A program made the translations under genes and the position numbers. Shown here in pieces: positions 1 to 61,450 of a stretch of 61,450 nucleotides of DNA (positions are counted from its first letter, which is position 1; the number at the start of each line of letters is the position of its first letter). The stretch comes from Coprinus comatus (Eukaryota; Basidiomycota; Agaricomycetes; Agaricales; Agaricaceae). The stretch spans positions 1 to 61,450 of the forward strand of contig JAWPGT010000108.1 in assembly GCA_034638255.1 (NCBI GenBank). The letters are read 5' to 3'. Below the pieces are notes generated by a model. The model had not been told where the DNA came from. It searched no databases and saw only the letters and a program-made list of their open reading frames with translations.

Positions 1-1836
1 AACATCAGCTTCAAAAAGCATTCCACCACCCTCTTTCTCCAAATTCCTCGAATACCCTCCTCCTCCACCTATACCGCTACCATTGCCATTGCCATTACCA
101 CCATTACCACCCCAACGTTGAGGATTCAACATAGCAATACCTTGAACCGCGGCCGAACCACCAGTCATTAAAGCACCACCTACAGCATTTACAGTACGTG
201 GAACAATAGTAACTGGTAATAGTAAAACATTAGCGAAAGATGTCAGGACGTTTCGTTTTACTTGAGCTGGATTGTGAGAGGATAAGAACCGAGTTGTTGA
301 AGTTGTTGATTTTTCCAACATCTATGTACGTTAAGGACAAGTACATTGCTAATCGATATTTTTTATGCTCACCTGATGATCCCAATTTTTACATATACCA
401 TCAAACACACTTTTCAAATACTCCACCTCCTCATCCAGATATTCATCCATATTAATTTCAAACATCTGATACCTAAATCCAAGAGTTTTCAGAATTTCAA
501 GTCTAACGAAAACTTAGCAGATACTCACACTACATCTTCGGCTTTAGTACGAGAAACCTGAGAATCCTCACGTTGTTCAGCAGCTTGTATAATTACATCA
601 ACCATTTTCCAAGTTTCTCTAAAAGTAGCAGCTGTAGCTTGTAAATACATCACAGTCGATACTTCTCTTGCTTTTTCCAACAATGAAGTAATATATTCTC
701 CAACCTAGACAGAATGGATTATAAATAAATAAAAAGAATTACTCCAACTTAAATACTCACCACTTCCGAAGCCAACCTATCCGCAAATGCCAATAAAACG
801 TGGGCCTGAGGAGGAAATATCCTAACAGCCCTAGATCCATGTTCATTAATAGCATCCAAAACATGATTCATAAATCCATCCATAGGCGTAAACTCCAGGC
901 CATTCTTCCTACATAGTAACAAGAAGAAAAAATCAATTATCAACCTGAAGTTTTAAAAAATAAAACTCACGTCAAATTATCCAAAGGTTTCCACTGACCA
1001 TGTTGTTGATAAAAAATCTCTCTTTTCTCTGCCCAAACTTTTCCCATTTCCCAATCACCAGTACCATCCCACAAATCCCAACTTGATTCCGCAGCTTCTT
1101 TCATTAAACTTTCATCACCATTCCCATCTGCATTGTCGAAAGCAGCCAAGAGAGTAGCATCGAAACGATCCATAGCAGACCTTAGGGATAAGGAAAGTGA
1201 ATGCCATTTTCGTACTGGTTGAATGTTTGGTGAAAGGAATAGAGATAGAAGTTGGAAGAGTTTTGCTTGAGATTGTAGAGAAGAAGGGACGAGAGAAGAT
1301 AATTCGGAGAGTATAACATGTGGAGATGAAGAGGCTAGGGGGAGTAGCAGTGGTTTGAGTAAATTATGAGCGCGTATATATTTGTTTCTGAAAGTGTCTT
1401 TGGCAGTAACAGACACTACATTATCAAAAGCTCCAATAAAGTCACCCAGCTCGTGGGGAGCAGCAGGTTGAAGGACGTCTACTGTAGCAAAGTCACCAAA
1501 ATCATCATCAACGGCGATGATTGGAGGTGCGGATGCACGTGTAGCTCCTGCGCGACGTTTCTGAGAAGCTTCTACGTCGTTTAGAACGGTGTTGAGAGAC
1601 AGCCTGTCTATACTGAGAGCTGTCCATCTGGGTTGCCAGAAGCGATCATCGAAAGCAAGGGCAGATGTTGCATGTGAACACTGTGCGTAGGCTGGGATAT
1701 CTGGAAGAGGGAGATGGGCAAGGACGAGGAGATGGAGATCGGAGGGAAGTCGGCCGACAAGATTGAGTCTGGGAGTTGGCGGAGGCTTGTTTGGACCATG
1801 GAGACGGACTGGCTCTAGCGTCTTGAATTTGTGCAT
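1..1836 (-). CDS. RCY1: Recyclin-1-like F-box / Sec10-like protein (3' end beyond window)
   Basis: The product is an F-box adaptor of endocytic recycling that is fused to an exocyst Sec10-like region. Starting at ATG 1834-1836, I read exons 971-1836, 761-908, 529-704, 373-472 and 1-321, all joined by GT-AG introns that keep the frame. The F-box lies at about residues 28-70 (RLPSDLHLLVLAHLPLPDI). Later exons read VGEYITSLLEKAREVS, MFEINMDEYLDEEVEYLK and SSHNPAQVKRNVL, which I recognise from fungal recyclin-1. In known fungi Rcy1 acts with Skp1 at sites of polarised growth. The C-terminal end lies outside the window. It diverges from the gene at 2328, so the 490 bp between them probably holds both promoters. 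Confidence 0.85.
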
Positions 1837-2327
1837 GGAAGAGGATCATATATTTCTTTATTTACACTTATTATCTACTACCTAGCAGCAACACGGAATC
1901 GGTATGATGTAGCAGCATCCTCCATTCTACTCATTCACTCAGCACATTTCCATTATATTCACTTCGTATACTCACAGGACATGGGATGCATCCACCGCGC
2001 ATTCGGGCAGCTGGCCCTTCCTCTTCAGTCTGCACATGAGGGTCGCGCTTAGCATCTGCAGACACACGCATCGTCTGTGCTGCTGCTGGCTGCTGGGATA
2101 CCTCTGTGCTCTGGGATATGTTTTGTAGCTGGGACTGTTGTGGCATCGTAGTGCTGTGGTAGTGGTGGTGGTACTAAGCAGCGTGGGTGGTGCGCAGAGT
2201 GCACACAGCATTGGATCTATTAATTGCTTAATGACGTAGATGACCCTAACCCTACAATCCGATCATCTTATCTGCCCCTAACACTATTTAAGCTGCATTC
2301 TATTCTTCATTGCTGCTTATTACTACC
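1837..2327. other. Divergent intergenic region (putative shared promoter)
   Basis: The stretch lies between the divergent starts of the recyclin-1 gene and the small conserved gene. The short open frames here overlap on both strands, lack splice-consistent structure and look like chance. A TATA-like CACTATTTAAG lies about 45 bp upstream of the 2328 start. I see no RNA gene or mobile element. Confidence 0.4.
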
Positions 2328-2812
2328 ATGCCGCCCTCGGAATACTCTTTCAGACTCCAAAGAGGTATTTAACTTTCTACCTGTACCACATTCCTACTTA
2401 TAGTTATTTTACAGGCATTGCAGGAGGCTTCGCACCACCAACCCCCGACGCAGTCTACACCGTCACTCGTGCTGCCCAAAGCTCCGACCTTCAAGTCACA
2501 CGAGCTATTCGTCCAGATGGCACCCCATCTCTTAACGAATTAGCACCAAAGCAAATTGCCGTAGCAGCAGACTCTGATGCTCTCATCGACGAATTATACA
2601 CCATTCTTAAATCCCTCCCTACAGAAAATCCACCTGGAAGCGAGGATATCTATGGTCTCAACGTTAGCATTGCTTGGGGTAGTGAAGATTTAATGTGGTG
2701 CAACGGTGGTCCCCAAGGTTGCGGTGGTGGTACAAGCACTGTTCAAGCCACGGATGAAGAGAAGGCAAAGTTCAAGAGGGCTGTTGAGATTGTTGAGCAA
2801 CTTGCTGCCTAA
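2328..2812 (+). CDS. Small conserved fungal protein of unknown function
   Basis: There are two exons, 2328-2364 and 2415-2812, with a 50-bp intron (GTATTT...TTTACAG). The ATG follows a pyrimidine-rich leader and the frame ends at TAA 2810-2812, giving about 144 residues. The protein starts MPPSEYSFRLQRG. It has an acidic mid-region, a glycine- and cysteine-containing patch (WCNGGPQGCGGGTSTV) and a charged helical C-terminus (DEEKAKFKRAVEIVEQLAA). There is no signal peptide or membrane segment. I recognise no enzyme motif and assign no function. Codon use and splicing look like a normal host gene. It could be shared fungal core content because it sits between two conserved housekeeping genes. 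Confidence 0.7.
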
Positions 2813-3026
2813 TCGTAGTGCTTACCGATGTATACCAACCAATGTAATCCCTTGCATAATCAGAGGCTATGGTTGCGCAGTTTGTTTCAAGGAGATTCGG
2901 TGGTTTCGCGATTCCGGCAATGATCAATTAATTGTGGTTTATATTTGGGGTGTGTGATGTGACTACGTGACTTTGACATCTGATCAAAAAAAGTTTGTTT
3001 CTCCCTCGTTGTGTTGGATTATCATC

Positions 3027-4593
3027 ATGGCCACTGTCCAAGTCCTCAACGTCGTAGCACCTGCCCTCGACCCCACATACACCCCACCTACTGCATCTAC
3101 CTCGCGTCTTTCACGTACGCAGAACAACATGGTTTATAATCAAATATCTAATACCCATATACCATTCTACAGCTCCTCACCCTGAAGGACATAGATCACT
3201 TCTTCCTGTTGGACCAGCTTATCTCAACCATCTCAAGCTTTCTCTGAGACATGACCATGACTTTGATTCTCTCGATAAACATCTTGCAGAGGAATTAGAA
3301 AAGAAATTGTTGTTGGAAGCTGAGGATGCTAATGGTGAAGATGATCTCGGTGTTGGTGATGAACCTGAATCAGCGGAACTCTTGAGCCTTGACGCTAAAG
3401 AATGGAAGGTCAGTAAAACAAATCCACACCAACCAACACTTACTTACAAACTTTATATTATTCATTTTAGAAACACGATTACTACGCTGTCCTTGGTCTT
3501 TCTCAATTCAGATACAAAGCCACCCCTGCTCAAATCAAAGTTGCTCGTACGTCTTTACCTTCCTATAACCGTTCACCTTTACTCATTTATGTTAATAGAT
3601 CGCAAAAAGGTCTTGAAGCATCATCCCGACAAAAAAGTATCCGCAGTCACACCTACCAACAACGCACTTCAATTCAGTGAAACCAACACCAACGATGATG
3701 CTTTCTTCAAATGTATTTCAAAAGCACACGAAGTCCTCAACAATCCTGAAAAGCGTCGTCAATTCGATTCCGTCGATCCTCAATTTGTTGAATGGGAAGA
3801 AGATTTACCTACACCTTCTTCTATCAAAGTACATTCTCTTCTTTTTCCTTGCTATACCACAATACTAATGACTGTTTTTTTAGAGCATGAAGAAATTTGA
3901 TTTCTTCAAAGTTTTCACTCCCATTTTTGAAGCTTATTCTCGATTCTCTCGTAAACAACCTGTTCCTGGACTTGGTCGTATTGATTCTACCAAGAATGAA
4001 GTGGAAGGATTTTATGATTTCTGGTACAACTTTGATAGTTGGAGAAGTTTTGAATGGTGGGATAAGGAAGTTAATGAAGGTTCTGACAAGTACGTCTCTA
4101 ATCCTTTTTTTTAAAAATAAAAAATTAATTTAATTTAATTTAAATATAGCCGTGACGACAAACGATACACCGAAAAGAAAAACAAAACGGAAAGAGCACG
4201 TAGAAAAAAGGAAGATATCGCAAAATTGAGAGGATTGGTTGATTTAGCTTTAGCTAATGATCCTCGTATCAAAAGGATTAAACAAGAAGAAAAAGAAGCT
4301 AGAGAGGCAAAGAAGAAAGCTGCTAATCCTGCTGCTACTAATAAGAAAACTAAAGAACAAGAAGCTGAGGAGAAGAAGAAGGCTGAAGAGGAAGCTAAGA
4401 AGAAAGCTGAAGCCGAGAAGGTTTTTTTTTTTTCGTTTTTTTTTCTGACTTTTGTTGACAAATTTTTGTGTGTTTTTTTTTTTAGGAGGAGAAAGAAAAG
4501 GCTAAGAAGGATAGGGCTGCTGCTGCTAATGCTGCTAAGAAAGCACGTAGAGCTGCTAGACTTGCTGAAGAAGCTGCAGCTGGTGGTGCTTAG
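3027..4593 (+). CDS. ZUO1: Zuotin, ribosome-associated J-domain co-chaperone
   Basis: Seven exons (3027-3114, 3173-3408, 3471-3546, 3599-3828, 3884-4089, 4150-4420, 4486-4593) join in frame and end at TAG 4591-4593. The J domain begins at KHDYYAVLGLS and keeps its HPD motif (VLKHHPDKK), which in the family stimulates Hsp70 Ssb at the ribosome exit tunnel together with Ssz1. The zuotin homology domain follows (FDFFKVFTPIFEAYSRFS, VEGFYDFWYNFDSWRSFEWW). The lysine/glutamate/alanine-rich helical tail matches the charged rRNA-binding region. The C-terminal SANT repeats of animal MPP11 are absent, as in fungi generally. Introns are 50-70 bp, and two acceptors are preceded by long T runs. Confidence 0.93.
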
Positions 4594-5034
4594 AGATTTC
4601 CCTTGTGTTTACGTCTTTTTCTTTTGTGATGCACGTGATAAATAGTTGAAATTACAATTTATATTTATCTCGAGCCCTATTAATTAGTTTTTTTTAATTA
4701 CTTCCGCGACGAGTCACAGCGCGACGCGATTCGAAAGTTCTTCGTCTTCCGGATTCCTGGCTTCAAACCTTTAACTCTACGTTTTCCTCCCCTCTCTCAA
4801 CTTTATAAACCTCCACACTCGAATCTATTCTGATAAATATTACCAATCTGGACAAAATTCGATTATTTAATAAGATCAAGGCCGTTAACTTGAACATGTT
4901 ACCTCGTCAAGTAATAACAACAACCAAAACCAAGACGAATTCATCAAGTTTGTTACTTGCTACACTTGATTCTTTAGATTTGACTGCGACGGAGGTTGTT
5001 GATAATGTCAAGATATTAAAAACAAATCCTACTA

Positions 5035-5118
5035 GAACTGGAACTGGAACTGGAACTGGGAAGATTTATCCAAATGTTGATTTGGGTTTGGGGAATTAGG
5101 ATTAGGATTAGGATTAGG
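5035..5118. repeat. Short tandem repeats GGAACT and GGATTA upstream of the exonuclease gene
   Basis: A (GGAACT)n run is followed by four GGATTA units ending in GGGG. They lie in a possible upstream coding frame (ATG 4896 to TAG 5099). They make the 5' end of the exonuclease gene hard to model, because a one-base change in the G run would extend that frame. Confidence 0.6.
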
Positions 5119-5174
5119 GGTTGAGGTTCATGAGGAGGAGGAGAAGAAGAAGTGTTCGTTACAGAGGTTGAGAA

Positions 5175-7360
5175 ATGTTGATGGGAATTTACAAGTGTAT
5201 GTCGTTTTCTTTCTCTCATAATTCTACTGTGCTTAACATTCGGGTTGTATTTTTTGTTTGTTTAGAATACAGTCTGTTACTGAAACGAATACAACAGACA
5301 CGACTTCAATTCCAATTTCAATTCAATCGACAACAGTAAAGACACCTCAACTTCAATTTCATAGAAAGGTTCATTCTGAAAGTTCCCGAGGAGGACAGTT
5401 ACAATTACAATTACAACTACCACTACCACCTCAAGTTCAAGTACCAAAACGCGTAAATAAGACGCGTTCTAGTGATTCCGAGAAGTCTTCTACTTCCTCC
5501 TCATCTTTATCTATATCCAAATCTAAATCCACATCTACTTGCTCAACCCACACATCTACTTCCACGGTGATATCCACATCATCATCCACGGCTACATCGT
5601 TGTCCTCTAAATCATCTAAATCATCCAATTCCACGATATCTTCTTCAGATCTAGGTCAATTACTAGGAAATATCAACGAACCCCCATCCTTGATACGAGA
5701 GACATCATCATCTACTGAGAGTACGGTATTACCAAACTACTCTTATAAAGATAACACGTCTCCCAAACCATTTGTTATATACACGAAGAACGAAGAAGAA
5801 ACTAATGAATTGGTGGATTATTTGAAACCGGGGTACGTATTTACTATATTCAAATTATTCATAGATTGTTTAGATTTGGAACTGACTCTCTTCCCTCATC
5901 CCTCTCCTTCTCCCTCTCCCTCTCCCTCTCCAAAAAAACAACAACAACAGACCAGTAGCAATGGATTTGGAATGGAAAGTCCTCTTTTACAGGAAACATG
6001 GGAATAACGTTCAACTAGAAAGAAGAACCGCTGTTATTCAAATAGCAGATACCAAAGGTGTTATCTTAATTATTCAATTAACCGAAATGAAAAGTGAGTT
6101 CTCGAATGCTAAAATGATCGTGTTTTTTTCTCTGCTTTTATTTTTATTTTTTCAATTGGAACCGAAATTGAAATTTGAATATAGGGTTTCCTATTCGTTT
6201 ACAGGTACGCTTTCTTTCCTTTCTTCAGTGTTCCCTATCCCAGTCGATATTCTACAAAAGTTGAGGAACCTGTTGATGTTTAGGCTCTTATTGAAAATCC
6301 GGACATACCAAAAGTAGGCGTAAATATTCTCAGTACGTCTTTCTTTCCCTCCCTCCCTCCCTCCCTTCCTTCCTTCCTTCCTTCCCTCCTTCGTTCTGAC
6401 GTTTTTACCATGATAGATGACGGCAAAAAACTACTTCGCGATTTCGGAATTATCTCCAAGAATCTAGTTGAATTGGGTTCATTAGCATGTATAATTGATC
6501 ATTCACCTCCTGCTAAAAGGAAAATTATAAGTCTCGCAAAGGTTCGTTCTTTTTTTATAACCTTTTCCGACCAACACATAACATACTCAATGTTACTATC
6601 AAATAAAAAATAGCTCGTCGAACATTACTGTGGCAAAATCTTACTCAAAGGTCCAGAACGTATGAGCGATTGGGAAAAACCTCTAACCGAAGAACAACGT
6701 GAATGTAAAGCCTTCTTATTTATATATTCGAAAAACCAAATTTGAATATTGACTATGAATTTTTGAAAAAAAAAAAACAGACGCAGCAAACGATGCACAT
6801 TCCTCATTAATGGTCTACAATCAACTCCTCCAACTATCCCAACTTCATTCCGAGACTCGACCATTAACAGAAGATATTCGACATAAATATGTTAATGATG
6901 TTTCTTGGTCACATTCTACCTCCTCCTCTGCTGCTGCTGCCACGGATATAGTAAATTCGGGCTTAGGTTTAGGCGACACGAATATTGAACAAGAAATTCG
7001 ACCACAACATTTACGAGCTTATGATTGTTGGTATAACAAAAAACTAAGCTTGGAACAAATGTGTAAACAACTTAGTCTGAAATCGAAAGGGTACGGTGTT
7101 GGTACAGGTTCAAGTGCGTTGAAACCTGGAACAGTAATGTAGGTTTTTTCCAACCTTTCCACTATGAGTCAATAAAATGAGGGCTGACATATCAACATAT
7201 ATTCGTACTCCATTCTATTAGCACCTACGTGATTTCCGCACTTCAACTCAAACCCGAATTAAAATATGACATTCATGAGGTTGTGAAATTAGTACAAATG
7301 GATATTGGTTCTTGGTCTCGACATTGTTCTTGGATTATTAACCAATTATTGCGTATGTGA
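5175..7360 (+). CDS. 3'-5' exonuclease, WRN-exonuclease-like (DEDDy, DnaQ fold)
   Basis: Exons 5266-5832, 5951-6093, 6185-6204, 6284-6332, 6417-6541, 6614-6704, 6781-7138 and 7222-7360 join in frame and end at TGA 7358-7360. Motif ExoI is AMDLEW (DxE). ExoII is VGVNILNDGKKL, assembled across a splice. ExoIII is YAANDAHSSLMVY and is complete only after splicing (Y...D), so the DEDDy set is intact. Members of this family degrade DNA or RNA 3'-5' in the nucleus. The N-terminal ~200 residues are serine/threonine-rich and low complexity. The start is uncertain: ATG 5175 spliced at 5194 reads straight into exon 2, while an alternative ATG at 4896 would need a frameshift in a G run. Two introns carry CT-rich microsatellites. 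Confidence 0.8.
5896..5933. repeat. CT-rich microsatellite in an intron
   Basis: A run of CTCCCT/CTCC units lies inside the intron between 5832 and 5951 of the exonuclease gene, next to a CAACAACAACAG acceptor. Confidence 0.7.
6343..6392. repeat. (CCCT)n/(CCTT)n microsatellite in an intron
   Basis: CCCTCCCTCCCT is followed by CCTTCCTTCCTT within the intron between 6332 and 6417. It lies upstream of the acceptor CATGATAG. Confidence 0.8.
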
Positions 7361-7868
7361 ATACTTGGGTTGTATTGTTATTGATATCTATGAAGTGTAG
7401 ATGATTGTATTTCTATATATATTGGAGTTGCCTATTCATTTACCGACCATCTCATGGACATATAATATATAAATATCCCTTCTCATCATTAAACAACTGC
7501 GAGGGGACACCCAACCTCAGGTTTTTAGTTAATCCAAAGTGGATAACTGAAATTCCTACCAACTTAAAAAAAAACTTCCTTCTCTGTTCTACAAGATGAT
7601 TCAATGCTATTACGTTTCAGTGAGATATACAAGAGAAAAAGAGAGATATTAATAATTATTTTATGAAATGCAATAAAAGGAGTTGGAAAATTGATTACAG
7701 AAAGTGAAAAGAAATAAGAAAAAAAAAAGAAAAAGAAGAGGGTAATAGAATGAACCTCAAACCCTCCCTGAAAAACAATCATCGAGCATCTCGATGAATC
7801 TTGATTGATGCTCCTTCACTGTGACGGCGGGTGAGATAACCTTGACCTCATCCTTATGGTTACCCTCG
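7361..7868. other. Intergenic, 3' ends of two convergent genes
   Basis: AT-rich sequence lies between the convergent exonuclease gene and the small membrane-protein gene. The A-rich and T-rich tracts near 7680-7740 could belong to the two transcript ends. I see no further gene. Confidence 0.4.
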
Positions 7869-8620
7869 TCACAGGTGTAGTATGAATTCATGGCTATGTA
7901 TTGGTATTAGACACCGCGCCCAGAAATAAGAAAAGTACCTGTACGCACAGTCTGTAGATTCATCACTTTTGAGTATTCCCTCTTCATACTCTTTGGTATT
8001 GATCAACCCATTCTTGTCATCAGAGTCTCCAACACCCACCGAGTTTGCATCCACCGAGGTTGTGCAAGTCGTCGCTGAGTCCGTATCGAAAATGGAGACA
8101 CCATCATTCGAAATCGAGGCAGTAGACTCACGATCTGTCTCGAGTCCATAACGCTTCAAGGCTTGTGCAAGTATAACAGCCTGCACCTTTGGTGGAATGA
8201 TCTGGTTATTGTATCCGTAATTTACCCCACCTGGTGCTGGTTTCATTAATAACACGAAATAAAAAGCCAGATGCGATGGAAAACATACTGGAATAGATTT
8301 TTTGGTGCGACTCCAGCTCGAACAAATCGTTTGGTTTTCCTTCGCCATTTCCAAGAACTGGAAATACATTTGTAACAATGGTCGCAATCACTCAAAATCG
8401 TGTTTATGTCAGCCGATTTGTCAATCTTGAAGAAGTATACAGTAGACATACCTTGAGCATTATTGTCTGACATAACTGGAGCAATGTTGCCGACTTCGAG
8501 GTCGACAATGTCATCATCATGGTGGAGAGCGGAGCGTTTCCTCCAAATGTAAAGGGGGAAAGATAGGATGTTGTATAACAAGGTCCAGACGGTGAAGAAA
8601 AACTGCACTAATGCAGACAT
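7869..8620 (-). CDS. Small single-pass membrane protein, unknown function
   Basis: I read four exons, 8452-8620, 8289-8357, 7939-8236 and 7869-7893, that join in frame from ATG 8618-8620 to TGA 7869-7871 (about 186 residues). The N-terminus has one hydrophobic helix (LVQFFFTVWTLLYNILSFPL) followed by basic residues, which suggests a membrane anchor. The rest is soluble and rich in Ser, Thr and Asp. The segment SDDKNGLINTKE resembles an EF-hand loop (D, N, G, I and E at positions 3, 5, 6, 8 and 12) but has Ser at position 1, so calcium binding is only a possibility. I recognise no family. Clean splicing argues that it is a real gene. Confidence 0.55.
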
Positions 8621-8689
8621 TATAGCGATATTCGAATTGTGAAAGTTTGAGGTGTGGAAGGAGTTAAGAATCACAGAGCAAGGTTGGGG

Positions 8690-9588
8690 GAGTAAGCAGC
8701 CCTAACTAAGCCTTATATTTCGTTGAAGGAGGGTTGAAATGAGGACGGTTTATCTTGAAAAATAGTCAGGATTACAATATAAAGGAGACGCTATCCGCAT
8801 GATTCCTCTGAAATATTTTAATCTGAGCTGGCTTTGTGATCCGATGATCATGGTCAGATAGCGGATTCCTTTTACATAGGAGTTCTCTTGAGTATTGTAC
8901 TTCGTTGAGGAAGCCGAAACCATGCACCGTCAAAACAGCCGCAGAGTTAAGAGAAAGTGAAATAGAACAAAGACGCAGCCATTCTAGAACTGTGATACAA
9001 ACATTCGTAGCGATTGTTGACGCTGGTGGTATACCAATGAAATAGCCAACCATGTACGCCGTCGGCCCGCGGGCCGACATTACTGATACCAATCAAATGC
9101 GCACACCATACTTAACAGCGAACACTACTCGCATGGACTTCTACGGCACTTGTATGTGTTGCATCCTTTGGGTCTAATAACGATGCCGTTCAAGAGCCGC
9201 CACAGTTCCATCTTGAATACACGCGATGATGTTTGACTTTGACTTCTTTCGTGCATCCGGTGACGATAATCCTCCATCAACCAACAAGTAAAACACATTG
9301 CGGACAATCAGCTTACAAGGTATGAGTGAGTCATCAAAATGAGTTTCAAAATATCAATTTCTTGATTCCTTTCATGCTAAAAACGTAGGCAGCACTTCGA
9401 AGCCTTGATCTTAATCAATTTAGAATATGGGGATGCCTTAAAATAGAGTTTGGAGGGAACCGAAATGCTTGGTAGACAGCGCTTTTCCAAGTAGAAGCTA
9501 CTTCAGCAAGAGACCCACCACACGGTTAGGCGCCCTTTACACCACATATCCCATACACTAATTCACAGCTAACAGAGGTTGTAAGGAA
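8690..9588. other. Gene-poor stretch with a diverged duplicated segment
   Basis: I find no convincing gene. Open frames on the minus strand are short and unspliced. The part from about 8810 to 9180 resembles 11795-12000 on the same strand (shared TTTTAATCTGA, GATTCCTTTTA and ACTTGTAT words in the same order), so it is probably a diverged direct duplication. Confidence 0.4.
8810..9180 (+). repeat. Diverged direct repeat, left copy
   Basis: It shares ordered word matches with 11795-12000. The two copies flank the decayed membrane-protein gene at 9589-11593. I estimate roughly 70% identity by eye in the matching blocks, and the boundaries are approximate. Confidence 0.35.
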
Positions 9589-11593
9589 ATGGGGGCATGT
9601 ACAGAATCAAATCCCGATATCGCCGGGATCGGTGTCATCGTTGCGAGTTTCTGTCAGGCTGTGTTCAGTTTTATTCCTCCTCTGCTGGCGGTCAGCGATA
9701 GACGGTTCTCAAGACGCGAACGCAAGCGAGTCTCAATCTTGCCCAGTGGTAATTTAATTCTTTCATGTGCCCTCATTCTCACAGGCCTTGTGCAATTTGG
9801 GAATCATCGTCTTAGTGTATATCATGCATTGATGATATTGCTCTTATCTGTCTCCCTCGAAGGTCCCTGCACATTCAGCGATCCTACGCTCGCCTCGATA
9901 TGGAATGGACTGCGTAATAAACCTACCACTCAAACGTACATTGACTTCCTTCCAATCGATAGCGGTGTATCACTCCTGCTTTCTGCCTGTCGCGTTCTAC
10001 ATGGGGTTTTCATAATCTCCGTGGTGCTGAAGGGAGAAAGGCTGAACTGTGTAGAGTCTACGTTTCTACATCTTCTAGGACTCAAGATACACTTCAACAA
10101 CACTATTCTGAAAACAATCGCTTCAGCATTCGCAGCCATTCGCAGCCATCCGCATACTTCTTGGGATTTTGACCACGATAAAAGGTGTACCAGAGGCCTG
10201 GAATAATTGGAAGGACAAACTTGAAAATAATGTCAGTCTTGAAGCAAACGAAAAAGCAAAATTGACTACCATTGTCACAAAACTAGGCCTCGCTTTCATC
10301 ATCTGAGTATTTTTGCTTATCGTAATGGTATCAACGTGGACAAGGAGCAGGGAGGAAGGACTAGTAGCAGATGGTGAACGTGAAATGGGATTTGGTCAAT
10401 GTCTGGCGATCATTCTTGCCGTATCACAATTTATGCAAGTCGTTCTTGCAGGTTTGGAATGGAAACACGATAGGGAGGTTCAACGTAGAGGTTTGGAAAT
10501 AAAAATCAAAGACGTAAGTTCCTTAAGTTTTGTTGCTCACTTCTGCGATGATCTCACGAAGCGAAGGATGAGTCACCTGTGGTGTCGGTTGTTGAAGATA
10601 CAAAAAGCATGGCAACAGGGACCGAGACTAGAGGACCAGCAAGGCACCGTAGTAATGCCGGACGTAATAACTCAGTACGTTGACCCCATTCATCTTAGGA
10701 AAGAAGTGCACAAACTCACGGTTGCACCTAGCCTGATGATGAACTTAGGGTGCGTTAAGACCAATGATAATCATACCTGAAAAGCTGATTTGAGAGTATG
10801 ATGATGAATTAATACTTTATCTATTCTAATATTATCCAGGAAGTGTGTTTCCCAAGTTATTTGCAACACAACATCTGACTCTTGGCATCCAGAGACTGCG
10901 TAAGGCAGAGGAAGAGGCTGAGAGAGAGCCAGAGCTCTAGCGCGGCAACTACAGCAAGAGATTGCAGTCAACAATGCGCATGAAGAGGGGAGACGGAGAG
11001 GCTTTGAAGAGGGAATAAGAAGAGGCCGAACCGTAGCTGAAAATGACATACGGAATGAAGATCAACATGCACGCTCTTGAAGAGCAGGTTACCTATCATC
11101 GGATGACGACGAGTCAGAAACAGAGGCTACTAGATATCCTAGAACCTTTTATGGCCCACCGGTACCATCACGAACAACGCCCCCCTCTCCCCCATCCATT
11201 CGGCCTAACGATTACGACATAGTGATTGAACCTCCTTCCAGACCTTCGTCACCTATCCCACTTCCACAGTGGCCACTAGCTCCCCCATCGCCACCTTTAT
11301 TCTACCCACCACCTGCACCACCTCTTGGCCACAGAAAATCACCAACACCTGATAACTATATTCCTACTTTGGATATATCCCAAAACAACATGATCAGATT
11401 ACCACCTCCCCATGAGCTTAATCCTAGACCTCCAAGTTGTCAAATAATGCCGGCGAATTCTAGGCGAAACGTGGACTTCAACCGGTCATCACCGTCTAGA
11501 AGACTACCTCCCCTCAGTGTTATTCCCCGGACCCCCATCACTAAAGAAAGTAGTTCGGTCAGCCCCCCTCTCGGAGATAATGACGATGCGTGA
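9589..11593 (+). pseudogene. Multi-pass membrane protein gene with proline-rich tail, decayed
   Basis: The first frame (ATG 9589) encodes at least four hydrophobic segments (IAGIGVIVASFCQAVFSFIP, LILSCALILTGLVQF and others). A 10-bp tandem duplication (CATTCGCAGC twice, 10127-10146) shifts the frame. Removing one copy makes the frame run on through VPEAWNNWKDKLENN. A TGA at 10304-10306 follows within that frame, and then another membrane segment to a donor near 10513. Later exons encode a charged coiled region (KAEEEAER) that needs one GA dinucleotide fewer near 10905-10915 to continue into GRRRGFEEGIRRGRT. A proline-rich cytoplasmic-type tail ends at 11593. At least three lesions make this a pseudogene. 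I do not recognise the family. Confidence 0.6.
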
Positions 11594-11794
11594 TAAGGCC
11601 ACCCAAACGATAACGAGCTTCAACCTCAAAAAGTGGGGCTCCAGTGTGATTGTGAACGTCAAATGGCTGTTGAATCCCGACAGTAGTATTAGTAGAGTTC
11701 TTACTACTGATTTATTTCGTTTTTGTAACAATACCTATCTACTTACCCCTTCAAGCTTCAAGTTGCGTAAATGGTGTTGTTCCATCCAAAGTCA

Positions 11795-12010
11795 GAAACA
11801 TACTTCGATATTTTTAATCTGAACTGGACTTTGTAATCTGATGGTCCGATGGTTGTGCATCATGGTTATGTATATCATTCCTTTTATATGGGAGGTAATG
11901 TAGTACCCCGGCCCGTAGGTCGTCCTCCTACCCAGCACATACAACTATTCTTACCCGCATTGATTTTCATGACACTTGTATTTGTTGTCTTCTTTCAACA
12001 AGATGATTCC
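11795..12010 (+). repeat. Diverged direct repeat, right copy
   Basis: This is the counterpart of the segment at 8810-9180. It contains an open stretch encoding a hydrophobic segment (LPALIFMTLVFVVFF), so it may be a relict exon of the same membrane-protein family. Confidence 0.35.
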
Positions 12011-12532
12011 ATAATTGACCAAGGACCTTCATTGAAGGAATACAGGAACATCTACGATCTAACAACCATTGAATAGCTGCCTAAATATTGACATAAAGGT
12101 CACGGGTTAGTGTTCATAGAAATGTCCGAGCTGCTCATTTCTTCAATTCATAGTACATACCAAGGTAATTTGAATATCATACCACTATCTGGTTAGTGAG
12201 TAGCCTGATGCTAGACAAATGGCAAGTATTATGACAGTAGCTATTCATTTTATTACATTACACACAATGCACAGTATATTGAGAAATTAACATCTAACCG
12301 GAATGCAATCAATTGATTGAAAAAAATAAACGTCTTTGAAAGTAGTCTTAGCTTGAAAATCCGGTGGTTTTCACCTAATCGACTCTCACCAAATTCAGAT
12401 CTCTATAAGCCAGTTAACTGATAAAAAAAGATATTTAGTAGTCGACTATCAGACCATCTGTACCACTCTCAGTCAAGTACTTGAATACTCACCAACTCTA
12501 AAACTTTTGAAGGCTCTATCTCTAATAAACAT
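12011..12532. other. Intergenic, no gene seen
   Basis: The sequence is AT-rich with short open frames only. It lies downstream of the convergent RG-rich gene. I see no repeats, RNA genes or element ends. Confidence 0.4.
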
Positions 12533-13688
12533 TCATCTACGTCCCTCTTCATCATCCTCATGCCTACGTTTTCTAGCATGGTCCCCTTCGTCATTATAAC
12601 TCCCGTGTTTCCCATTTTCTGAGAAACGTCGAACACTCTGAGGGGGAGATCTTGCCCTGGTGGTCCTTTGGGATGGACCTGAGTGTCCCCGACCATAACT
12701 ATCCTGGCCCCGACCTCGATTATAACTGTTGTTTTGATCATGACCTCTTGAATATTGATCATTGAAACGGTTTTGGCCTCGACCCCGATAGTAGGGCTGC
12801 ACTTGTATGGTTCTCTAAGAGTTTGGTTAGGATAACTTCGATAAAACCAGCACATGTAGACTCACTTGTTGACCACTACTCCTAGGACTCATTGAAACGA
12901 TTTCTGTGTTTTTAGATGTCTTGGGAACTGGGGCAACTGTTTGTGATTGCTCGACCTGAATTACTTCTGCTGCAGGCTGAGTTTTCTGCTCAGCACCATT
13001 CTGCAGGGGAAGTACTTCGGGTCTACTATCAGATCCACCTGGAGTTGGCAATTGCAGTGGCGTCTCCTGATTCTCTTGAACTTGGGCGGACTAGACCTGT
13101 AAGACCAATTGAACTGAAGGGATGTTAGTGTAAGACTTTAGGGAAGGTATTTCCGACACTCTTCCCCTAAGTATCTCAAAGGGAGTCAGCGTAAATCCAG
13201 GAGGTAAAGGGGGTGCTTCTCCGGTACATGTGGACTGGCATGCTTGAAGTTGGGGGTCGAAGTGGATGTGTTGATTAAAAAATCCATTAGTACCATCAAA
13301 GAAAACTTTTTCCTGAGTAACCGATGAACTAGTATCGTTATGATGAGTTTATGTTATGCCTTATTTTTGAGAAAATTAAAATTAAGAGTAGTGGACCTAC
13401 CGTCCTATCTGTTCTCCATTTATACATATTATTTACTCAATACATATGTCACTATGCACACCATCAATAAGCCATAAGCGAGACATCAACAAGAAAGAAT
13501 AGAACTCGCATGACAATTGGAAGATTGTGACGTGGTTGATCGACAGAAGCGGGAGTAATACTCTGAGGTTCATCTGTGTTATTCTGATGACCCTCTTCAG
13601 GTTGTTTTTCTGGACTACAAGCATACGTAGTAAGTTGGCCATGTATTAAAGCAAAAAAGGAGCTAAACACTTACTTTGGAGTATTCAT
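12533..13688 (-). pseudogene. RG-rich (RGG-type) protein gene with one in-frame TAG
   Basis: The start is ATG 13686-13688 (MNTP), spliced after 14 bp (donor GTAAGT) into an exon from 13614. The middle reads PPLPPGFTLTPFEILRGRVS, then a TAG at 13091-13093 interrupts an otherwise continuous frame that goes on to VEQSQTVAPVPKTSKN. The last exon holds RGRGQNRFNDQYSRGHDQ, NRGRGQDSYGRGHSG and a serine/arginine part, ending HEDDEEGRR at 12533. RG/RGG repeats are typical of RNA-binding nuclear or granule proteins, so that role is an inference. The stop could be a true nonsense mutation, a sequencing error, or hide an alternative exon boundary. All other junctions look normal, so the loss may be recent. 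Confidence 0.5.
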
Positions 13689-13905
13689 CTTATGGCAACT
13701 CAAGGATAGTAGTATGAAGGTGAATGAGAGAGAGAAGGGTGACTATTAGTTAGCTTTAATGCAGCATATCCCCTTTTTTATTGGTATTCATAATCATGGG
13801 TAGTCCAGTGTGTCAGGCAGAGACACGGATTTTTGTGGTGGAAGCAGCTTGAACCAAGAGGTAAGGGAGCACTAAGAGCTGGCGATGTGTTATTTCAAAT
13901 CATAA

Positions 13906-14144
13906 TGTTAAAACAAGAGCGTAGTGTATGAAACATGGGTAGGTATGACTCTGGACTTACTGAGGGTGTTGGTTGTTAGTAGAAAAGGAACTGAAGTATA
14001 TAATGCATGAGTACAATCTTATATACATATTTACAGTGGTCCGTGCGAGAATATACTGGGTCACATGATATAGATCATGAAGATATATTCGTCAAGCGTG
14101 ATGCCATATGAGAATGTCATTGTAGAACTAATAATAGTTCAACA
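13906..14144 (-). repeat. Copia-A copy 1, left (3') LTR
   Basis: 239 bp, TGTTGAACTATTATT... to ...TTGTTTTAACA on the minus strand. The adjacent interior shows a purine-rich tract (GAATTCAGGGGAG). It is clearly diverged from the other LTR of this copy at 40056-40272 (217 bp). Confidence 0.85.
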
Positions 14145-14180
14145 CTCCCCTGAATTCGAACATGGCAGCTATGAAGCGCC

Positions 14181-17100
14181 TTATGTTGGGACCATATTAT
14201 TTGAGCGCTTGGCAGCACTATATGTGGGATTAGAAAACTCCAACCCGTAATAGTTATCACGGAAGTATTCAAACTTCACATGTCCGAGATTCTTCGTGAG
14301 AAGATCTGCAGGGTTCTCAGTGCCTGGGATGATATAGAGCTGAACCTTCTTTTCATCAATTACTTGATGAATGAAGTGGAAAATGATGTCTATGTGTTTT
14401 GATCTCTTCTCGATGGCAGGATTTTGCGCGATAAAGAGAGAGCCCATATTGTCTCCACAAATATCCATTGGTTCATTGTTGTGTAAACCAAGTTCAGTCA
14501 TTAGGCTTCTGATCCAGATGGACTGACGACTACAATTGGAAATAGCCATGTACTCAGCCTCTGTGGACGATAACGCGATAGTCTTTTGTGATCGACTAAC
14601 CCAGGCTACCGGGCAGGATACAACAGTGGACAGATAACCAGTTTGGGATCTTTGAGTAGAAGGATCACTAGCCCAGTCAGAATCACTATATGCGATGAAA
14701 CCCTCATTACCAGAACCATTAAGTGTCATTCGGTATTCCCGAGTCGCTAATAGGTATCTACAAATGTAGAGAGCTCTATGCCCGTAGGATTATGAGAATG
14801 TTGACTTAGCTTAGTCACAGTGAACAAAATGTCCGGACGTGTGCCAATAGCAATGTACAACAGTGATCCAATCACCTGTTGGTACCTAGAACGGATGGAG
14901 GAGTTGATTGGCTTGTTGTTAGGAACTGGATAGTACCATTCTGGCAGTGGAGTTCACGCTGGCTTGGTATCATGGTCAGAGCCAGTGATTTTAAACCTTT
15001 CCAGGATCTTTTCTAAATAAGCACATTGATCAAGATAGATCTTTTGATTAGCTTGATCTCTCCTGATGTGCATACCGAGAAATTCTTTGACTTCTCCAAG
15101 GTTGCGGCATTCCCACTTTTTCATGAACTCTCCTTTAAGCTTTTTAAGCAGGGTGGAGTCATTTCCCATAAAAAGTACATCATCAATGTATATGACAGCA
15201 ATGATAAATTTGCCATCTTTTTGACAATATATATAAATACCAGCATCAGATTCACATCACTTGAAGCCTAGTTGGTTCATGGAAGATGCCATCTCCTTCC
15301 ACCAGGCCAAGCCGGCTTGTTTAAGGCCGTACAATGCGCATCGTAACCTCCAGACCAAATGTTCCTTGCCCTTAAGTTTGAAACCTTCAGGTTGATCCAT
15401 GTAGATTTCCTCATCCAGTTTGCCATAGAGATATGCTGTCTTTACATTGACAGACTCAATGTCCCAATCTTCAAGGGCGGCTAACCCAAGCAGGATTCGA
15501 GTGGACTCATATCTAACTACTGGAGAGAATAATTCATCAAAGTCGATGCCCTTGACTTGAGAAAATCCTTTAGCAACTAGTCTAGCACATTTGCAACTGT
15601 CACTCTTTTCGTTAAAGACCCATCTATTTTTTACAGTTTTCCTTCCTTCTGGAAGTTTCACTAACTCGTAAACTTGTTGCTTCTTGAGCACAGCTAGTTC
15701 TTTGAGACAAGCTTCGTGCCAGTGTTTACATTCCTCTGGATTCAATTTTACAAGATCACAGAATTGCTCAGGAACTGATGCGGAACTTGCCTTTGCCAAT
15801 AAAAAGTTCATCAATTCTAACCCCCCTTCCTTAGTAATCTGTTGAATCTTACAATCTGCGTCTTCTTCCATTGCATCAGGTTGTTGTTCCTTTGCATATT
15901 GCTGTGAGGCATCCTCATGTTGTCTGCGTATTTCATCACGACATTCTCGGACTTCCTCGGGCGAAATAGGACGTGGATCTGCTTTAGGGTGATCTCGTTG
16001 ATTTCGGATTCTGAAATTGTGACCACAGAGACAAACTCTCCCCTGAGGTGGTAGAGGTTCATTATGATTATAGTCTCGTAGGATCTCAGATGGATGTGTT
16101 CTCTCCCCATAAACGTTACCTTCTCTAAAAGGAACAAACTTTTCTCTGCCAGAACGGCGAGGTAAAGGTTCAACTGGTCTAGGAGGTCATTCAGGTGATG
16201 GAGAAATGGGATGGGTGGAGTCAGATCGAGGAGCAGGGCTCGGACTCGGGTGACGAGTAGGTGATTCTGGATCAGCATATGATAACGTGTCATCATCATC
16301 TTCAGTGACTTCCTCAACTGTTGTTTTCCTAGGAGCGGGTTTGCTCGGACTGGGAACAGGAGGTTTTTGAGAAGTAGATGGTCCGGGAATCGGACCTTGC
16401 AGTCTAGGCATGGGAGTTCTATCACTGTCATCTTGTCGAGATGTGTCCATAGGATCATCAGGATACAGATCAGGTGTAGTATCCTCATTGTCATTTTCAT
16501 GCACCAGAGGAGAAGGATTTATTTTTGGGTTTTTAGAAGAACTGGAGTCCTTACATTTTTCATGATCTGGCTTGCATTTGGGATACCAGCCCTTGTCAAA
16601 AATAGCTGTTTTTGCAGTATAAATAGCATTTCCCTTCTGGTGTTGCATAAACATAAAGTTAGCACCAGCATAACCAAGGAAGATCATTAATTCAGATCTG
16701 GGAGATAATTTATCATCCCTTGATTCCTTTGGAATGAAAACGTAAGCTGCACAGCCAAACATGTGGAGCTCAGATAAATCTGGCTTTTTCCCTGTTACCA
16801 TTTCCATGGGAGTTTTCCATTCAAGACGTTTGATGGGAGTTCTATTGTAACAATGAACTGCTGTGTTAAGGGCAAATTCCCACCAAGAATCTGGTAAGCA
16901 TGCAGTAAGTCACATGGCTTGTGCCTTTTCCTGAAGTGTGCGGTTCAGTCTTTCTGCTCTACCATTCTGCTGGTGTATATGTGGTGCAGACATCTTGTGT
17001 ACTATCCCTTTTGAGTGAAGGAATTCCTCAAGTTGTTTAGAGACATATTTGCCACCATTGTCTGTCCAGATCCGCTTAATCGTTTTACCGAATTGCTTTT

Positions 17101-17526
17101 CCTCAAAGGCACAAAATCTTTCAAGTGCCGCAAAGGCATCAGATTTGGCTCGTAAAAGGAGGATCCAGGCATGGCTAGAATAGTCATCATAGAACATCAT
17201 TGCCCACTTGTACTTGTGATACGAGGCAACGGGGAATTCTAGAAGATCACTATGGATCAATTCTAAAAATGACTTCGCTTGTGTCGAAGAAGGATGATGT
17301 GCATCATCAGACATTTTGCCACAAGCACAACCATCACATACTTGATGGGAGATAGGAATATCAAACTCAGGTACTTTTTCTGAGTGTTTTGGGAGTTGTC
17401 ACAATACTTCCTTTCCAGGATGCACCAATCGACAGTGCCAAAGATCATAAACAGAAAGTTTCGATGCGCAATAAGATAGCACCTGGTTTGCAGTATAGTG
17501 ACACACCAACCTAGTATGAACATGGT
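14181..17526 (-). pseudogene. Copia-A copy 1 pol (integrase, reverse transcriptase, RNase H)
   Basis: Read from high to low coordinates it shows the HHCC region (CDGCACGK), the integrase core (LIHSDLLEF, TDNGGKYVS, NGRAERLNRT), a proline-rich linker, reverse transcriptase (VNVKTAYLYGKLDEEIYM) and RNase H (YSDSDWASDP, SSTEAEYMA, CGDNMGSLF). It is broken by several stops. TGA 15257-15259 replaces the CGA of copy 2 after LGFK. TGA codons before the zinc region, after KAQAM, and after PSPE are shared with other Copia-A copies. The KDZ insertion removes the upstream part to 36612 and beyond. Confidence 0.85.
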
Positions 17527-17579
17527 GGGGCAACAGATCAATTTATATGGTAACAAATGGGTACCACTAGTTGTAATTT

Positions 17580-18092
17580 TTGGATACAGCGGGCTGTATC
17601 CAGCCATGTTGTAGAATTCTACTACAGTAGAGTGTAAGTAGTAGAATCCTTCACAGTATGAGTAGTAGAATCCTTCAATCCTATAGTGTGTGTAGTAGGA
17701 TTCTACTATGGTACCGTACATATAGTAGAATTCTACTATGGTACAGTGTGAGTAGTAGAATCCTTCAATCCTATAGTGTGTGTAGTAGGATTCTACTATG
17801 ATATAGTATGAGTAGTAGAATTCTACTATGGTACCGTACATATAGTAGGATTCTACTATAGTACAGCGCGAGTAGTAGAATTCTACTATGGTACAGTGCG
17901 AGTAGTAGAATCCTTCAATCTTATAGTGCATGTAGTAGGATTCTACTATAGTACAGTGCGAGTAGTAGAATCCTTCAATCCTATAGTGCATGTAGTAGGA
18001 TTCTACTATGGTACAGTGTGAGTAGTAGAATCCTTCAATCCTATAGTGCATGTAGTAGGATTCTACTATAGTACAGTATAGGAATTTAGAGA
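17580..18092. repeat. Left subterminal palindromic repeat array of the KDZ element
   Basis: Tandem ~30-bp units are built around GTAGTAGAATTCTACTAC-like palindromes, with variants TAGTAGGATTCTACTA and GTAGAATCCTTCAATC. The unit length is divisible by three, so open frames run through both strands (repeating YYMHYRIEGFYYSHCTIVE-type peptides). These are not genes. Confidence 0.85.
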
Positions 18093-18177
18093 TGATGATG
18101 ATACAAGGTTAAGTTATATTATCGTCTGGTACAGGAATATATACTACGGCTATGTCATGTGATGTACTAATGTCCAA

Positions 18178-18580
18178 CATACAGTGTGAGTAGTAGAATT
18201 CTACTACATGCACTGTACCATAGTAGAATTCTACTACTCACACTGTACTATAGTAGAATCCTACTACTCACACTGTACCATAGTAGAATCCTACTACGCA
18301 CACTGTACCATAGTAGAATCCTACTACATGCACTATAGGATTGAAGGATTCTACTACTCGCACTGTACTATAGTAGAATTCTACTACTCGCGCTGTACTA
18401 TAGTAGAATCCTACTATATGTACAGTACCATAGTAGAATCCTACTACTCACACTGTACCATAGTAGAATCCTACTACATGCACTATAGGATTGAAGGATT
18501 CTACTACTCGCACTGTACTATAGTAGAATCCTACTATACGCACTGTACCATAGTAGAATCCATACTATGTGATGGTAGGA
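18178..18580. repeat. Second, inverted block of the left KDZ repeat array
   Basis: These are the same repeat units as 17580-18092 but in opposite orientation, separated by about 85 bp of unique sequence. The whole left end can therefore fold into a large hairpin. Confidence 0.8.
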
Positions 18581-18676
18581 CTCCTAGAATAATAGATGGT
18601 TCTTAATAAAATTATTGTTCTTCAAATCCAAGGTCACACCACAGACATGATATATATTTAACGAAATACCTATCTA

Positions 18677-20639
18677 CTACTTCTTGATAGGCATATCTAC
18701 TCCCCAGCTTTCCTTGTACTTCTTCCTAATCCGCTCTACTGTACGAACTGCTATAAATTGTTCACATTGACTACTATCACTCTCCAATGAACCTGTAAAT
18801 AGATTTCTCCAATTGAAGCCCAATTTCTTCATATTTTGGATGAAGAATAAAACATTCCGAGGGGTCAAGGGAATAGGTCCAAAACCTTCATTGATAAGCG
18901 TTCCATCCACAACAGAAGAAATACTCCACTTTTTCCAAAGTAGAGCTCCTGCAATTGCAGTCTCAGGAGCGCATCCACAAGTAAGAAATCCCTGAACCTG
19001 TATTTTGATCCTCTTCTTTCCAACACCTGCCTTTGGATGGGGAACTCCATGAATCTTGACACCTGCAACAGTTCGATCACCATCTACGTGAGATGTACTC
19101 TTATCCTTCATAAAATGGTGAACACAATGAATATTACCAAGATCATTGGTGAGCATCTCCACAGTAAGAGCGAAAGTGGTACAATAGGCCTCAGGTAAGT
19201 AGCTGAAGCCATCTCTAACACGATTCTTGACTTCAGGAGGAATTGGTGTTTTCCTCCCCTTAGTAGTTAGCCAAGCATGGAGTATGGCAAGATCGGATTC
19301 TATATAATATGTTAGAGACATTCTAAAACTGAGAAATATATGCAAACATACCACGAAACTCATCAAAATTTGGTTCAACAAATTCTTCATCCTCATTTAG
19401 CCTTCTTTTTTTCCGTTCTTTTCCTTTTCCTTTTCCTTTTCCTTTGTCTATATTGTATATTAGAGTTAGATTGGAAGAAAAAGAAAAACTAAGCTTACCA
19501 GTTATATTTTCGTGAGATCTCTTGTTGCCTGTTGAGACTTCTGGGAGTTTACCTTAGTAAAGGTTTATAGCATATATTTGTGAACTTACCAATTGTATTC
19601 TCACTATCACTCTCAACATCTACCCATTGAAATGGAGCGCGTTTCCCTTTTCCTTTCTCCTTTCCCTTCTCCTTTCTTGTAGTTGAAGCTTCAATCAACG
19701 GAGTATCTGTGTCATCATCTGATAGTTCTGAGATATGCGCATCATCAGCTGATATATCCAAAATATCTTCAACATTATTAGTTGTAGCTAAAAACAAATA
19801 TTAGTAACATTTGCGAGTATGAAACAATAGTACTTACAACTTGTAGGAATGGTAAGATCAGATGGAAAAGATGAAGGTTCTTTGTCTTTAGTCAAGGGGG
19901 GAATAGGTGAGGAGGGGCCGGTGCTCATTGGAGCAGGAGTAGTACTTTGAACGTTGTTTATAATAGGTATGGATCCAGTACTTAGAGGGGCGGGGGTTGT
20001 TCGAGTTTCGTTTAAGGTGGAAGAAGATATTATAGTGATAGGTATTGGAGTGGGAGTGCCATTTCTCAAGGCATTGGTAGGAGCAATCAGAATAGATGAT
20101 AAAGAGGGTGAGGTGATAGAAGGTTGAACTTCAACGTTAGTTTCTTTGGCTGTGGCTTTGGCTTAATATTCTGGAAAATAAACAAAAAAATACACATACC
20201 ATTATTCTGCGCATGAGAGTTATCATCATCATCTTCACTTAAGTCAGAGGTAAGTGGTTCAAGATCCATATCTATTATTAAGGTTAAATGGGTTTGAAAA
20301 TAAAATTATTAGAAGTAGCGTACCAGTATCAGAAACTATAACCTTTGCTTTCTTGAGCTTGGTAATTTGCGTTCTTATGGATTTCAACTTCTTCTTCATA
20401 GCGGTGATATGTTGACTCTTGGATTTCATAGTTTCTAGAATAAAAACATTACCTGAGTATGAAATAAGAGGCAAAAGAATAGAAGTAAACATACGTGGGT
20501 TTTTCTTCCCTTTTCTCTTTTTGAACGACTCAAGTTGTTCAACCAAGTCTTTGATAGCAAGGTCAGCCGAGCTCTCTAGACTGACCAGAGAGTCAAGGGT
20601 TAGGGTTGAAACTTGAATTTCGAGGAGGGATGAAGACAT
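18677..20639 (-). CDS. KDZ cargo gene: coiled-coil, acidic linker and conserved C-terminal domain
   Basis: It starts at ATG 20637-20639 (MSSSLLEIQVSTLTLDSLVS). About eight exons with GTATGT/GTAAGT donors can be joined, with exon 1 at 20495-20639. The N-terminus is a lysine-rich coiled coil (KSQHITAMKKKLKSIRTQIT). Next come acidic runs (LSEDDDDN, ELSDDDTD), a Ser/Thr/Pro linker and a basic Gly-Lys run. The last exon encodes a compact ~225-residue domain that looks globular (ESDLAILHAWLTTKGRK, GVPHPKAGVGKKRIKIQVQG, WGVDMPIKK). I recognise no family, and the cysteines are too few for a clear zinc finger. It lies beside the TET/JBP gene in the same orientation, so a role in element biology or chromatin is possible but unproven. 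Confidence 0.55.
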
Positions 20640-20997
20640 TAGAAGAAAGGAGCGTAGGAGGAAAGAGAAATGCGATATTAGAAAGCTACCATAGAATAGC
20701 TGGTTTTTAAGTAAAAGGAAGTACAATGGACTAACCAAATGGGGAAAGAAATTATGAGATGACAAGGGTAATGACTGAAAGATGTAATTATATTATAAGT
20801 CAGTCAATTGTATTGTGCACGGGCATCAGGATAGAAGTCATGAAGTTATGAGATTGAATTTATAGTAATTATGTAATAAAAATGCGCACAAAAGCAAGTA
20901 AAGTAGTTAGATAAATATCTACTTAGAAGTTATTGTAGTATAAAAGTAGCTCAAACTAGCTAAAGGAAGTTATATAATAAGAAAAGAATGTAATTAA
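20640..20997. other. Short gap between the two minus-strand KDZ cargo genes
   Basis: AT-rich sequence lies between the start of the coiled-coil gene and the stop of the oxygenase gene. It probably contains the promoter of the former and the 3' end of the latter. No other feature is seen. Confidence 0.4.
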
Positions 20998-22360
20998 CTA
21001 TATAGAAGAAAGTATGTTATTAATATTAGCCCATCCTGGATGACTAATATTTAATCTATCAAATTGAACCTTCTTAACGAAAGATGCATAGCAAATTCGA
21101 TCACCTCTATCCCAAGACCCAACTGAATGCATTAACAAGTTTCCACAAAACTGGACTACAGTTCCAGGAGGGTAGTCAAAAGTAGCTCCTAACTCAGGAA
21201 ACTTGATAGTTGCTTGAGAATAAGTACCAACTGAAACTACCTGATCAAACCAAGCATAACATCCATTCCTATCTATATGAGGTTTTGAAATCCTATTTGA
21301 AATAACTGAAACCCCAGTAAATGCAGAAGTCCACCGAGAAGCCCAAAACTTGGTATTGTCAATTTTTCGTAACTCTTGTAAGAAGTTGTAACCAGCTTGA
21401 TAGAGGTCAGGATGGATGAAACGAAAAATGTCATTGAGGCTCTTGAAGACTTCAGTTGTAAGCAATAACCAAGGTTTCATATGAAGTTTTCATGTACTTA
21501 AAGATCTTGAAGTCTTGACCAAGATATCAAAGCAGTACTAGATTTAATAAGAACAAGTTATTAGAGGGAAATAATGAACTTACTCCATGACCTTGAGGGA
21601 ACCATCCAGGACTAAGAGTTAATGCACCTCGTGACATAACAGACCCCTGTTGTTGTAAGAAATACTTTCCATCAACCCTCCAAAGATGGCTATTACTCTT
21701 GAGAGAAGAATTAAAGGCTGATTTACTTCCATCTAAGATTTTCGTAGCATTGAAAAGATCATCCTAGAGAAAACATAACATTAAGAACAAGAAGTTAATA
21801 TAAAAGTAAAACATACCTGGCATTTTTCGGTCAAGGCAGAAGGTAGATATACAACAAGAATATGACCTTTGCAATCAACAACAAGAGTAGGAGTCTTGAT
21901 ATATCCAAGATTACATTTGGAAAGAATTGTTGAAATCTTCTTTGGTTGAACAAGTTTTGTGATATCAATATCAAGTACAACTATAAAAATAAAAATGATT
22001 AAGTTCAGAAAACATAAAATTAAAGAATAACTTACTCTGATTTCGAATAGCTCCTGCAAGTGCATGAACAGAATTTTGGTACTGTTGCTTTGGTGATTGG
22101 AATTGTGTTCGTGAAGTACCACTAAGTGGTACAAAGCTAGGACTAATGTTATTAGTAGATGAAAGATTTTGTTTTATATAAAACACATACCAATCTGGAT
22201 TAAGTTCAAGATATTTTAACCTTATATGAATAGCTTGAGAGAATTCCGAAGACAAAGAAGAATGTTCTATAGGTATGATTTGCTTGACTTTATTCCTCCC
22301 TCGAGAACGTTTGCGATTTCGATGAGAGCCCATGAGAGAATTGAAATGGGATTGAAGCAT
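20998..22360 (-). pseudogene. TET/JBP-family 2-oxoglutarate Fe(II) dioxygenase, one in-frame TGA
   Basis: Family members oxidise 5-methylcytosine or thymine in DNA. Exons 22036-22360, 21817-21980, 21584-21763 and 20998-21537 join in frame. A second start is possible at 22333 (MGSHRNRKRSRGRNK, basic). The conserved entry segment SRGALTLSPGWFPQGHG is present. The catalytic core has all iron and co-substrate ligands: HID in NRISKPHIDRNG, the distal His in LLMHSV, and Arg in GDRICYASF. A TGA at 21490-21492 sits between STSRSLST-type sequence and KLHMKPWLL in an otherwise continuous exon and could derive from CGA. The protein is therefore truncated before its catalytic domain unless read through or edited. 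Many fungal KDZ elements carry such genes. Confidence 0.75.
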
Positions 22361-24380
22361 TCTTCGACCCAGGTCTTATAAAATGGCCTGTGACATGGCA
22401 AGGTGATAGTAGGACAAATATTATATTCAATATTTCATAAACAATAATCATCTTAACTAATAACATTAGTACAATGATCAAACAATGGGAGGGTTACAAA
22501 CTTACATAATTTAGAACAACTCCATACTTCATCATGCATGACCTACATGACTTGTAACACAGGTCAGTATCTTTCACTTTCATGAAAAGTTATGAACTTA
22601 CACATAGAGTAATGTATTTTGATGTAACAGCCAGGAAGACAACTTCATTCGAAAATCTTTCAAAGGAACTAATATATTATATAATGTCAATAAATGTGTA
22701 ACGAGCAGGGAAACAGATACATACCAGGCATGATTGATGACTGATCAGAGTTATTGAGAATAATAAAAATAATAAATGAACAATCATCATTGGAAAATAA
22801 CGAGACAAATTCAAGGCAGTGGAACATACCAGTTGCATAGCAAAGACCTACTTCAATAAGAACAGAGGGAGCATCGGAGTTTGTTGATGCGAATACAGGG
22901 GCAAGAGTTTTGGATTGCATCAAGGGCAGGAAGGGACTGAGGGAGCACATATAGAGCAGGTTGAAGAGACAAAAACCAGGATTGTGTCATATTCCGTTCC
23001 GTCACATGACCGCTAACCCTGAATTCTGCCAAGTTCACATATCACAATTCCGATTAGACAGCGAATCTCCGGATTTCCGATCTTCCTGAATTTCCTAATT
23101 TCCAGATTTCCATTGTTCATTAATTATTCAAAGGGACTTTTCCGTCCTCCGGAAATTCCGGGTTTTTCTTATCTTGCTTATTCTTCGGTTATCAATTCTA
23201 TTCAGTTTAGTTTGACATTTCCATGCGTTTCCTATGCTTCTTAATTCTCCAATATTATGCCATTACTTTCCGTCTTCCGTTTTATCTACCTCCGTTTGTA
23301 TTTCTTCTCTGATTCAGATTTCCGTTATTCCTTATTACCTTTTTTATCCATTACGGCATTTCGTATAAATAGTTCACTGCTATGTTTGTATTTCCTCAGT
23401 TTCAGAATCGACCTGATATACTCTTAACTCTCCGAATCGTCTCAACCGCCTGCACTCTTACTTTTCCAGTCTTCCGGAAACTCTGCCGGAAGTCCCCCGG
23501 AAATTCGTAAATAGACCTTGTACAAATTCCAGAGGCGCAGCACACACGCTGAAGCCAAGGGTCATCCCTCTTGGTATTTTCAGTATTTAACAGATTGAGG
23601 CCAGCAAGGCAAGCGTTGAGGAGATTCGTGAGTGTTGAGCAGATTCTTGCGAAAAGAGTATCAAAGAGCACGTCAAGGTGAGTGTGGGAGGGGGGGAAGA
23701 AAAACAGAGCATGGAGCAGATTCCCGACCTCAAGGATGTAGCAGATAGGAGAGTCGAGGCGTCAAGGGTGTAGGAGACAGCAGGTTGGCAGGTCGGGAGG
23801 AGAGAGAGAGAGAGGGAACCAAGAAGAATGTGGACACAGGTGCATCTTAAGTACCTGCCAGCAGGTGACGTGTCAGTACGTTAGGCAGATGACGAAAACA
23901 CGGAGACCGCTCAAACCTATTGGGGTGCAGGGTATGGGCGGTCACTTGAAGACCCTACCTAGACCACAGAGCTTGTCCGGATAAGGAGGGGATTCCAAGA
24001 TGGCAGTTTGAAGCAAGGATTCCAAAAGAGAAACATAGGTAAGCTAATCATCACGGTTTAATAATACTCACCGTAAATCTTCATAGTTATTCTTTAAAGG
24101 ACGAGAGAGGTGCAAGGATTAGGGGGGAAATGGAGGGGAAGACAAGGTGAGAAGCACCAGGCATGATTGATGGCGTTGTGGTAACAGCCTTCCAGGGTCA
24201 CAGTGCTATTTTGTAACGGCTCGGCAGTCAGATCATGATCAACGAATACCCGACTAAATCCTTGTTTTGCAATGGAATGATATAATACAATACCACCTGA
24301 AGAATACTCTACATCTTCGAACAAACCTAAGTCAAGTACAAACACAAAATGGGCGTACCAATCATGGTTCAAAAGCAAAG
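22361..24380. other. KDZ interior with small uncertain exons
   Basis: Minus-strand fragments could be exons. One near 22810-22950 reads NSDAPSVLIEVGLCYAT before a GTATGT donor. One near 24150-24350 reads GGIVLYHSIAKQGFSRVFVD. Both lie near an ACCAGGCATGATTGAT word (about 22725 and 24156). Positions 23040-23400 are AT/pyrimidine-rich with many TTCCGG-like words, and 23680-24000 are purine-rich. I could not assemble a gene here. Confidence 0.35.
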
Positions 24381-24419
24381 AATATACAAAGACAATAGCA
24401 TGTCATGGCATACAATGAG

Positions 24420-26270
24420 AGAGAGAGACCGACTTAAAGAAAAGCGACAACACAAACAACGTATACAAGAAAAGAAAAAAAAAATCGATAATCGAACGAC
24501 ACAAGCACCGAATGCCTCCTCTTCCAAGAAGTCCAAGAGGTCGTCAAAGAGATCTGAGCATTGGTAGATTGGGAATCCAGAGCCGGGATTTTGACCCCAC
24601 ATTGTAGACAAGATGGTGAGTGTCGTGAATGCGTAAGACAATTTGTTTGGAAGTTTGGAACGGATGGACATTCACAACCCTTCGATATTGATGGTGCCCC
24701 AATCGTTGGTGTCGCGCATAGGTCGTCACTGTGGAACAGAATTCCATTCCAGGTCAATTAATCGGAGATCTGTGCCACCATAAGTATCCAGTTCTCTCGC
24801 CAATGGGACGTATTCGATCTTGCGCCTGAGTGGCTGCCGCATCCGTGCTGGTATAGTATTCTGGGGTTGTTGATGTGGAATAGATGTATCACCATTTGTG
24901 GAAGGCAGCTTTAAATACAAACAGTTAGGCGCGAGCACTGAACGCAGAGTAAAAGACTTACAGGATTGTTATCGAGAGAATCTGTGGTGAAAGATGGGTC
25001 ATCTGATTCTGAGAAACAGGCCCAAGATTAGAAACTGCTTGTGCTGGTGGCTGATGAGGCGTATGGGGGGTATGAGTGCCTGCGTTCGGGAAGTATGCGC
25101 CATTGGAATTCGACACTGCTCCCTGGACAGGCTGGCCCATTATACCCATGCCATTGGCCATAGAACCACGTTGCACTGGGCCAGGTTGAACACCCATTGG
25201 AGGCACGCCACGCATTTGGGCCTGCTGGCGGGCAGCCATTTAGGCCTTGCGTTGTTGCTCCTGGATGTTCTTTTTGTACAGGTCTTCAAAAGGGTAGAGA
25301 ATGGCAGTATACATCTGCTCTAATTGGGCAGCGACTGAAGTGAGACTGTGTATCGGCACCTGAGGGTACTCTTCTGGCAAATTGAATTCAATACAGATTG
25401 AGGGCCACCCATTATTAGCTTTGATCTACAAGACAATGAGTTAATGAGGACAGGAGTTGAATGGGTACTCGTACTGCTTGTGCACCCCCATGTTGCATCA
25501 CAAGACTCCAAAGTTTGAAGAGATTGACATCGTGGCCAGCCAGTCGGAAGGAACCTACTTCTGAGGGTTCAATGTATGACCAGGGAGAAGTATTTGGGTC
25601 ATAGTTTGGAGTTGGCACGCCTGTGAGTGGAGGCGGCAGAGGGGTATTCCGCTTAGCCATGACATTTGTGAGGCCTGCGAGGAAACTCTGCTGGCACTGT
25701 TTGAGGGAAACAGCCTGTGGGGAAGGCTGTAACGTGGCTGGATCGGGGAAAGAAGAATTGACAGCCGAGTTTGGGGTATGCGGTACGCTATGATTAATCG
25801 GCAGCTGAAAATTCACATGTCCATTCACAGAAGCAGACAAGAGGTCGTGTTTAGAACCTGAATAGCCTGCTGGTCCTATTCCCCCAAGAAATATGGCCCT
25901 GAGCTTGTTCCACCACCAGCGCTCATTGAAGGAGGAGCCCGGCTGTTGGCGGCTATCCGGGCATTGCTGGCGACACTGAGGGCGGCCATCTGCTTTGCGG
26001 CCTGGGAGGGGTCTAGGTTGAAGTAGGAGGGGTGATCGAAGGAGGGGTTTGGGGACATAAAGGTACAACGTCTGGAATCAGAGAGAAGGTGGCTTGTTGG
26101 GCCATATGCTGCGACCACAGGCGACTCATCAAGCTGAGGCTGTTGGATAGGGCCTGTCAGATGTATGATGAGTATTGAGACAGAAAGCAGACCGACCATC
26201 TTTGAAATGAGACTGGCCACGTCAATGTCGACTTCAGCAGTGCAGAGCGGCATTCGTTGGTGAGCCATTT
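24420..26270 (-). pseudogene. SWI/SNF ARID subunit (Swi1/ARID1-like) gene, decayed, inside KDZ
   Basis: In the reading direction I see glutamine/proline-rich sequence, then an ARID domain (KQCQQSFLAGLTNVMAKR, FRLAGHDVNLFKLWSLVM, then after an intron NNGWPSICIEFNLP). Next come RRKIEYVPLARELDTYGGTD and a helical part LSYAFTTLTILSTMWGQ with CSDLFDDLLDFLEE. ARID1-type subunits contact DNA in SWI/SNF remodellers and end in such a helical domain. The gene is broken. A one-base loss in the C run 25881-25885 shifts the frame at FLG/GIG. A TAA follows QEQQRKA near 25240, and TGA codons occur at 24726-24728 and 24672-24674. The real host gene presumably lies elsewhere, so this looks like a captured or displaced copy. 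Confidence 0.6.
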
Positions 26271-26364
26271 TCATAGTGAGTTCAACTCGACATCCCATTA
26301 TCAAACATTTCGCCTCCATTCGGCATTTCCCGGTAATATCAGGTAAGCGTCTACCCTTACACCC

Positions 26365-26655
26365 ACTCATTGCCTGCATCGCATTGATTTCATTCTCAAT
26401 TGCTCCATACCCATCATCAACCACAATCTTAATAGCCAAGTAGCGGCCATCCGCCCAGCTGAAGGCCTTGAATACCTGTCCACATCCACCAGCGTCGTGC
26501 CATCCCGTATCAAACACCAGGCTCAAAGTGAAAGAATCCCATTTCAGGCCATAACAAGGATGATCTTGGTGAAGAATAACATCACCAGGTACAGACCACT
26601 CGGCACTCGCCGGTAACATCAGGTAAGCACTAACCCCAGCGCATTGCCGCATCAC
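26365..26655 (-). pseudogene. Protein kinase N-lobe fragment
   Basis: The frame contains a glycine-rich loop (GGCGQVFKAFSWADGR), the lysine strand (YLAIKIVVDD) and a glutamate-containing helix (GAIENEINAMQAM). Together these resemble the kinase ATP-binding lobe. No catalytic loop (HRD) or DFG follows. The fragment runs into the start of the Swi1-like pieces, so it is an exon remnant or a capture. Confidence 0.5.
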
Positions 26656-26759
26656 TGGTGAGCGCTATCCATATCACTTATTTCTTCCAGCAACTGACGC
26701 TTCTCTTTCTGTTCAACATGTAACAAATTGCATCCGCATTTGTTATACTATTGATTACA

Positions 26760-27265
26760 GGAACTTGGTGGCGCAAACGGTTGGTAGGTCCAGTCATTGT
26801 CCTCGTTCGTGTTCCACTGTGTTGTTACTTGGCTTATGATGTTTATTGGGCTGTTCTCAAGGATGAGATCTGCTGTGGGGTTCACAGCCTCTAGGGTTGA
26901 TACCAGTGCGGCTAGGACGGCATTTCTGGTATTTTGTTCCAGCGAGTCTGGTGTGATTGCCCTGCCCGATCTTTCGGCTTAAGGAGTAATGCTGTCCTTG
27001 TCCCGGGTGAAGACGATGGCGAAGCGAATGGACGACTTCCTCTTATATTCCATCTTATTCCACTGGTCATTCATTCTGGTACAAATGCCGCTGGTGTCGA
27101 GTGACTCGATTGCAAAGGGATCGTGGGTCGTGGTGTTGTGACCTCCATTCGCTTGGATGGTTTTGCGTGTTCAGTGCGGTGACCTACGGCGTATGTCCTT
27201 GTTCTAGCTAAGATTGTGTCTTGTTCATGGGTTTGCAGGTCATCGTCACTGGGTGATCGATCCAC
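26760..27265 (-). pseudogene. RNase H-like fragment, possibly from a non-LTR retrotransposon
   Basis: On the minus strand NTRNAVLAALVSTLEAVNP and ENSPINIISQVTTQWNTNED resemble the helix and DS-x-W part of RNase H domains. The expected second aspartate region reads ILENS rather than TDS, so the site is lost. Stops interrupt the upstream part (near 26980 and 27070). I am not certain of the source element. Confidence 0.35.
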
Positions 27266-27289
27266 CGCTGCTCACTTACACATTTACAC

Positions 27290-27560
27290 ACTCAACCTGT
27301 CACTCAATCTCGCACCCTCAATCTCGCACTCTCAATCTCGCACTCTCAATCCCATGCTCTTACTCTCATGCTCTCACTCTCGGTCTCTCTCTCGCCATCT
27401 CCCATGCACACACTCTCGCTTTCTCACACTCGCTCTCTCATGCACACACTCGCTCTCCCACTCTCTCACTCTCTCTCATCATCTCTCATGCACACACTCT
27501 CGCTCTCTCATTTGTTCTTGCTTTCTCATGCTCTCTCTCTCTCTCATGTTCTTGTTCCCC
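27290..27560. repeat. CT-rich minisatellite (CTCTCA/CATGCACACACTCTCG)
   Basis: Pyrimidine-rich tandem units contain CTCTCACTCTC and repeated CATGCACACACTC blocks. Long open frames on the plus strand (SLSHAHTLAL-type peptides) come from the repeat and not from a gene. Confidence 0.85.
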
Positions 27561-28854
27561 TTCCAAATACTATCCACGAGGTCATCACCTTGACTCATGT
27601 AATTCCGTCTACTTCTTCAAACTTAGTGACCAAATGAGTTTTCATTATAGTTCATGTTGTAGTAGTTAAGTAGATATCTCATGAATATTATTAGTCCCTT
27701 CTTTACTCATATTACAAGCACATGTGGTCAGAGCTCATGTCAGAATCAAGATATCTAACATTGAAATATAAGTCCGAATGCCCGCCATTCTTCCCTGAAC
27801 AGGGACGCTGTATTTGGTTGCATTTGTAACGTGGGCATGTATTTTGGCTCAAACGGACAACTCACACCCCCAATCTTTCCCCCAACCATCCAGGAGGAGG
27901 CCCTTTGTCGTGTTTTGAGATAAGGCCGGTGTCAGTGGCCAGGGCACCAGCTAGACTCTTTTACACATGTGTGGTACCTGGTGAACGTGTGGATTGGTTC
28001 CCTCTTGCTTTAGCAGAGGTATCGCGTGGACTTTCAACCTTATGTATGGACTTGCCGCTTATTTCGGAAACGTAGGGCTGGTGTCTGTACTTTGGTTAGT
28101 ACCATTGCGCGAGGTAGAGCTTGCCACCTACCAGTACATGGCTCAGCACCATGTTTTCCCATTTGCAATTCCCAATCCGGAGATTTCAAAGTTCAAACTC
28201 GTAAGTTCCACTTTTGCTACCTGCATGAGGTTACCGTTAATGTGACTCTTCTAGGTAATTCACGGTTTCACCTTCTGGTATCACCAGATTCATGGTTCAC
28301 CCCTCCATTTCTTTCCAGTAAGTTCTTGAATTCTAAAATGAGTCAATAGCTAATCCATTTAAATAATTTTGTATGCTTCGAAGTTCACACCATATACAAG
28401 CTCATCCAACCGCTCACATACTCTCTCCAAATGGACATCACCTCCCATTCATTCGGAATCATTCCACCTAACAAGGTATGAATTGATTGTTTTGAACTTA
28501 CTTCATTCAACCCATTGATTATCTCTTTCCAGGTTTATCCATACACCATTACGATTTCACTTTCATCATCCCTATCTTGTTGCAATTCAGCACTCCCATT
28601 CTCAAATATTCATGCTAGCAAGGTATGATTTCTTGAAACTTTGTTCATTTAACTTGTTGATTACTTTCTAAGTTCGTGACCATTTGGATTTTGCATTTCA
28701 ATGCCTGGCTTACTTGATTTCTATCTTGGTATGTTTTCAATACTCAAAATCCAATCTGCTAACAAGTTTGAGTATGTTATTCCAGATTTTTCGACCTATG
28801 TAGAGTATTCCTAACTTGTAGTTTTTTTTTTTTACATACATTTCTTATTGTTTT
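27561..28854. other. KDZ interior without an identifiable gene
   Basis: Plus-strand pieces are bounded by intron-like words (AAGGTATGAATTGATTG..TTTCCAG near 28475-28533, AAGGTATGATTTCTTG..TTTCTAAG near 28630-28675). They suggest a decayed spliced gene, but no domain is recognisable. Confidence 0.3.
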
Positions 28855-28857
28855 TGG

Positions 28858-28954
28858 ATCTAGTGTTTGCGCAGACACTAGATTTAAAAACATTTTTTTT
28901 TTCTTTTTCTTTTTTGACTTTGGATAAGAAGAAGCGCAACTTCTTATTCAAAGT
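28858..28954. repeat. Two adjacent hairpins with GCGC-containing loops
   Basis: Hairpin 1 pairs ATCTAGTGT (28858-28866) with ACACTAGAT (28875-28883) around the loop TTGCGCAG. Hairpin 2 pairs ACTTTGGATAAGAAG (28917-28931) with CTTCTTATTCAAAGT (28940-28954) around the loop AAGCGCAA, with a single mismatch. T-rich tracts separate them. Confidence 0.75.
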
Positions 28955-29149
28955 TTTTTTCTTCTTTATATTGCTTTAATGCTTAATATGTATAAATCTA
29001 TTGCTTTTTATGGAAATTTGCCCATAACCTTAATAGTTGGTGTGAATTGTATATTGTTGGTATTCAGAGACCAGGATTGTCAGTAGGTTGGGGTCAAACC
29101 ATCAACCCGCAGGTTTGCAGGTTAGGTCAATCCATGAGTTTTCATTAGT

Positions 29150-29673
29150 GTTGAGGGATAGCACTGAAACCAGGATGGGCGGTTGAAGTTTCTATTTTGG
29201 TCATCAAACATTTAGCCTTTGTTTTTACCTCATGCTCGAATTTGTGGTTTTCATTCCATTTGTTTGATTTCCAATCATGTACATAAAGGCCAAATTTTCA
29301 CCTTTCACTTTCCTCAGTTGTTACCATTGTGTCTAACATCTGAGGTGAGCATTCTATTATGGCCTTTATGCTTTCTTATCTGACATGTATTCAAAGTTCA
29401 TACGTTTTCAGATATATCTAAATATAACAAGTCATCATGTTAGATAAAGAAAGGTATAATGGCCACTAAGAATGCTCACCTTAGACGTTAGACATAATGG
29501 TAATGACTGAGGGAAAGTAAAAAGTGAAAATTGACCATTAAGTACATGATCAGATATCAAACAGAAAAACAGCAGAAACAAAATAGAGCACAAGGTCTTG
29601 AACGAAAGGCTAAAACATTAGAAGGATAAAAATAGAAACTTTCACCCTCTCAGGTTTCAGTGCCATCCCTCAA
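29150..29673. repeat. Long imperfect inverted repeat (foldback)
   Basis: The left arm (29150-29387) and right arm (29435-29673) are inverted copies with a 47-bp spacer. Matching pairs include GAGGGATAGCACTGAAACC with GGTTTCAGTGCCATCCCTC, GGTGAGCATTCT with AGAATGCTCACC, and TCTGACATG with CATGTTAGA. The arms are about 80% identical by eye. It lies just left of a solo LTR. It could be a foldback/MITE relic or the source of a long hairpin RNA. Confidence 0.75.
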
Positions 29674-29707
29674 TATGATGAAAAACCCTGACCCCACATA
29701 TGGGTAC

Positions 29708-30079
29708 TGTAAGGGTGACTCAAGGTCGGTGACAGCGGCATGACATCTGACGAGGAAATCCAAAGTTTATTAGGTCAGAAATACAAACATAGACAGTACA
29801 ACATACCTGACGAGGAAATCCAAAGAGAAAGAGTTAGGGATTTACTCGCCAAGGCACTACATTATATACTACTACTACAAAAGGAAGCCCAGTCTTCAGA
29901 ACGGAGGTTGCCATGGTAGATGCTGTGAATGCTGAATGGCATGAGGGGGTTGATCGTGGTAGGTTGAAGTTATGAAACTTTCCGACGGGAATTGGGAAGT
30001 TGGCAGATGGGATGGTTGTCGGAAAGTTGGAGACGATGTTGGAGACATCAGCAGTTGGGAAAGAGATGGTCCCCTTACA
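29708..30079 (-). mobile_element. Solo LTR, family F, with GGTAC target duplication
   Basis: 372 bp starting TGTAAGGGTGAC and ending GTCCCCTTACA, flanked by GGTAC on both sides (29703-29707, 30080-30084). The TG...CA ends plus a 5-bp duplication fit an LTR. A related copy lies at 38565-38925. Orientation is uncertain. Confidence 0.7.
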
Positions 30080-30188
30080 GGTACAGGTCAAACCCAGGGT
30101 TACCCCAAGGTCATATAATATCATATGAAAGTAGTAAACACAATCTTTGGCCCAAATTATTGTTTGACAGTTTAATCCAAAATATAAG

Positions 30189-31373
30189 TTATTTAGATAA
30201 CCTCTCCAACTCCTTTAACTTCGCTTGTAACTCCTTAAGTTCAACATCCTTTCTTTCCAAATCTTGTTGTGCTTGAAGAGCCTCCTTTTTGGCCAGATCA
30301 AGATCCTTTGCAATCTTTTTTGTCTCTTCTCTTCTTGAAATTGTAAGTGCATTTGCTAAGCTTTGGAAATCATTAATAATTCCCAAGGTTTCTTCTTTTC
30401 CCTCCCTTCTTAGCCTTGGAGATGTATAATAGCTTGTAGATGCGGAACCAGTTGCTTGTTGAGAAATAAGAATGGTATATGAGTCCGTCTCTCTTGCAAA
30501 TTTCTCAACCTAGTTTAACTTATTAGAATTTTTCACTTTATAAAAAAGAAAAATAACTTGCAGAAGCCATTAAACTTGGAAGCTGTCTACTATAGCGTTT
30601 ATTTGACTTTCCAGAATCTATAATTTTATTTCTTAATGCTCTAGGCCTCGGAATACCTATACCAAATAGCTTGTTAATTCGATAATACAGAGTGAGAATT
30701 AATTAAACTTACTCCAAGGTTCACTTCCTTTTCAAACTCCTTCTACAAACCCCCATGGCTTTTCAGTCTTGGTTACTTTCTTTTTGGCCTGAGTTACTAT
30801 AGTAGGAGTGTTGGAAAAGACATCTCTCCCATTTGATCTTGAACTAGCTGGTGTTGGGGTTGAAGGTGAAGAGGTTGATATATCAAAGTTACTGATTGTT
30901 GAAGAATTACTGGAGGAGAAACTTGCATCTGAATTTTGTTCTGGAGTAGATGGAGTAAGCGACCATGCTCTTGGGCTTGAAGTAGTGGTTCTTGTAGGTG
31001 TTAATAGACCTGGAGAAATAGCTCTGGTTTCATTTTGTCTATCATCCCCTTCTAGCCCCTGAGTCTCTGACGTTTCTTCAATTTCCATCTCCTCTACCAT
31101 TCTAGTTTCCTCAACATCTGGAGCCTGAGTCTCTATTTCTCTAGCCAAAACTTCCTAAAACTTAAAAGTTTATATCAATTATATTTTGAAATTCATTGAA
31201 CTACAAACCTGGGATACTAAGATGTGACCTTTTTTCTTACCACCACAGCTACAATCTTTTTTTAAAGGCTTCCCTGGACATATTCGACATCTAGGAGGCT
31301 GTCTAGTCTTAGTGATTGATGTTGAGGAATCCAAAACCTTTTGGGAAGGTTTTTGAACTCTGGAAGAAGACAT
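30189..31373 (-). CDS. KDZ-associated Cys-cluster and coiled-coil protein (one in-frame TGA)
   Basis: It starts at ATG 31371-31373, just 86 bp from the divergent transposase start at 31460. The N-terminus has a small cysteine cluster (PPRCRICPGKPLKKDCSCGG). After an intron comes an acidic stretch (VEEMEIEETSETQGLEGDD), a Ser/Thr/Pro linker, then KPWGFVEGV followed by TGA 30732-30734 where KGSEPW continues in frame. Further exons encode IPRPRALRNKIIDSGK and a C-terminal coiled coil (LDLAKKEALQAQQDLERKDV) ending at 30189. The cysteine pattern suggests metal binding, and the divergent arrangement suggests co-expression with the transposase. I infer an accessory role for transposition, without known precedent for this exact architecture. 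Confidence 0.55.
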
Positions 31374-31459
31374 TGGTAAAGTTACCTAAGTTGAATTTTG
31401 ACTTATATAAGGATATGGTAATTAGATCATTCTTTGCTTCTCCACTTCCCTCACATCCA

Positions 31460-34400
31460 ATGCCTAAACGTTCCTATCCTGAGGATGAACTACCTCTGTT
31501 AACTCTTGATTCTCCACCTGAACAAGAAATGAGTCTAGCTTCACTTGATGATCCACTAGATTACCCAAGCTTAGGAAGTGTTACTGGTACACCTCAGAAA
31601 AAACAAAAAATCATAAAAAACAAAGTTAATAGGCAAAAGAAAGGGAAGAGAAGAGAAAAAAGCATAGAATTACAAGTCCAAACACCTTTTACTTTCTCTT
31701 CAACTTCGAATGAAATGGAAGTTATGGAATATATGGAAGAAAGGAAAGAAGTAGAAGTTAACCGAAATGATGGCAATGCATCTTATTTGGAATTTGTTGA
31801 TGGAGTTATCATTGGAGTCATACCGTTTTATCGCATCTCATCAAATATATTCATAGTTCAAGGCTGGGACTCTAAATACTCAACCTTAAATGTTTGTTTT
31901 ATTTTATTTTGGTTTTATATATATCTTAAAGATCTCTTTTAGAATAAATGGTATCATCTTCAAATGGACTACTCGACTACCAATCCCACCCCTGTTTGCT
32001 ATTGTGGACCCAACTTTGAACAAGCAAAATGCGTTCATTCCCAGTTTTTACTAGAATATGGTATTGAATATTTTGAAGAACCTGAAGGTTAGTTTTTCTA
32101 TTCCTAACTATTATATAATCTAAAATAATACATAATATATCTATAGATATTGATCTTGATATTGTTCTATTCTTTCGAGAAAAGCAAGAAAGTGAATATC
32201 TCAACTGTTTTTCTCTCTCCTCCCCTCAAGATCCAAGATCAGCCAAAAATAGAACCATTACGACTTTTATTGGGCTTGATTCTGGACAAGGAATCTGGAA
32301 ATGTAACAAGGACTCTGGAAATCATTGCAATCATATCAAACGCTCTATCCAGTATTTTAATGGTTCTAAAAATTCACATTCTTCTTTTAATGAAAATTGT
32401 TCTAGTAATGAAATTCCCACTGGTATGAAATTTTTAGTTTTATAGGTTTTATTACTAAACTCAGTTAAAACAGAAGAACAATTAATTGTTCCAAATATTG
32501 GCATCAAGTCCATTAAACCTATATCATATAGGCCAATTTTACCACCCCTTTCAACTCGACTACCTTCAGATCCAAAACTCTATGAAGATATCCCTCCTGT
32601 AACTGATGTTCCTCAGCTCCTTCCTCTTAACTCATATTCCAAATGTCTATGTGGAAAAGAGTACAATCCTCAATTGCCTACATATCATCTCCCTTGCGTC
32701 ATCTATACTCTTACCAGAGTATTAAAACCAATATTGAACTCCAATATGTCCTTCTTGTTCAAAATCAAGATACCAAGCAATTGGTCCAGATTGTCGCGAC
32801 TTGGGACTTCTCAATCTTAACAACCATGCGCTTTTTTCCCATGATCTTCTTGAAGATTATACTCTCTCCTATACCTCATCAGAAACTCCATTTATTGCGT
32901 GGGTTAAAGTTACCTCAGCCAGATACCAACGTTTCCAAAGTGATATTGTTTTTTGCGATGAAAAAACATTCCGAAATGCCTGGTTTGGATATGCATCTCT
33001 ATTATTTCTTGAAAATGATATGAAATGTCCCATTTGCAAAGATTTTCCCGAAACTGTAATTTGGGATGGCGTTACTTTGGCCTTTAATAAGAGAAATCTT
33101 CAAGAATCTCTTTATCCTCCAACAACTACTCATCCTAACTCAATTATTCGCAAGGGAACCTATCCTAAAAATCAACCATTAATTGCCAATTCTGAATGCC
33201 AAAAACTTCTTTTAAACACTTTCGTGGAACCATTAAAAGTTCCTCAACAAGTTGTTATTAATCAATTGGAGAATCAAGATTCATCTGATGAAGAGCTGGA
33301 GCAGAATCGTTCTCAAAACTTTCAAAAGCAAATGGCTAAAATTAATAACCTTCCTCTTCTTCAAAAATGTCTTAAAGAAGAAAGCATATATCTAGAGCAG
33401 TTGTTTGAAAAATATTGCTCTGCAAATGCACTACTAAAATTTGGTACTTGTCCCAAAGAAATTAGCCAGTTTTTCTTTCAGGTATGGTTATTTTTCTATT
33501 ACAGAAATAGATTACTAAAATTCTAACTTATAGTTGGGAAGTAACGATTCTCTTCTTCAAGTTATTAATATACCTGCATTAAAGGCTCTCAAATCTTTTC
33601 TTGAAGATCCTTCCCAACAACATAGATTGGATCTTCTTTCTTGCATACCTTCATTATACTGGCTTTTACTTTTTCACCAAAAACAAAATCCAAACTGGGA
33701 ATCATCTACTTTGGGCATTTGTAGCTGGATTAGGGATAAGGTCGAAAAAGGGTGGAATAATATCATCAAATATGATGTTCCTGATATTACTAATGATGTA
33801 AAAGACGTTGATGGAGGTTGGAAAAAGGCAAGTTTCAAATTTATATTTTATTCCAATACTTACAATAAATAGAGTGGCTGCAAATATAGTATGCCTCAAA
33901 TCAGACATCGTCCTAAATATCCAGGATTTAAATATGAGGCTGAAAAAGAACAAAAAGAACGTGGAGGAAAGTGCAACAAATATTATAGCACTTATGGTGA
34001 AAGTGGACTTACAGGAGGCATTATGTGCGCTTGGTGTACCCATTCCATTTGCTATGGATATCATTGTATTCCTTCAAGTGAAGGAAGAAATGATGTATTC
34101 TCAGCAATGATAACTAGATGGCCAAAAGCACCTAAGTATGTGATATATGATTTCGCATGCCAGCTAGGACCATATTGTCGGAGTCGGGAACCCACATTTT
34201 TTGCAGATACATTATTTCTGATTGATAATTTCCATTCATCAGGACATCGTAGATGTAGTCCAGCCTACTTTCTCAAAACATATTCTGAAAGCCAACCTTT
34301 GCTGGGAAGGATAAATTCTAGTGCTGCTGAATGTGGAAATGGAGGCCTTACAAGAATAAGGAAGTCGGTTAGATATATGGGGCAGGAAAGATCTATAATT

Positions 34401-34466
34401 TATACCATGGTTTTTTTATCTATTTGGAATAGAGTTAGAACGCAGAATATCCAGAAAAGGCTTTAG
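31460..34466 (+). CDS. KDZ transposase with CxC-type cysteine clusters
   Basis: The first exon (ATG 31460) is basic and low complexity, then an intron at 31892. The following exons carry cysteine clusters: NPTPVCYCGPNFEQAKCVH, WKCNKDSGNHCNHI, CLCGKEYNPQ and CPSC. Next come the family-typical GPDCRDLGLLNLNNHALFSH, SETPFIAWVKV, CPICKDFPETVIWDGVTLAF and the C-terminal core. The core has TGGIMCAWCTHSICYGYHC, APKYVIYDFACQLGPY, IDNFHSSGHRRCSPAYF and SSAAECGNGGLTRIRKS, with the acidic residues expected of an RNase H-fold transposase. It ends at TAG 34464-34466. Near 32.71-32.76 kb two frame changes occur between IYTLTRVL and CPSC, so this copy may be inactive. It shares its last exon with the copy at 60.99-61.43 kb. 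Confidence 0.8.
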
Positions 34467-34498
34467 TTTGCATATTGTAGTATATCTAAGGTCTGGTA

Positions 34499-35811
34499 TA
34501 CTTGGAGTCACCAAAAGTGATGTCGCGTCGCAGATTTTCCCACGGACAATCATTGATGTATTACTCTCCTGCAACTTCGGGAGATAGACAACGAAGTTGA
34601 ATACATATGGAGTATATTCTACTACAAGATTACCTATAGAATATAATATTAAAATTGTATATGACCACCCCGTGCAGCCAAAACAGCCTTGACACGGTCT
34701 GGCATTGTTCCAATGAAATGGTCAACCCGGTCAATTGGTAGCAAGTCCCATGCAGCATGGACTACCAACTTTAATTCATCCACAGTGTTTGGTTGATGTT
34801 GAAGACCACGTAGGGATGTTTTGAGGATATGCCAGATAGGCTCGATGGGATTTAAATCGGGAGATGATGGAGGATGATATGTAAGCGGGATATTTTTAGC
34901 TGCAAACCACTTCTTTGACATTTTGCTGATGTGGCTTGGGGCATTATCCTGTTGAAATTTGACATGGCCCCGGAGTTCATTCATCCTTTTGTAGAAATCA
35001 AAAAGATATGGTTCAAGAACTTGTTCTTGGTACCTTTTAGATGTCATTCCTCCACCATGTCCTCCCGGATAGTCTAACACAACCAAAGGCCCCTTCCAAC
35101 CCTCTATGATACACCCCCCCCACACCATAACTCGTATGCTTGATTGCTTGAAGGTTGGGATAAGACATTCTTCAAGAAAGGCTTCATTGGGACGACGGGT
35201 TACAAAAATACGGCCCTGATGATCATCAAGACAAATATAGCACTCATCAGAATAGATGACACGTCGAAAATTAGCCATCAATGAGATACTATTGATTCGT
35301 GCCCAGTTCAATTGTGCTCGTTTGTGCTCATTCGTAAGGAAAGGTACCCTCAGAGCCACCCTCCGATGGTAGTTCCCCTCAGCAAGAACCCGCCGCACTG
35401 TGCTAACTGAAATTTGTAGTCCAATTTCGTTCACAATTTGTTGAAAGGGTGTGCGGCGTTCTTTTCTTGCTGTACGAGCAAGCTGACGCTTGTCATAGCT
35501 ATTTAGCTTCTTCGGCCTGCCTATGCGAGCTTTGTCAGCAACTGAACCAGTCACTTCATAGTGCTTGATGATGCGTTGTGCAGTCCGGGGCTGGACATTC
35601 TCCTTTCGGCCTGCTTCAGCTGCATTTCCTGTTGCATGGTAGTACCCAATAATTCGGTTTCTTGTGGGAATGTCAACCTCTCTCCGAGAAGTCTTTGGCA
35701 TAGTAGTTAGAAAGGGTAGAATATAATTATATTTCGCCAAAAACACAACATGTCATTCAACATGTGAAACAATCATTATGTAAGCGACATCACTTTTGGT
35801 GAGTACAAGTA
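34499..35811 (-). mobile_element. Tc1/mariner element inserted in the KDZ transposon
   Basis: 1313 bp with 28-bp inverted ends (TACTTG..TCACCAAAAGTGATGTCGC) and a TA duplication (34497-34498, 35812-35813). The second KDZ copy keeps the empty site near 60813-60830, with one TA, which confirms the insertion. Confidence 0.93.
34649..35701 (-). CDS. Tc1/mariner transposase, DD34E, intact frame
   Basis: 350 residues run uninterrupted from ATG 35699-35701 (MPKTSRREVDIPTRNRI) to the stop at 34649. The N-terminus holds a paired helix-turn-helix region (NAAEAGRKENVQPRTAQRII, then RIGRPKKL, the GRPR-type linker). The catalytic residues are Asp in IYSDECYICL, Asp in FQQDNAPSH and Glu in LNPIEPIW, with 34 residues between the last two, so DD34E. 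The ends recognised by such enzymes are the inverted repeats flanking this gene. The transposase cuts and pastes into TA. It has no internal stop or frameshift and may be recently active, unlike most elements around it. Confidence 0.95.
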   Translation of the reverse strand: MPKTSRREVDIPTRNRIIGYYHATGNAAEAGRKENVQPRTAQRIIKHYEVTGSVADKARIGRPKKLNSYDKRQLARTARKERRTPFQQIVNEIGLQISVSTVRRVLAEGNYHRRVALRVPFLTNEHKRAQLNWARINSISLMANFRRVIYSDECYICLDDHQGRIFVTRRPNEAFLEECLIPTFKQSSIRVMVWGGCIIEGWKGPLVVLDYPGGHGGGMTSKRYQEQVLEPYLFDFYKRMNELRGHVKFQQDNAPSHISKMSKKWFAAKNIPLTYHPPSSPDLNPIEPIWHILKTSLRGLQHQPNTVDELKLVVHAAWDLLPIDRVDHFIGTMPDRVKAVLAARGGHIQF

Positions 35812-35894
35812 TATTGATAGATATTGCATAGGAATGGAATTATACTATACTAGGATATGACCTTCTACAACATTATGGGCAACTAGGCCACATA

Positions 35895-36535
35895 TATCGT
35901 ATGATGGAGTATGAGTAGTAGAATCCTACTATGCTCAGGTATGGATAGTAGAATTCTACTACAATACAGTGTGAGTAGTAGGATTCTACAACTTATAGTA
36001 TAGATAGTAGAATTCTACTACTCACACTATACTATGGTAGGATTCTACTACAACATAGTATGAGTTGTAGAATCCTACTATGCTCAGGTATGGATAGTGG
36101 AATTCTACTACAGTATGGTGTGAGTAGTAGGATTCTACAACTCATAGTATGGATAGTAGAATTCTACTATCTATACCTGAGCATAGTAGGATTCTACAAC
36201 TCATACTATGTTGTAGTAGAATCCTACTATAGTATAGTGTGAGTAGTAGAATTCTACTATCTATACTATAAGTTGTAGAATCCTACTACTCACACTGTAT
36301 TGTAGTAGAATCCAACTATGCTCAGGTATGGATAGTAGAATTCTACTACAGTATAGTGTGAGTAGTAGGATTCTACTATGCTCAGGTATGGATAGTAGAA
36401 TTCTACTACAATACAGTGTAAGTAGTAGAATTCTACTATGCTCTGGTATGGATAGTAGGATTCTTCAATCCTATAGTGCAAGTAGTAAGATTCTACTACA
36501 GTATAGTGAGAGTAGTAGAATTCTACAATATAGCT
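35895..36535. repeat. Right subterminal palindromic repeat array of the KDZ element
   Basis: ~30-bp units contain GTAGAATTCTACTAC and GTAGTAGGATTCTAC with spacers such as TCACACTATAC and TGCTCAGGTATGGA. It is followed by the end block GCTGGATACAGCCCACTGTA to CTACGTG at 36611. It matches the left end and the copy at 59902 in inverted orientation. Confidence 0.85.
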
Positions 36536-36730
36536 GGATACAGCCCACTGTACCCAAAAATTACAACTAGTGGTATCCATTTGTTACCGCTTTTGGTTAA
36601 TCCGCTACGTGAACATGGTGGAGGGCATCTTCCATAACTTTAAACGTTGTGATGCGTGATGCATGCATGAATAATTTTCCGTTTGAACGAAATATGTTGG
36701 TTCGCTTTAAATTTGACTCACTCCTCATTC

Positions 36731-37354
36731 TGTTACGAGTCCACCCAAACCACCGGCCCGTACCACCACCACCGAGGAAGACTTGTTCGCCATCTTCCCC
36801 GAACTCATTCCCAATGACGACACCATGGACGACTCCGCCTGACATACCATTCCCCGGTGACATCACTATGACATCGCTATGACCTAATGTCGAACTAAGT
36901 ATGAGACTCCACTTATGCTTAGAAGTCTGCATTTCCCCAGCTCCAGTATTAGTTATCCGTTTCGTCATTTTACTCCTGTTGACTAATCTTTCATTGTATA
37001 TGGAGTAAATAGTCCCCGACCCTGATGTCTCACCTACTCCTGTTGACAGTTCTAGCATTGTGTATGGAGTAGATTATAAAGCGATGACGAGTATTTAGGA
37101 TATACGTAGTTAGTAGCTATTATTAGGTACATCCCTAGAATAGTATAAATACTCACTGTATTAGATGATTAAAGCCTTAAGCTTTAATCTCTTCTGTTGT
37201 AGCCCTTATACATCTCTGTCTCCATACCTCTCGGTCACTAGGTTGAAAGGCCTTGAGATTGCAGCAGAGTGTTTATTGATTGCATGTTCCTAAATGACTG
37301 CACCTAGCGTTTAAGTTCCAGGGTGTTCAGCTTAACGGTTCGTGGTCATAACAC
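36731..37354 (+). mobile_element. Solo LTR, family C, with CATTC target duplication
   Basis: 624 bp, TGTTACGAGTCC...GGTCATAACA, flanked by CATTC (36726-36730 and 37355-37359). Removing it restores the Copia-A frame. A TATAAATAC box lies near 37145. It is related to solo LTR D by a shared AAGCTTTAATCTC/AAGCTTAATCTC word. Confidence 0.85.
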
Positions 37355-38564
37355 ATTCCTTGCAGCCATAAGGTGCTAGGTGAAATGATTCTAGTGGAGA
37401 GAGACTCTAAATAATAGACCAGATACAGTGGAGTTGTTCTAGTGACTCCATCTACTTCATGTTGGAAGAGAACTTTCCCGCGACCTTTTATGGTTATGAG
37501 ATTATTGCTGGTGTCTCTGACACCACCAAATTCTCCATTTTCTAACTCAATAAAGTCAGCTATATGTGGTGTGCAATTAAAACTAGTGCCTAAATCAAGG
37601 AGCCAAATAGCAGACTCTCTAGCATAATTAGGTTTACTTTTATCTTCGCAGAAGTTGCATAAGCAATCATCAAGATGTTTCAACAATTCATCACTATTCT
37701 TAGGATCTTTTAAATATTTCATCAGTAAGACAAAATGATCACAAGTAGAAACAGGAGAAGGGATCATATTCAAAACGGGAGTACAAACAGTAGTAGATGT
37801 AAAAAGAGAACTCGTAATAGTCCGACTAATGTCCGGCAGTCCGATATGGCGCTCTAGAACATGGGGTCTGATGGAGCCATTGGTTCGTCCCCCCAAGCTT
37901 GCTTGAGGGCATCTCTGTAAGTTCCACTTGGTAATGAAGAATTCTTGAGAGAAGAAAGGAACATACTTATTATACCAACCATCATCAACCTCGTAGTCAG
38001 TATCTGCATCAAAATCCGGATCATTCATGTAGGCATCAGCCTCTGTGATCGCTTCAGGGACATCAGAAGGTGGGACATAAGAAGGAGACTGAGATCGACA
38101 CATGGGGGACCCAGGTGTAGAAACCGAAGACGAATCAACTTCCTCTTCAGGAAGGATTGTGGCAACCATTGCATCAAGCAATGGTGGAGGTGATGGGGGA
38201 GAGGGTTCAGCTGGGCTGAAGCCAAGGCGAGCACCCATCCTTTCGAAGACCTCAGCCTTCTTTTTCTGATACCGGGTACGACTGACCAGATGTCTGACAG
38301 GAGGAAGAAGAGTGGCACAAGGAGCAATATAAGGCTTGACTCCATGCATAACAACTTCGTCAGCAGCCTTTTTCAAAGCCACTGCCTTGAGTTGTGGATC
38401 AGTAGTCTTCATCCTCTCAATGAGAGAATGAGTGGAAGGGGATTTGTTAGTGGGAGTTGTGAAAGACTCCAGAACAGCGGGTGACAAAATCATGTCGACA
38501 TTACCATCTTCTCCTTCAGCTTTGTTAGCCTTATTGCCTCCACATTTTCCACTTCGATGCTTCT

Positions 38565-38925
38565 TGTAAGGGCGACTCATGTCGGCGACGAGCAGCCCAA
38601 CAACTAGCGAGGAATCCAAAGTTATATTTGATTGGAAACGTCAGAACAGATACAACATACCTAGCAAGGAATCCAAAGAGAAAGAGTTGGGGATTCACTT
38701 GCACAGGCTACACACAATATATACTACTATGCAAACAGAGGCGCCAGCTATTGTCCAGAGGGATGTCGTAACATGGACAATGGGAACAATGGGGGATGAG
38801 TCACGTAAGGGGGCAAGTCATGAAAGCGTGAAGTCAGGAGGTGTTCCGATGGAAGTCAGAACATCGGAGGATCGGTCGGTAGTCAGTGTGTCAGTGTAAG
38901 GGTCAGTGAGGAAGGTCCCCTTACA
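38565..38925 (-). mobile_element. Solo LTR, family F, with CTTCT target duplication
   Basis: 361 bp, TGTAAGGGCGAC...GTCCCCTTACA, flanked by CTTCT (38560-38564 and 38926-38930). It is inserted in the Lys-rich end of gag of Copia-A copy 1, and copies 2 and 3 show the empty site. It is the sister of the copy at 29708. Confidence 0.88.
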
Positions 38926-40034
38926 CTTCTTCTTTTTATCCTTATCCCCCCCAGAAGCATCACTGCCGGAACCAGAGTTCTGGTTCTGGTTTTGATTAGA
39001 ACTGGATGACTTCTGTTGTTGTTGTTGTTGGGGCTGCTGAGAAGCGCCACCGGAGGGTTTAGAATAGGGCTTCACACCCTTATAGTTTTTAATGCCAGTG
39101 GAAGTGGCACGAGAGGCAGAAGCAGCTCCACAGGAATCTCGCCAAGCACCCATAATTGCGTCAGAGACAATCTGGACTGTTAAGGTTGAAAGGGAGTTAC
39201 CATATTGAACGAGGAGAGCAGTACGAGTGGCACTCCATTGAGGAGGAATGCGTGTCATCAACATCAACGCACGGAGGATTCCGGGGACATTAATTGGGGG
39301 CGTGGCTTGCTCTAACTGCGTGAAATAGTTCCTAAAGGTGGCGATCTCCTTAGAGGGATCATTCACACCAGATAATTGGAACAAATCTGCAGAAGCATAC
39401 AGCTCATAAGCTGCGCCTGCCGAGAATGTGCCGTACATTTGTTTTAGGTGGGTCCACAGACCATCAGAGGTGGTTTGTCCATGCTGAAGCATGTCATCGC
39501 TCAACCTGGAATTTAACATTCTGAGAGCGAATGCCTCACAATTATCAAACTTTCGAATTTCATCGACATTCGTGGGGGGTACCATAGTGGTGGTGCCAGT
39601 TGCTGGAGAACCACCGACAGCTGCAGGCCTTGTGGCGCTGCCGTTGATCATGTGTGCAACACACCATCCATCCATGTGGATCATATTGGCAATAGACATA
39701 ATTCACACTTCCCAAATCTGGTAATTCGCAGTGCCTGTGAGAGCTGGGATCGAAGGGATCAAAGAGGCCATGAGTAATGTTTGGAGATAGAAATCTACAA
39801 CAAAACATGTGTCAGAACTATGAACTAAAGCTGCATTACATGCACTATGTTCTACAGAGCTATGTGCTGCCCGTCTAACCGAGTACGGTAAGGGTATGCA
39901 TAGAGTACACTGATAGGTCAAATGTCTCGAGTGAGCGGAACTCGGACTTCCCTCACAGGTGAATCCAGCTTCACCCTCGAGCTCAGTGCAGCACAATGAG
40001 TAATACTCATCAAGTGTGCGTCATGAGTCGTACA

Positions 40035-40055
40035 GGCTAACCGGGGCCCATAACC
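40035..40055 (-). promoter_or_regulatory. Primer-binding site of Copia-A copy 1
   Basis: On the minus strand the sequence next to the LTR is GGTTATGGGCCCCGG. It would pair with the anticodon arm of initiator tRNA-Met, the half-tRNA priming known for Drosophila copia. The same site follows the LTRs of copies 2, 3 and Copia-B. Confidence 0.6.
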
Positions 40056-40272
40056 TGTTAAAACAAGAGTGTAGCATAATGCTAAGGTAGGTATGACTTA
40101 GACTTACTGAGGGTGGTTGTTGAGGTAGAAAATGAACTTAAGTATATAATGCAGCTACTACAAGGTTTATATATGTTAATGCAATGGTCCGTGCAAGAAC
40201 ATATTGAGTCACATGTTCATCTAGCATAATGCCATTAGAGAATGTCATGGAAGAACTAATAATAGTTCAACA
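40056..40272 (-). repeat. Copia-A copy 1, right (5') LTR
   Basis: 217 bp, with a TATATAAACC box. It is nearly identical to the 5' LTR of copy 2 (41108-41324) and much less like its own partner at 13906-14144. Confidence 0.9.
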
Positions 40273-40512
40273 GACATCTCGAGTTTTGGTACATTGTGAT
40301 CTGAGGTTGTGTTGTGTGTGACGTGTTGCTGATGTCATGGGAGTTAGATTTTTTGCATGTAAGGGAGCGATTTGCTCTAAGGACCTCCAGTATTTTTGGT
40401 AAGCATCTGATGACCACTGCCCCATCATCTTGACTATGTCTGGTGAGACACCTGATATTAGAAGGTGTGTTGTACCACCAATTCGGAATGAATGGCCTGT
40501 ACACCATGGTAG
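40273..40512 (-). pseudogene. Tyrosine recombinase, C-terminal piece
   Basis: It contains the active-site motifs TGHSFRIGGTTHLL (HxxR), GQWSSDAYQKYWR (Trp and the nucleophile Tyr) and a helical tail. It joins in frame to the piece at 54303-54478 when solo LTRs E and D and their duplicated GGTAG are removed. The 3' end is cut by the Copia-A copy 1 LTR at 40272. The class (Crypton-like or other eukaryotic YR element) is not decided. Confidence 0.75.
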
Positions 40513-40860
40513 TGTAAGCGCAGGATTGTAGAGGACGACGAGACGAGCACGATGACGAAGGAATGGAAGGAAACCAATGAGAAATGACTGAGATAGAACA
40601 CAAACACTGCAGACACTTGTATTAGACTAGAGAGATACAATAACTTCTTAACTACTCACCTGCAGACACTTGTATTAGACTAGAGAGTCTTCATGTGTCT
40701 GCAGGACGCTTCAGTAACGTGTGATGTGACATTGTGATGTCACAGAAAGCGGAAACAATTTACAAGTCCAGAACTCCAAAGAGAATATCCAACCACAACT
40801 CTTCTAACCTCAACCAACAATAAGTACTGACCTTGGGGACTGTCTAGAGCATTCCTGACA
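40513..40860 (-). mobile_element. Putative solo LTR E with GGTAG duplication
   Basis: 348 bp, TGTAAGCGCAGG...CATTCCTGACA, between GGTAG (40508-40512) and GGTAG (40861-40865). It contains a 52-bp internal duplication carrying CTGCAGACACTTGTATTAGA twice (40610 and 40662). Removal restores the recombinase frame. The LTR identity is inferred from TG...CA ends and the 5-bp repeat. Confidence 0.55.
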
Positions 40861-40865
40861 GGTAG

Positions 40866-41107
40866 TGTTATAATCTTGCCTATACCTCCGTTTTGGTATA
40901 GATGATGCTACGATGGACCTCTTCAAGGTGCTCGTAGGAAGAGAACATCTACTCTTACTGAGACTACTTTCAGGGGACAACCTCCACAGTATGCAGACTG
41001 TAGATCACAGGTGTTCCTTACTAATAAGCCGTTTGTATAAGAGTTAGAGCTGACTCCAAGTTCTAGGTTTATCAGGCAGAGGGGAATGAGCAAGATAGAG
41101 AACAAAC
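40866..41107 (-). mobile_element. Solo LTR D, first part
   Basis: It starts TGTTATAATCTTGCC after GGTAG and is cut at CAAAC by Copia-A copy 2. It continues at 54020. The two parts total about 520 bp. Confidence 0.75.
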
Positions 41108-41324
41108 TGTTGAACTATTATTAGTTCTATGATGACATTCTCTAATGGCATTATGCTAGATGAACATGTGACTCAATATGTTCTTGCACGGACCATTGCA
41201 TTAACATATATAAACCTTGTAGTAGCTGCATTATATACTTAAGTTCATTTTCTACCTCAACAACCACCCTCAGTAAGTCTAAGTCATACCTACCTTAGCA
41301 TTATGCTACACTCTTGTTTTAACA
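41108..41324 (+). repeat. Copia-A copy 2, 5' LTR
   Basis: 217 bp, TGTTGAACTATTATT...TTGTTTTAACA, preceded by CAAAC (41103-41107), which recurs after the 3' LTR at 54020-54024. It differs from its own 3' LTR at about ten positions and is closer to the copy 1 5' LTR. Confidence 0.93.
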
Positions 41325-41345
41325 GGTTATGGGCCCCGGTTAGCC
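41325..41345 (+). promoter_or_regulatory. Primer-binding site of Copia-A copy 2
   Basis: GGTTATGGGCCCCGG directly follows the 5' LTR. It would pair with the anticodon-arm half of initiator tRNA-Met. Confidence 0.6.
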
Positions 41346-41608
41346 TGTACGACTCATGACGCACACTTGATGAGTATTACTCATTGTGCTGCACTGAGCT
41401 TGAGGGTGAAGCTGGATTCACCTGTGAGGGAAGTCTGAGTTCCGCTCACTCAAGACGTTTGACCTATCAGTGTACTCTATGCATACCCTTACCGTACTCG
41501 GTTAGACGGGCAGCACATAGCTCTGTAGAACATAGCGCATGTAGTGCAGCTTTAGTTCATAGATCTGACACATGTTTTGTTGTAGATTTTCATCTCCAAA
41601 CATTACTC

Positions 41609-44600
41609 ATGGCCTCTTTGATCCCCTCGATCCCAGTTCTCACAGGCACTGCGAATTACCAAATTTGGGAAGTGTGGATAATGTCTATTGCCAATATGAT
41701 TCATATGGATGGATGGTGCGTTGCACACATGATCGATGGCACGGCCACACAGCCTGCTGCAGTCGGTGGTGCTGCTGCTACTGCTACCACTGCCATTGTA
41801 CCCCCCACGAACGCTGATGAAATTCGGAAGTTCGACAATTGTGAGGCATTTGCACTCAGGATGATAAACTCCCAATTGAGCGATGACATGCTTAGGCATG
41901 GTGAAACTACCTCAGATGGTCTATGGGACCACCTTAAACGGACCTACGGTACATTTTCGGCAGGTGCAGCCTACGAGCTGTATGCTTCTGCAGATTCTTT
42001 TCGGTTATCTGGTGTGACCGATCCTTCTAAAGAGATCTCCACCTTCCGAAACTATTTCACATAGCTCAAGCAAGCCTTGCCCCCAATTAACGTCCCCGGA
42101 ATACTCCGAGCGTTGATGTTAATGACACGCATTCCTCCTCAATGGAGTGCCACTCGTGCCGCCCTCTTAGTCCAATATGGTAATTCCCTTTCGAACCTAA
42201 CGGTTCAGATCGTCTCTGATGCAATTATGGGTGCATGGCGAGATTCCCGTGGAGCTGCTTCTGCTTCTCGTGCCGCTTCCACCGGCATTAAAAACTACAA
42301 GGGTGCAAAGCCCTATTCTAAACCCTCCGGTGGCGCTCCTCAGCAGCCCCAACAACAACAACAGAATGCTTCTGGGTCTAATTCTAGACCAAATCAGAAC
42401 CAGAACTCCGGTTCCGGTGATGCTTCTGGGGGGGATAAGGATAAAAAGAAGAAGCATCGACGCGGAAAACGTGGAGGCAACAAGGCAAACAAAGCCGAAG
42501 GAGAAGATGGTAATGTCGACATGATCTTGTCACCCGCTGTTCTGGAGTCTTTTACGACTCCCACTAACAAACCTTCCTCCACTCGTTCTCTCGTCGAGAG
42601 AATGAAGACTACTGATCCCCGCCTCAGGGCAGTGGCCTTGAAAAAGGCTGCTGATGAAGTTGTTGTGCACGGTGTGGAGCCTTATGTTGCTCCCCGTACC
42701 ACTCTTCTTCCTCCGGTTGGTCACCTGGTCGGTCGTACCCGGTATCAGAAAAAGAAGGCTGAGGTCTTCGAAAGGATGGGTGCTCGCCTTGGCTTCAGCC
42801 CAGCTGAACCCTCTCCCCCATCACCTCCACCATTGCTTGATGCAATGGTTGCCACAATCCTTCCTGAAGAGGAAGTTGATTCGTCTTCGGTTTCTACACC
42901 TGGGTCCCCCATGTGTCGATCTCAGTCTCCTTCTTATGTCCCACCTTCTGATGTCCCTGAAGCGATCACAGAGGCTGATGCCTACATGAATGATCCAGAT
43001 TTTGATGCAGATACTGACTACGAGGTTGATGATGGTTGGTATAATAAGTATGTTCCTTTCTTCTCTCAAGAATTCTTCATTACCAAGTGGAACTTACAGA
43101 GATGCCCCCAAACAAACTTGGGGGGACGAACCAATGGCTCCATCAGACCCCATGTTCTAGAGCGCCATATCGGACTGCCGGACATTAGTCGGACTATTAC
43201 GAGTTCTCTTTTTACATCTACTACTGTTTGTACTCCTGTTTTCAATATGACTCCTTCTCCCATTTCAACTTGTGATTGTTTTGTCTTACCGACGAAATAT
43301 TTAAAAGATCCTAAAAATGGTGATGAATCAGGAAAACATCTTGATGATTGCTTATGCAACTTCTGCGAAGATAAAAGTAAACCTAATTATGCTAGAGAGT
43401 CTGCTATTTGGCTCCTTGATTCAGGCGCTAGCTTTAATTGCACACCGCATATAGCTGACTTTATCGAGTTAGAGAATGGAGAATTTGGTGGTGTCAGAGA
43501 TGCCAGCAACAACCTCATAACCATAAAAGGTTGTGGGAAAGTTCTCTTCCAACATGAAGTAGACGGAGTCACTAGAACGACTCCACTGTATCCAGTCTAT
43601 TATTTAGAGTCTCTCTCCACTAGAATCATTTCACCTGGTGCCTTATGGCTGCAAGGAATGAGGAGTGAGTCAAATTTAAAGAGAACCAACATATTTCGTT
43701 CAAATGGAAAATTATTCATGCATGCATCACGCATCACAACGTTTAAAGTTATGGAAGATGCCCTCCACCATGTTCACACTAGGTTGGTGTGTCACTATAC
43801 TGCAAACCAGGTGCTATCTTATTGCGCATCGAAACTTTCTGTTTATGATCTTTGGCACTGTCGATTGGTGCATCCTGGAAAGGAAGTATTGTGACAACTC
43901 CCAAAACACTCAGAAAAAGTACCTGAGTTTGATATTCCTATCTCCCATCAAGTATGTGATGGTTGTGCTTGTGGCAAAATGTCTGATGATGCACATCATC
44001 CTTCTTCGACACAAGCGAAGTCATTTTTAGAATTGATCCATAGTGATCTTCTAGAATTCCCCGTTGCCTCGTATCACAAGTACAAGTGGGCAATGATGTT
44101 CTATGATGACTATTCTAGCCATGCCTGGATCCTCCTTTTACGAGCCAAATCTGATGCCTTTGCGGCACTTGAAAGATTTTGTGCCTTTGAGGAAAAGCAA
44201 TTCGGTAAAACGATTAAGCGGATCTGGACAGACAATGGTGGCAAATATGTCTCTAAACAACTTGAGGAATTCCTTCACTCAAAAGGGATAGTACACAAGA
44301 TGTCTGCACCACATATACACCAGCAGAATGGTAGAGCAGAAAGACTGAACCGCACACTTCAGGAAAAGGCACAAGCCATGTGACTTACTGCATGCTTACC
44401 AGATTCTTGGTGGGAATTTGCCCTTAACACAGCAGTTCATTGTTACAATAGAACTCCCATCAAACGTCTTGAATGGAAAACTCCCATGGAAATGGTAACA
44501 GGGAAAAAGCCAGATTTATCTGAGCTCCACATGTTTGGCTGTGCAGCTTACGTTTTCATTCCAAAGGAATCAAGGGATGATAAATTATCTCCCAGATCTG

Positions 44601-46679
44601 AATTAATGATCTTCCTTGGTTATGCTGGTGCTAACTTTATGTTTATGCAACACCAGAAGGGAAATGCTATTTATACTGCAAAAACAGCTATTTTTGACAA
44701 GGGCTGGTATCCCAAATGCAAGCCAGATCATGAAAAATGTAAGGACTCCAGTTCTTCTAAAAACCCAAAAATAAATCCTTCTCCTCTGGTGCATGAAAAT
44801 GACAATGAGGATACTACACCTGATCTGTATCCTGATGATCCTATGGACACATCTCGACAAGATGACAGTGATAGAACTCCCATGCCTAGACTGCAAGGTC
44901 CGATTCCCGGACCATCTACTTCTCAAAAACCTCCTGTTCCCAGTCCGAGCAAACCCGCTCCTAGGAAAACAACAGTTGAGGAAGTCACTGAAGATGATGA
45001 TGACACGTTATCATACGCTGATCCAGAATCACCTACTCGTCACCCGAGTCCGAGCCCTGCTCCTCGATCTGACTCCACCCGTCCCATTTCTCCATCACCT
45101 GAATGACCTCCTAGACCAGTTGAACCTTTACCTCGCCGTTCTGGCCGAGAAAAGTTTGTTCCGTTTAGAGAAGGTAACGTTTATGGGGAGAGAACACATC
45201 CATCAGAAATCCTACGAGATTACAATCACAATGAACCTCTTCCACCCCAGGGGAGAGTTCGTCTCCGTGGACACGATTTTAGAATCCGCAATCAACGAGA
45301 TCGCCCCAAAGCAGATCCACGTCCAATTTCACCCGAGGAAGTCTGAGAATGTCGCGATGAAATACACAGACAACATGAGGATGCTTCACGGGGATATGCG
45401 AGGGAACAAAACCCTGACGCAATGGAAGAAGATGCAGATTGCAAGATTCAACAGATAACTAAGGAAGGGGGGTTAGAATTGATGAACTTTTTATTGGCAA
45501 AAGCGAGTTCAACTACAGTTCCTGAGCAATTCCGTGATCTTGTAAAATTGAATCCGGAGGAACGTAAACACTGGCACGAAGCCTGTCTCAAAGAACTAGC
45601 AGCGCTTAAAAAGCGAGAAGTTTATGAGTTGGTAAAACTTCCGGAAGGAAGGAAAACTGTAAAAAATAGATGGGTCTTTAATGAAAAGAGTGACGGTCGC
45701 AAACATGCTAGACTAGTTGCTAAAGGATTTTCTCAAGTCGAGGGCATCGACTTTGATGAACTATTTTCTCCAGTAGTACGATATGAGTCCGCTCGAATCC
45801 TGCTCGGGTTAGCCACCCTTGAAGACTGGGACATTGAGTCTGTCGATGTAAAGACAGCATATCTCTATGGCAAACTGGATGAGGAAATCTATATGGATCA
45901 ACCCGAAGGTTTCAAACTTAAGGGCAAGGAACATATGGTGTGGAGGTTACGACGTGCATTGTACGGCCTTAAACAAGCCGGCTTGGCCTGGTGGAAGGAG
46001 ATGGCATCTTCCATGGACAAACTAGGCTTCAAGCGATGTGAATCTGATGCTGGTATATATATTTATCGTCAAAAAGATGGCAAGTTTGTCATTGCTGTCA
46101 TGTACATTGACGACATACTTTTCATGGGAAATGACTCCGCCCTGCTTAAAAAGCTTAAAGGAGAGTTCATGAAAAAGTGGGAATGCCGCAACCTTGGAGA
46201 AGTCAAAGAATTTCTCGGTATGCGCATCAGGAGAGATCGAGCTAATCAAAAGATCTATCTTGATCAATGTGCTTATTTAGAAAAGATCCAGGAAAGGTTT
46301 AAAGTCACTGGTTCTGACCGTGACACCAAGCCGGTGCGAACTCCGCTGCCAGAAGGGTACTATCCAGTTCCTAACAACAAGCCAATCAACTCCTCCATCC
46401 GTTCTAGGTACCAACAGGTGATTGGATCACTGTTGTACATTGCTATTGGCACGCATCCAGACATTTCGTTCGCTGTGACTAAGCTTAGTCAACATTCTCA
46501 TAACCCTACGGAAGAACATTTGCGTAGAGCTCTCTATATTTGCAGATATCTCTTAGTGACTCGGGAATACCAAATGACGCTTGATGGTTCTGGTAATGAG
46601 GGCTTCATCGCTTACAGTGATTCTGATTGGGCTAGTGATCCTTCTACTCGAAGATCCCAAACTGGTTATCTGTCCACTG
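41609..46679 (+). pseudogene. Copia-A copy 2 gag-pol, first part
   Basis: From ATG 41609 (MASLIPSIPVLTG), gag is followed by the protease (WLLDSGASFNCTPH), the HHCC zinc domain, integrase (LIHSDLLEF, TDNGGKYVS) and reverse transcriptase with an intact YIDD box (VMYIDDILFMG). Stops: TAG 42062-42064 (copy 3 has CAG), and TGA 43892-43894, 44381-44383 and 45104-45106. Copia-B has CGA at the site matching 44381. The frame also shifts near 45.1-45.4 kb. RNase H continues after the Copia-B insertion. Confidence 0.9.
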
Positions 46680-47060
46680 TGTTGGAAAATACAGACTATT
46701 ATTAGATAGTCACATGACATTTTCATTTCGTTTCACTTTCATCGTTTCATTATGCTTTGCATTATATGGCAGCTCCTTATTGGTTGTAGTTAGTGTTTCA
46801 CCTATGTGTTTCAACTCCTGTATCAACTCCTGTTTCATGTATAATTACCTGACACGTAGTAGACACCTGACTCCTTTCTAGTCGTAGCACGGACCACTTC
46901 ATTATCCTATAAGTAGCATACATTCTCTCTTGTATTCTACAGTTCTCGAACTACCAAGTTCTCTCTTACTCTATTCTCTCCACCAAGCAAACATACTAAC
47001 TACCACTTCGTGCGTATCATTATATTGCTATGTCTACATGCATACGCGTTGCTTTCAACA
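46680..47060 (+). repeat. Copia-B 5' LTR
   Basis: 381 bp, TGTTGGAAAATACAG...GCTTTCAACA, preceded by CACTG (46675-46679). About five differences from the 3' LTR (52937-53317), so roughly 1.3% divergence by eye. Confidence 0.93.
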
Positions 47061-47081
47061 GGTTATGGGCCCCGACTAGCC
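47061..47081 (+). promoter_or_regulatory. Primer-binding site of Copia-B
   Basis: GGTTATGGGCCCCGACT follows the 5' LTR immediately. It is the same half-tRNA-Met type as in Copia-A. Confidence 0.6.
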
Positions 47082-47362
47082 AGTATGGTTCCTTGAGTTC
47101 GACGAGACACCTAGCTTCTCAGCAGGTTAAGTCATCTCGCTCTAGGAAACGTGTGGTTCACATCGACCAACCTGGAGAGACTGAGTCCTGTTCCAGGCCC
47201 TCAGAGATTTCATCTCTCCCTCTCTGGTGTGATGCTTGCTCCATACTATCGTACTCGGTTAGACGGAAAGCTTGCAGATCTGTTGCTGGCGCACGAATGT
47301 GCGACTTACAACATAAGGCTAATACGTGTTTTGTTGTAGATTCCTATCTCCAATCACTAGTC

Positions 47363-50300
47363 ATGACCACTCTCATCCCCACATTGCCAGTCCTTAAAGG
47401 TTCAGCCGATTACGCACTTTGGTCAATGAAGTTGATCAATTGCACCTCGATGATTATCATTGAGGGATATTCAATCGGTCAGATTATCCAAGATCAAGCT
47501 AACCCAAAGACTGTTCCTCAAACAGTTGCAGCAGTTGCAGCTACTCCCACTTCGGCAGCAGTTCCTGCTCATATCGCTCAGATTGTTACACCTGAGGAAC
47601 GTCTCAAATGGGACACAACCGAGGCTTTTGCTCTTGGCTTAATTAATAGCAAGATCTCAGATGATCTTCTGAATCATGGACAAGCTGCTTCCCATGTGTT
47701 GTGGAGACATCTCCGCACCAACTATGGCACTTTTAATGCGGGTACCACATTTGAGATCTGGGCGAAAGCCGATGGTTTCAGATTAACTGGAACCTCAGAT
47801 CCATCTGTTGAGATTGCAGGGTTCACTACCCTATTCACACGTCTCCAGAACGCGACCCCTCCCATCCATGTTCCCGAGTTGCTTCGCGCACTCATGCTGT
47901 TGACACGCATTCCTAATCAATGGAATGCTACTCGTGCTTCCCTCCTCGTTCGATACGGGAGCACTGATTTTGCACATCTTACAGTAAGAGTAGTCGCTGA
48001 GGCTATCCAGTCCGCTTGGCTCGACTCTCGTGGTCAAGCTAACGCTTTACGTTCTCAGGGTGTGAAGGGCTTTAAAGGCCCTAAACAACACAACCACAAC
48101 CAAAACCAGAACCAAGGTCAAGGTTCGCGCCCGCAAGGGCAGCAACCGCAACCTCAACAATCTGGCAGCGGTTCCGGTTCCAGTCAGACCCAACAGGGTG
48201 GAGCCGGTGAGGACAAAAAGAAGAGGACTCAGGGAAAACGTGGTGGTAACAAAAATGCTAAGTCCGCGGACACCACTAATGCCTCTACTACTGGGGCGGA
48301 TGCAGCTGCTTCCAATATTGTCATGCTCAACAAATTCGCCTCTCCTGCTGCTACCGTTTTAGACCGTCCCTTCAAATCCACTCGTGCTTTTATTGAGGAA
48401 ATTAGAGAGTCCACTCCCAAGAAGGTAGTTGAGCGTAAAGCTCCTACTGTGGTTCCAAACCAACTCGTGGGAAGGACCTGATTGCAAAGGACCAAGGCCC
48501 AGGTGCTCAAGTCCTATGAACGTCGTCTTGGTATGGAGCCTACACCTCCCCCTGCCTTGCCTTCGCTCGATGGTCTAGTTCTTACCTCTCGTCCAGCCTG
48601 TGAGCCTAGTCCCCCGCATTCGGTAGTCTCTATTGACGAGAATGATAACGTTCACATGCGGCCTCCGCATGATCAGGTGTCTGCTCCGGCATCTGTCTCT
48701 GTTCTTGATGAACAATTTGAACAAATCATGAACTCGCCCTCTACCCAGTACGATACCGATGATGGGGAATACAAGTACATAGAATCTCTGATCAAAGATT
48801 CATCTTTTTCTGATGTGTGCTCTGTACAGCGTGGACCCCGAAGCAGCTCGCTTCTGGGGTGTTCCAGAAAATTCCTCCACTCCGGGTTCTCCCGCCTCTC
48901 GCTTCTAAGCTCAAGGGCTGTTGATGGACTATCGAGATTGTTGCATGGGACTACTAGAACTATTCGGACTACTGTTTGTAATCCTCCACCGCTAGATACT
49001 GAGATTTGTATTTTTCCTGCCACAAATGATACCGCACATTATGACTTTCCTATTTCTATCCTGATGAAGTACTTAAAACCTACTGTTTCGATCTCAGGAT
49101 ATGAAAAAGATGACCATGCTAAATTCTTTGAACATTGTCAATGCAGCAATTGTAAAAATCACCCAGTGTATAATACTGGTATAGCAATTTGGATGCTCGA
49201 TTCAGGCGCTAGTTATCATTTTACTGGTAACATTGGCGACTTTGTTGACGTCGAAAAGGGTGATTACAGCACGGTGCAAACAGCTAATAGTCACACCACC
49301 ATCAAAGCACGTGGCCGTGTAATCATCCAGCATGAATTGGCTGGTGTACGAACCATCACGTCATTATACCCGGTATTTTACATAGAGGGATTGAATGGAA
49401 GACTTATGTCACCAGGACCCTTTTATCTTGATGGCTTAAGGCTTGAGGCTGACGTGACAGGATCTCGGATCCTATGGCCCGATGGCTCCCTCTATATGGA
49501 GGCTACTCAGCGGGTAAAGGGTGATGGAATACATATGGTTCATTCTCGAATCATATTGGATAGTGACATCCATTCCCTAACTTTACCTGGAGTTCATTTG
49601 CTTTATGATCTCTGGCATAATTGACTTGGACATCCTTCGAAGCAAGTGCTCAGGAAGTTCAAGGAACACACGGTTAATTTTCCAAATGTCGATATTCCAA
49701 AACGGTCAAGGACATGTGATGGTTGCGCTCATGGCAAACTGCAAGAAAAGGCTCATCCTCCATCATTGTCCCGAGCTACCAAAATATTCGAGTTGGTTCA
49801 TTCTGACCTTCTTGAATTTCCCACATTATCATATTATCGTGCAAAGTGGATCATCACGTTCTTAGATGACTACTCTGGTTTTACCTATATTCGATTTTTG
49901 AGACAGAAATCCGATGTCTTCGCGATATTTCAGGAATTCTTAGCTCAAGTTGAAACCCAACATGGGAAAAAGGTTAAACAAGTTCGCACTGATAATGGGG
50001 GGGAATACATTTCGGACAAGTTAAAAAACTTGTTTAGCTTAGCCGGTATTGTTCACGAGAATACTGCTCCTCATATTCATGAGCAGAACGGACGTGCTGA
50101 ACGCTTGAATCGTACGATTCGCGAGAAGTCTGAAGCCATGCGACTTCATGCATGCTGTCCGGAGAATTGGTGGGAATTTGCTGTGGAAACGGCAATTCAT
50201 ATCTATAATAGAACACCAATGAAACGTCTTGAGTATCGAACACCATTTGAATTAATGCACGGAAATAAACCTAATGTAAATGGATTACATGTGTTCGGAT

Positions 50301-52891
50301 GTGGAGCTTATGTGTACCTGCCGCCTGCTGTGCGCGAAAATAAACTCGCAGCCAAGTCGGAGACAATGATCTTTTTGGGTTATGATGGTAGTAACTTAAA
50401 GTTCATGCGTCACCAAAAGGGAAACATTATTTATATAGCTCACACAGCAATCTTCGAGGAAGAATGGTTCCCTAAATGTGAATCAACTGCCACTGATCGA
50501 CGTAGAGATCTACGAACACCCCCAAATCCTCCTGATGACCTCTTTGACGGAATGTCAGATGATGGATCAGATACAGATTATTTCGACTTCCCAGCAGATC
50601 CCCCTGCTATTCCTCCAAAGACACTGAGTAATCCTACTCGACCTTCAGATCCGCCTGCCCCACCAGCTCGTGATCCCTCTATCCCACCTCCTCCAACTCC
50701 TCCTCCTAAATCTCCCTCCAGACGACCAAAAGTCGAAACAGAGGATGAAGATGACGGATTGAGTTATGCGAGTGAGGACTCCCTTGATCATCACCACCAT
50801 GATGGTCACAATCACGATCATAGAGATCATTATCATCCACCTGAGACACCAAGAAGATCTCAACCTGAAAGAGCACAATGTCCCTTACCAAAACGTGCTC
50901 AAGAAGGTCCTTCTTTTGAACCGCGCCGTTCTGGCCGCAAACGAAAAGTCCCGGAAAGACCCGATAATGCTTATGGACATAAGCATCCGTCTGAAATTCT
51001 CCGTGATTATGATACCATTTCTCTGGAAGAACCTGGTCCATCAAACCGGTTCAAGATGCCTCGTGGCAGACCTCAAAATCTATCTGACGAAGAAGCTCGC
51101 CAACGGCTTGAGCAATTTGCTGAAAACTATAAACGTTGGATGGAGAGTCAAGGGGAGCGCAATCCTGCTGCACCTCCTGAAGATGAGGATGAAATACAAC
51201 AACGGCTTTCCAGGGAAGGGGGGTTAGAATGGATTAATATTTTGCTGACAAAAGCCAAACTTGCGCATAGCAATGCTGCAAAAATCCCTGTTCAATTCCG
51301 TGATCTTGGTAAACTTGATCCAGAAGAAAGACAAAAATGGCTGGAAGCATGCAAAGAAGAGTTGACAGCGCTTAAGAAGCACAAGGTATATGAAATCGTG
51401 GATCTCCCTAAGGGGAGGAAAGCTATTCAAAACCGATGGGTTTTCAATGTCAAAGGAGATGGCCGGAAACGTGCTCGTCTCGTGGCAAAAGGTTTCTCTC
51501 AAGTCGAAGGTATCGACTTTGATGAACTCTTTTCTCCAGTTGTACGTTATGAGTCCACTCGAATCCTTCTTGGCTTAGCAGCTTTGAATGATTGGGATAT
51601 CGAGGCTGTTGATGTAAAAACAGCGTACTTGTACGGAAAACTAGATGAAGAAATCTATATGAAACAACCCGAAGGTTTCATCCAGGAAGGGAAGGAGAAT
51701 AAAGTCTGGAGGTTATGTTGCGCATTGTACGGCCTTAAACAAGCCGGACTGGCCTGGTGGAAGGAAATGGCAACTTCCATGAAAGACCTTGGCTTCAGTT
51801 GATGCGAATCCAATGCTGGCGTATACATTTACCGAGACAAGAAAACTGGCAAGATCTGCATTGCCGTTGTCTATGTCAATGACGTATTATTCATGGGAAA
51901 TGACTCCACCCTACTTAAAAAGTTAAAAGGGAAGTTCATGAAGCGTTGGGAATGCCGCGATGCCGGTGAAGTCAAAGAATTTCTAGGCATGCGCATACGT
52001 TGTGATAGGGAGAATCGAAAAATCTTCTTGGATCAAGCTTCTTACTTACAAAAGATCCTTGAACGATTTAAGATTGACGGTGCAGGCAGAGAAACCAAAC
52101 CGGCACGAACTCCGCTGCCAGAAGGTTACCATGCCGTTCCTAACACCGGTCCTGTCAACGCCACACTTCAAACATGCTACCAACAGGTGATTGGATCACT
52201 GTTGTACTTGATGATTGGAACTCGCCCAGACATTGGGTTTGCAGTTACTAAATTGAGTCAACATGCCCACAACCCTACTGAAGAGCATCTCAAGCGTGCT
52301 CTATACATTTGCCGATACCTTCTCGCTACCAAAGAATACCACATGGTGCTTGATGGAGGAAAAGGTGAAGGTTTTATCACCTATAGTGATTCAGATTGGG
52401 ATAGTGATCCAACGAACCGTCGTTCTCAGACAGGCTACTTTACGTCCCTAGCCTCCTGTCCAGTTGCATGGGTCAGTCGATCGCAAAAGACAGTTGCCTT
52501 GTCCTCTACTGAGGCTGAATATATGGCGCTTTCTGATAGCTGCCGTCAAGCTGTGTGGATCCATCAGTTAATGATGGAACTTGGTTTATCTAATGGTGAA
52601 CCAATGGAAATTTGTGGAGACAATATGGGCTCCCTCTTCATTGCTCAAAACCCTACAGTTGAGAAGAGGTCAAAACACATTGACATCAAATTCCACTTCA
52701 TTCGGCAATGTCTTGCTGATAAAAAGGTTCTGTTATTTTTCATCCCTGGCACTTCCAATCCCGCAGATCTTCTCACGAAGAACCTTGGTCGAGTTAAATT
52801 TGAGAACTTCAGGAACAGTCACTTCGGTTTAGTGTTTTCGTCCCCAACCTTTGCTGCTTCCAAGCGCACTTTAAAAAATAATATGGACTAG
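47363..52891 (+). pseudogene. Copia-B gag-pol polyprotein with three in-frame TGA codons
   Basis: ATG 47363 opens gag (MTTLIPTLPVLKGSADY). Next come protease (WMLDSGASYHFTG), integrase (LVHSDLLEF, TDNGGEYIS, NGRAERLNRTIREK), reverse transcriptase and RNase H (TYSDSDWDSDP, SSTEAEYMALS), ending at TAG 52889-52891. TGA codons at 48479-48481, 49622-49624 and 51800-51802 lie where Copia-A has Arg (CGG, CGA, CGA). The reverse-transcriptase YxDD box reads YVND, so the catalytic Asp is changed to Asn. Apart from these points the frame is continuous. Confidence 0.93.
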
Positions 52892-52936
52892 TGAGTATTG
52901 GCGCTTAATTGTCGACTACACTTACAAAAAGGGGAG

Positions 52937-53317
52937 TGTTGGAAAATACGGACTATTATTAGACAGTCACATGACATTTTCATTTCATTTCACTTTCATC
53001 GTTTCATTATGCTTTGCATTATATGGCAGCTCCTTATTGGTTGTAGTTAGTGTTTCACCTATGTGTTTCAACTCCTGTATCAACTCCTGTTTCATGTATA
53101 ATTACCTGACACGTAGTAGACACCTGACTCCTTTCTAGTCATAGCACGGACCACTTCATTATCCTATAAGTAGCGTACATTCTCTCTTGTATTCTACAGT
53201 TCTCGAACTACCAAGTTCTCTCTTACTCTATTCTCTCCACCAAGCAAACATACTAACTACCACTTCGTGCGTATCATTATATTGCTATGTCTACATGCAT
53301 ACGCGTTGCTTTCAACA
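52937..53317 (+). repeat. Copia-B 3' LTR
   Basis: 381 bp, TGTTGGAAAATACGG...GCTTTCAACA, followed by CACTG. It differs from the 5' LTR at a handful of positions. Confidence 0.93.
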
Positions 53318-53765
53318 CACTGTTGCATCCTGCCCGGTAGCCTGGGTTAGTTGATCACAGAAGACTATTGCATTATTGTCTACAGAGGCTGAATACATGG
53401 CTATTTCCGATTGTAGTCGTCAGTCCATCTGGATCAGAAGCCTAATGACTGAACTTGGTTTACACAACAACGAACCAATGGATATTTGTGGAGACAATAT
53501 GGGCTCTCTCTTTATCGCGCAAAACCCTGCTGTCGAAAAGAGATCAAAACACATAGATATCATTTTCCACTTCATTCATCAAGTAATTGATGAAAAGAAG
53601 GTTCAGCTCTATTTTATCCCAGGCACTGAGAACCCTGCAGATCTTCTCACGAAGAATCTCGGACGTGTGAAGTTTGAATACTTCCATGATAACTATTACG
53701 GGTTGGAGTTTTCTAATCCCACATATAGCGCTGCCAAGCGCTCAAATAATATGTCCTCAACATAG
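53318..53765 (+). pseudogene. Copia-A copy 2 RNase H, second part
   Basis: It resumes SCPVAWVS after the Copia-B insertion. TGA 53352-53354 stands where Copia-B has CGA (VSRSQK). Then STEAEYMAISDCSRQS, CGDNMGSLFIAQN and a stop at 53763-53765. Confidence 0.9.
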
Positions 53766-53801
53766 GGCGCTTCTAAGCTGCCATGTTCGAATTCAGGGGA
53801 G

Positions 53802-54019
53802 TGTTGAACTATTATTAGTTCTACGATGACATTCTCTAATGGCATTACGCTAGATGAACATGTGACTCAAATATGTTCTCGCACGGACCATTGCATTAAC
53901 GTATATAAACTTTGTAGTAATTGCATTATATACTTAAGTTCTTTTCTACCTCAACAACCACCCTCAGTAAGTCTAAGTCATACCTACCTTAGCATACATG
54001 CTACGCTCTTGTTTTAACA
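53802..54019 (+). repeat. Copia-A copy 2, 3' LTR
   Basis: 218 bp, followed by CAAAC. It is closer to the copy 3 LTR (56794-57011) than to its own 5' LTR. Confidence 0.93.
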
Positions 54020-54302
54020 CAAACGAGAGTATTAAGCTGAAGCTTAATCTCTGTTGCTGTCCATGTATTTATACAACTACGATGTACAGGTTGTAGGCTG
54101 TGTGTGATACATGTGAGACAGAAAGGTGAAACTATCTACAGCTGAAACAGTAAGTGAAACAACAAGTGGAAGTCTGTAGAAACTACTAGTCCAAGGCTAT
54201 ACAAAACACTAGTCCAAGGCTATGTAAAACAAGTAAGAGAAAGTACACTATCATCCATCATTAGTTCTAATGATTAGTCATGATAAATATGAAACCATAA
54301 CA
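54020..54302 (-). mobile_element. Solo LTR D, second part
   Basis: It continues from 41107 after removal of Copia-A copy 2 and ends GAAACCATAACA at 54302, followed by GGTAG (54303-54307). On the minus strand it has a GTATAAATAC box. Confidence 0.75.
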
Positions 54303-54478
54303 GGTAGGCTGAGAGTGTTCCATATTTCATTGCACCTGTCTAGAAATTTGGATTTTGATAACACTATGATTGTGTCATCTTTCTGGAAAGTGAATAGAGG
54401 TGATGACAGTGGAATAGATTTAGATGCGTATGTTTTTAGAAAGGATTTGAGAGCATTGATTGGATCTATTGTATTGTT
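54303..54478 (-). pseudogene. Tyrosine recombinase, middle piece
   Basis: It encodes IDPINALKSFLKTYASKSIP, PLFTF and KFLDRCNEIWNTLSLP, the segment between the catalytic Arg region and the HxxR motif in these enzymes. It is joined in frame to the N-terminal piece (54858-55504) and the C-terminal piece (40273-40512). Confidence 0.78.
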
Positions 54479-54857
54479 TGTTGGAAAATACAGACTATTA
54501 TTAGATAGTCACATGACATTTTCATTTCGTTTCACTTTAATCGTTTCATACTTGTTTTGCATTATATGGCAGCTCCTATTGGTTGTAGTTAGTGTTTCAC
54601 CTACATGTTTCAACTCCTGTTTGGACTCCTGTTTCATGTATAATTAGTTACATGTAGTTGACACCTGACTCCTTATTGTCGTAGCATGGACCAGCAGTAT
54701 TTAGTATAAGTAGTTTACATTTGCTCCTGTATTCTACAGTTCTTGAACTAACAAGTTCTCTTACACTCTGCTCTCTCCCTAAAGTCAACATACTAACTAC
54801 CACTCTGTGCGTATCATTATACAACTATGTCTTCATGCATACGTGTTGCTTTCAACA
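54479..54857 (+). mobile_element. Solo LTR of Copia-B with TTGTT duplication
   Basis: 379 bp, TGTTGGAAAATACAG...GCTTTCAACA, flanked by TTGTT (54474-54478 and 54858-54862). It splits the recombinase gene between QENN and IDPIN. Confidence 0.93.
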
Positions 54858-55504
54858 TTGTTTTCCTGGCTGAGGAGAAGTATCTTCTCTCCTCTTCTAT
54901 TTGTTTTCGTAGCTGGTATGTATAGATTCCAATTTGACCTGTCTGAAATTGAATGCCTAATGTTGTTTTTCGCAGGTTGAGTGTTGGTTGAGAGGTCTGA
55001 AGAAGAGGTTGGTAGGAGTTCACCTAAATGGCATTGTCCCCAGAATGCAGTTGCTGCACAAGCTTGTACTGCAATGTCAAAGGGGTCTGTCATGTCCAAG
55101 TGGGTGAATAGGGCTTCTAGGGCATTCATGGATACGTGATGTTTCTGAAGTTGTTTTGTCTCCTTCAGTGCTAAGACTTTACATCCTTTTATGACCTGTT
55201 TTAATCATCTTCCTCCATGCCAGGACCATTTGTTGAAGGTATGCCATGCTCGGAGGGCTGCAATTCTGCTTGTGGCTGTTGCCCCTGACAATTTTCCAAT
55301 GTCATACATTGCAAAGGCACACAAGAGATCTTCAGAGGTTGGTGTTCTGTTGTGGTTGGGGATTCCTTCCTCATCACAGTAGTCAATGAACTTCTTGACA
55401 ACACGTTTGTATCCTTTCATTGTTGTCGGGGCCCAGCTTGACTCTACACACCCATTCGGTATCAATATCTCCAATACATCCCGTGATGTATAGTTAGCGA
55501 ACAT
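54858..55504 (-). pseudogene. Tyrosine recombinase, N-terminal and core-start piece
   Basis: ATG 55502-55504 opens MFANYTSRDVLEILIPNGC. The SAM-like N-terminal domain (TMKGYKRVVKKFIDYCDEEG, EDLLCAFAMYDI, SRIAALRAWH) and the start of the catalytic domain (PFDIAVQACAATAFW, LGELLPTSSSDL, YIPATKTNRRGEKI) are present. A TGA at 55202-55204 interrupts between GGR and LKQ. The expected catalytic Arg before LGEL is His (QCHLGEL), which fits a CGT to CAT change. The enzyme is therefore dead. Confidence 0.75.
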
Positions 55505-56170
55505 CAGGTTTACTGTGAAGTGATGTTAGATACATCATGAGGTAATGTCCACTGAGTATATTCAATCACTCTCAATTGACACATATTGTCAAGTCACCAA
55601 AAACGATTATGATGATTTTGATATGAACATGACATATGTAGTAAATATTAATGTTATTCTGATTTCGTTGTCAATACAACATCAATTCTTTCTTATGAGA
55701 ACGCTATAGTCATATACTCCTAGCTCAGTCCCAGATGTGATGGTAGGAACTGGTTATATTATCGTACCTATAGTCATATACTCCTAGCTACGATAATATG
55801 TTAATATGGATGTTCTATACTATGTGTATTGTGTACATACCTCAGTCCCAGATGTGATGGTAGGAACTGAGGATGTAAATATATGCGTCGTTGGTTTATA
55901 ACTTCGTTGTCACGTGTTGCCCTTCCTACACTCCTCCTCAACTCTGCCATCGAATGTTTAAATCAACAAATTAAAAAGGTTTAATGTGAAAATGAAGGTA
56001 GGTTGATGGATTGGGGATTGTACTCTATAATCTCACAGAAAAAGAAAATAAGAAATATTGGAAAGAAGACCGAACCTGTTTCCCTCATCTATTCCATCAT
56101 TTCATCGTCACCCATTTCTTCGGCTGAGTACTCCTCCTTATCCTCGACATCTCTCCTCCTCTTTTACGGT
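55505..56170. other. AT-rich stretch, probably part of the Copia-C LTR
   Basis: It lies downstream (on the minus strand) of the Copia-C RNase H stop and contains a purine tract (GAGGAGGAGTG) at about 55930. It also holds a duplicated block: CTATAGTCATATACTCCTAG at 55704 and 55768, CAGTCCCAGATGTGATGGTA at 55726 and 55843. ATTATCGTA/TACGATAAT form a hairpin. LTR limits not determined. Confidence 0.45.
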
Positions 56171-56793
56171 TCAGTAAATGCCCATTGCTAAACGATGTTT
56201 TTCTAGTGCAGGTCGTGGAAGTGGTTTAGTAAGTAAGTCGGCGATGTTGTCTTTTGTATCAACTCTCCATACGTCGATGGTGTTTTCTTTTACGTGTTGA
56301 CGGATGAAGTGATGTTTGATGTCGACATGTTTTGTGTTTCCATGGTCGATGGGGTCTCCAGTTAGAGTGATAGCGCTGTTATTGTCACAGAATATGATTG
56401 TTGGCTTGTCGGTGTCGTTTCCTATTTCTTTAAGATATGATCGTAGCCATAGAGATTCTCGTGTAGCTTCACCAACTGCGACGTATTCTGCTTCAGAAGT
56501 GGATATTGCAACGGTTTTTTGTTTCCTGGATGACCAAGAGATCATGCCGCTGCCCAGTGAAAAGCAGTATCCCATAGTTGATCGTCTTGTGTCGACGCAG
56601 TCTGCGAAGGATGAGTCGGAGAAACCTATTAGGGAAGCGGGTGGATTAGCTGTACTCGGGACTGGTTTGCCATTTGCTACGAATTCGCCTGTACCCCCTA
56701 GCCATAATTGCATGTTCTTTGTTGTGTGTAGATAGCATGCACATTTGAGGGCGGCGTCCCAGTGGGGTTTACGATAGCAATCTAGGTATTGAG
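56171..56793 (-). pseudogene. Copia-C RNase H fragment (third Copia family)
   Basis: The minus frame gives FSDSSFADCVDTRRSTMG, SWSSRKQKTVAISTSEAEYV, CDNNSAITLTGDP, HVDIKHHFIRQHV and DNIADLLTKPL, the C-terminal RNase H of a Copia polyprotein, ending at 56171. It is cut at 56793 by the Copia-A copy 3 LTR. The sequence is a different family from A and B. Confidence 0.9.
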
Positions 56794-57011
56794 TGTTGAA
56801 CTATTATTAGTTCTACAATGACATTCTCTAATGGCATTACGCTAGATGAACATGTGATACAAATATGTTCTCGCACGGACCATTGCATTAACGTATATAA
56901 ACCTTGTAGTAATTGCATTATATACTTAAGTTCTTTTCTACCTCAACAACCACCCTCAGTAAGTCTAAGTCGTACCTACCTTAGCATACATGCTACGCTC
57001 TTGTTTTAACA
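56794..57011 (+). repeat. Copia-A copy 3, 5' LTR
   Basis: 218 bp, TGTTGAACTATTATT...TTGTTTTAACA. It matches the copy 2 3' LTR most closely. The left flank is TTGAG, and the other end lies outside the window. Confidence 0.92.
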
Positions 57012-57032
57012 GGTTATGGGCCCCGGTTAGCC
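57012..57032 (+). promoter_or_regulatory. Primer-binding site of Copia-A copy 3
   Basis: GGTTATGGGCCCCGG follows the LTR, as in copies 1 and 2. Confidence 0.6.
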
Positions 57033-57295
57033 TGTACGACTCACGGTGCGCACTTGATGAGTACTACTCATCGTGCAGCACTGAGCTCGAGGGTGAAGCT
57101 GGATTCACCTGTGAGGGAAGTCCGAGTTCCGCTCACTCGAGACGTTTAACCCATCAGTGTACTCTATGCATACCCTTACCGTACTCGGTTAGACGGGCAG
57201 CACATAGCTCTGTAGAACATAGCACATGTAGTGCAGCTTTAGTTCATAGATCTGACACATGTTTTGTTGTAGATTTTTATCTCCAAACATCACTC

Positions 57296-59901
57296 ATGGC
57301 CGCTTTGATCCCCTCGATCCCGGTTCTCACAGGCACTGCTAACTACCAAGTGTGGGAAGCACGTGTTTTGTCTATTGCCAATATGATCCACATGGATGGA
57401 TGGTGTGTAGCGAGAATGATCGACGGCAGCGCCACAAGGCCTGCAGCTGTTGGTGGTTCCCCCGCAACTGGCACCACTGCTATGGTACCCCCCACGAACG
57501 TCGATGAAATTCGAAAGTTCGATAATTGTGAGGCATTTGCCCTTGGGATGTTAAATTCCCGATTGAGCGATGACATGCTCCGGCATGGTGAAACTACCTC
57601 CGACGGTCTCTGGACACACCTGAGACGAGTTTACGGCACTTTTTTGGCAGGTGCAGCCTACGAGCTGTATGCTTCTGCAGATTCTTTTCGGTTATCTGGT
57701 GTGAATGATCCCTCCAAGGAGATCTCTACCTTCCGAAATTATTTTACGCAGCTCGAGCAAGCCTCGCCCCCAATCAACGTTCCCGGTATCCTCCGTGCGT
57801 TAATGTTGATGACACGCATTCCTCCTCAATGGAGTGCTACACGTGCTGCCCTACTTGTTCAATATGGTAACTCCCTCTCAAACCTCACGGTTCAGATCGT
57901 CTCCGATGCAATTATGGGTGCATGGCGAGATTCCCGTGGAGCTGCTTCTGCTTCTCGTGCCGCTTCCACCGGCATTAAAAACTACAAGGGTGCAAAGCCC
58001 TATTCTAAACCCTCCGGTGGCGCTCCTCAGCAGCCCCAACAACAACAACAGAATGCTTCTGGGTCTAATTCTAGACCAAATCAGAACCAGAACTCCGGTT
58101 CCGGTGATGCTTCTGGGGGGGATAAGGATAAAAAGAAGAAGCATCGACGCGGAAAACGTGGAGGCAACAAGGCAAACAAAGCCGAAGGAGAAGATGGTAA
58201 TGTCGACATGATCTTGTCACCCGCTGTTCTGGAGTCTTTTACGACTCCCACTAACAAACCTTCCTCCACTCGTTCTCTCGTCGAGAGAATGAAGACTACT
58301 GATCCCCGCCTCAGGGCAGTGGCCTTGAAAAAGGCTGCTGATGAAGTTGTTGTGCACGGTGTGGAGCCTTATGTTGCTCCCCGTACCACTCTTCTTCCTC
58401 CGGTTGGTCACCTGGTCGGTCGTACCCGGTATCAGAAAAAGAAGGCTGAGGTCTTCGAAAGGATGGGTGCTCGCCTTGGCTTCAGCCCAGCTGAACCCTC
58501 TCCCCCATCACCTCCACCATTGCTTGATGCAATGGTTGCCACAATCCTTCCTGAAGAGGAAGTTGATTCGTCTTCGGTTTCTACACCTGGGTCCCCCATG
58601 TGTCGATCTCAGTCTCCTTCTTATGTCCCACCTTCTGATGTCCCTGAAGCGATCACAGAGGCTGATGCCTACATGAATGATCCAGATTTTGATGCAGATA
58701 CTGACTACGAGGTTGATGATGGTTGGTATAATAAGTATGTTCCTTTCTTCTCTCAAGAATTCTTCATTACCAAGTGGAACTTACAGAGATGCCCCCAAAC
58801 AAACTTGGGGGGACGAACCAATGGCTCCATCAGACCCCATGTTCTAGAGCGCCATATCGGACTGCCGGACATTAGTCGGACTATTACGAGTTCTCTTTTT
58901 ACATCTACTACTGTTTGTACTCCTGTTTTCAATATGACTCCTTCTCCCATTTCAACTTGTGATTGTTTTGTCTTACCGACGAAATATTTAAAAGATCCTA
59001 AAAATGGTGATGAATCAGGAAAACATCTTGATGATTGCTTATGCAACTTCTGCGAAGATAAAAGTAAACCTAATTATGCTAGAGAGTCTGCTATTTGGCT
59101 CCTTGATTCAGGCGCTAGCTTTAATTGCACACCGCATATAGCTGACTTTATCGAGTTAGAGAATGGAGAATTTGGTGGTGTCAGAGATGCCAGCAACAAC
59201 CTCATAACCATAAAAGGTTGTGGGAAAGTTCTCTTCCAACATGAAGTAGACGGAGTCACTAGAACGACTCCACTGTATCCAGTCTATTATTTAGAGTCTC
59301 TCTCCACTAGAATCATTTCACCTGGTGCCTTATGGCTGCAAGGAATGAGGAGTGAGTCAAATTTAAAGAGAACCAACATATTTCGTTCAAATGGAAAATT
59401 ATTCATGCATGCATCACGCATCACAACGTTTAAAGTTATGGAAGATGCCCTCCACCATGTTCACACTAGGTTGGTGTGTCACTATACTGCAAACCAGGTG
59501 CTATCTTATTGCGCATCGAAACTTTCTGTTTATGATCTTTGGCACTGTCGATTGGTGCATCCTGGAAAGGAAGTATTGTGACAACTCCCAAAACACTCAG
59601 AAAAAGTACCTGAGTTTGATATTCCTATCTCCCATCAAGTATGTGATGGTTGTGCTTGTGGCAAAATGTCTGATGATGCACATCATCCTTCGTCGACACG
59701 AGCGAAGTCATTTTTAGAATTGATCCACAGTGATCTTCTAGAATTCCCCATTGCCTCGTATCACAAGTACAAGTGGGCAATGATGTTCTATGATGACTAT
59801 TCTAGCCATGCCTGGATCCTCCTCCTACGAGCCAAATCTGATGCCTTTGCGGCACTTGAAAGATTTTGTGCCTTTGAGGAAAAACAATTCGGTAAAACGA
59901 T
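57296..59901 (+). pseudogene. Copia-A copy 3 gag, protease and integrase start
   Basis: ATG 57296 (MAALIPSIPVLTG) is followed by a gag frame with no stop, the protease (LDSGASFNCTPH) and the start of the HHCC domain, until TGA 59579-59581. The TGA is shared with copies 1 and 2. The frame resumes through CDGCACGK and the integrase start (LIHSDLLEF) and is cut at 59902 by the second KDZ copy. The part from about 57908 to 59690 is practically identical to 42221-44005 in copy 2, while the N-terminal part differs. Confidence 0.9.
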
Positions 59902-59984
59902 CACGTAGCGGATTAACCAAAAGCGGTTACAAATGGATACCACTAGTTGTAATTTTTGGGTACAGTGGGCTGTATCCAGCTATA

Positions 59985-60745
59985 TTGTAAAATTCTACTA
60001 CTCTCACTATAAGATTGAAGAATTCTACTACACATGCTATACTATAGTAAAATTCTACTACTTGCACTATGTTGTAGTAGGATTCTACTACTCTCACTAT
60101 AGGATTGAAGAATTCTACTACTCTTACTATACTGTTGTAGAATTCTACTACTCATACTATAGGATTGAAGAATTCTACAACTGTCACTATACTGTAGTAG
60201 AATTCTACTACCCACACTATACTGTAGTAGAATTCTACTACCCATACTATACTGTAGTAGAATTCTACTACCCACACTATACTGTAGTAGAATTCTACTA
60301 CCCATACTATACTGTAGTAGAATTCTACTACTCACACTATACTGTAGTAGAATTCTACTACCCATACTATACTGTAGTAGAATTCTACTACCCACACTAT
60401 ACTGTAGTAGAATTCTACTACCCACACTATACTGTAGTAGAATTCTACTACCCATACTATACTGTAGTAGAATTCTACTACTCACACTATACTGTAGTAG
60501 AATTCTACTACCCATACTATACTGTAGTAGAATCCTACTACTCACACTATAGGATTGAAGAATTCTACAACTGTCACTATACTGTAGTAGAATTCTACTA
60601 CCCACACTATACTGTAGTAGAATTCTACTACCCACACTATACTGTAGTAGAATCCTACTACTCACACTGTACTGTAGTAGAATTCTACTACACCCACCGT
60701 ACTATAGTAGACTTGTACAACTCGTACTATACTGTAGTAGGATTT
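59985..60745. repeat. Subterminal palindromic array of the second KDZ copy
   Basis: About 25 units of ~30 bp, ACTGTAGTAGAATTCTACTA with spacers CCCACACTAT, CCCATACTAT or CTCACACTAT. The period is a multiple of three, so 200-270-residue open frames run on both strands, and these are not genes. Confidence 0.93.
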
Positions 60746-60984
60746 GTAGTATTGTAAAAGGTCATATCCCAGTATAGTAGAATTCTATATCTTATACAAT
60801 ATCTATGAATATACCAAACTTGTTTTAGATACTACAATATGTATACTAAAACTTTTTCTGTATATTCTGTGTTCTAACTCTATTCCAAATAGATAAAAAA
60901 ACCATAGTATAAATTATAGATCTTTCCTGCCCCATATATCTAACCGACTTCCTTATTCTTGTAAGGCCTCCATTTCCACATTCA

Positions 60985-61425
60985 GCAGCACTAGAATTTA
61001 TCCTTCCCAGCAAAGGTATGTTTTGAGAAAGTAGGCTGGACTACATCTACGATGTCCTGATGAATGGAAATTATCAATCAGAAATAATGTGTCTGCAAAA
61101 AACATAGGTTCCCGACTTTGACAATATGGTCCTAGCTGACATGCGAAATCATATATCACATACTTAGGTGCTTTTGGCCATCTAGTTATCATTGCTGAGA
61201 ATACATCATTTCTTCCTTCACTTGAAGGAATACAATGATATCCATAGCAAATAGAATGGGTACACCAGGCACACATAATACCTCCTGTAAGTCCACTTTC
61301 GCCATAAGTGCTATAATATTTGTTGCACTTTCCTCCACGTTCTTTTTGTTCTTTTTCAGCCTCATATTTAAATCCTGGATATTTAGGACGATGTCTGATT
61401 TGAGGCATACTATATTTGCAGCCAC
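60985..61425 (-). pseudogene. KDZ transposase, last exon (second copy)
   Basis: It matches the last exon of the first copy (MPQIRHRPKYPGFKYEAEKE, TGGIMCAWCTHSICYGYHC, APKYVIYDFACQLGPY, HSSGHRRCSPAYF). A 13-bp deletion at about 61016 relative to the first copy (after FLKTY) shifts the frame before the NSSAAECGNGG region. The upstream part is outside the window. Confidence 0.85.
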
Positions 61426-61450
61426 TCTATTTATTATAAGTATCAGAACA

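Follow-up and report, generated by a model that had tools for sequence, protein, structure and literature searches.

A probable KDZ-superfamily transposon of Coprinus comatus with a TET/JBP gene, palindromic end arrays and captured host DNA

Main finding

Positions 17527-36611 of the window (the whole stretch of 61,450 nucleotides of Coprinus comatus DNA that was analysed) are very probably one copy, 19,085 bp long, of a cut-and-paste transposon of the KDZ superfamily. The initial annotation had proposed a KDZ transposon of about 19 kb with a TET/JBP gene, and both its limits and its inner genes (KDZ transposase, Cys-cluster/coiled-coil gene, TET/JBP gene and an acidic coiled-coil gene, here ORF1) are retained (Table 1). 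New relative to published TET+ Kyakuja elements, as far as the accessible parts of their description go, is an 8-bp target duplication combined with GGGGCA..CTACGTG ends; new for a KDZ element, within the same extent of the literature, are the palindrome arrays, the pairing of ORF1 with TET, and the capture of host genes.

Table 1. Features of the element and its surroundings in the window.
Feature	Position	Strand	Basis or remark
Left target-site duplication AACATGGT	17519..17526		flank comparison, empty site
Left terminal block GGGGCAACAGATCAATTTATAT	17527..17548	+	common to 6/6 left ends of the family
Left inner inverted repeat	17549..17607	+	93% to 36530-36588
Left array, part 1, palindrome TAGTAGRATYCTACTA per 30 bp	17611..18078		repeat analysis
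Left array, part 2	18191..18567		inverted relative to part 1
ORF1, orphan gene	18677..20639	-	hand-set model, 8 exons, 536 aa, no stop
TET/JBP dioxygenase gene, AG type	20998..22333	-	4 exons, by eye
Captured ARID (SWI1-like) gene fragment	24503..26063	-	host parent C1:966479-968193, 94.5-95.8%
Captured 5' part of eIF3L	26064..26357	-	host parent C110:32654-33002, 79%
Captured piece from just upstream of eIF3L	26670..26766	-	C110:32550-32645
ORF3, Cys-cluster/coiled-coil gene	30189..31373	-	copy alignment
CxC4-KDZ transposase gene, with introns	31460..34466	+	domain search, homologues
Nested Tc1/mariner element	34484..35808	-	missing from 5 other right halves compared
Right palindromic array	35908..36526		repeat analysis
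Right inner inverted repeat	36530..36588	-	partner of 17549-17607, 59 bp, 93%
Right terminal block CACGTAGCGG...	36589..36611	-	common to 7/7 right ends of the family
Right target-site duplication AACATGGT	36612..36619		flank comparison, empty site
Right end of second family copy	59902..61450	-	ends at contig end

Ends, insertion site and transposase

Since the left and right ends of the family agree, the limits of the element can be fixed exactly: GGGGCAACAGATC, with GGGGCA at the 5' end, opens all six left ends examined, and CCGCTACGTG closes all seven right ends examined. The two terminal blocks differ in sequence from each other. An exact 8-bp duplication, AACATGGT, lies on either flank; a target duplication of 8-10 bp had been suggested, and its presence holds, at a length of 8 bp only, any longer appearance being due to flanking microhomology. 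This 8-mer is not rare by itself (the window contains 7 where 2.95 would be expected), and the weight therefore rests on the empty site and on other copies. The frames that flank the element match Copia-type RVT_2 and other Pol domains in the domain search, and the suggestion that it interrupts a Copia sequence intact in sister copies is borne out: when the flanks are joined with one AACATGGT removed, they differ from each of two uninterrupted Copia copies in the window (43640-43900 and 59330-59590) by one mismatch in 112.

Other copies, for which the same ends and 8-bp duplications had been predicted, have both. Contig C33 bears a second full copy flanked on both sides by its own duplication, GAGAGTAG, and a third copy, of which C128 and C108 each bear a part, is bracketed by ATCGTTTT; the left end of the copy that enters the window at 59902 sits on C128. 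Neither that copy nor the nested Tc1/mariner element figured in the initial annotation. Among eight pairs of left and right ends on the same contig, five have identical 8-mers, two match at 7/8 and one has no matching duplication (C27:256262/273385). The duplication is 8 bp long in the window, C33, C13, C26 and an element nested in C33. Three pairs across contigs, chosen for matching flanks, comprise two exact matches and one at 7/8. Two left ends face each other at C24:323579/324343, and two right ends at C83:31329/35415, in both cases without a duplication.

By its domains the predicted transposase belongs to the KDZ superfamily and is of the CxC4 type, having a KDZ domain together with a cysteine cluster. 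The Pfam search of the window returned CxC4 (E=1.9e-29), Tet_JBP (E=3e-16) and ARID (E=2.4e-7); the KDZ match (E=2.3e-5, 24.6 bits) lies below the curated cut-off of 26.6, and a scan of the 543-aa spliced transposase half reported CxC4 alone and no KDZ. Homologues of this half number 276 proteins; of the best 120, the majority come from Agaricales, and the majority align along most of its length at 38-53% identity. The closest among these 120, P0001, has both CxC4 and KDZ domains. Acidic residues D93, D118 and E153 of the last exon in the window are invariant against 10 homologues, and dN/dS of this exon between the window and other copies is 0.04. The window copy appears to be older, is probably disabled, and would move only with proteins supplied by intact copies; it is probably not autonomous because the transposase frame shifts once, near 32714-32738, and both TET and ORF3 contain a TGA (in ORF3, the other four copies all have CGA).

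Palindromic end arrays

The arrays at both ends of the element have a 30-bp repeat unit. The window holds 46 exact TAGTAGRATYCTACTA sites, all within the three arrays (mean in shuffled sequence 0.00), and the genome holds 308, with none for the reversed control. In the left array the 16-bp palindrome core carries 1.72 bits per position against 0.53 for the linker, a difference that is raised in part by the selection of cores for palindrome likeness (at most 4 mismatches). A second subfamily in the genome repeats the same core every 31 bp and has a different linker. It also carries ORF1, and the recurrence of palindrome and ORF1 there indicates that both belong to the element. The arrays might instead be ordinary minisatellites grown by slippage: unit number and linkers differ among copies and subfamilies, linkers of the second subfamily are fairly uniform inside an array (1.09-1.59 bits), resembling a young expansion, and the small derivatives of the element on C19 and C25 lack a clear 30- or 31-bp period. 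Such an origin is nonetheless unlikely, given that the arrays of the window, though their cores were preselected, keep the palindrome and not the linkers, that the palindrome recurs in the second subfamily, and that none of the 50 distinct sites listed of the 308 is farther than about 1.4 kb from an end or a gene of an element (one of them assigned through a weak ORF1 match).

TET/JBP, ORF1 and CpG decay

The TET gene of the window aligns with CcTET of Coprinopsis cinerea (PDB 7vpn; E=5.8e-12) and keeps H326, D328, G331 and D337, numbered by hand from the start of the alignment. The roles of these residues (HxD, G331 and D337) are taken from Kojima 2025 (PMC12730594). The window gene thus has the AG-type set of HxD with G331 and D337, as in CcTET, and lacks the HxE that replaces HxD in the PE type. 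Unlike CcTET, this predicted dioxygenase is broken by a TGA in its last exon, where five of five other aligned copies have CGA. ORF1 has an acidic, coiled-coil N part and a conserved C-terminal part; it has no Pfam match, its residues 320-536 found no relative in the protein database (918 candidates), and a single-sequence AlphaFold model reached a mean pLDDT of 36.

It is improbable, to about the same degree as a slippage origin of the arrays, that TET/JBP, ORF1 and the debris are merely carried along and do nothing for the transposon. In favour of that reading, the last exon of TET holds or follows a stop or other lesion in the window, C33, C10 and C73, and CpGs of the element decay, as do those of neighbouring Copia sequences. 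Against this, dN/dS of the last exons between the window and other copies (0.16-0.17 for TET, 0.35-0.36 for ORF1) points to purifying selection, the TET last exon is free of stops in C43 and C128, and ORF1 adjoins 16 of the 17 TET/JBP places in the genome.

Among near-identical copies, 26 of 45 singleton substitutions are CpG transitions (26/454 against 12/4341 sites, p=1e-18), an excess which implies that the element is CpG-methylated while encoding a TET. The CpG pattern does not show protection of the element by TET, since Copia copies also decay at CpG (in a pairwise comparison, without rates) and CpG observed/expected is lower in the element (0.52) than in its surroundings (0.66-0.71).

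Captured host DNA

What had been annotated as chromatin-gene debris does include ARID gene sequence; to judge from their sequence, this and the eIF3L pieces are host DNA copied at the DNA level between the transposon ends, with the parent genes still in the genome. C110, the parent of the eIF3L pieces, is the sole Paf67 locus found outside element copies. Introns were called by eye in both captured genes. The ARID piece has about 155 bp deleted and 2 bp inserted and retains an inferred 49-bp intron, so that a retro-copy origin was rejected. In eIF3L a 48-bp gap between CATCA repeats was rejected as a spliced intron: only part of the GT-AG intron is missing, and coding bases are lost too. Captured ARID differs from its host parent by 11 synonymous and 10 non-synonymous changes (pN/pS 0.3), too few to call it neutral. 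That the fragments are nested processed copies or other transposons, gained without capture, is a slightly less probable account than the two preceding alternatives. Nested transposons do occur: Tc1 sits inside the window copy, and C33 has taken up both an LTR element and a KDZ element of smaller size. But the inferred ARID intron is kept, the inferred eIF3L intron is deleted only in part, adjoining pieces derive from different contigs, and visual inspection of the printed junctions revealed no terminal repeats.

One element or two

It is barely credible that a separate TET element on the left and a KDZ element on the right adjoin by chance, as uneven similarity to other copies (83-88% for the part with ORF1 and TET, 92.8-96% for the right part) and contig breaks between the halves in most copies might suggest. 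In the window and in C33 both halves are enclosed by the same pair of ends, with an 8-bp duplication that matches on the two flanks, and middle segments of C33, C43, C10, C128, C73, C102, C98 and C3, overlapping at 98.95-99.87% identity, form a continuous path that leads from the TET half to the transposase half. The initial annotation would have been undone by independent halves; provided that the C33 assembly is correct, its colinear copy, with both halves in the same order, led to the rejection of that reading in favour of a single element.

Relation to known systems

A linkage of TET/JBP to KDZ in basidiomycetes was reportedly noted by Iyer in 2014. TET+ KDZ elements have been described (Kojima 2025, PMC12730594), and in the accessible parts of that paper the TET+ Kyakuja elements of Agaricomycetes share with the window element a KDZ-type transposase, an AG-type TET/JBP and mushroom-type hosts. 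They are given 7-bp duplications and 5'-CA..TG-3' termini without terminal inverted repeats (TIR), whereas the window element has an 8-bp duplication, GGGGCA..CTACGTG ends and a 59-bp inner repeat (93%); palindromic arrays, ORF1 and captured host DNA likewise set it apart from Kyakuja as described there. The same parts of the paper give 8-bp duplications for Zisupton in general and an AG-type TET/JBP for Zisupton of Auriculariales; TET+ Zisupton thus resembles the window element, by description, in its 8-bp duplication and TET/JBP gene, and arrays, ORF1 and host capture find no mention for it in those parts. Dileera and KDZ1 are also given 8-bp duplications in the available descriptions, so that the window element conforms to the superfamily in this respect. 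KDZ1 of Cryptococcus neoformans (about 11 kb; PMC12810828) shares the superfamily and the 8-bp duplications, but has CxC1 in place of CxC4 and 241-bp TIRs, and the available portion of its description mentions no TET/JBP gene.

Transposons that carry host gene fragments include plant Pack-TYPE elements, which are gene-capturing and non-autonomous (PMC8903248, in part), and transduplication is reported for the fungus Pyrenophora tritici-repentis (PMC3538342, in part). Gene capture by a transposon in a fungus is already known. Unlike the plant, non-autonomous Pack-TYPE, the carrier in the window is a basidiomycete KDZ element with a TET gene. Among the titles and abstract openings found, none described arrays or host capture for KDZ.

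Proposed mechanism and significance

Binding of the palindromes and pairing of the element ends may fall to the transposase, perhaps aided by ORF3 or ORF1; it would then cut and insert with an 8-bp stagger. TET, working together with ORF1, might oxidise methylcytosine on the element and so relieve silencing, and host fragments might be copied at the DNA level, perhaps in repair of the excision gap. A wider reading is that ORF1, the end arrays and TET form a self-targeted anti-silencing module, in which TET is recruited to the ends through binding of ORF1, or of the transposase, to the palindromes, the TET/JBP set of the genome being essentially all transposon property and the elements picking up host genes; it is possible but doubtful. 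If it were true, methylation would be removed where the transposase must act. In this small family the ends are known exactly, duplications and an empty site are at hand, and there are both near-identical copies and small non-autonomous derivatives (579 or 633 bp); these features make it testable whether a transposon-borne TET acts on the element that encodes it and by which protein the end arrays are recognised.

Limits of the element and its family in the genome

The limits 17527-36611 assigned to the element by the initial annotation proved exact, and its left and right ends are common to other family copies. In the 35.7-Mb assembly, of which the window is the entire contig C108, all six left ends of this family examined start with GGGGCAACAGATC and all seven right ends finish in CCGCTACGTG. 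The 8-mer AACATGGT lies on both flanks of the window element; joined, these flanks have 1 mismatch in 112 relative to two uninterrupted Copia copies in the window, and their reading frames match RVT_2 and other Pol domains. A ~620-bp repeat (36731-37353) breaks the right Copia flank and is probably another small mobile element, because relatives recur in C3 (three in the portion examined) and C73 (two).

The reading of the whole as a single KDZ transposon with a TET/JBP gene holds; the second full copy (C33:185381-218667) has both halves of the element, colinear with those of the window, and GAGAGTAG as its own 8-bp flank on either side. It reaches 33.3 kb because an LTR element (517-bp terminal repeats; Gypsy-type by eye) and a smaller KDZ element are nested inside, and measures ~20.4 kb without them. 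Frames like those of a hAT-type transposase, by eye, at C33:195019-196258 and a weak zf-RVT match at ~192315-192989 are more transposon debris in the family's middle. Another family copy enters the window at 59902, with its partner left end on C128, paired via ATCGTTTT.

Duplications of same-contig left/right pairs have 8/8 bases equal in the window, C33, the element nested in C33, C13 and C26, and 7/8 in C19 (633 bp) and C25 (579 bp), two short non-autonomous derivatives; at C27:256262/273385 the 8-mers on the two sides do not match. Cross-contig pairs, selected for matching flanks, agree at 8/8 bases (C128/C108 and C27/C83) or 7/8 (C43/C102). In all three 7/8 pairs the mismatch falls at the base adjoining GGGG, and these are read as putative CpG transitions. 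In a second subfamily, 14 of the 14 left ends displayed (15 in total, one uncovered) start GGGGCA; the left end on C65 starts AGGGCA.

At C24:323579/324343 two left-type KDZ ends, separated by 765 bp, point towards one another, and at C83:31329/35415 two right-type ends do so across ~4.1 kb; neither pair has matching duplications. One left and one right end on different contigs (C27:273385 and C83:84968) have the 8-mer CACATTGT in common, which suggests an assembly join or rearrangement within repeats; this pair may be a warning that contigs are broken or joined within them.

Middle parts of the copies on C33, C43, C10, C128, C73, C102, C98 and C3 are 98.95-99.87% identical across overlaps, a similarity that points to recent spread of the family. 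The window copy is divergent from the others (83-88% over ORF1-TET, 79-81% over 23595-24261, 92.8-96% on the right) and its middle is replaced relative to them; over the transposase part it shares 98.7% identity with C127.

Element genes and the ORF1-TET pair

Genes of the window element
Gene	Position	Features
ORF1	18677-20639	536 aa; hand-set exon model; open in window copy
TET/JBP	20998-22333	Nearest solved structure CcTET; H326, D328, G331, D337 retained in alignment
ORF3	30189-31373	Cys cluster and coiled coil, by eye
Transposase	31460-34466	Strong CxC4 match

The KDZ domain of the window transposase gives a single-exon match under the Pfam cut-off, and is not listed in a Pfam scan of the 543-aa transposase half. 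Among the best homologues listed, the closest are chiefly from Agaricales, pointing to a mushroom-forming basidiomycete as the probable host; ten of the best 120 listed were aligned and share 55-75% identity with the last exon. D93, D118 and E153 of this exon are invariant across the alignment and would constitute the DDE triad. For the TET/JBP protein, Kojima 2025 (PMC12730594) gives H326, D328, G331 and D337 as residues of CcTET and of AG-type enzymes.

When the window is compared with other copies, dN/dS is 0.04 for the last transposase exon, 0.13 for the CxC4-side exon, 0.16-0.17 for the last TET exon and 0.35-0.36 for the last ORF1 exon; such low ratios argue that purifying selection acted on the element genes during the divergence of the copies.

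The genome search for Tet_JBP, with the best candidates scored, gave 17 places, 14 of them above the family's cut-off. At 16/17 an ORF1 match lies 1.4-1.7 kb from TET/JBP on the same strand; the exception, C83:278, is near a contig start. No free-standing host TET/JBP gene outside the ORF1 context was found among these candidates. ORF1 matches cluster at ~85, 70, 50 and 41% identity, and the same search placed no TET match near the 41% group (C1:9472, C13:708232, C126:22070).

Palindromic end arrays

Inside the ends, a palindrome recurs as 28 cores on the left and 21-22 on the right, mostly spaced 30 bp, with three 29-bp spacings in the right array. Palindrome positions hold 1.72 bits against 0.53 for linkers on the left, and 1.73 against 0.62 on the right, a contrast favoured by the choice of cores for palindrome likeness. 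In the second subfamily this palindrome returns at a spacing of about 31 bp, between different linkers; three partial ends hold 5-6 cores apiece, and a fourth was not long enough to extend into the array. No clear array period was seen in C19 and C25. Genome-wide there are 308 exact TAGTAGRATYCTACTA sites (reversed control 0), and the 50 distinct ones listed all lie no more than ~1.4 kb from an end or a gene of an element, the proximity at C2:2087045 resting on a weak ORF1 match. The arrays are read as candidate phased sites at which a dimeric protein of the element would bind.

Captured host DNA

Window positions 24503-26063 are 94.5-95.8% identical to C1:966479-968193, a host locus encoding an ARID protein, which we take to be SWI1. 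The captured copy retains an inferred intron, with ~155 bp deleted and 2 bp inserted. Adjoining it are pieces of the host gene with PF10255, presumably eIF3L, whose only locus found outside element copies is on C110; C33-type copies hold ~1.8 kb of this gene at 90% identity. Since eIF3L is present in both subtypes, its capture is probably older than their split, and that of ARID probably later, in the window lineage. Window 26377-26595 shares 90% identity with a stretch upstream of eIF3L (C110:30674-30894) and runs in the orientation opposite to the adjoining eIF3L pieces. Further middle stretches match C38, C83 and C7.

Lesions and CpG decay

The window copy has a TGA in TET where 5/5 other aligned copies have CGA, and another in ORF3 where 4/4 have CGA. 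Compared with C102, itself not free of frame changes, the reading frame of its transposase shifts near 32714-32738. Base-calling errors may be the source of the stops and of this shift. Beyond the stop of the transposase gene sits a Tc1/mariner element. Stop-free last TET exons exist in other copies, including C43 and C128.

Near-identical copies differ by 45 singleton substitutions, 26 of which are CpG transitions (three blocks of four copies; the fifth left copy, C73, left out and 39 singleton indel columns set aside). Per site, the tally is 26/454 for C/G within CpG and 12/4341 for C/G elsewhere (p=1e-18; odds ratio 22). CpG losses number 20 in captured ARID vs 8 in the host gene, and 15 vs 6 for eIF3L. 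Copia copies likewise have CpG-type differences, and the element's CpG ratio is below that of its surroundings. The pattern of substitutions supports CpG methylation of the element; CpG comparisons of copies, Copia and surroundings gave no sign of protection by TET.

Relation to known KDZ elements

The features of the family fit a KDZ transposon with an AG-type TET. TET-bearing KDZ elements are described by Kojima 2025 and reportedly by Iyer 2014, cited there. TET-bearing Kyakuja, according to Kojima 2025 (PMC12730594), which also describes TET-bearing Zisupton, has 7-bp duplications and CA..TG ends without TIR, and differs in these end features from the window family; the 8-bp duplications given for Cryptococcus KDZ1 in PMC12810828 agree with it. 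Host-gene capture by transposons in fungi generally is already published (PMC3538342). In a literature search limited in reach to titles and abstract openings, neither palindrome arrays nor an ORF1-TET pair nor capture of host genes turned up for KDZ elements. The chief point of interest is that ORF1, TET and the arrays may form a self-targeted anti-silencing module.
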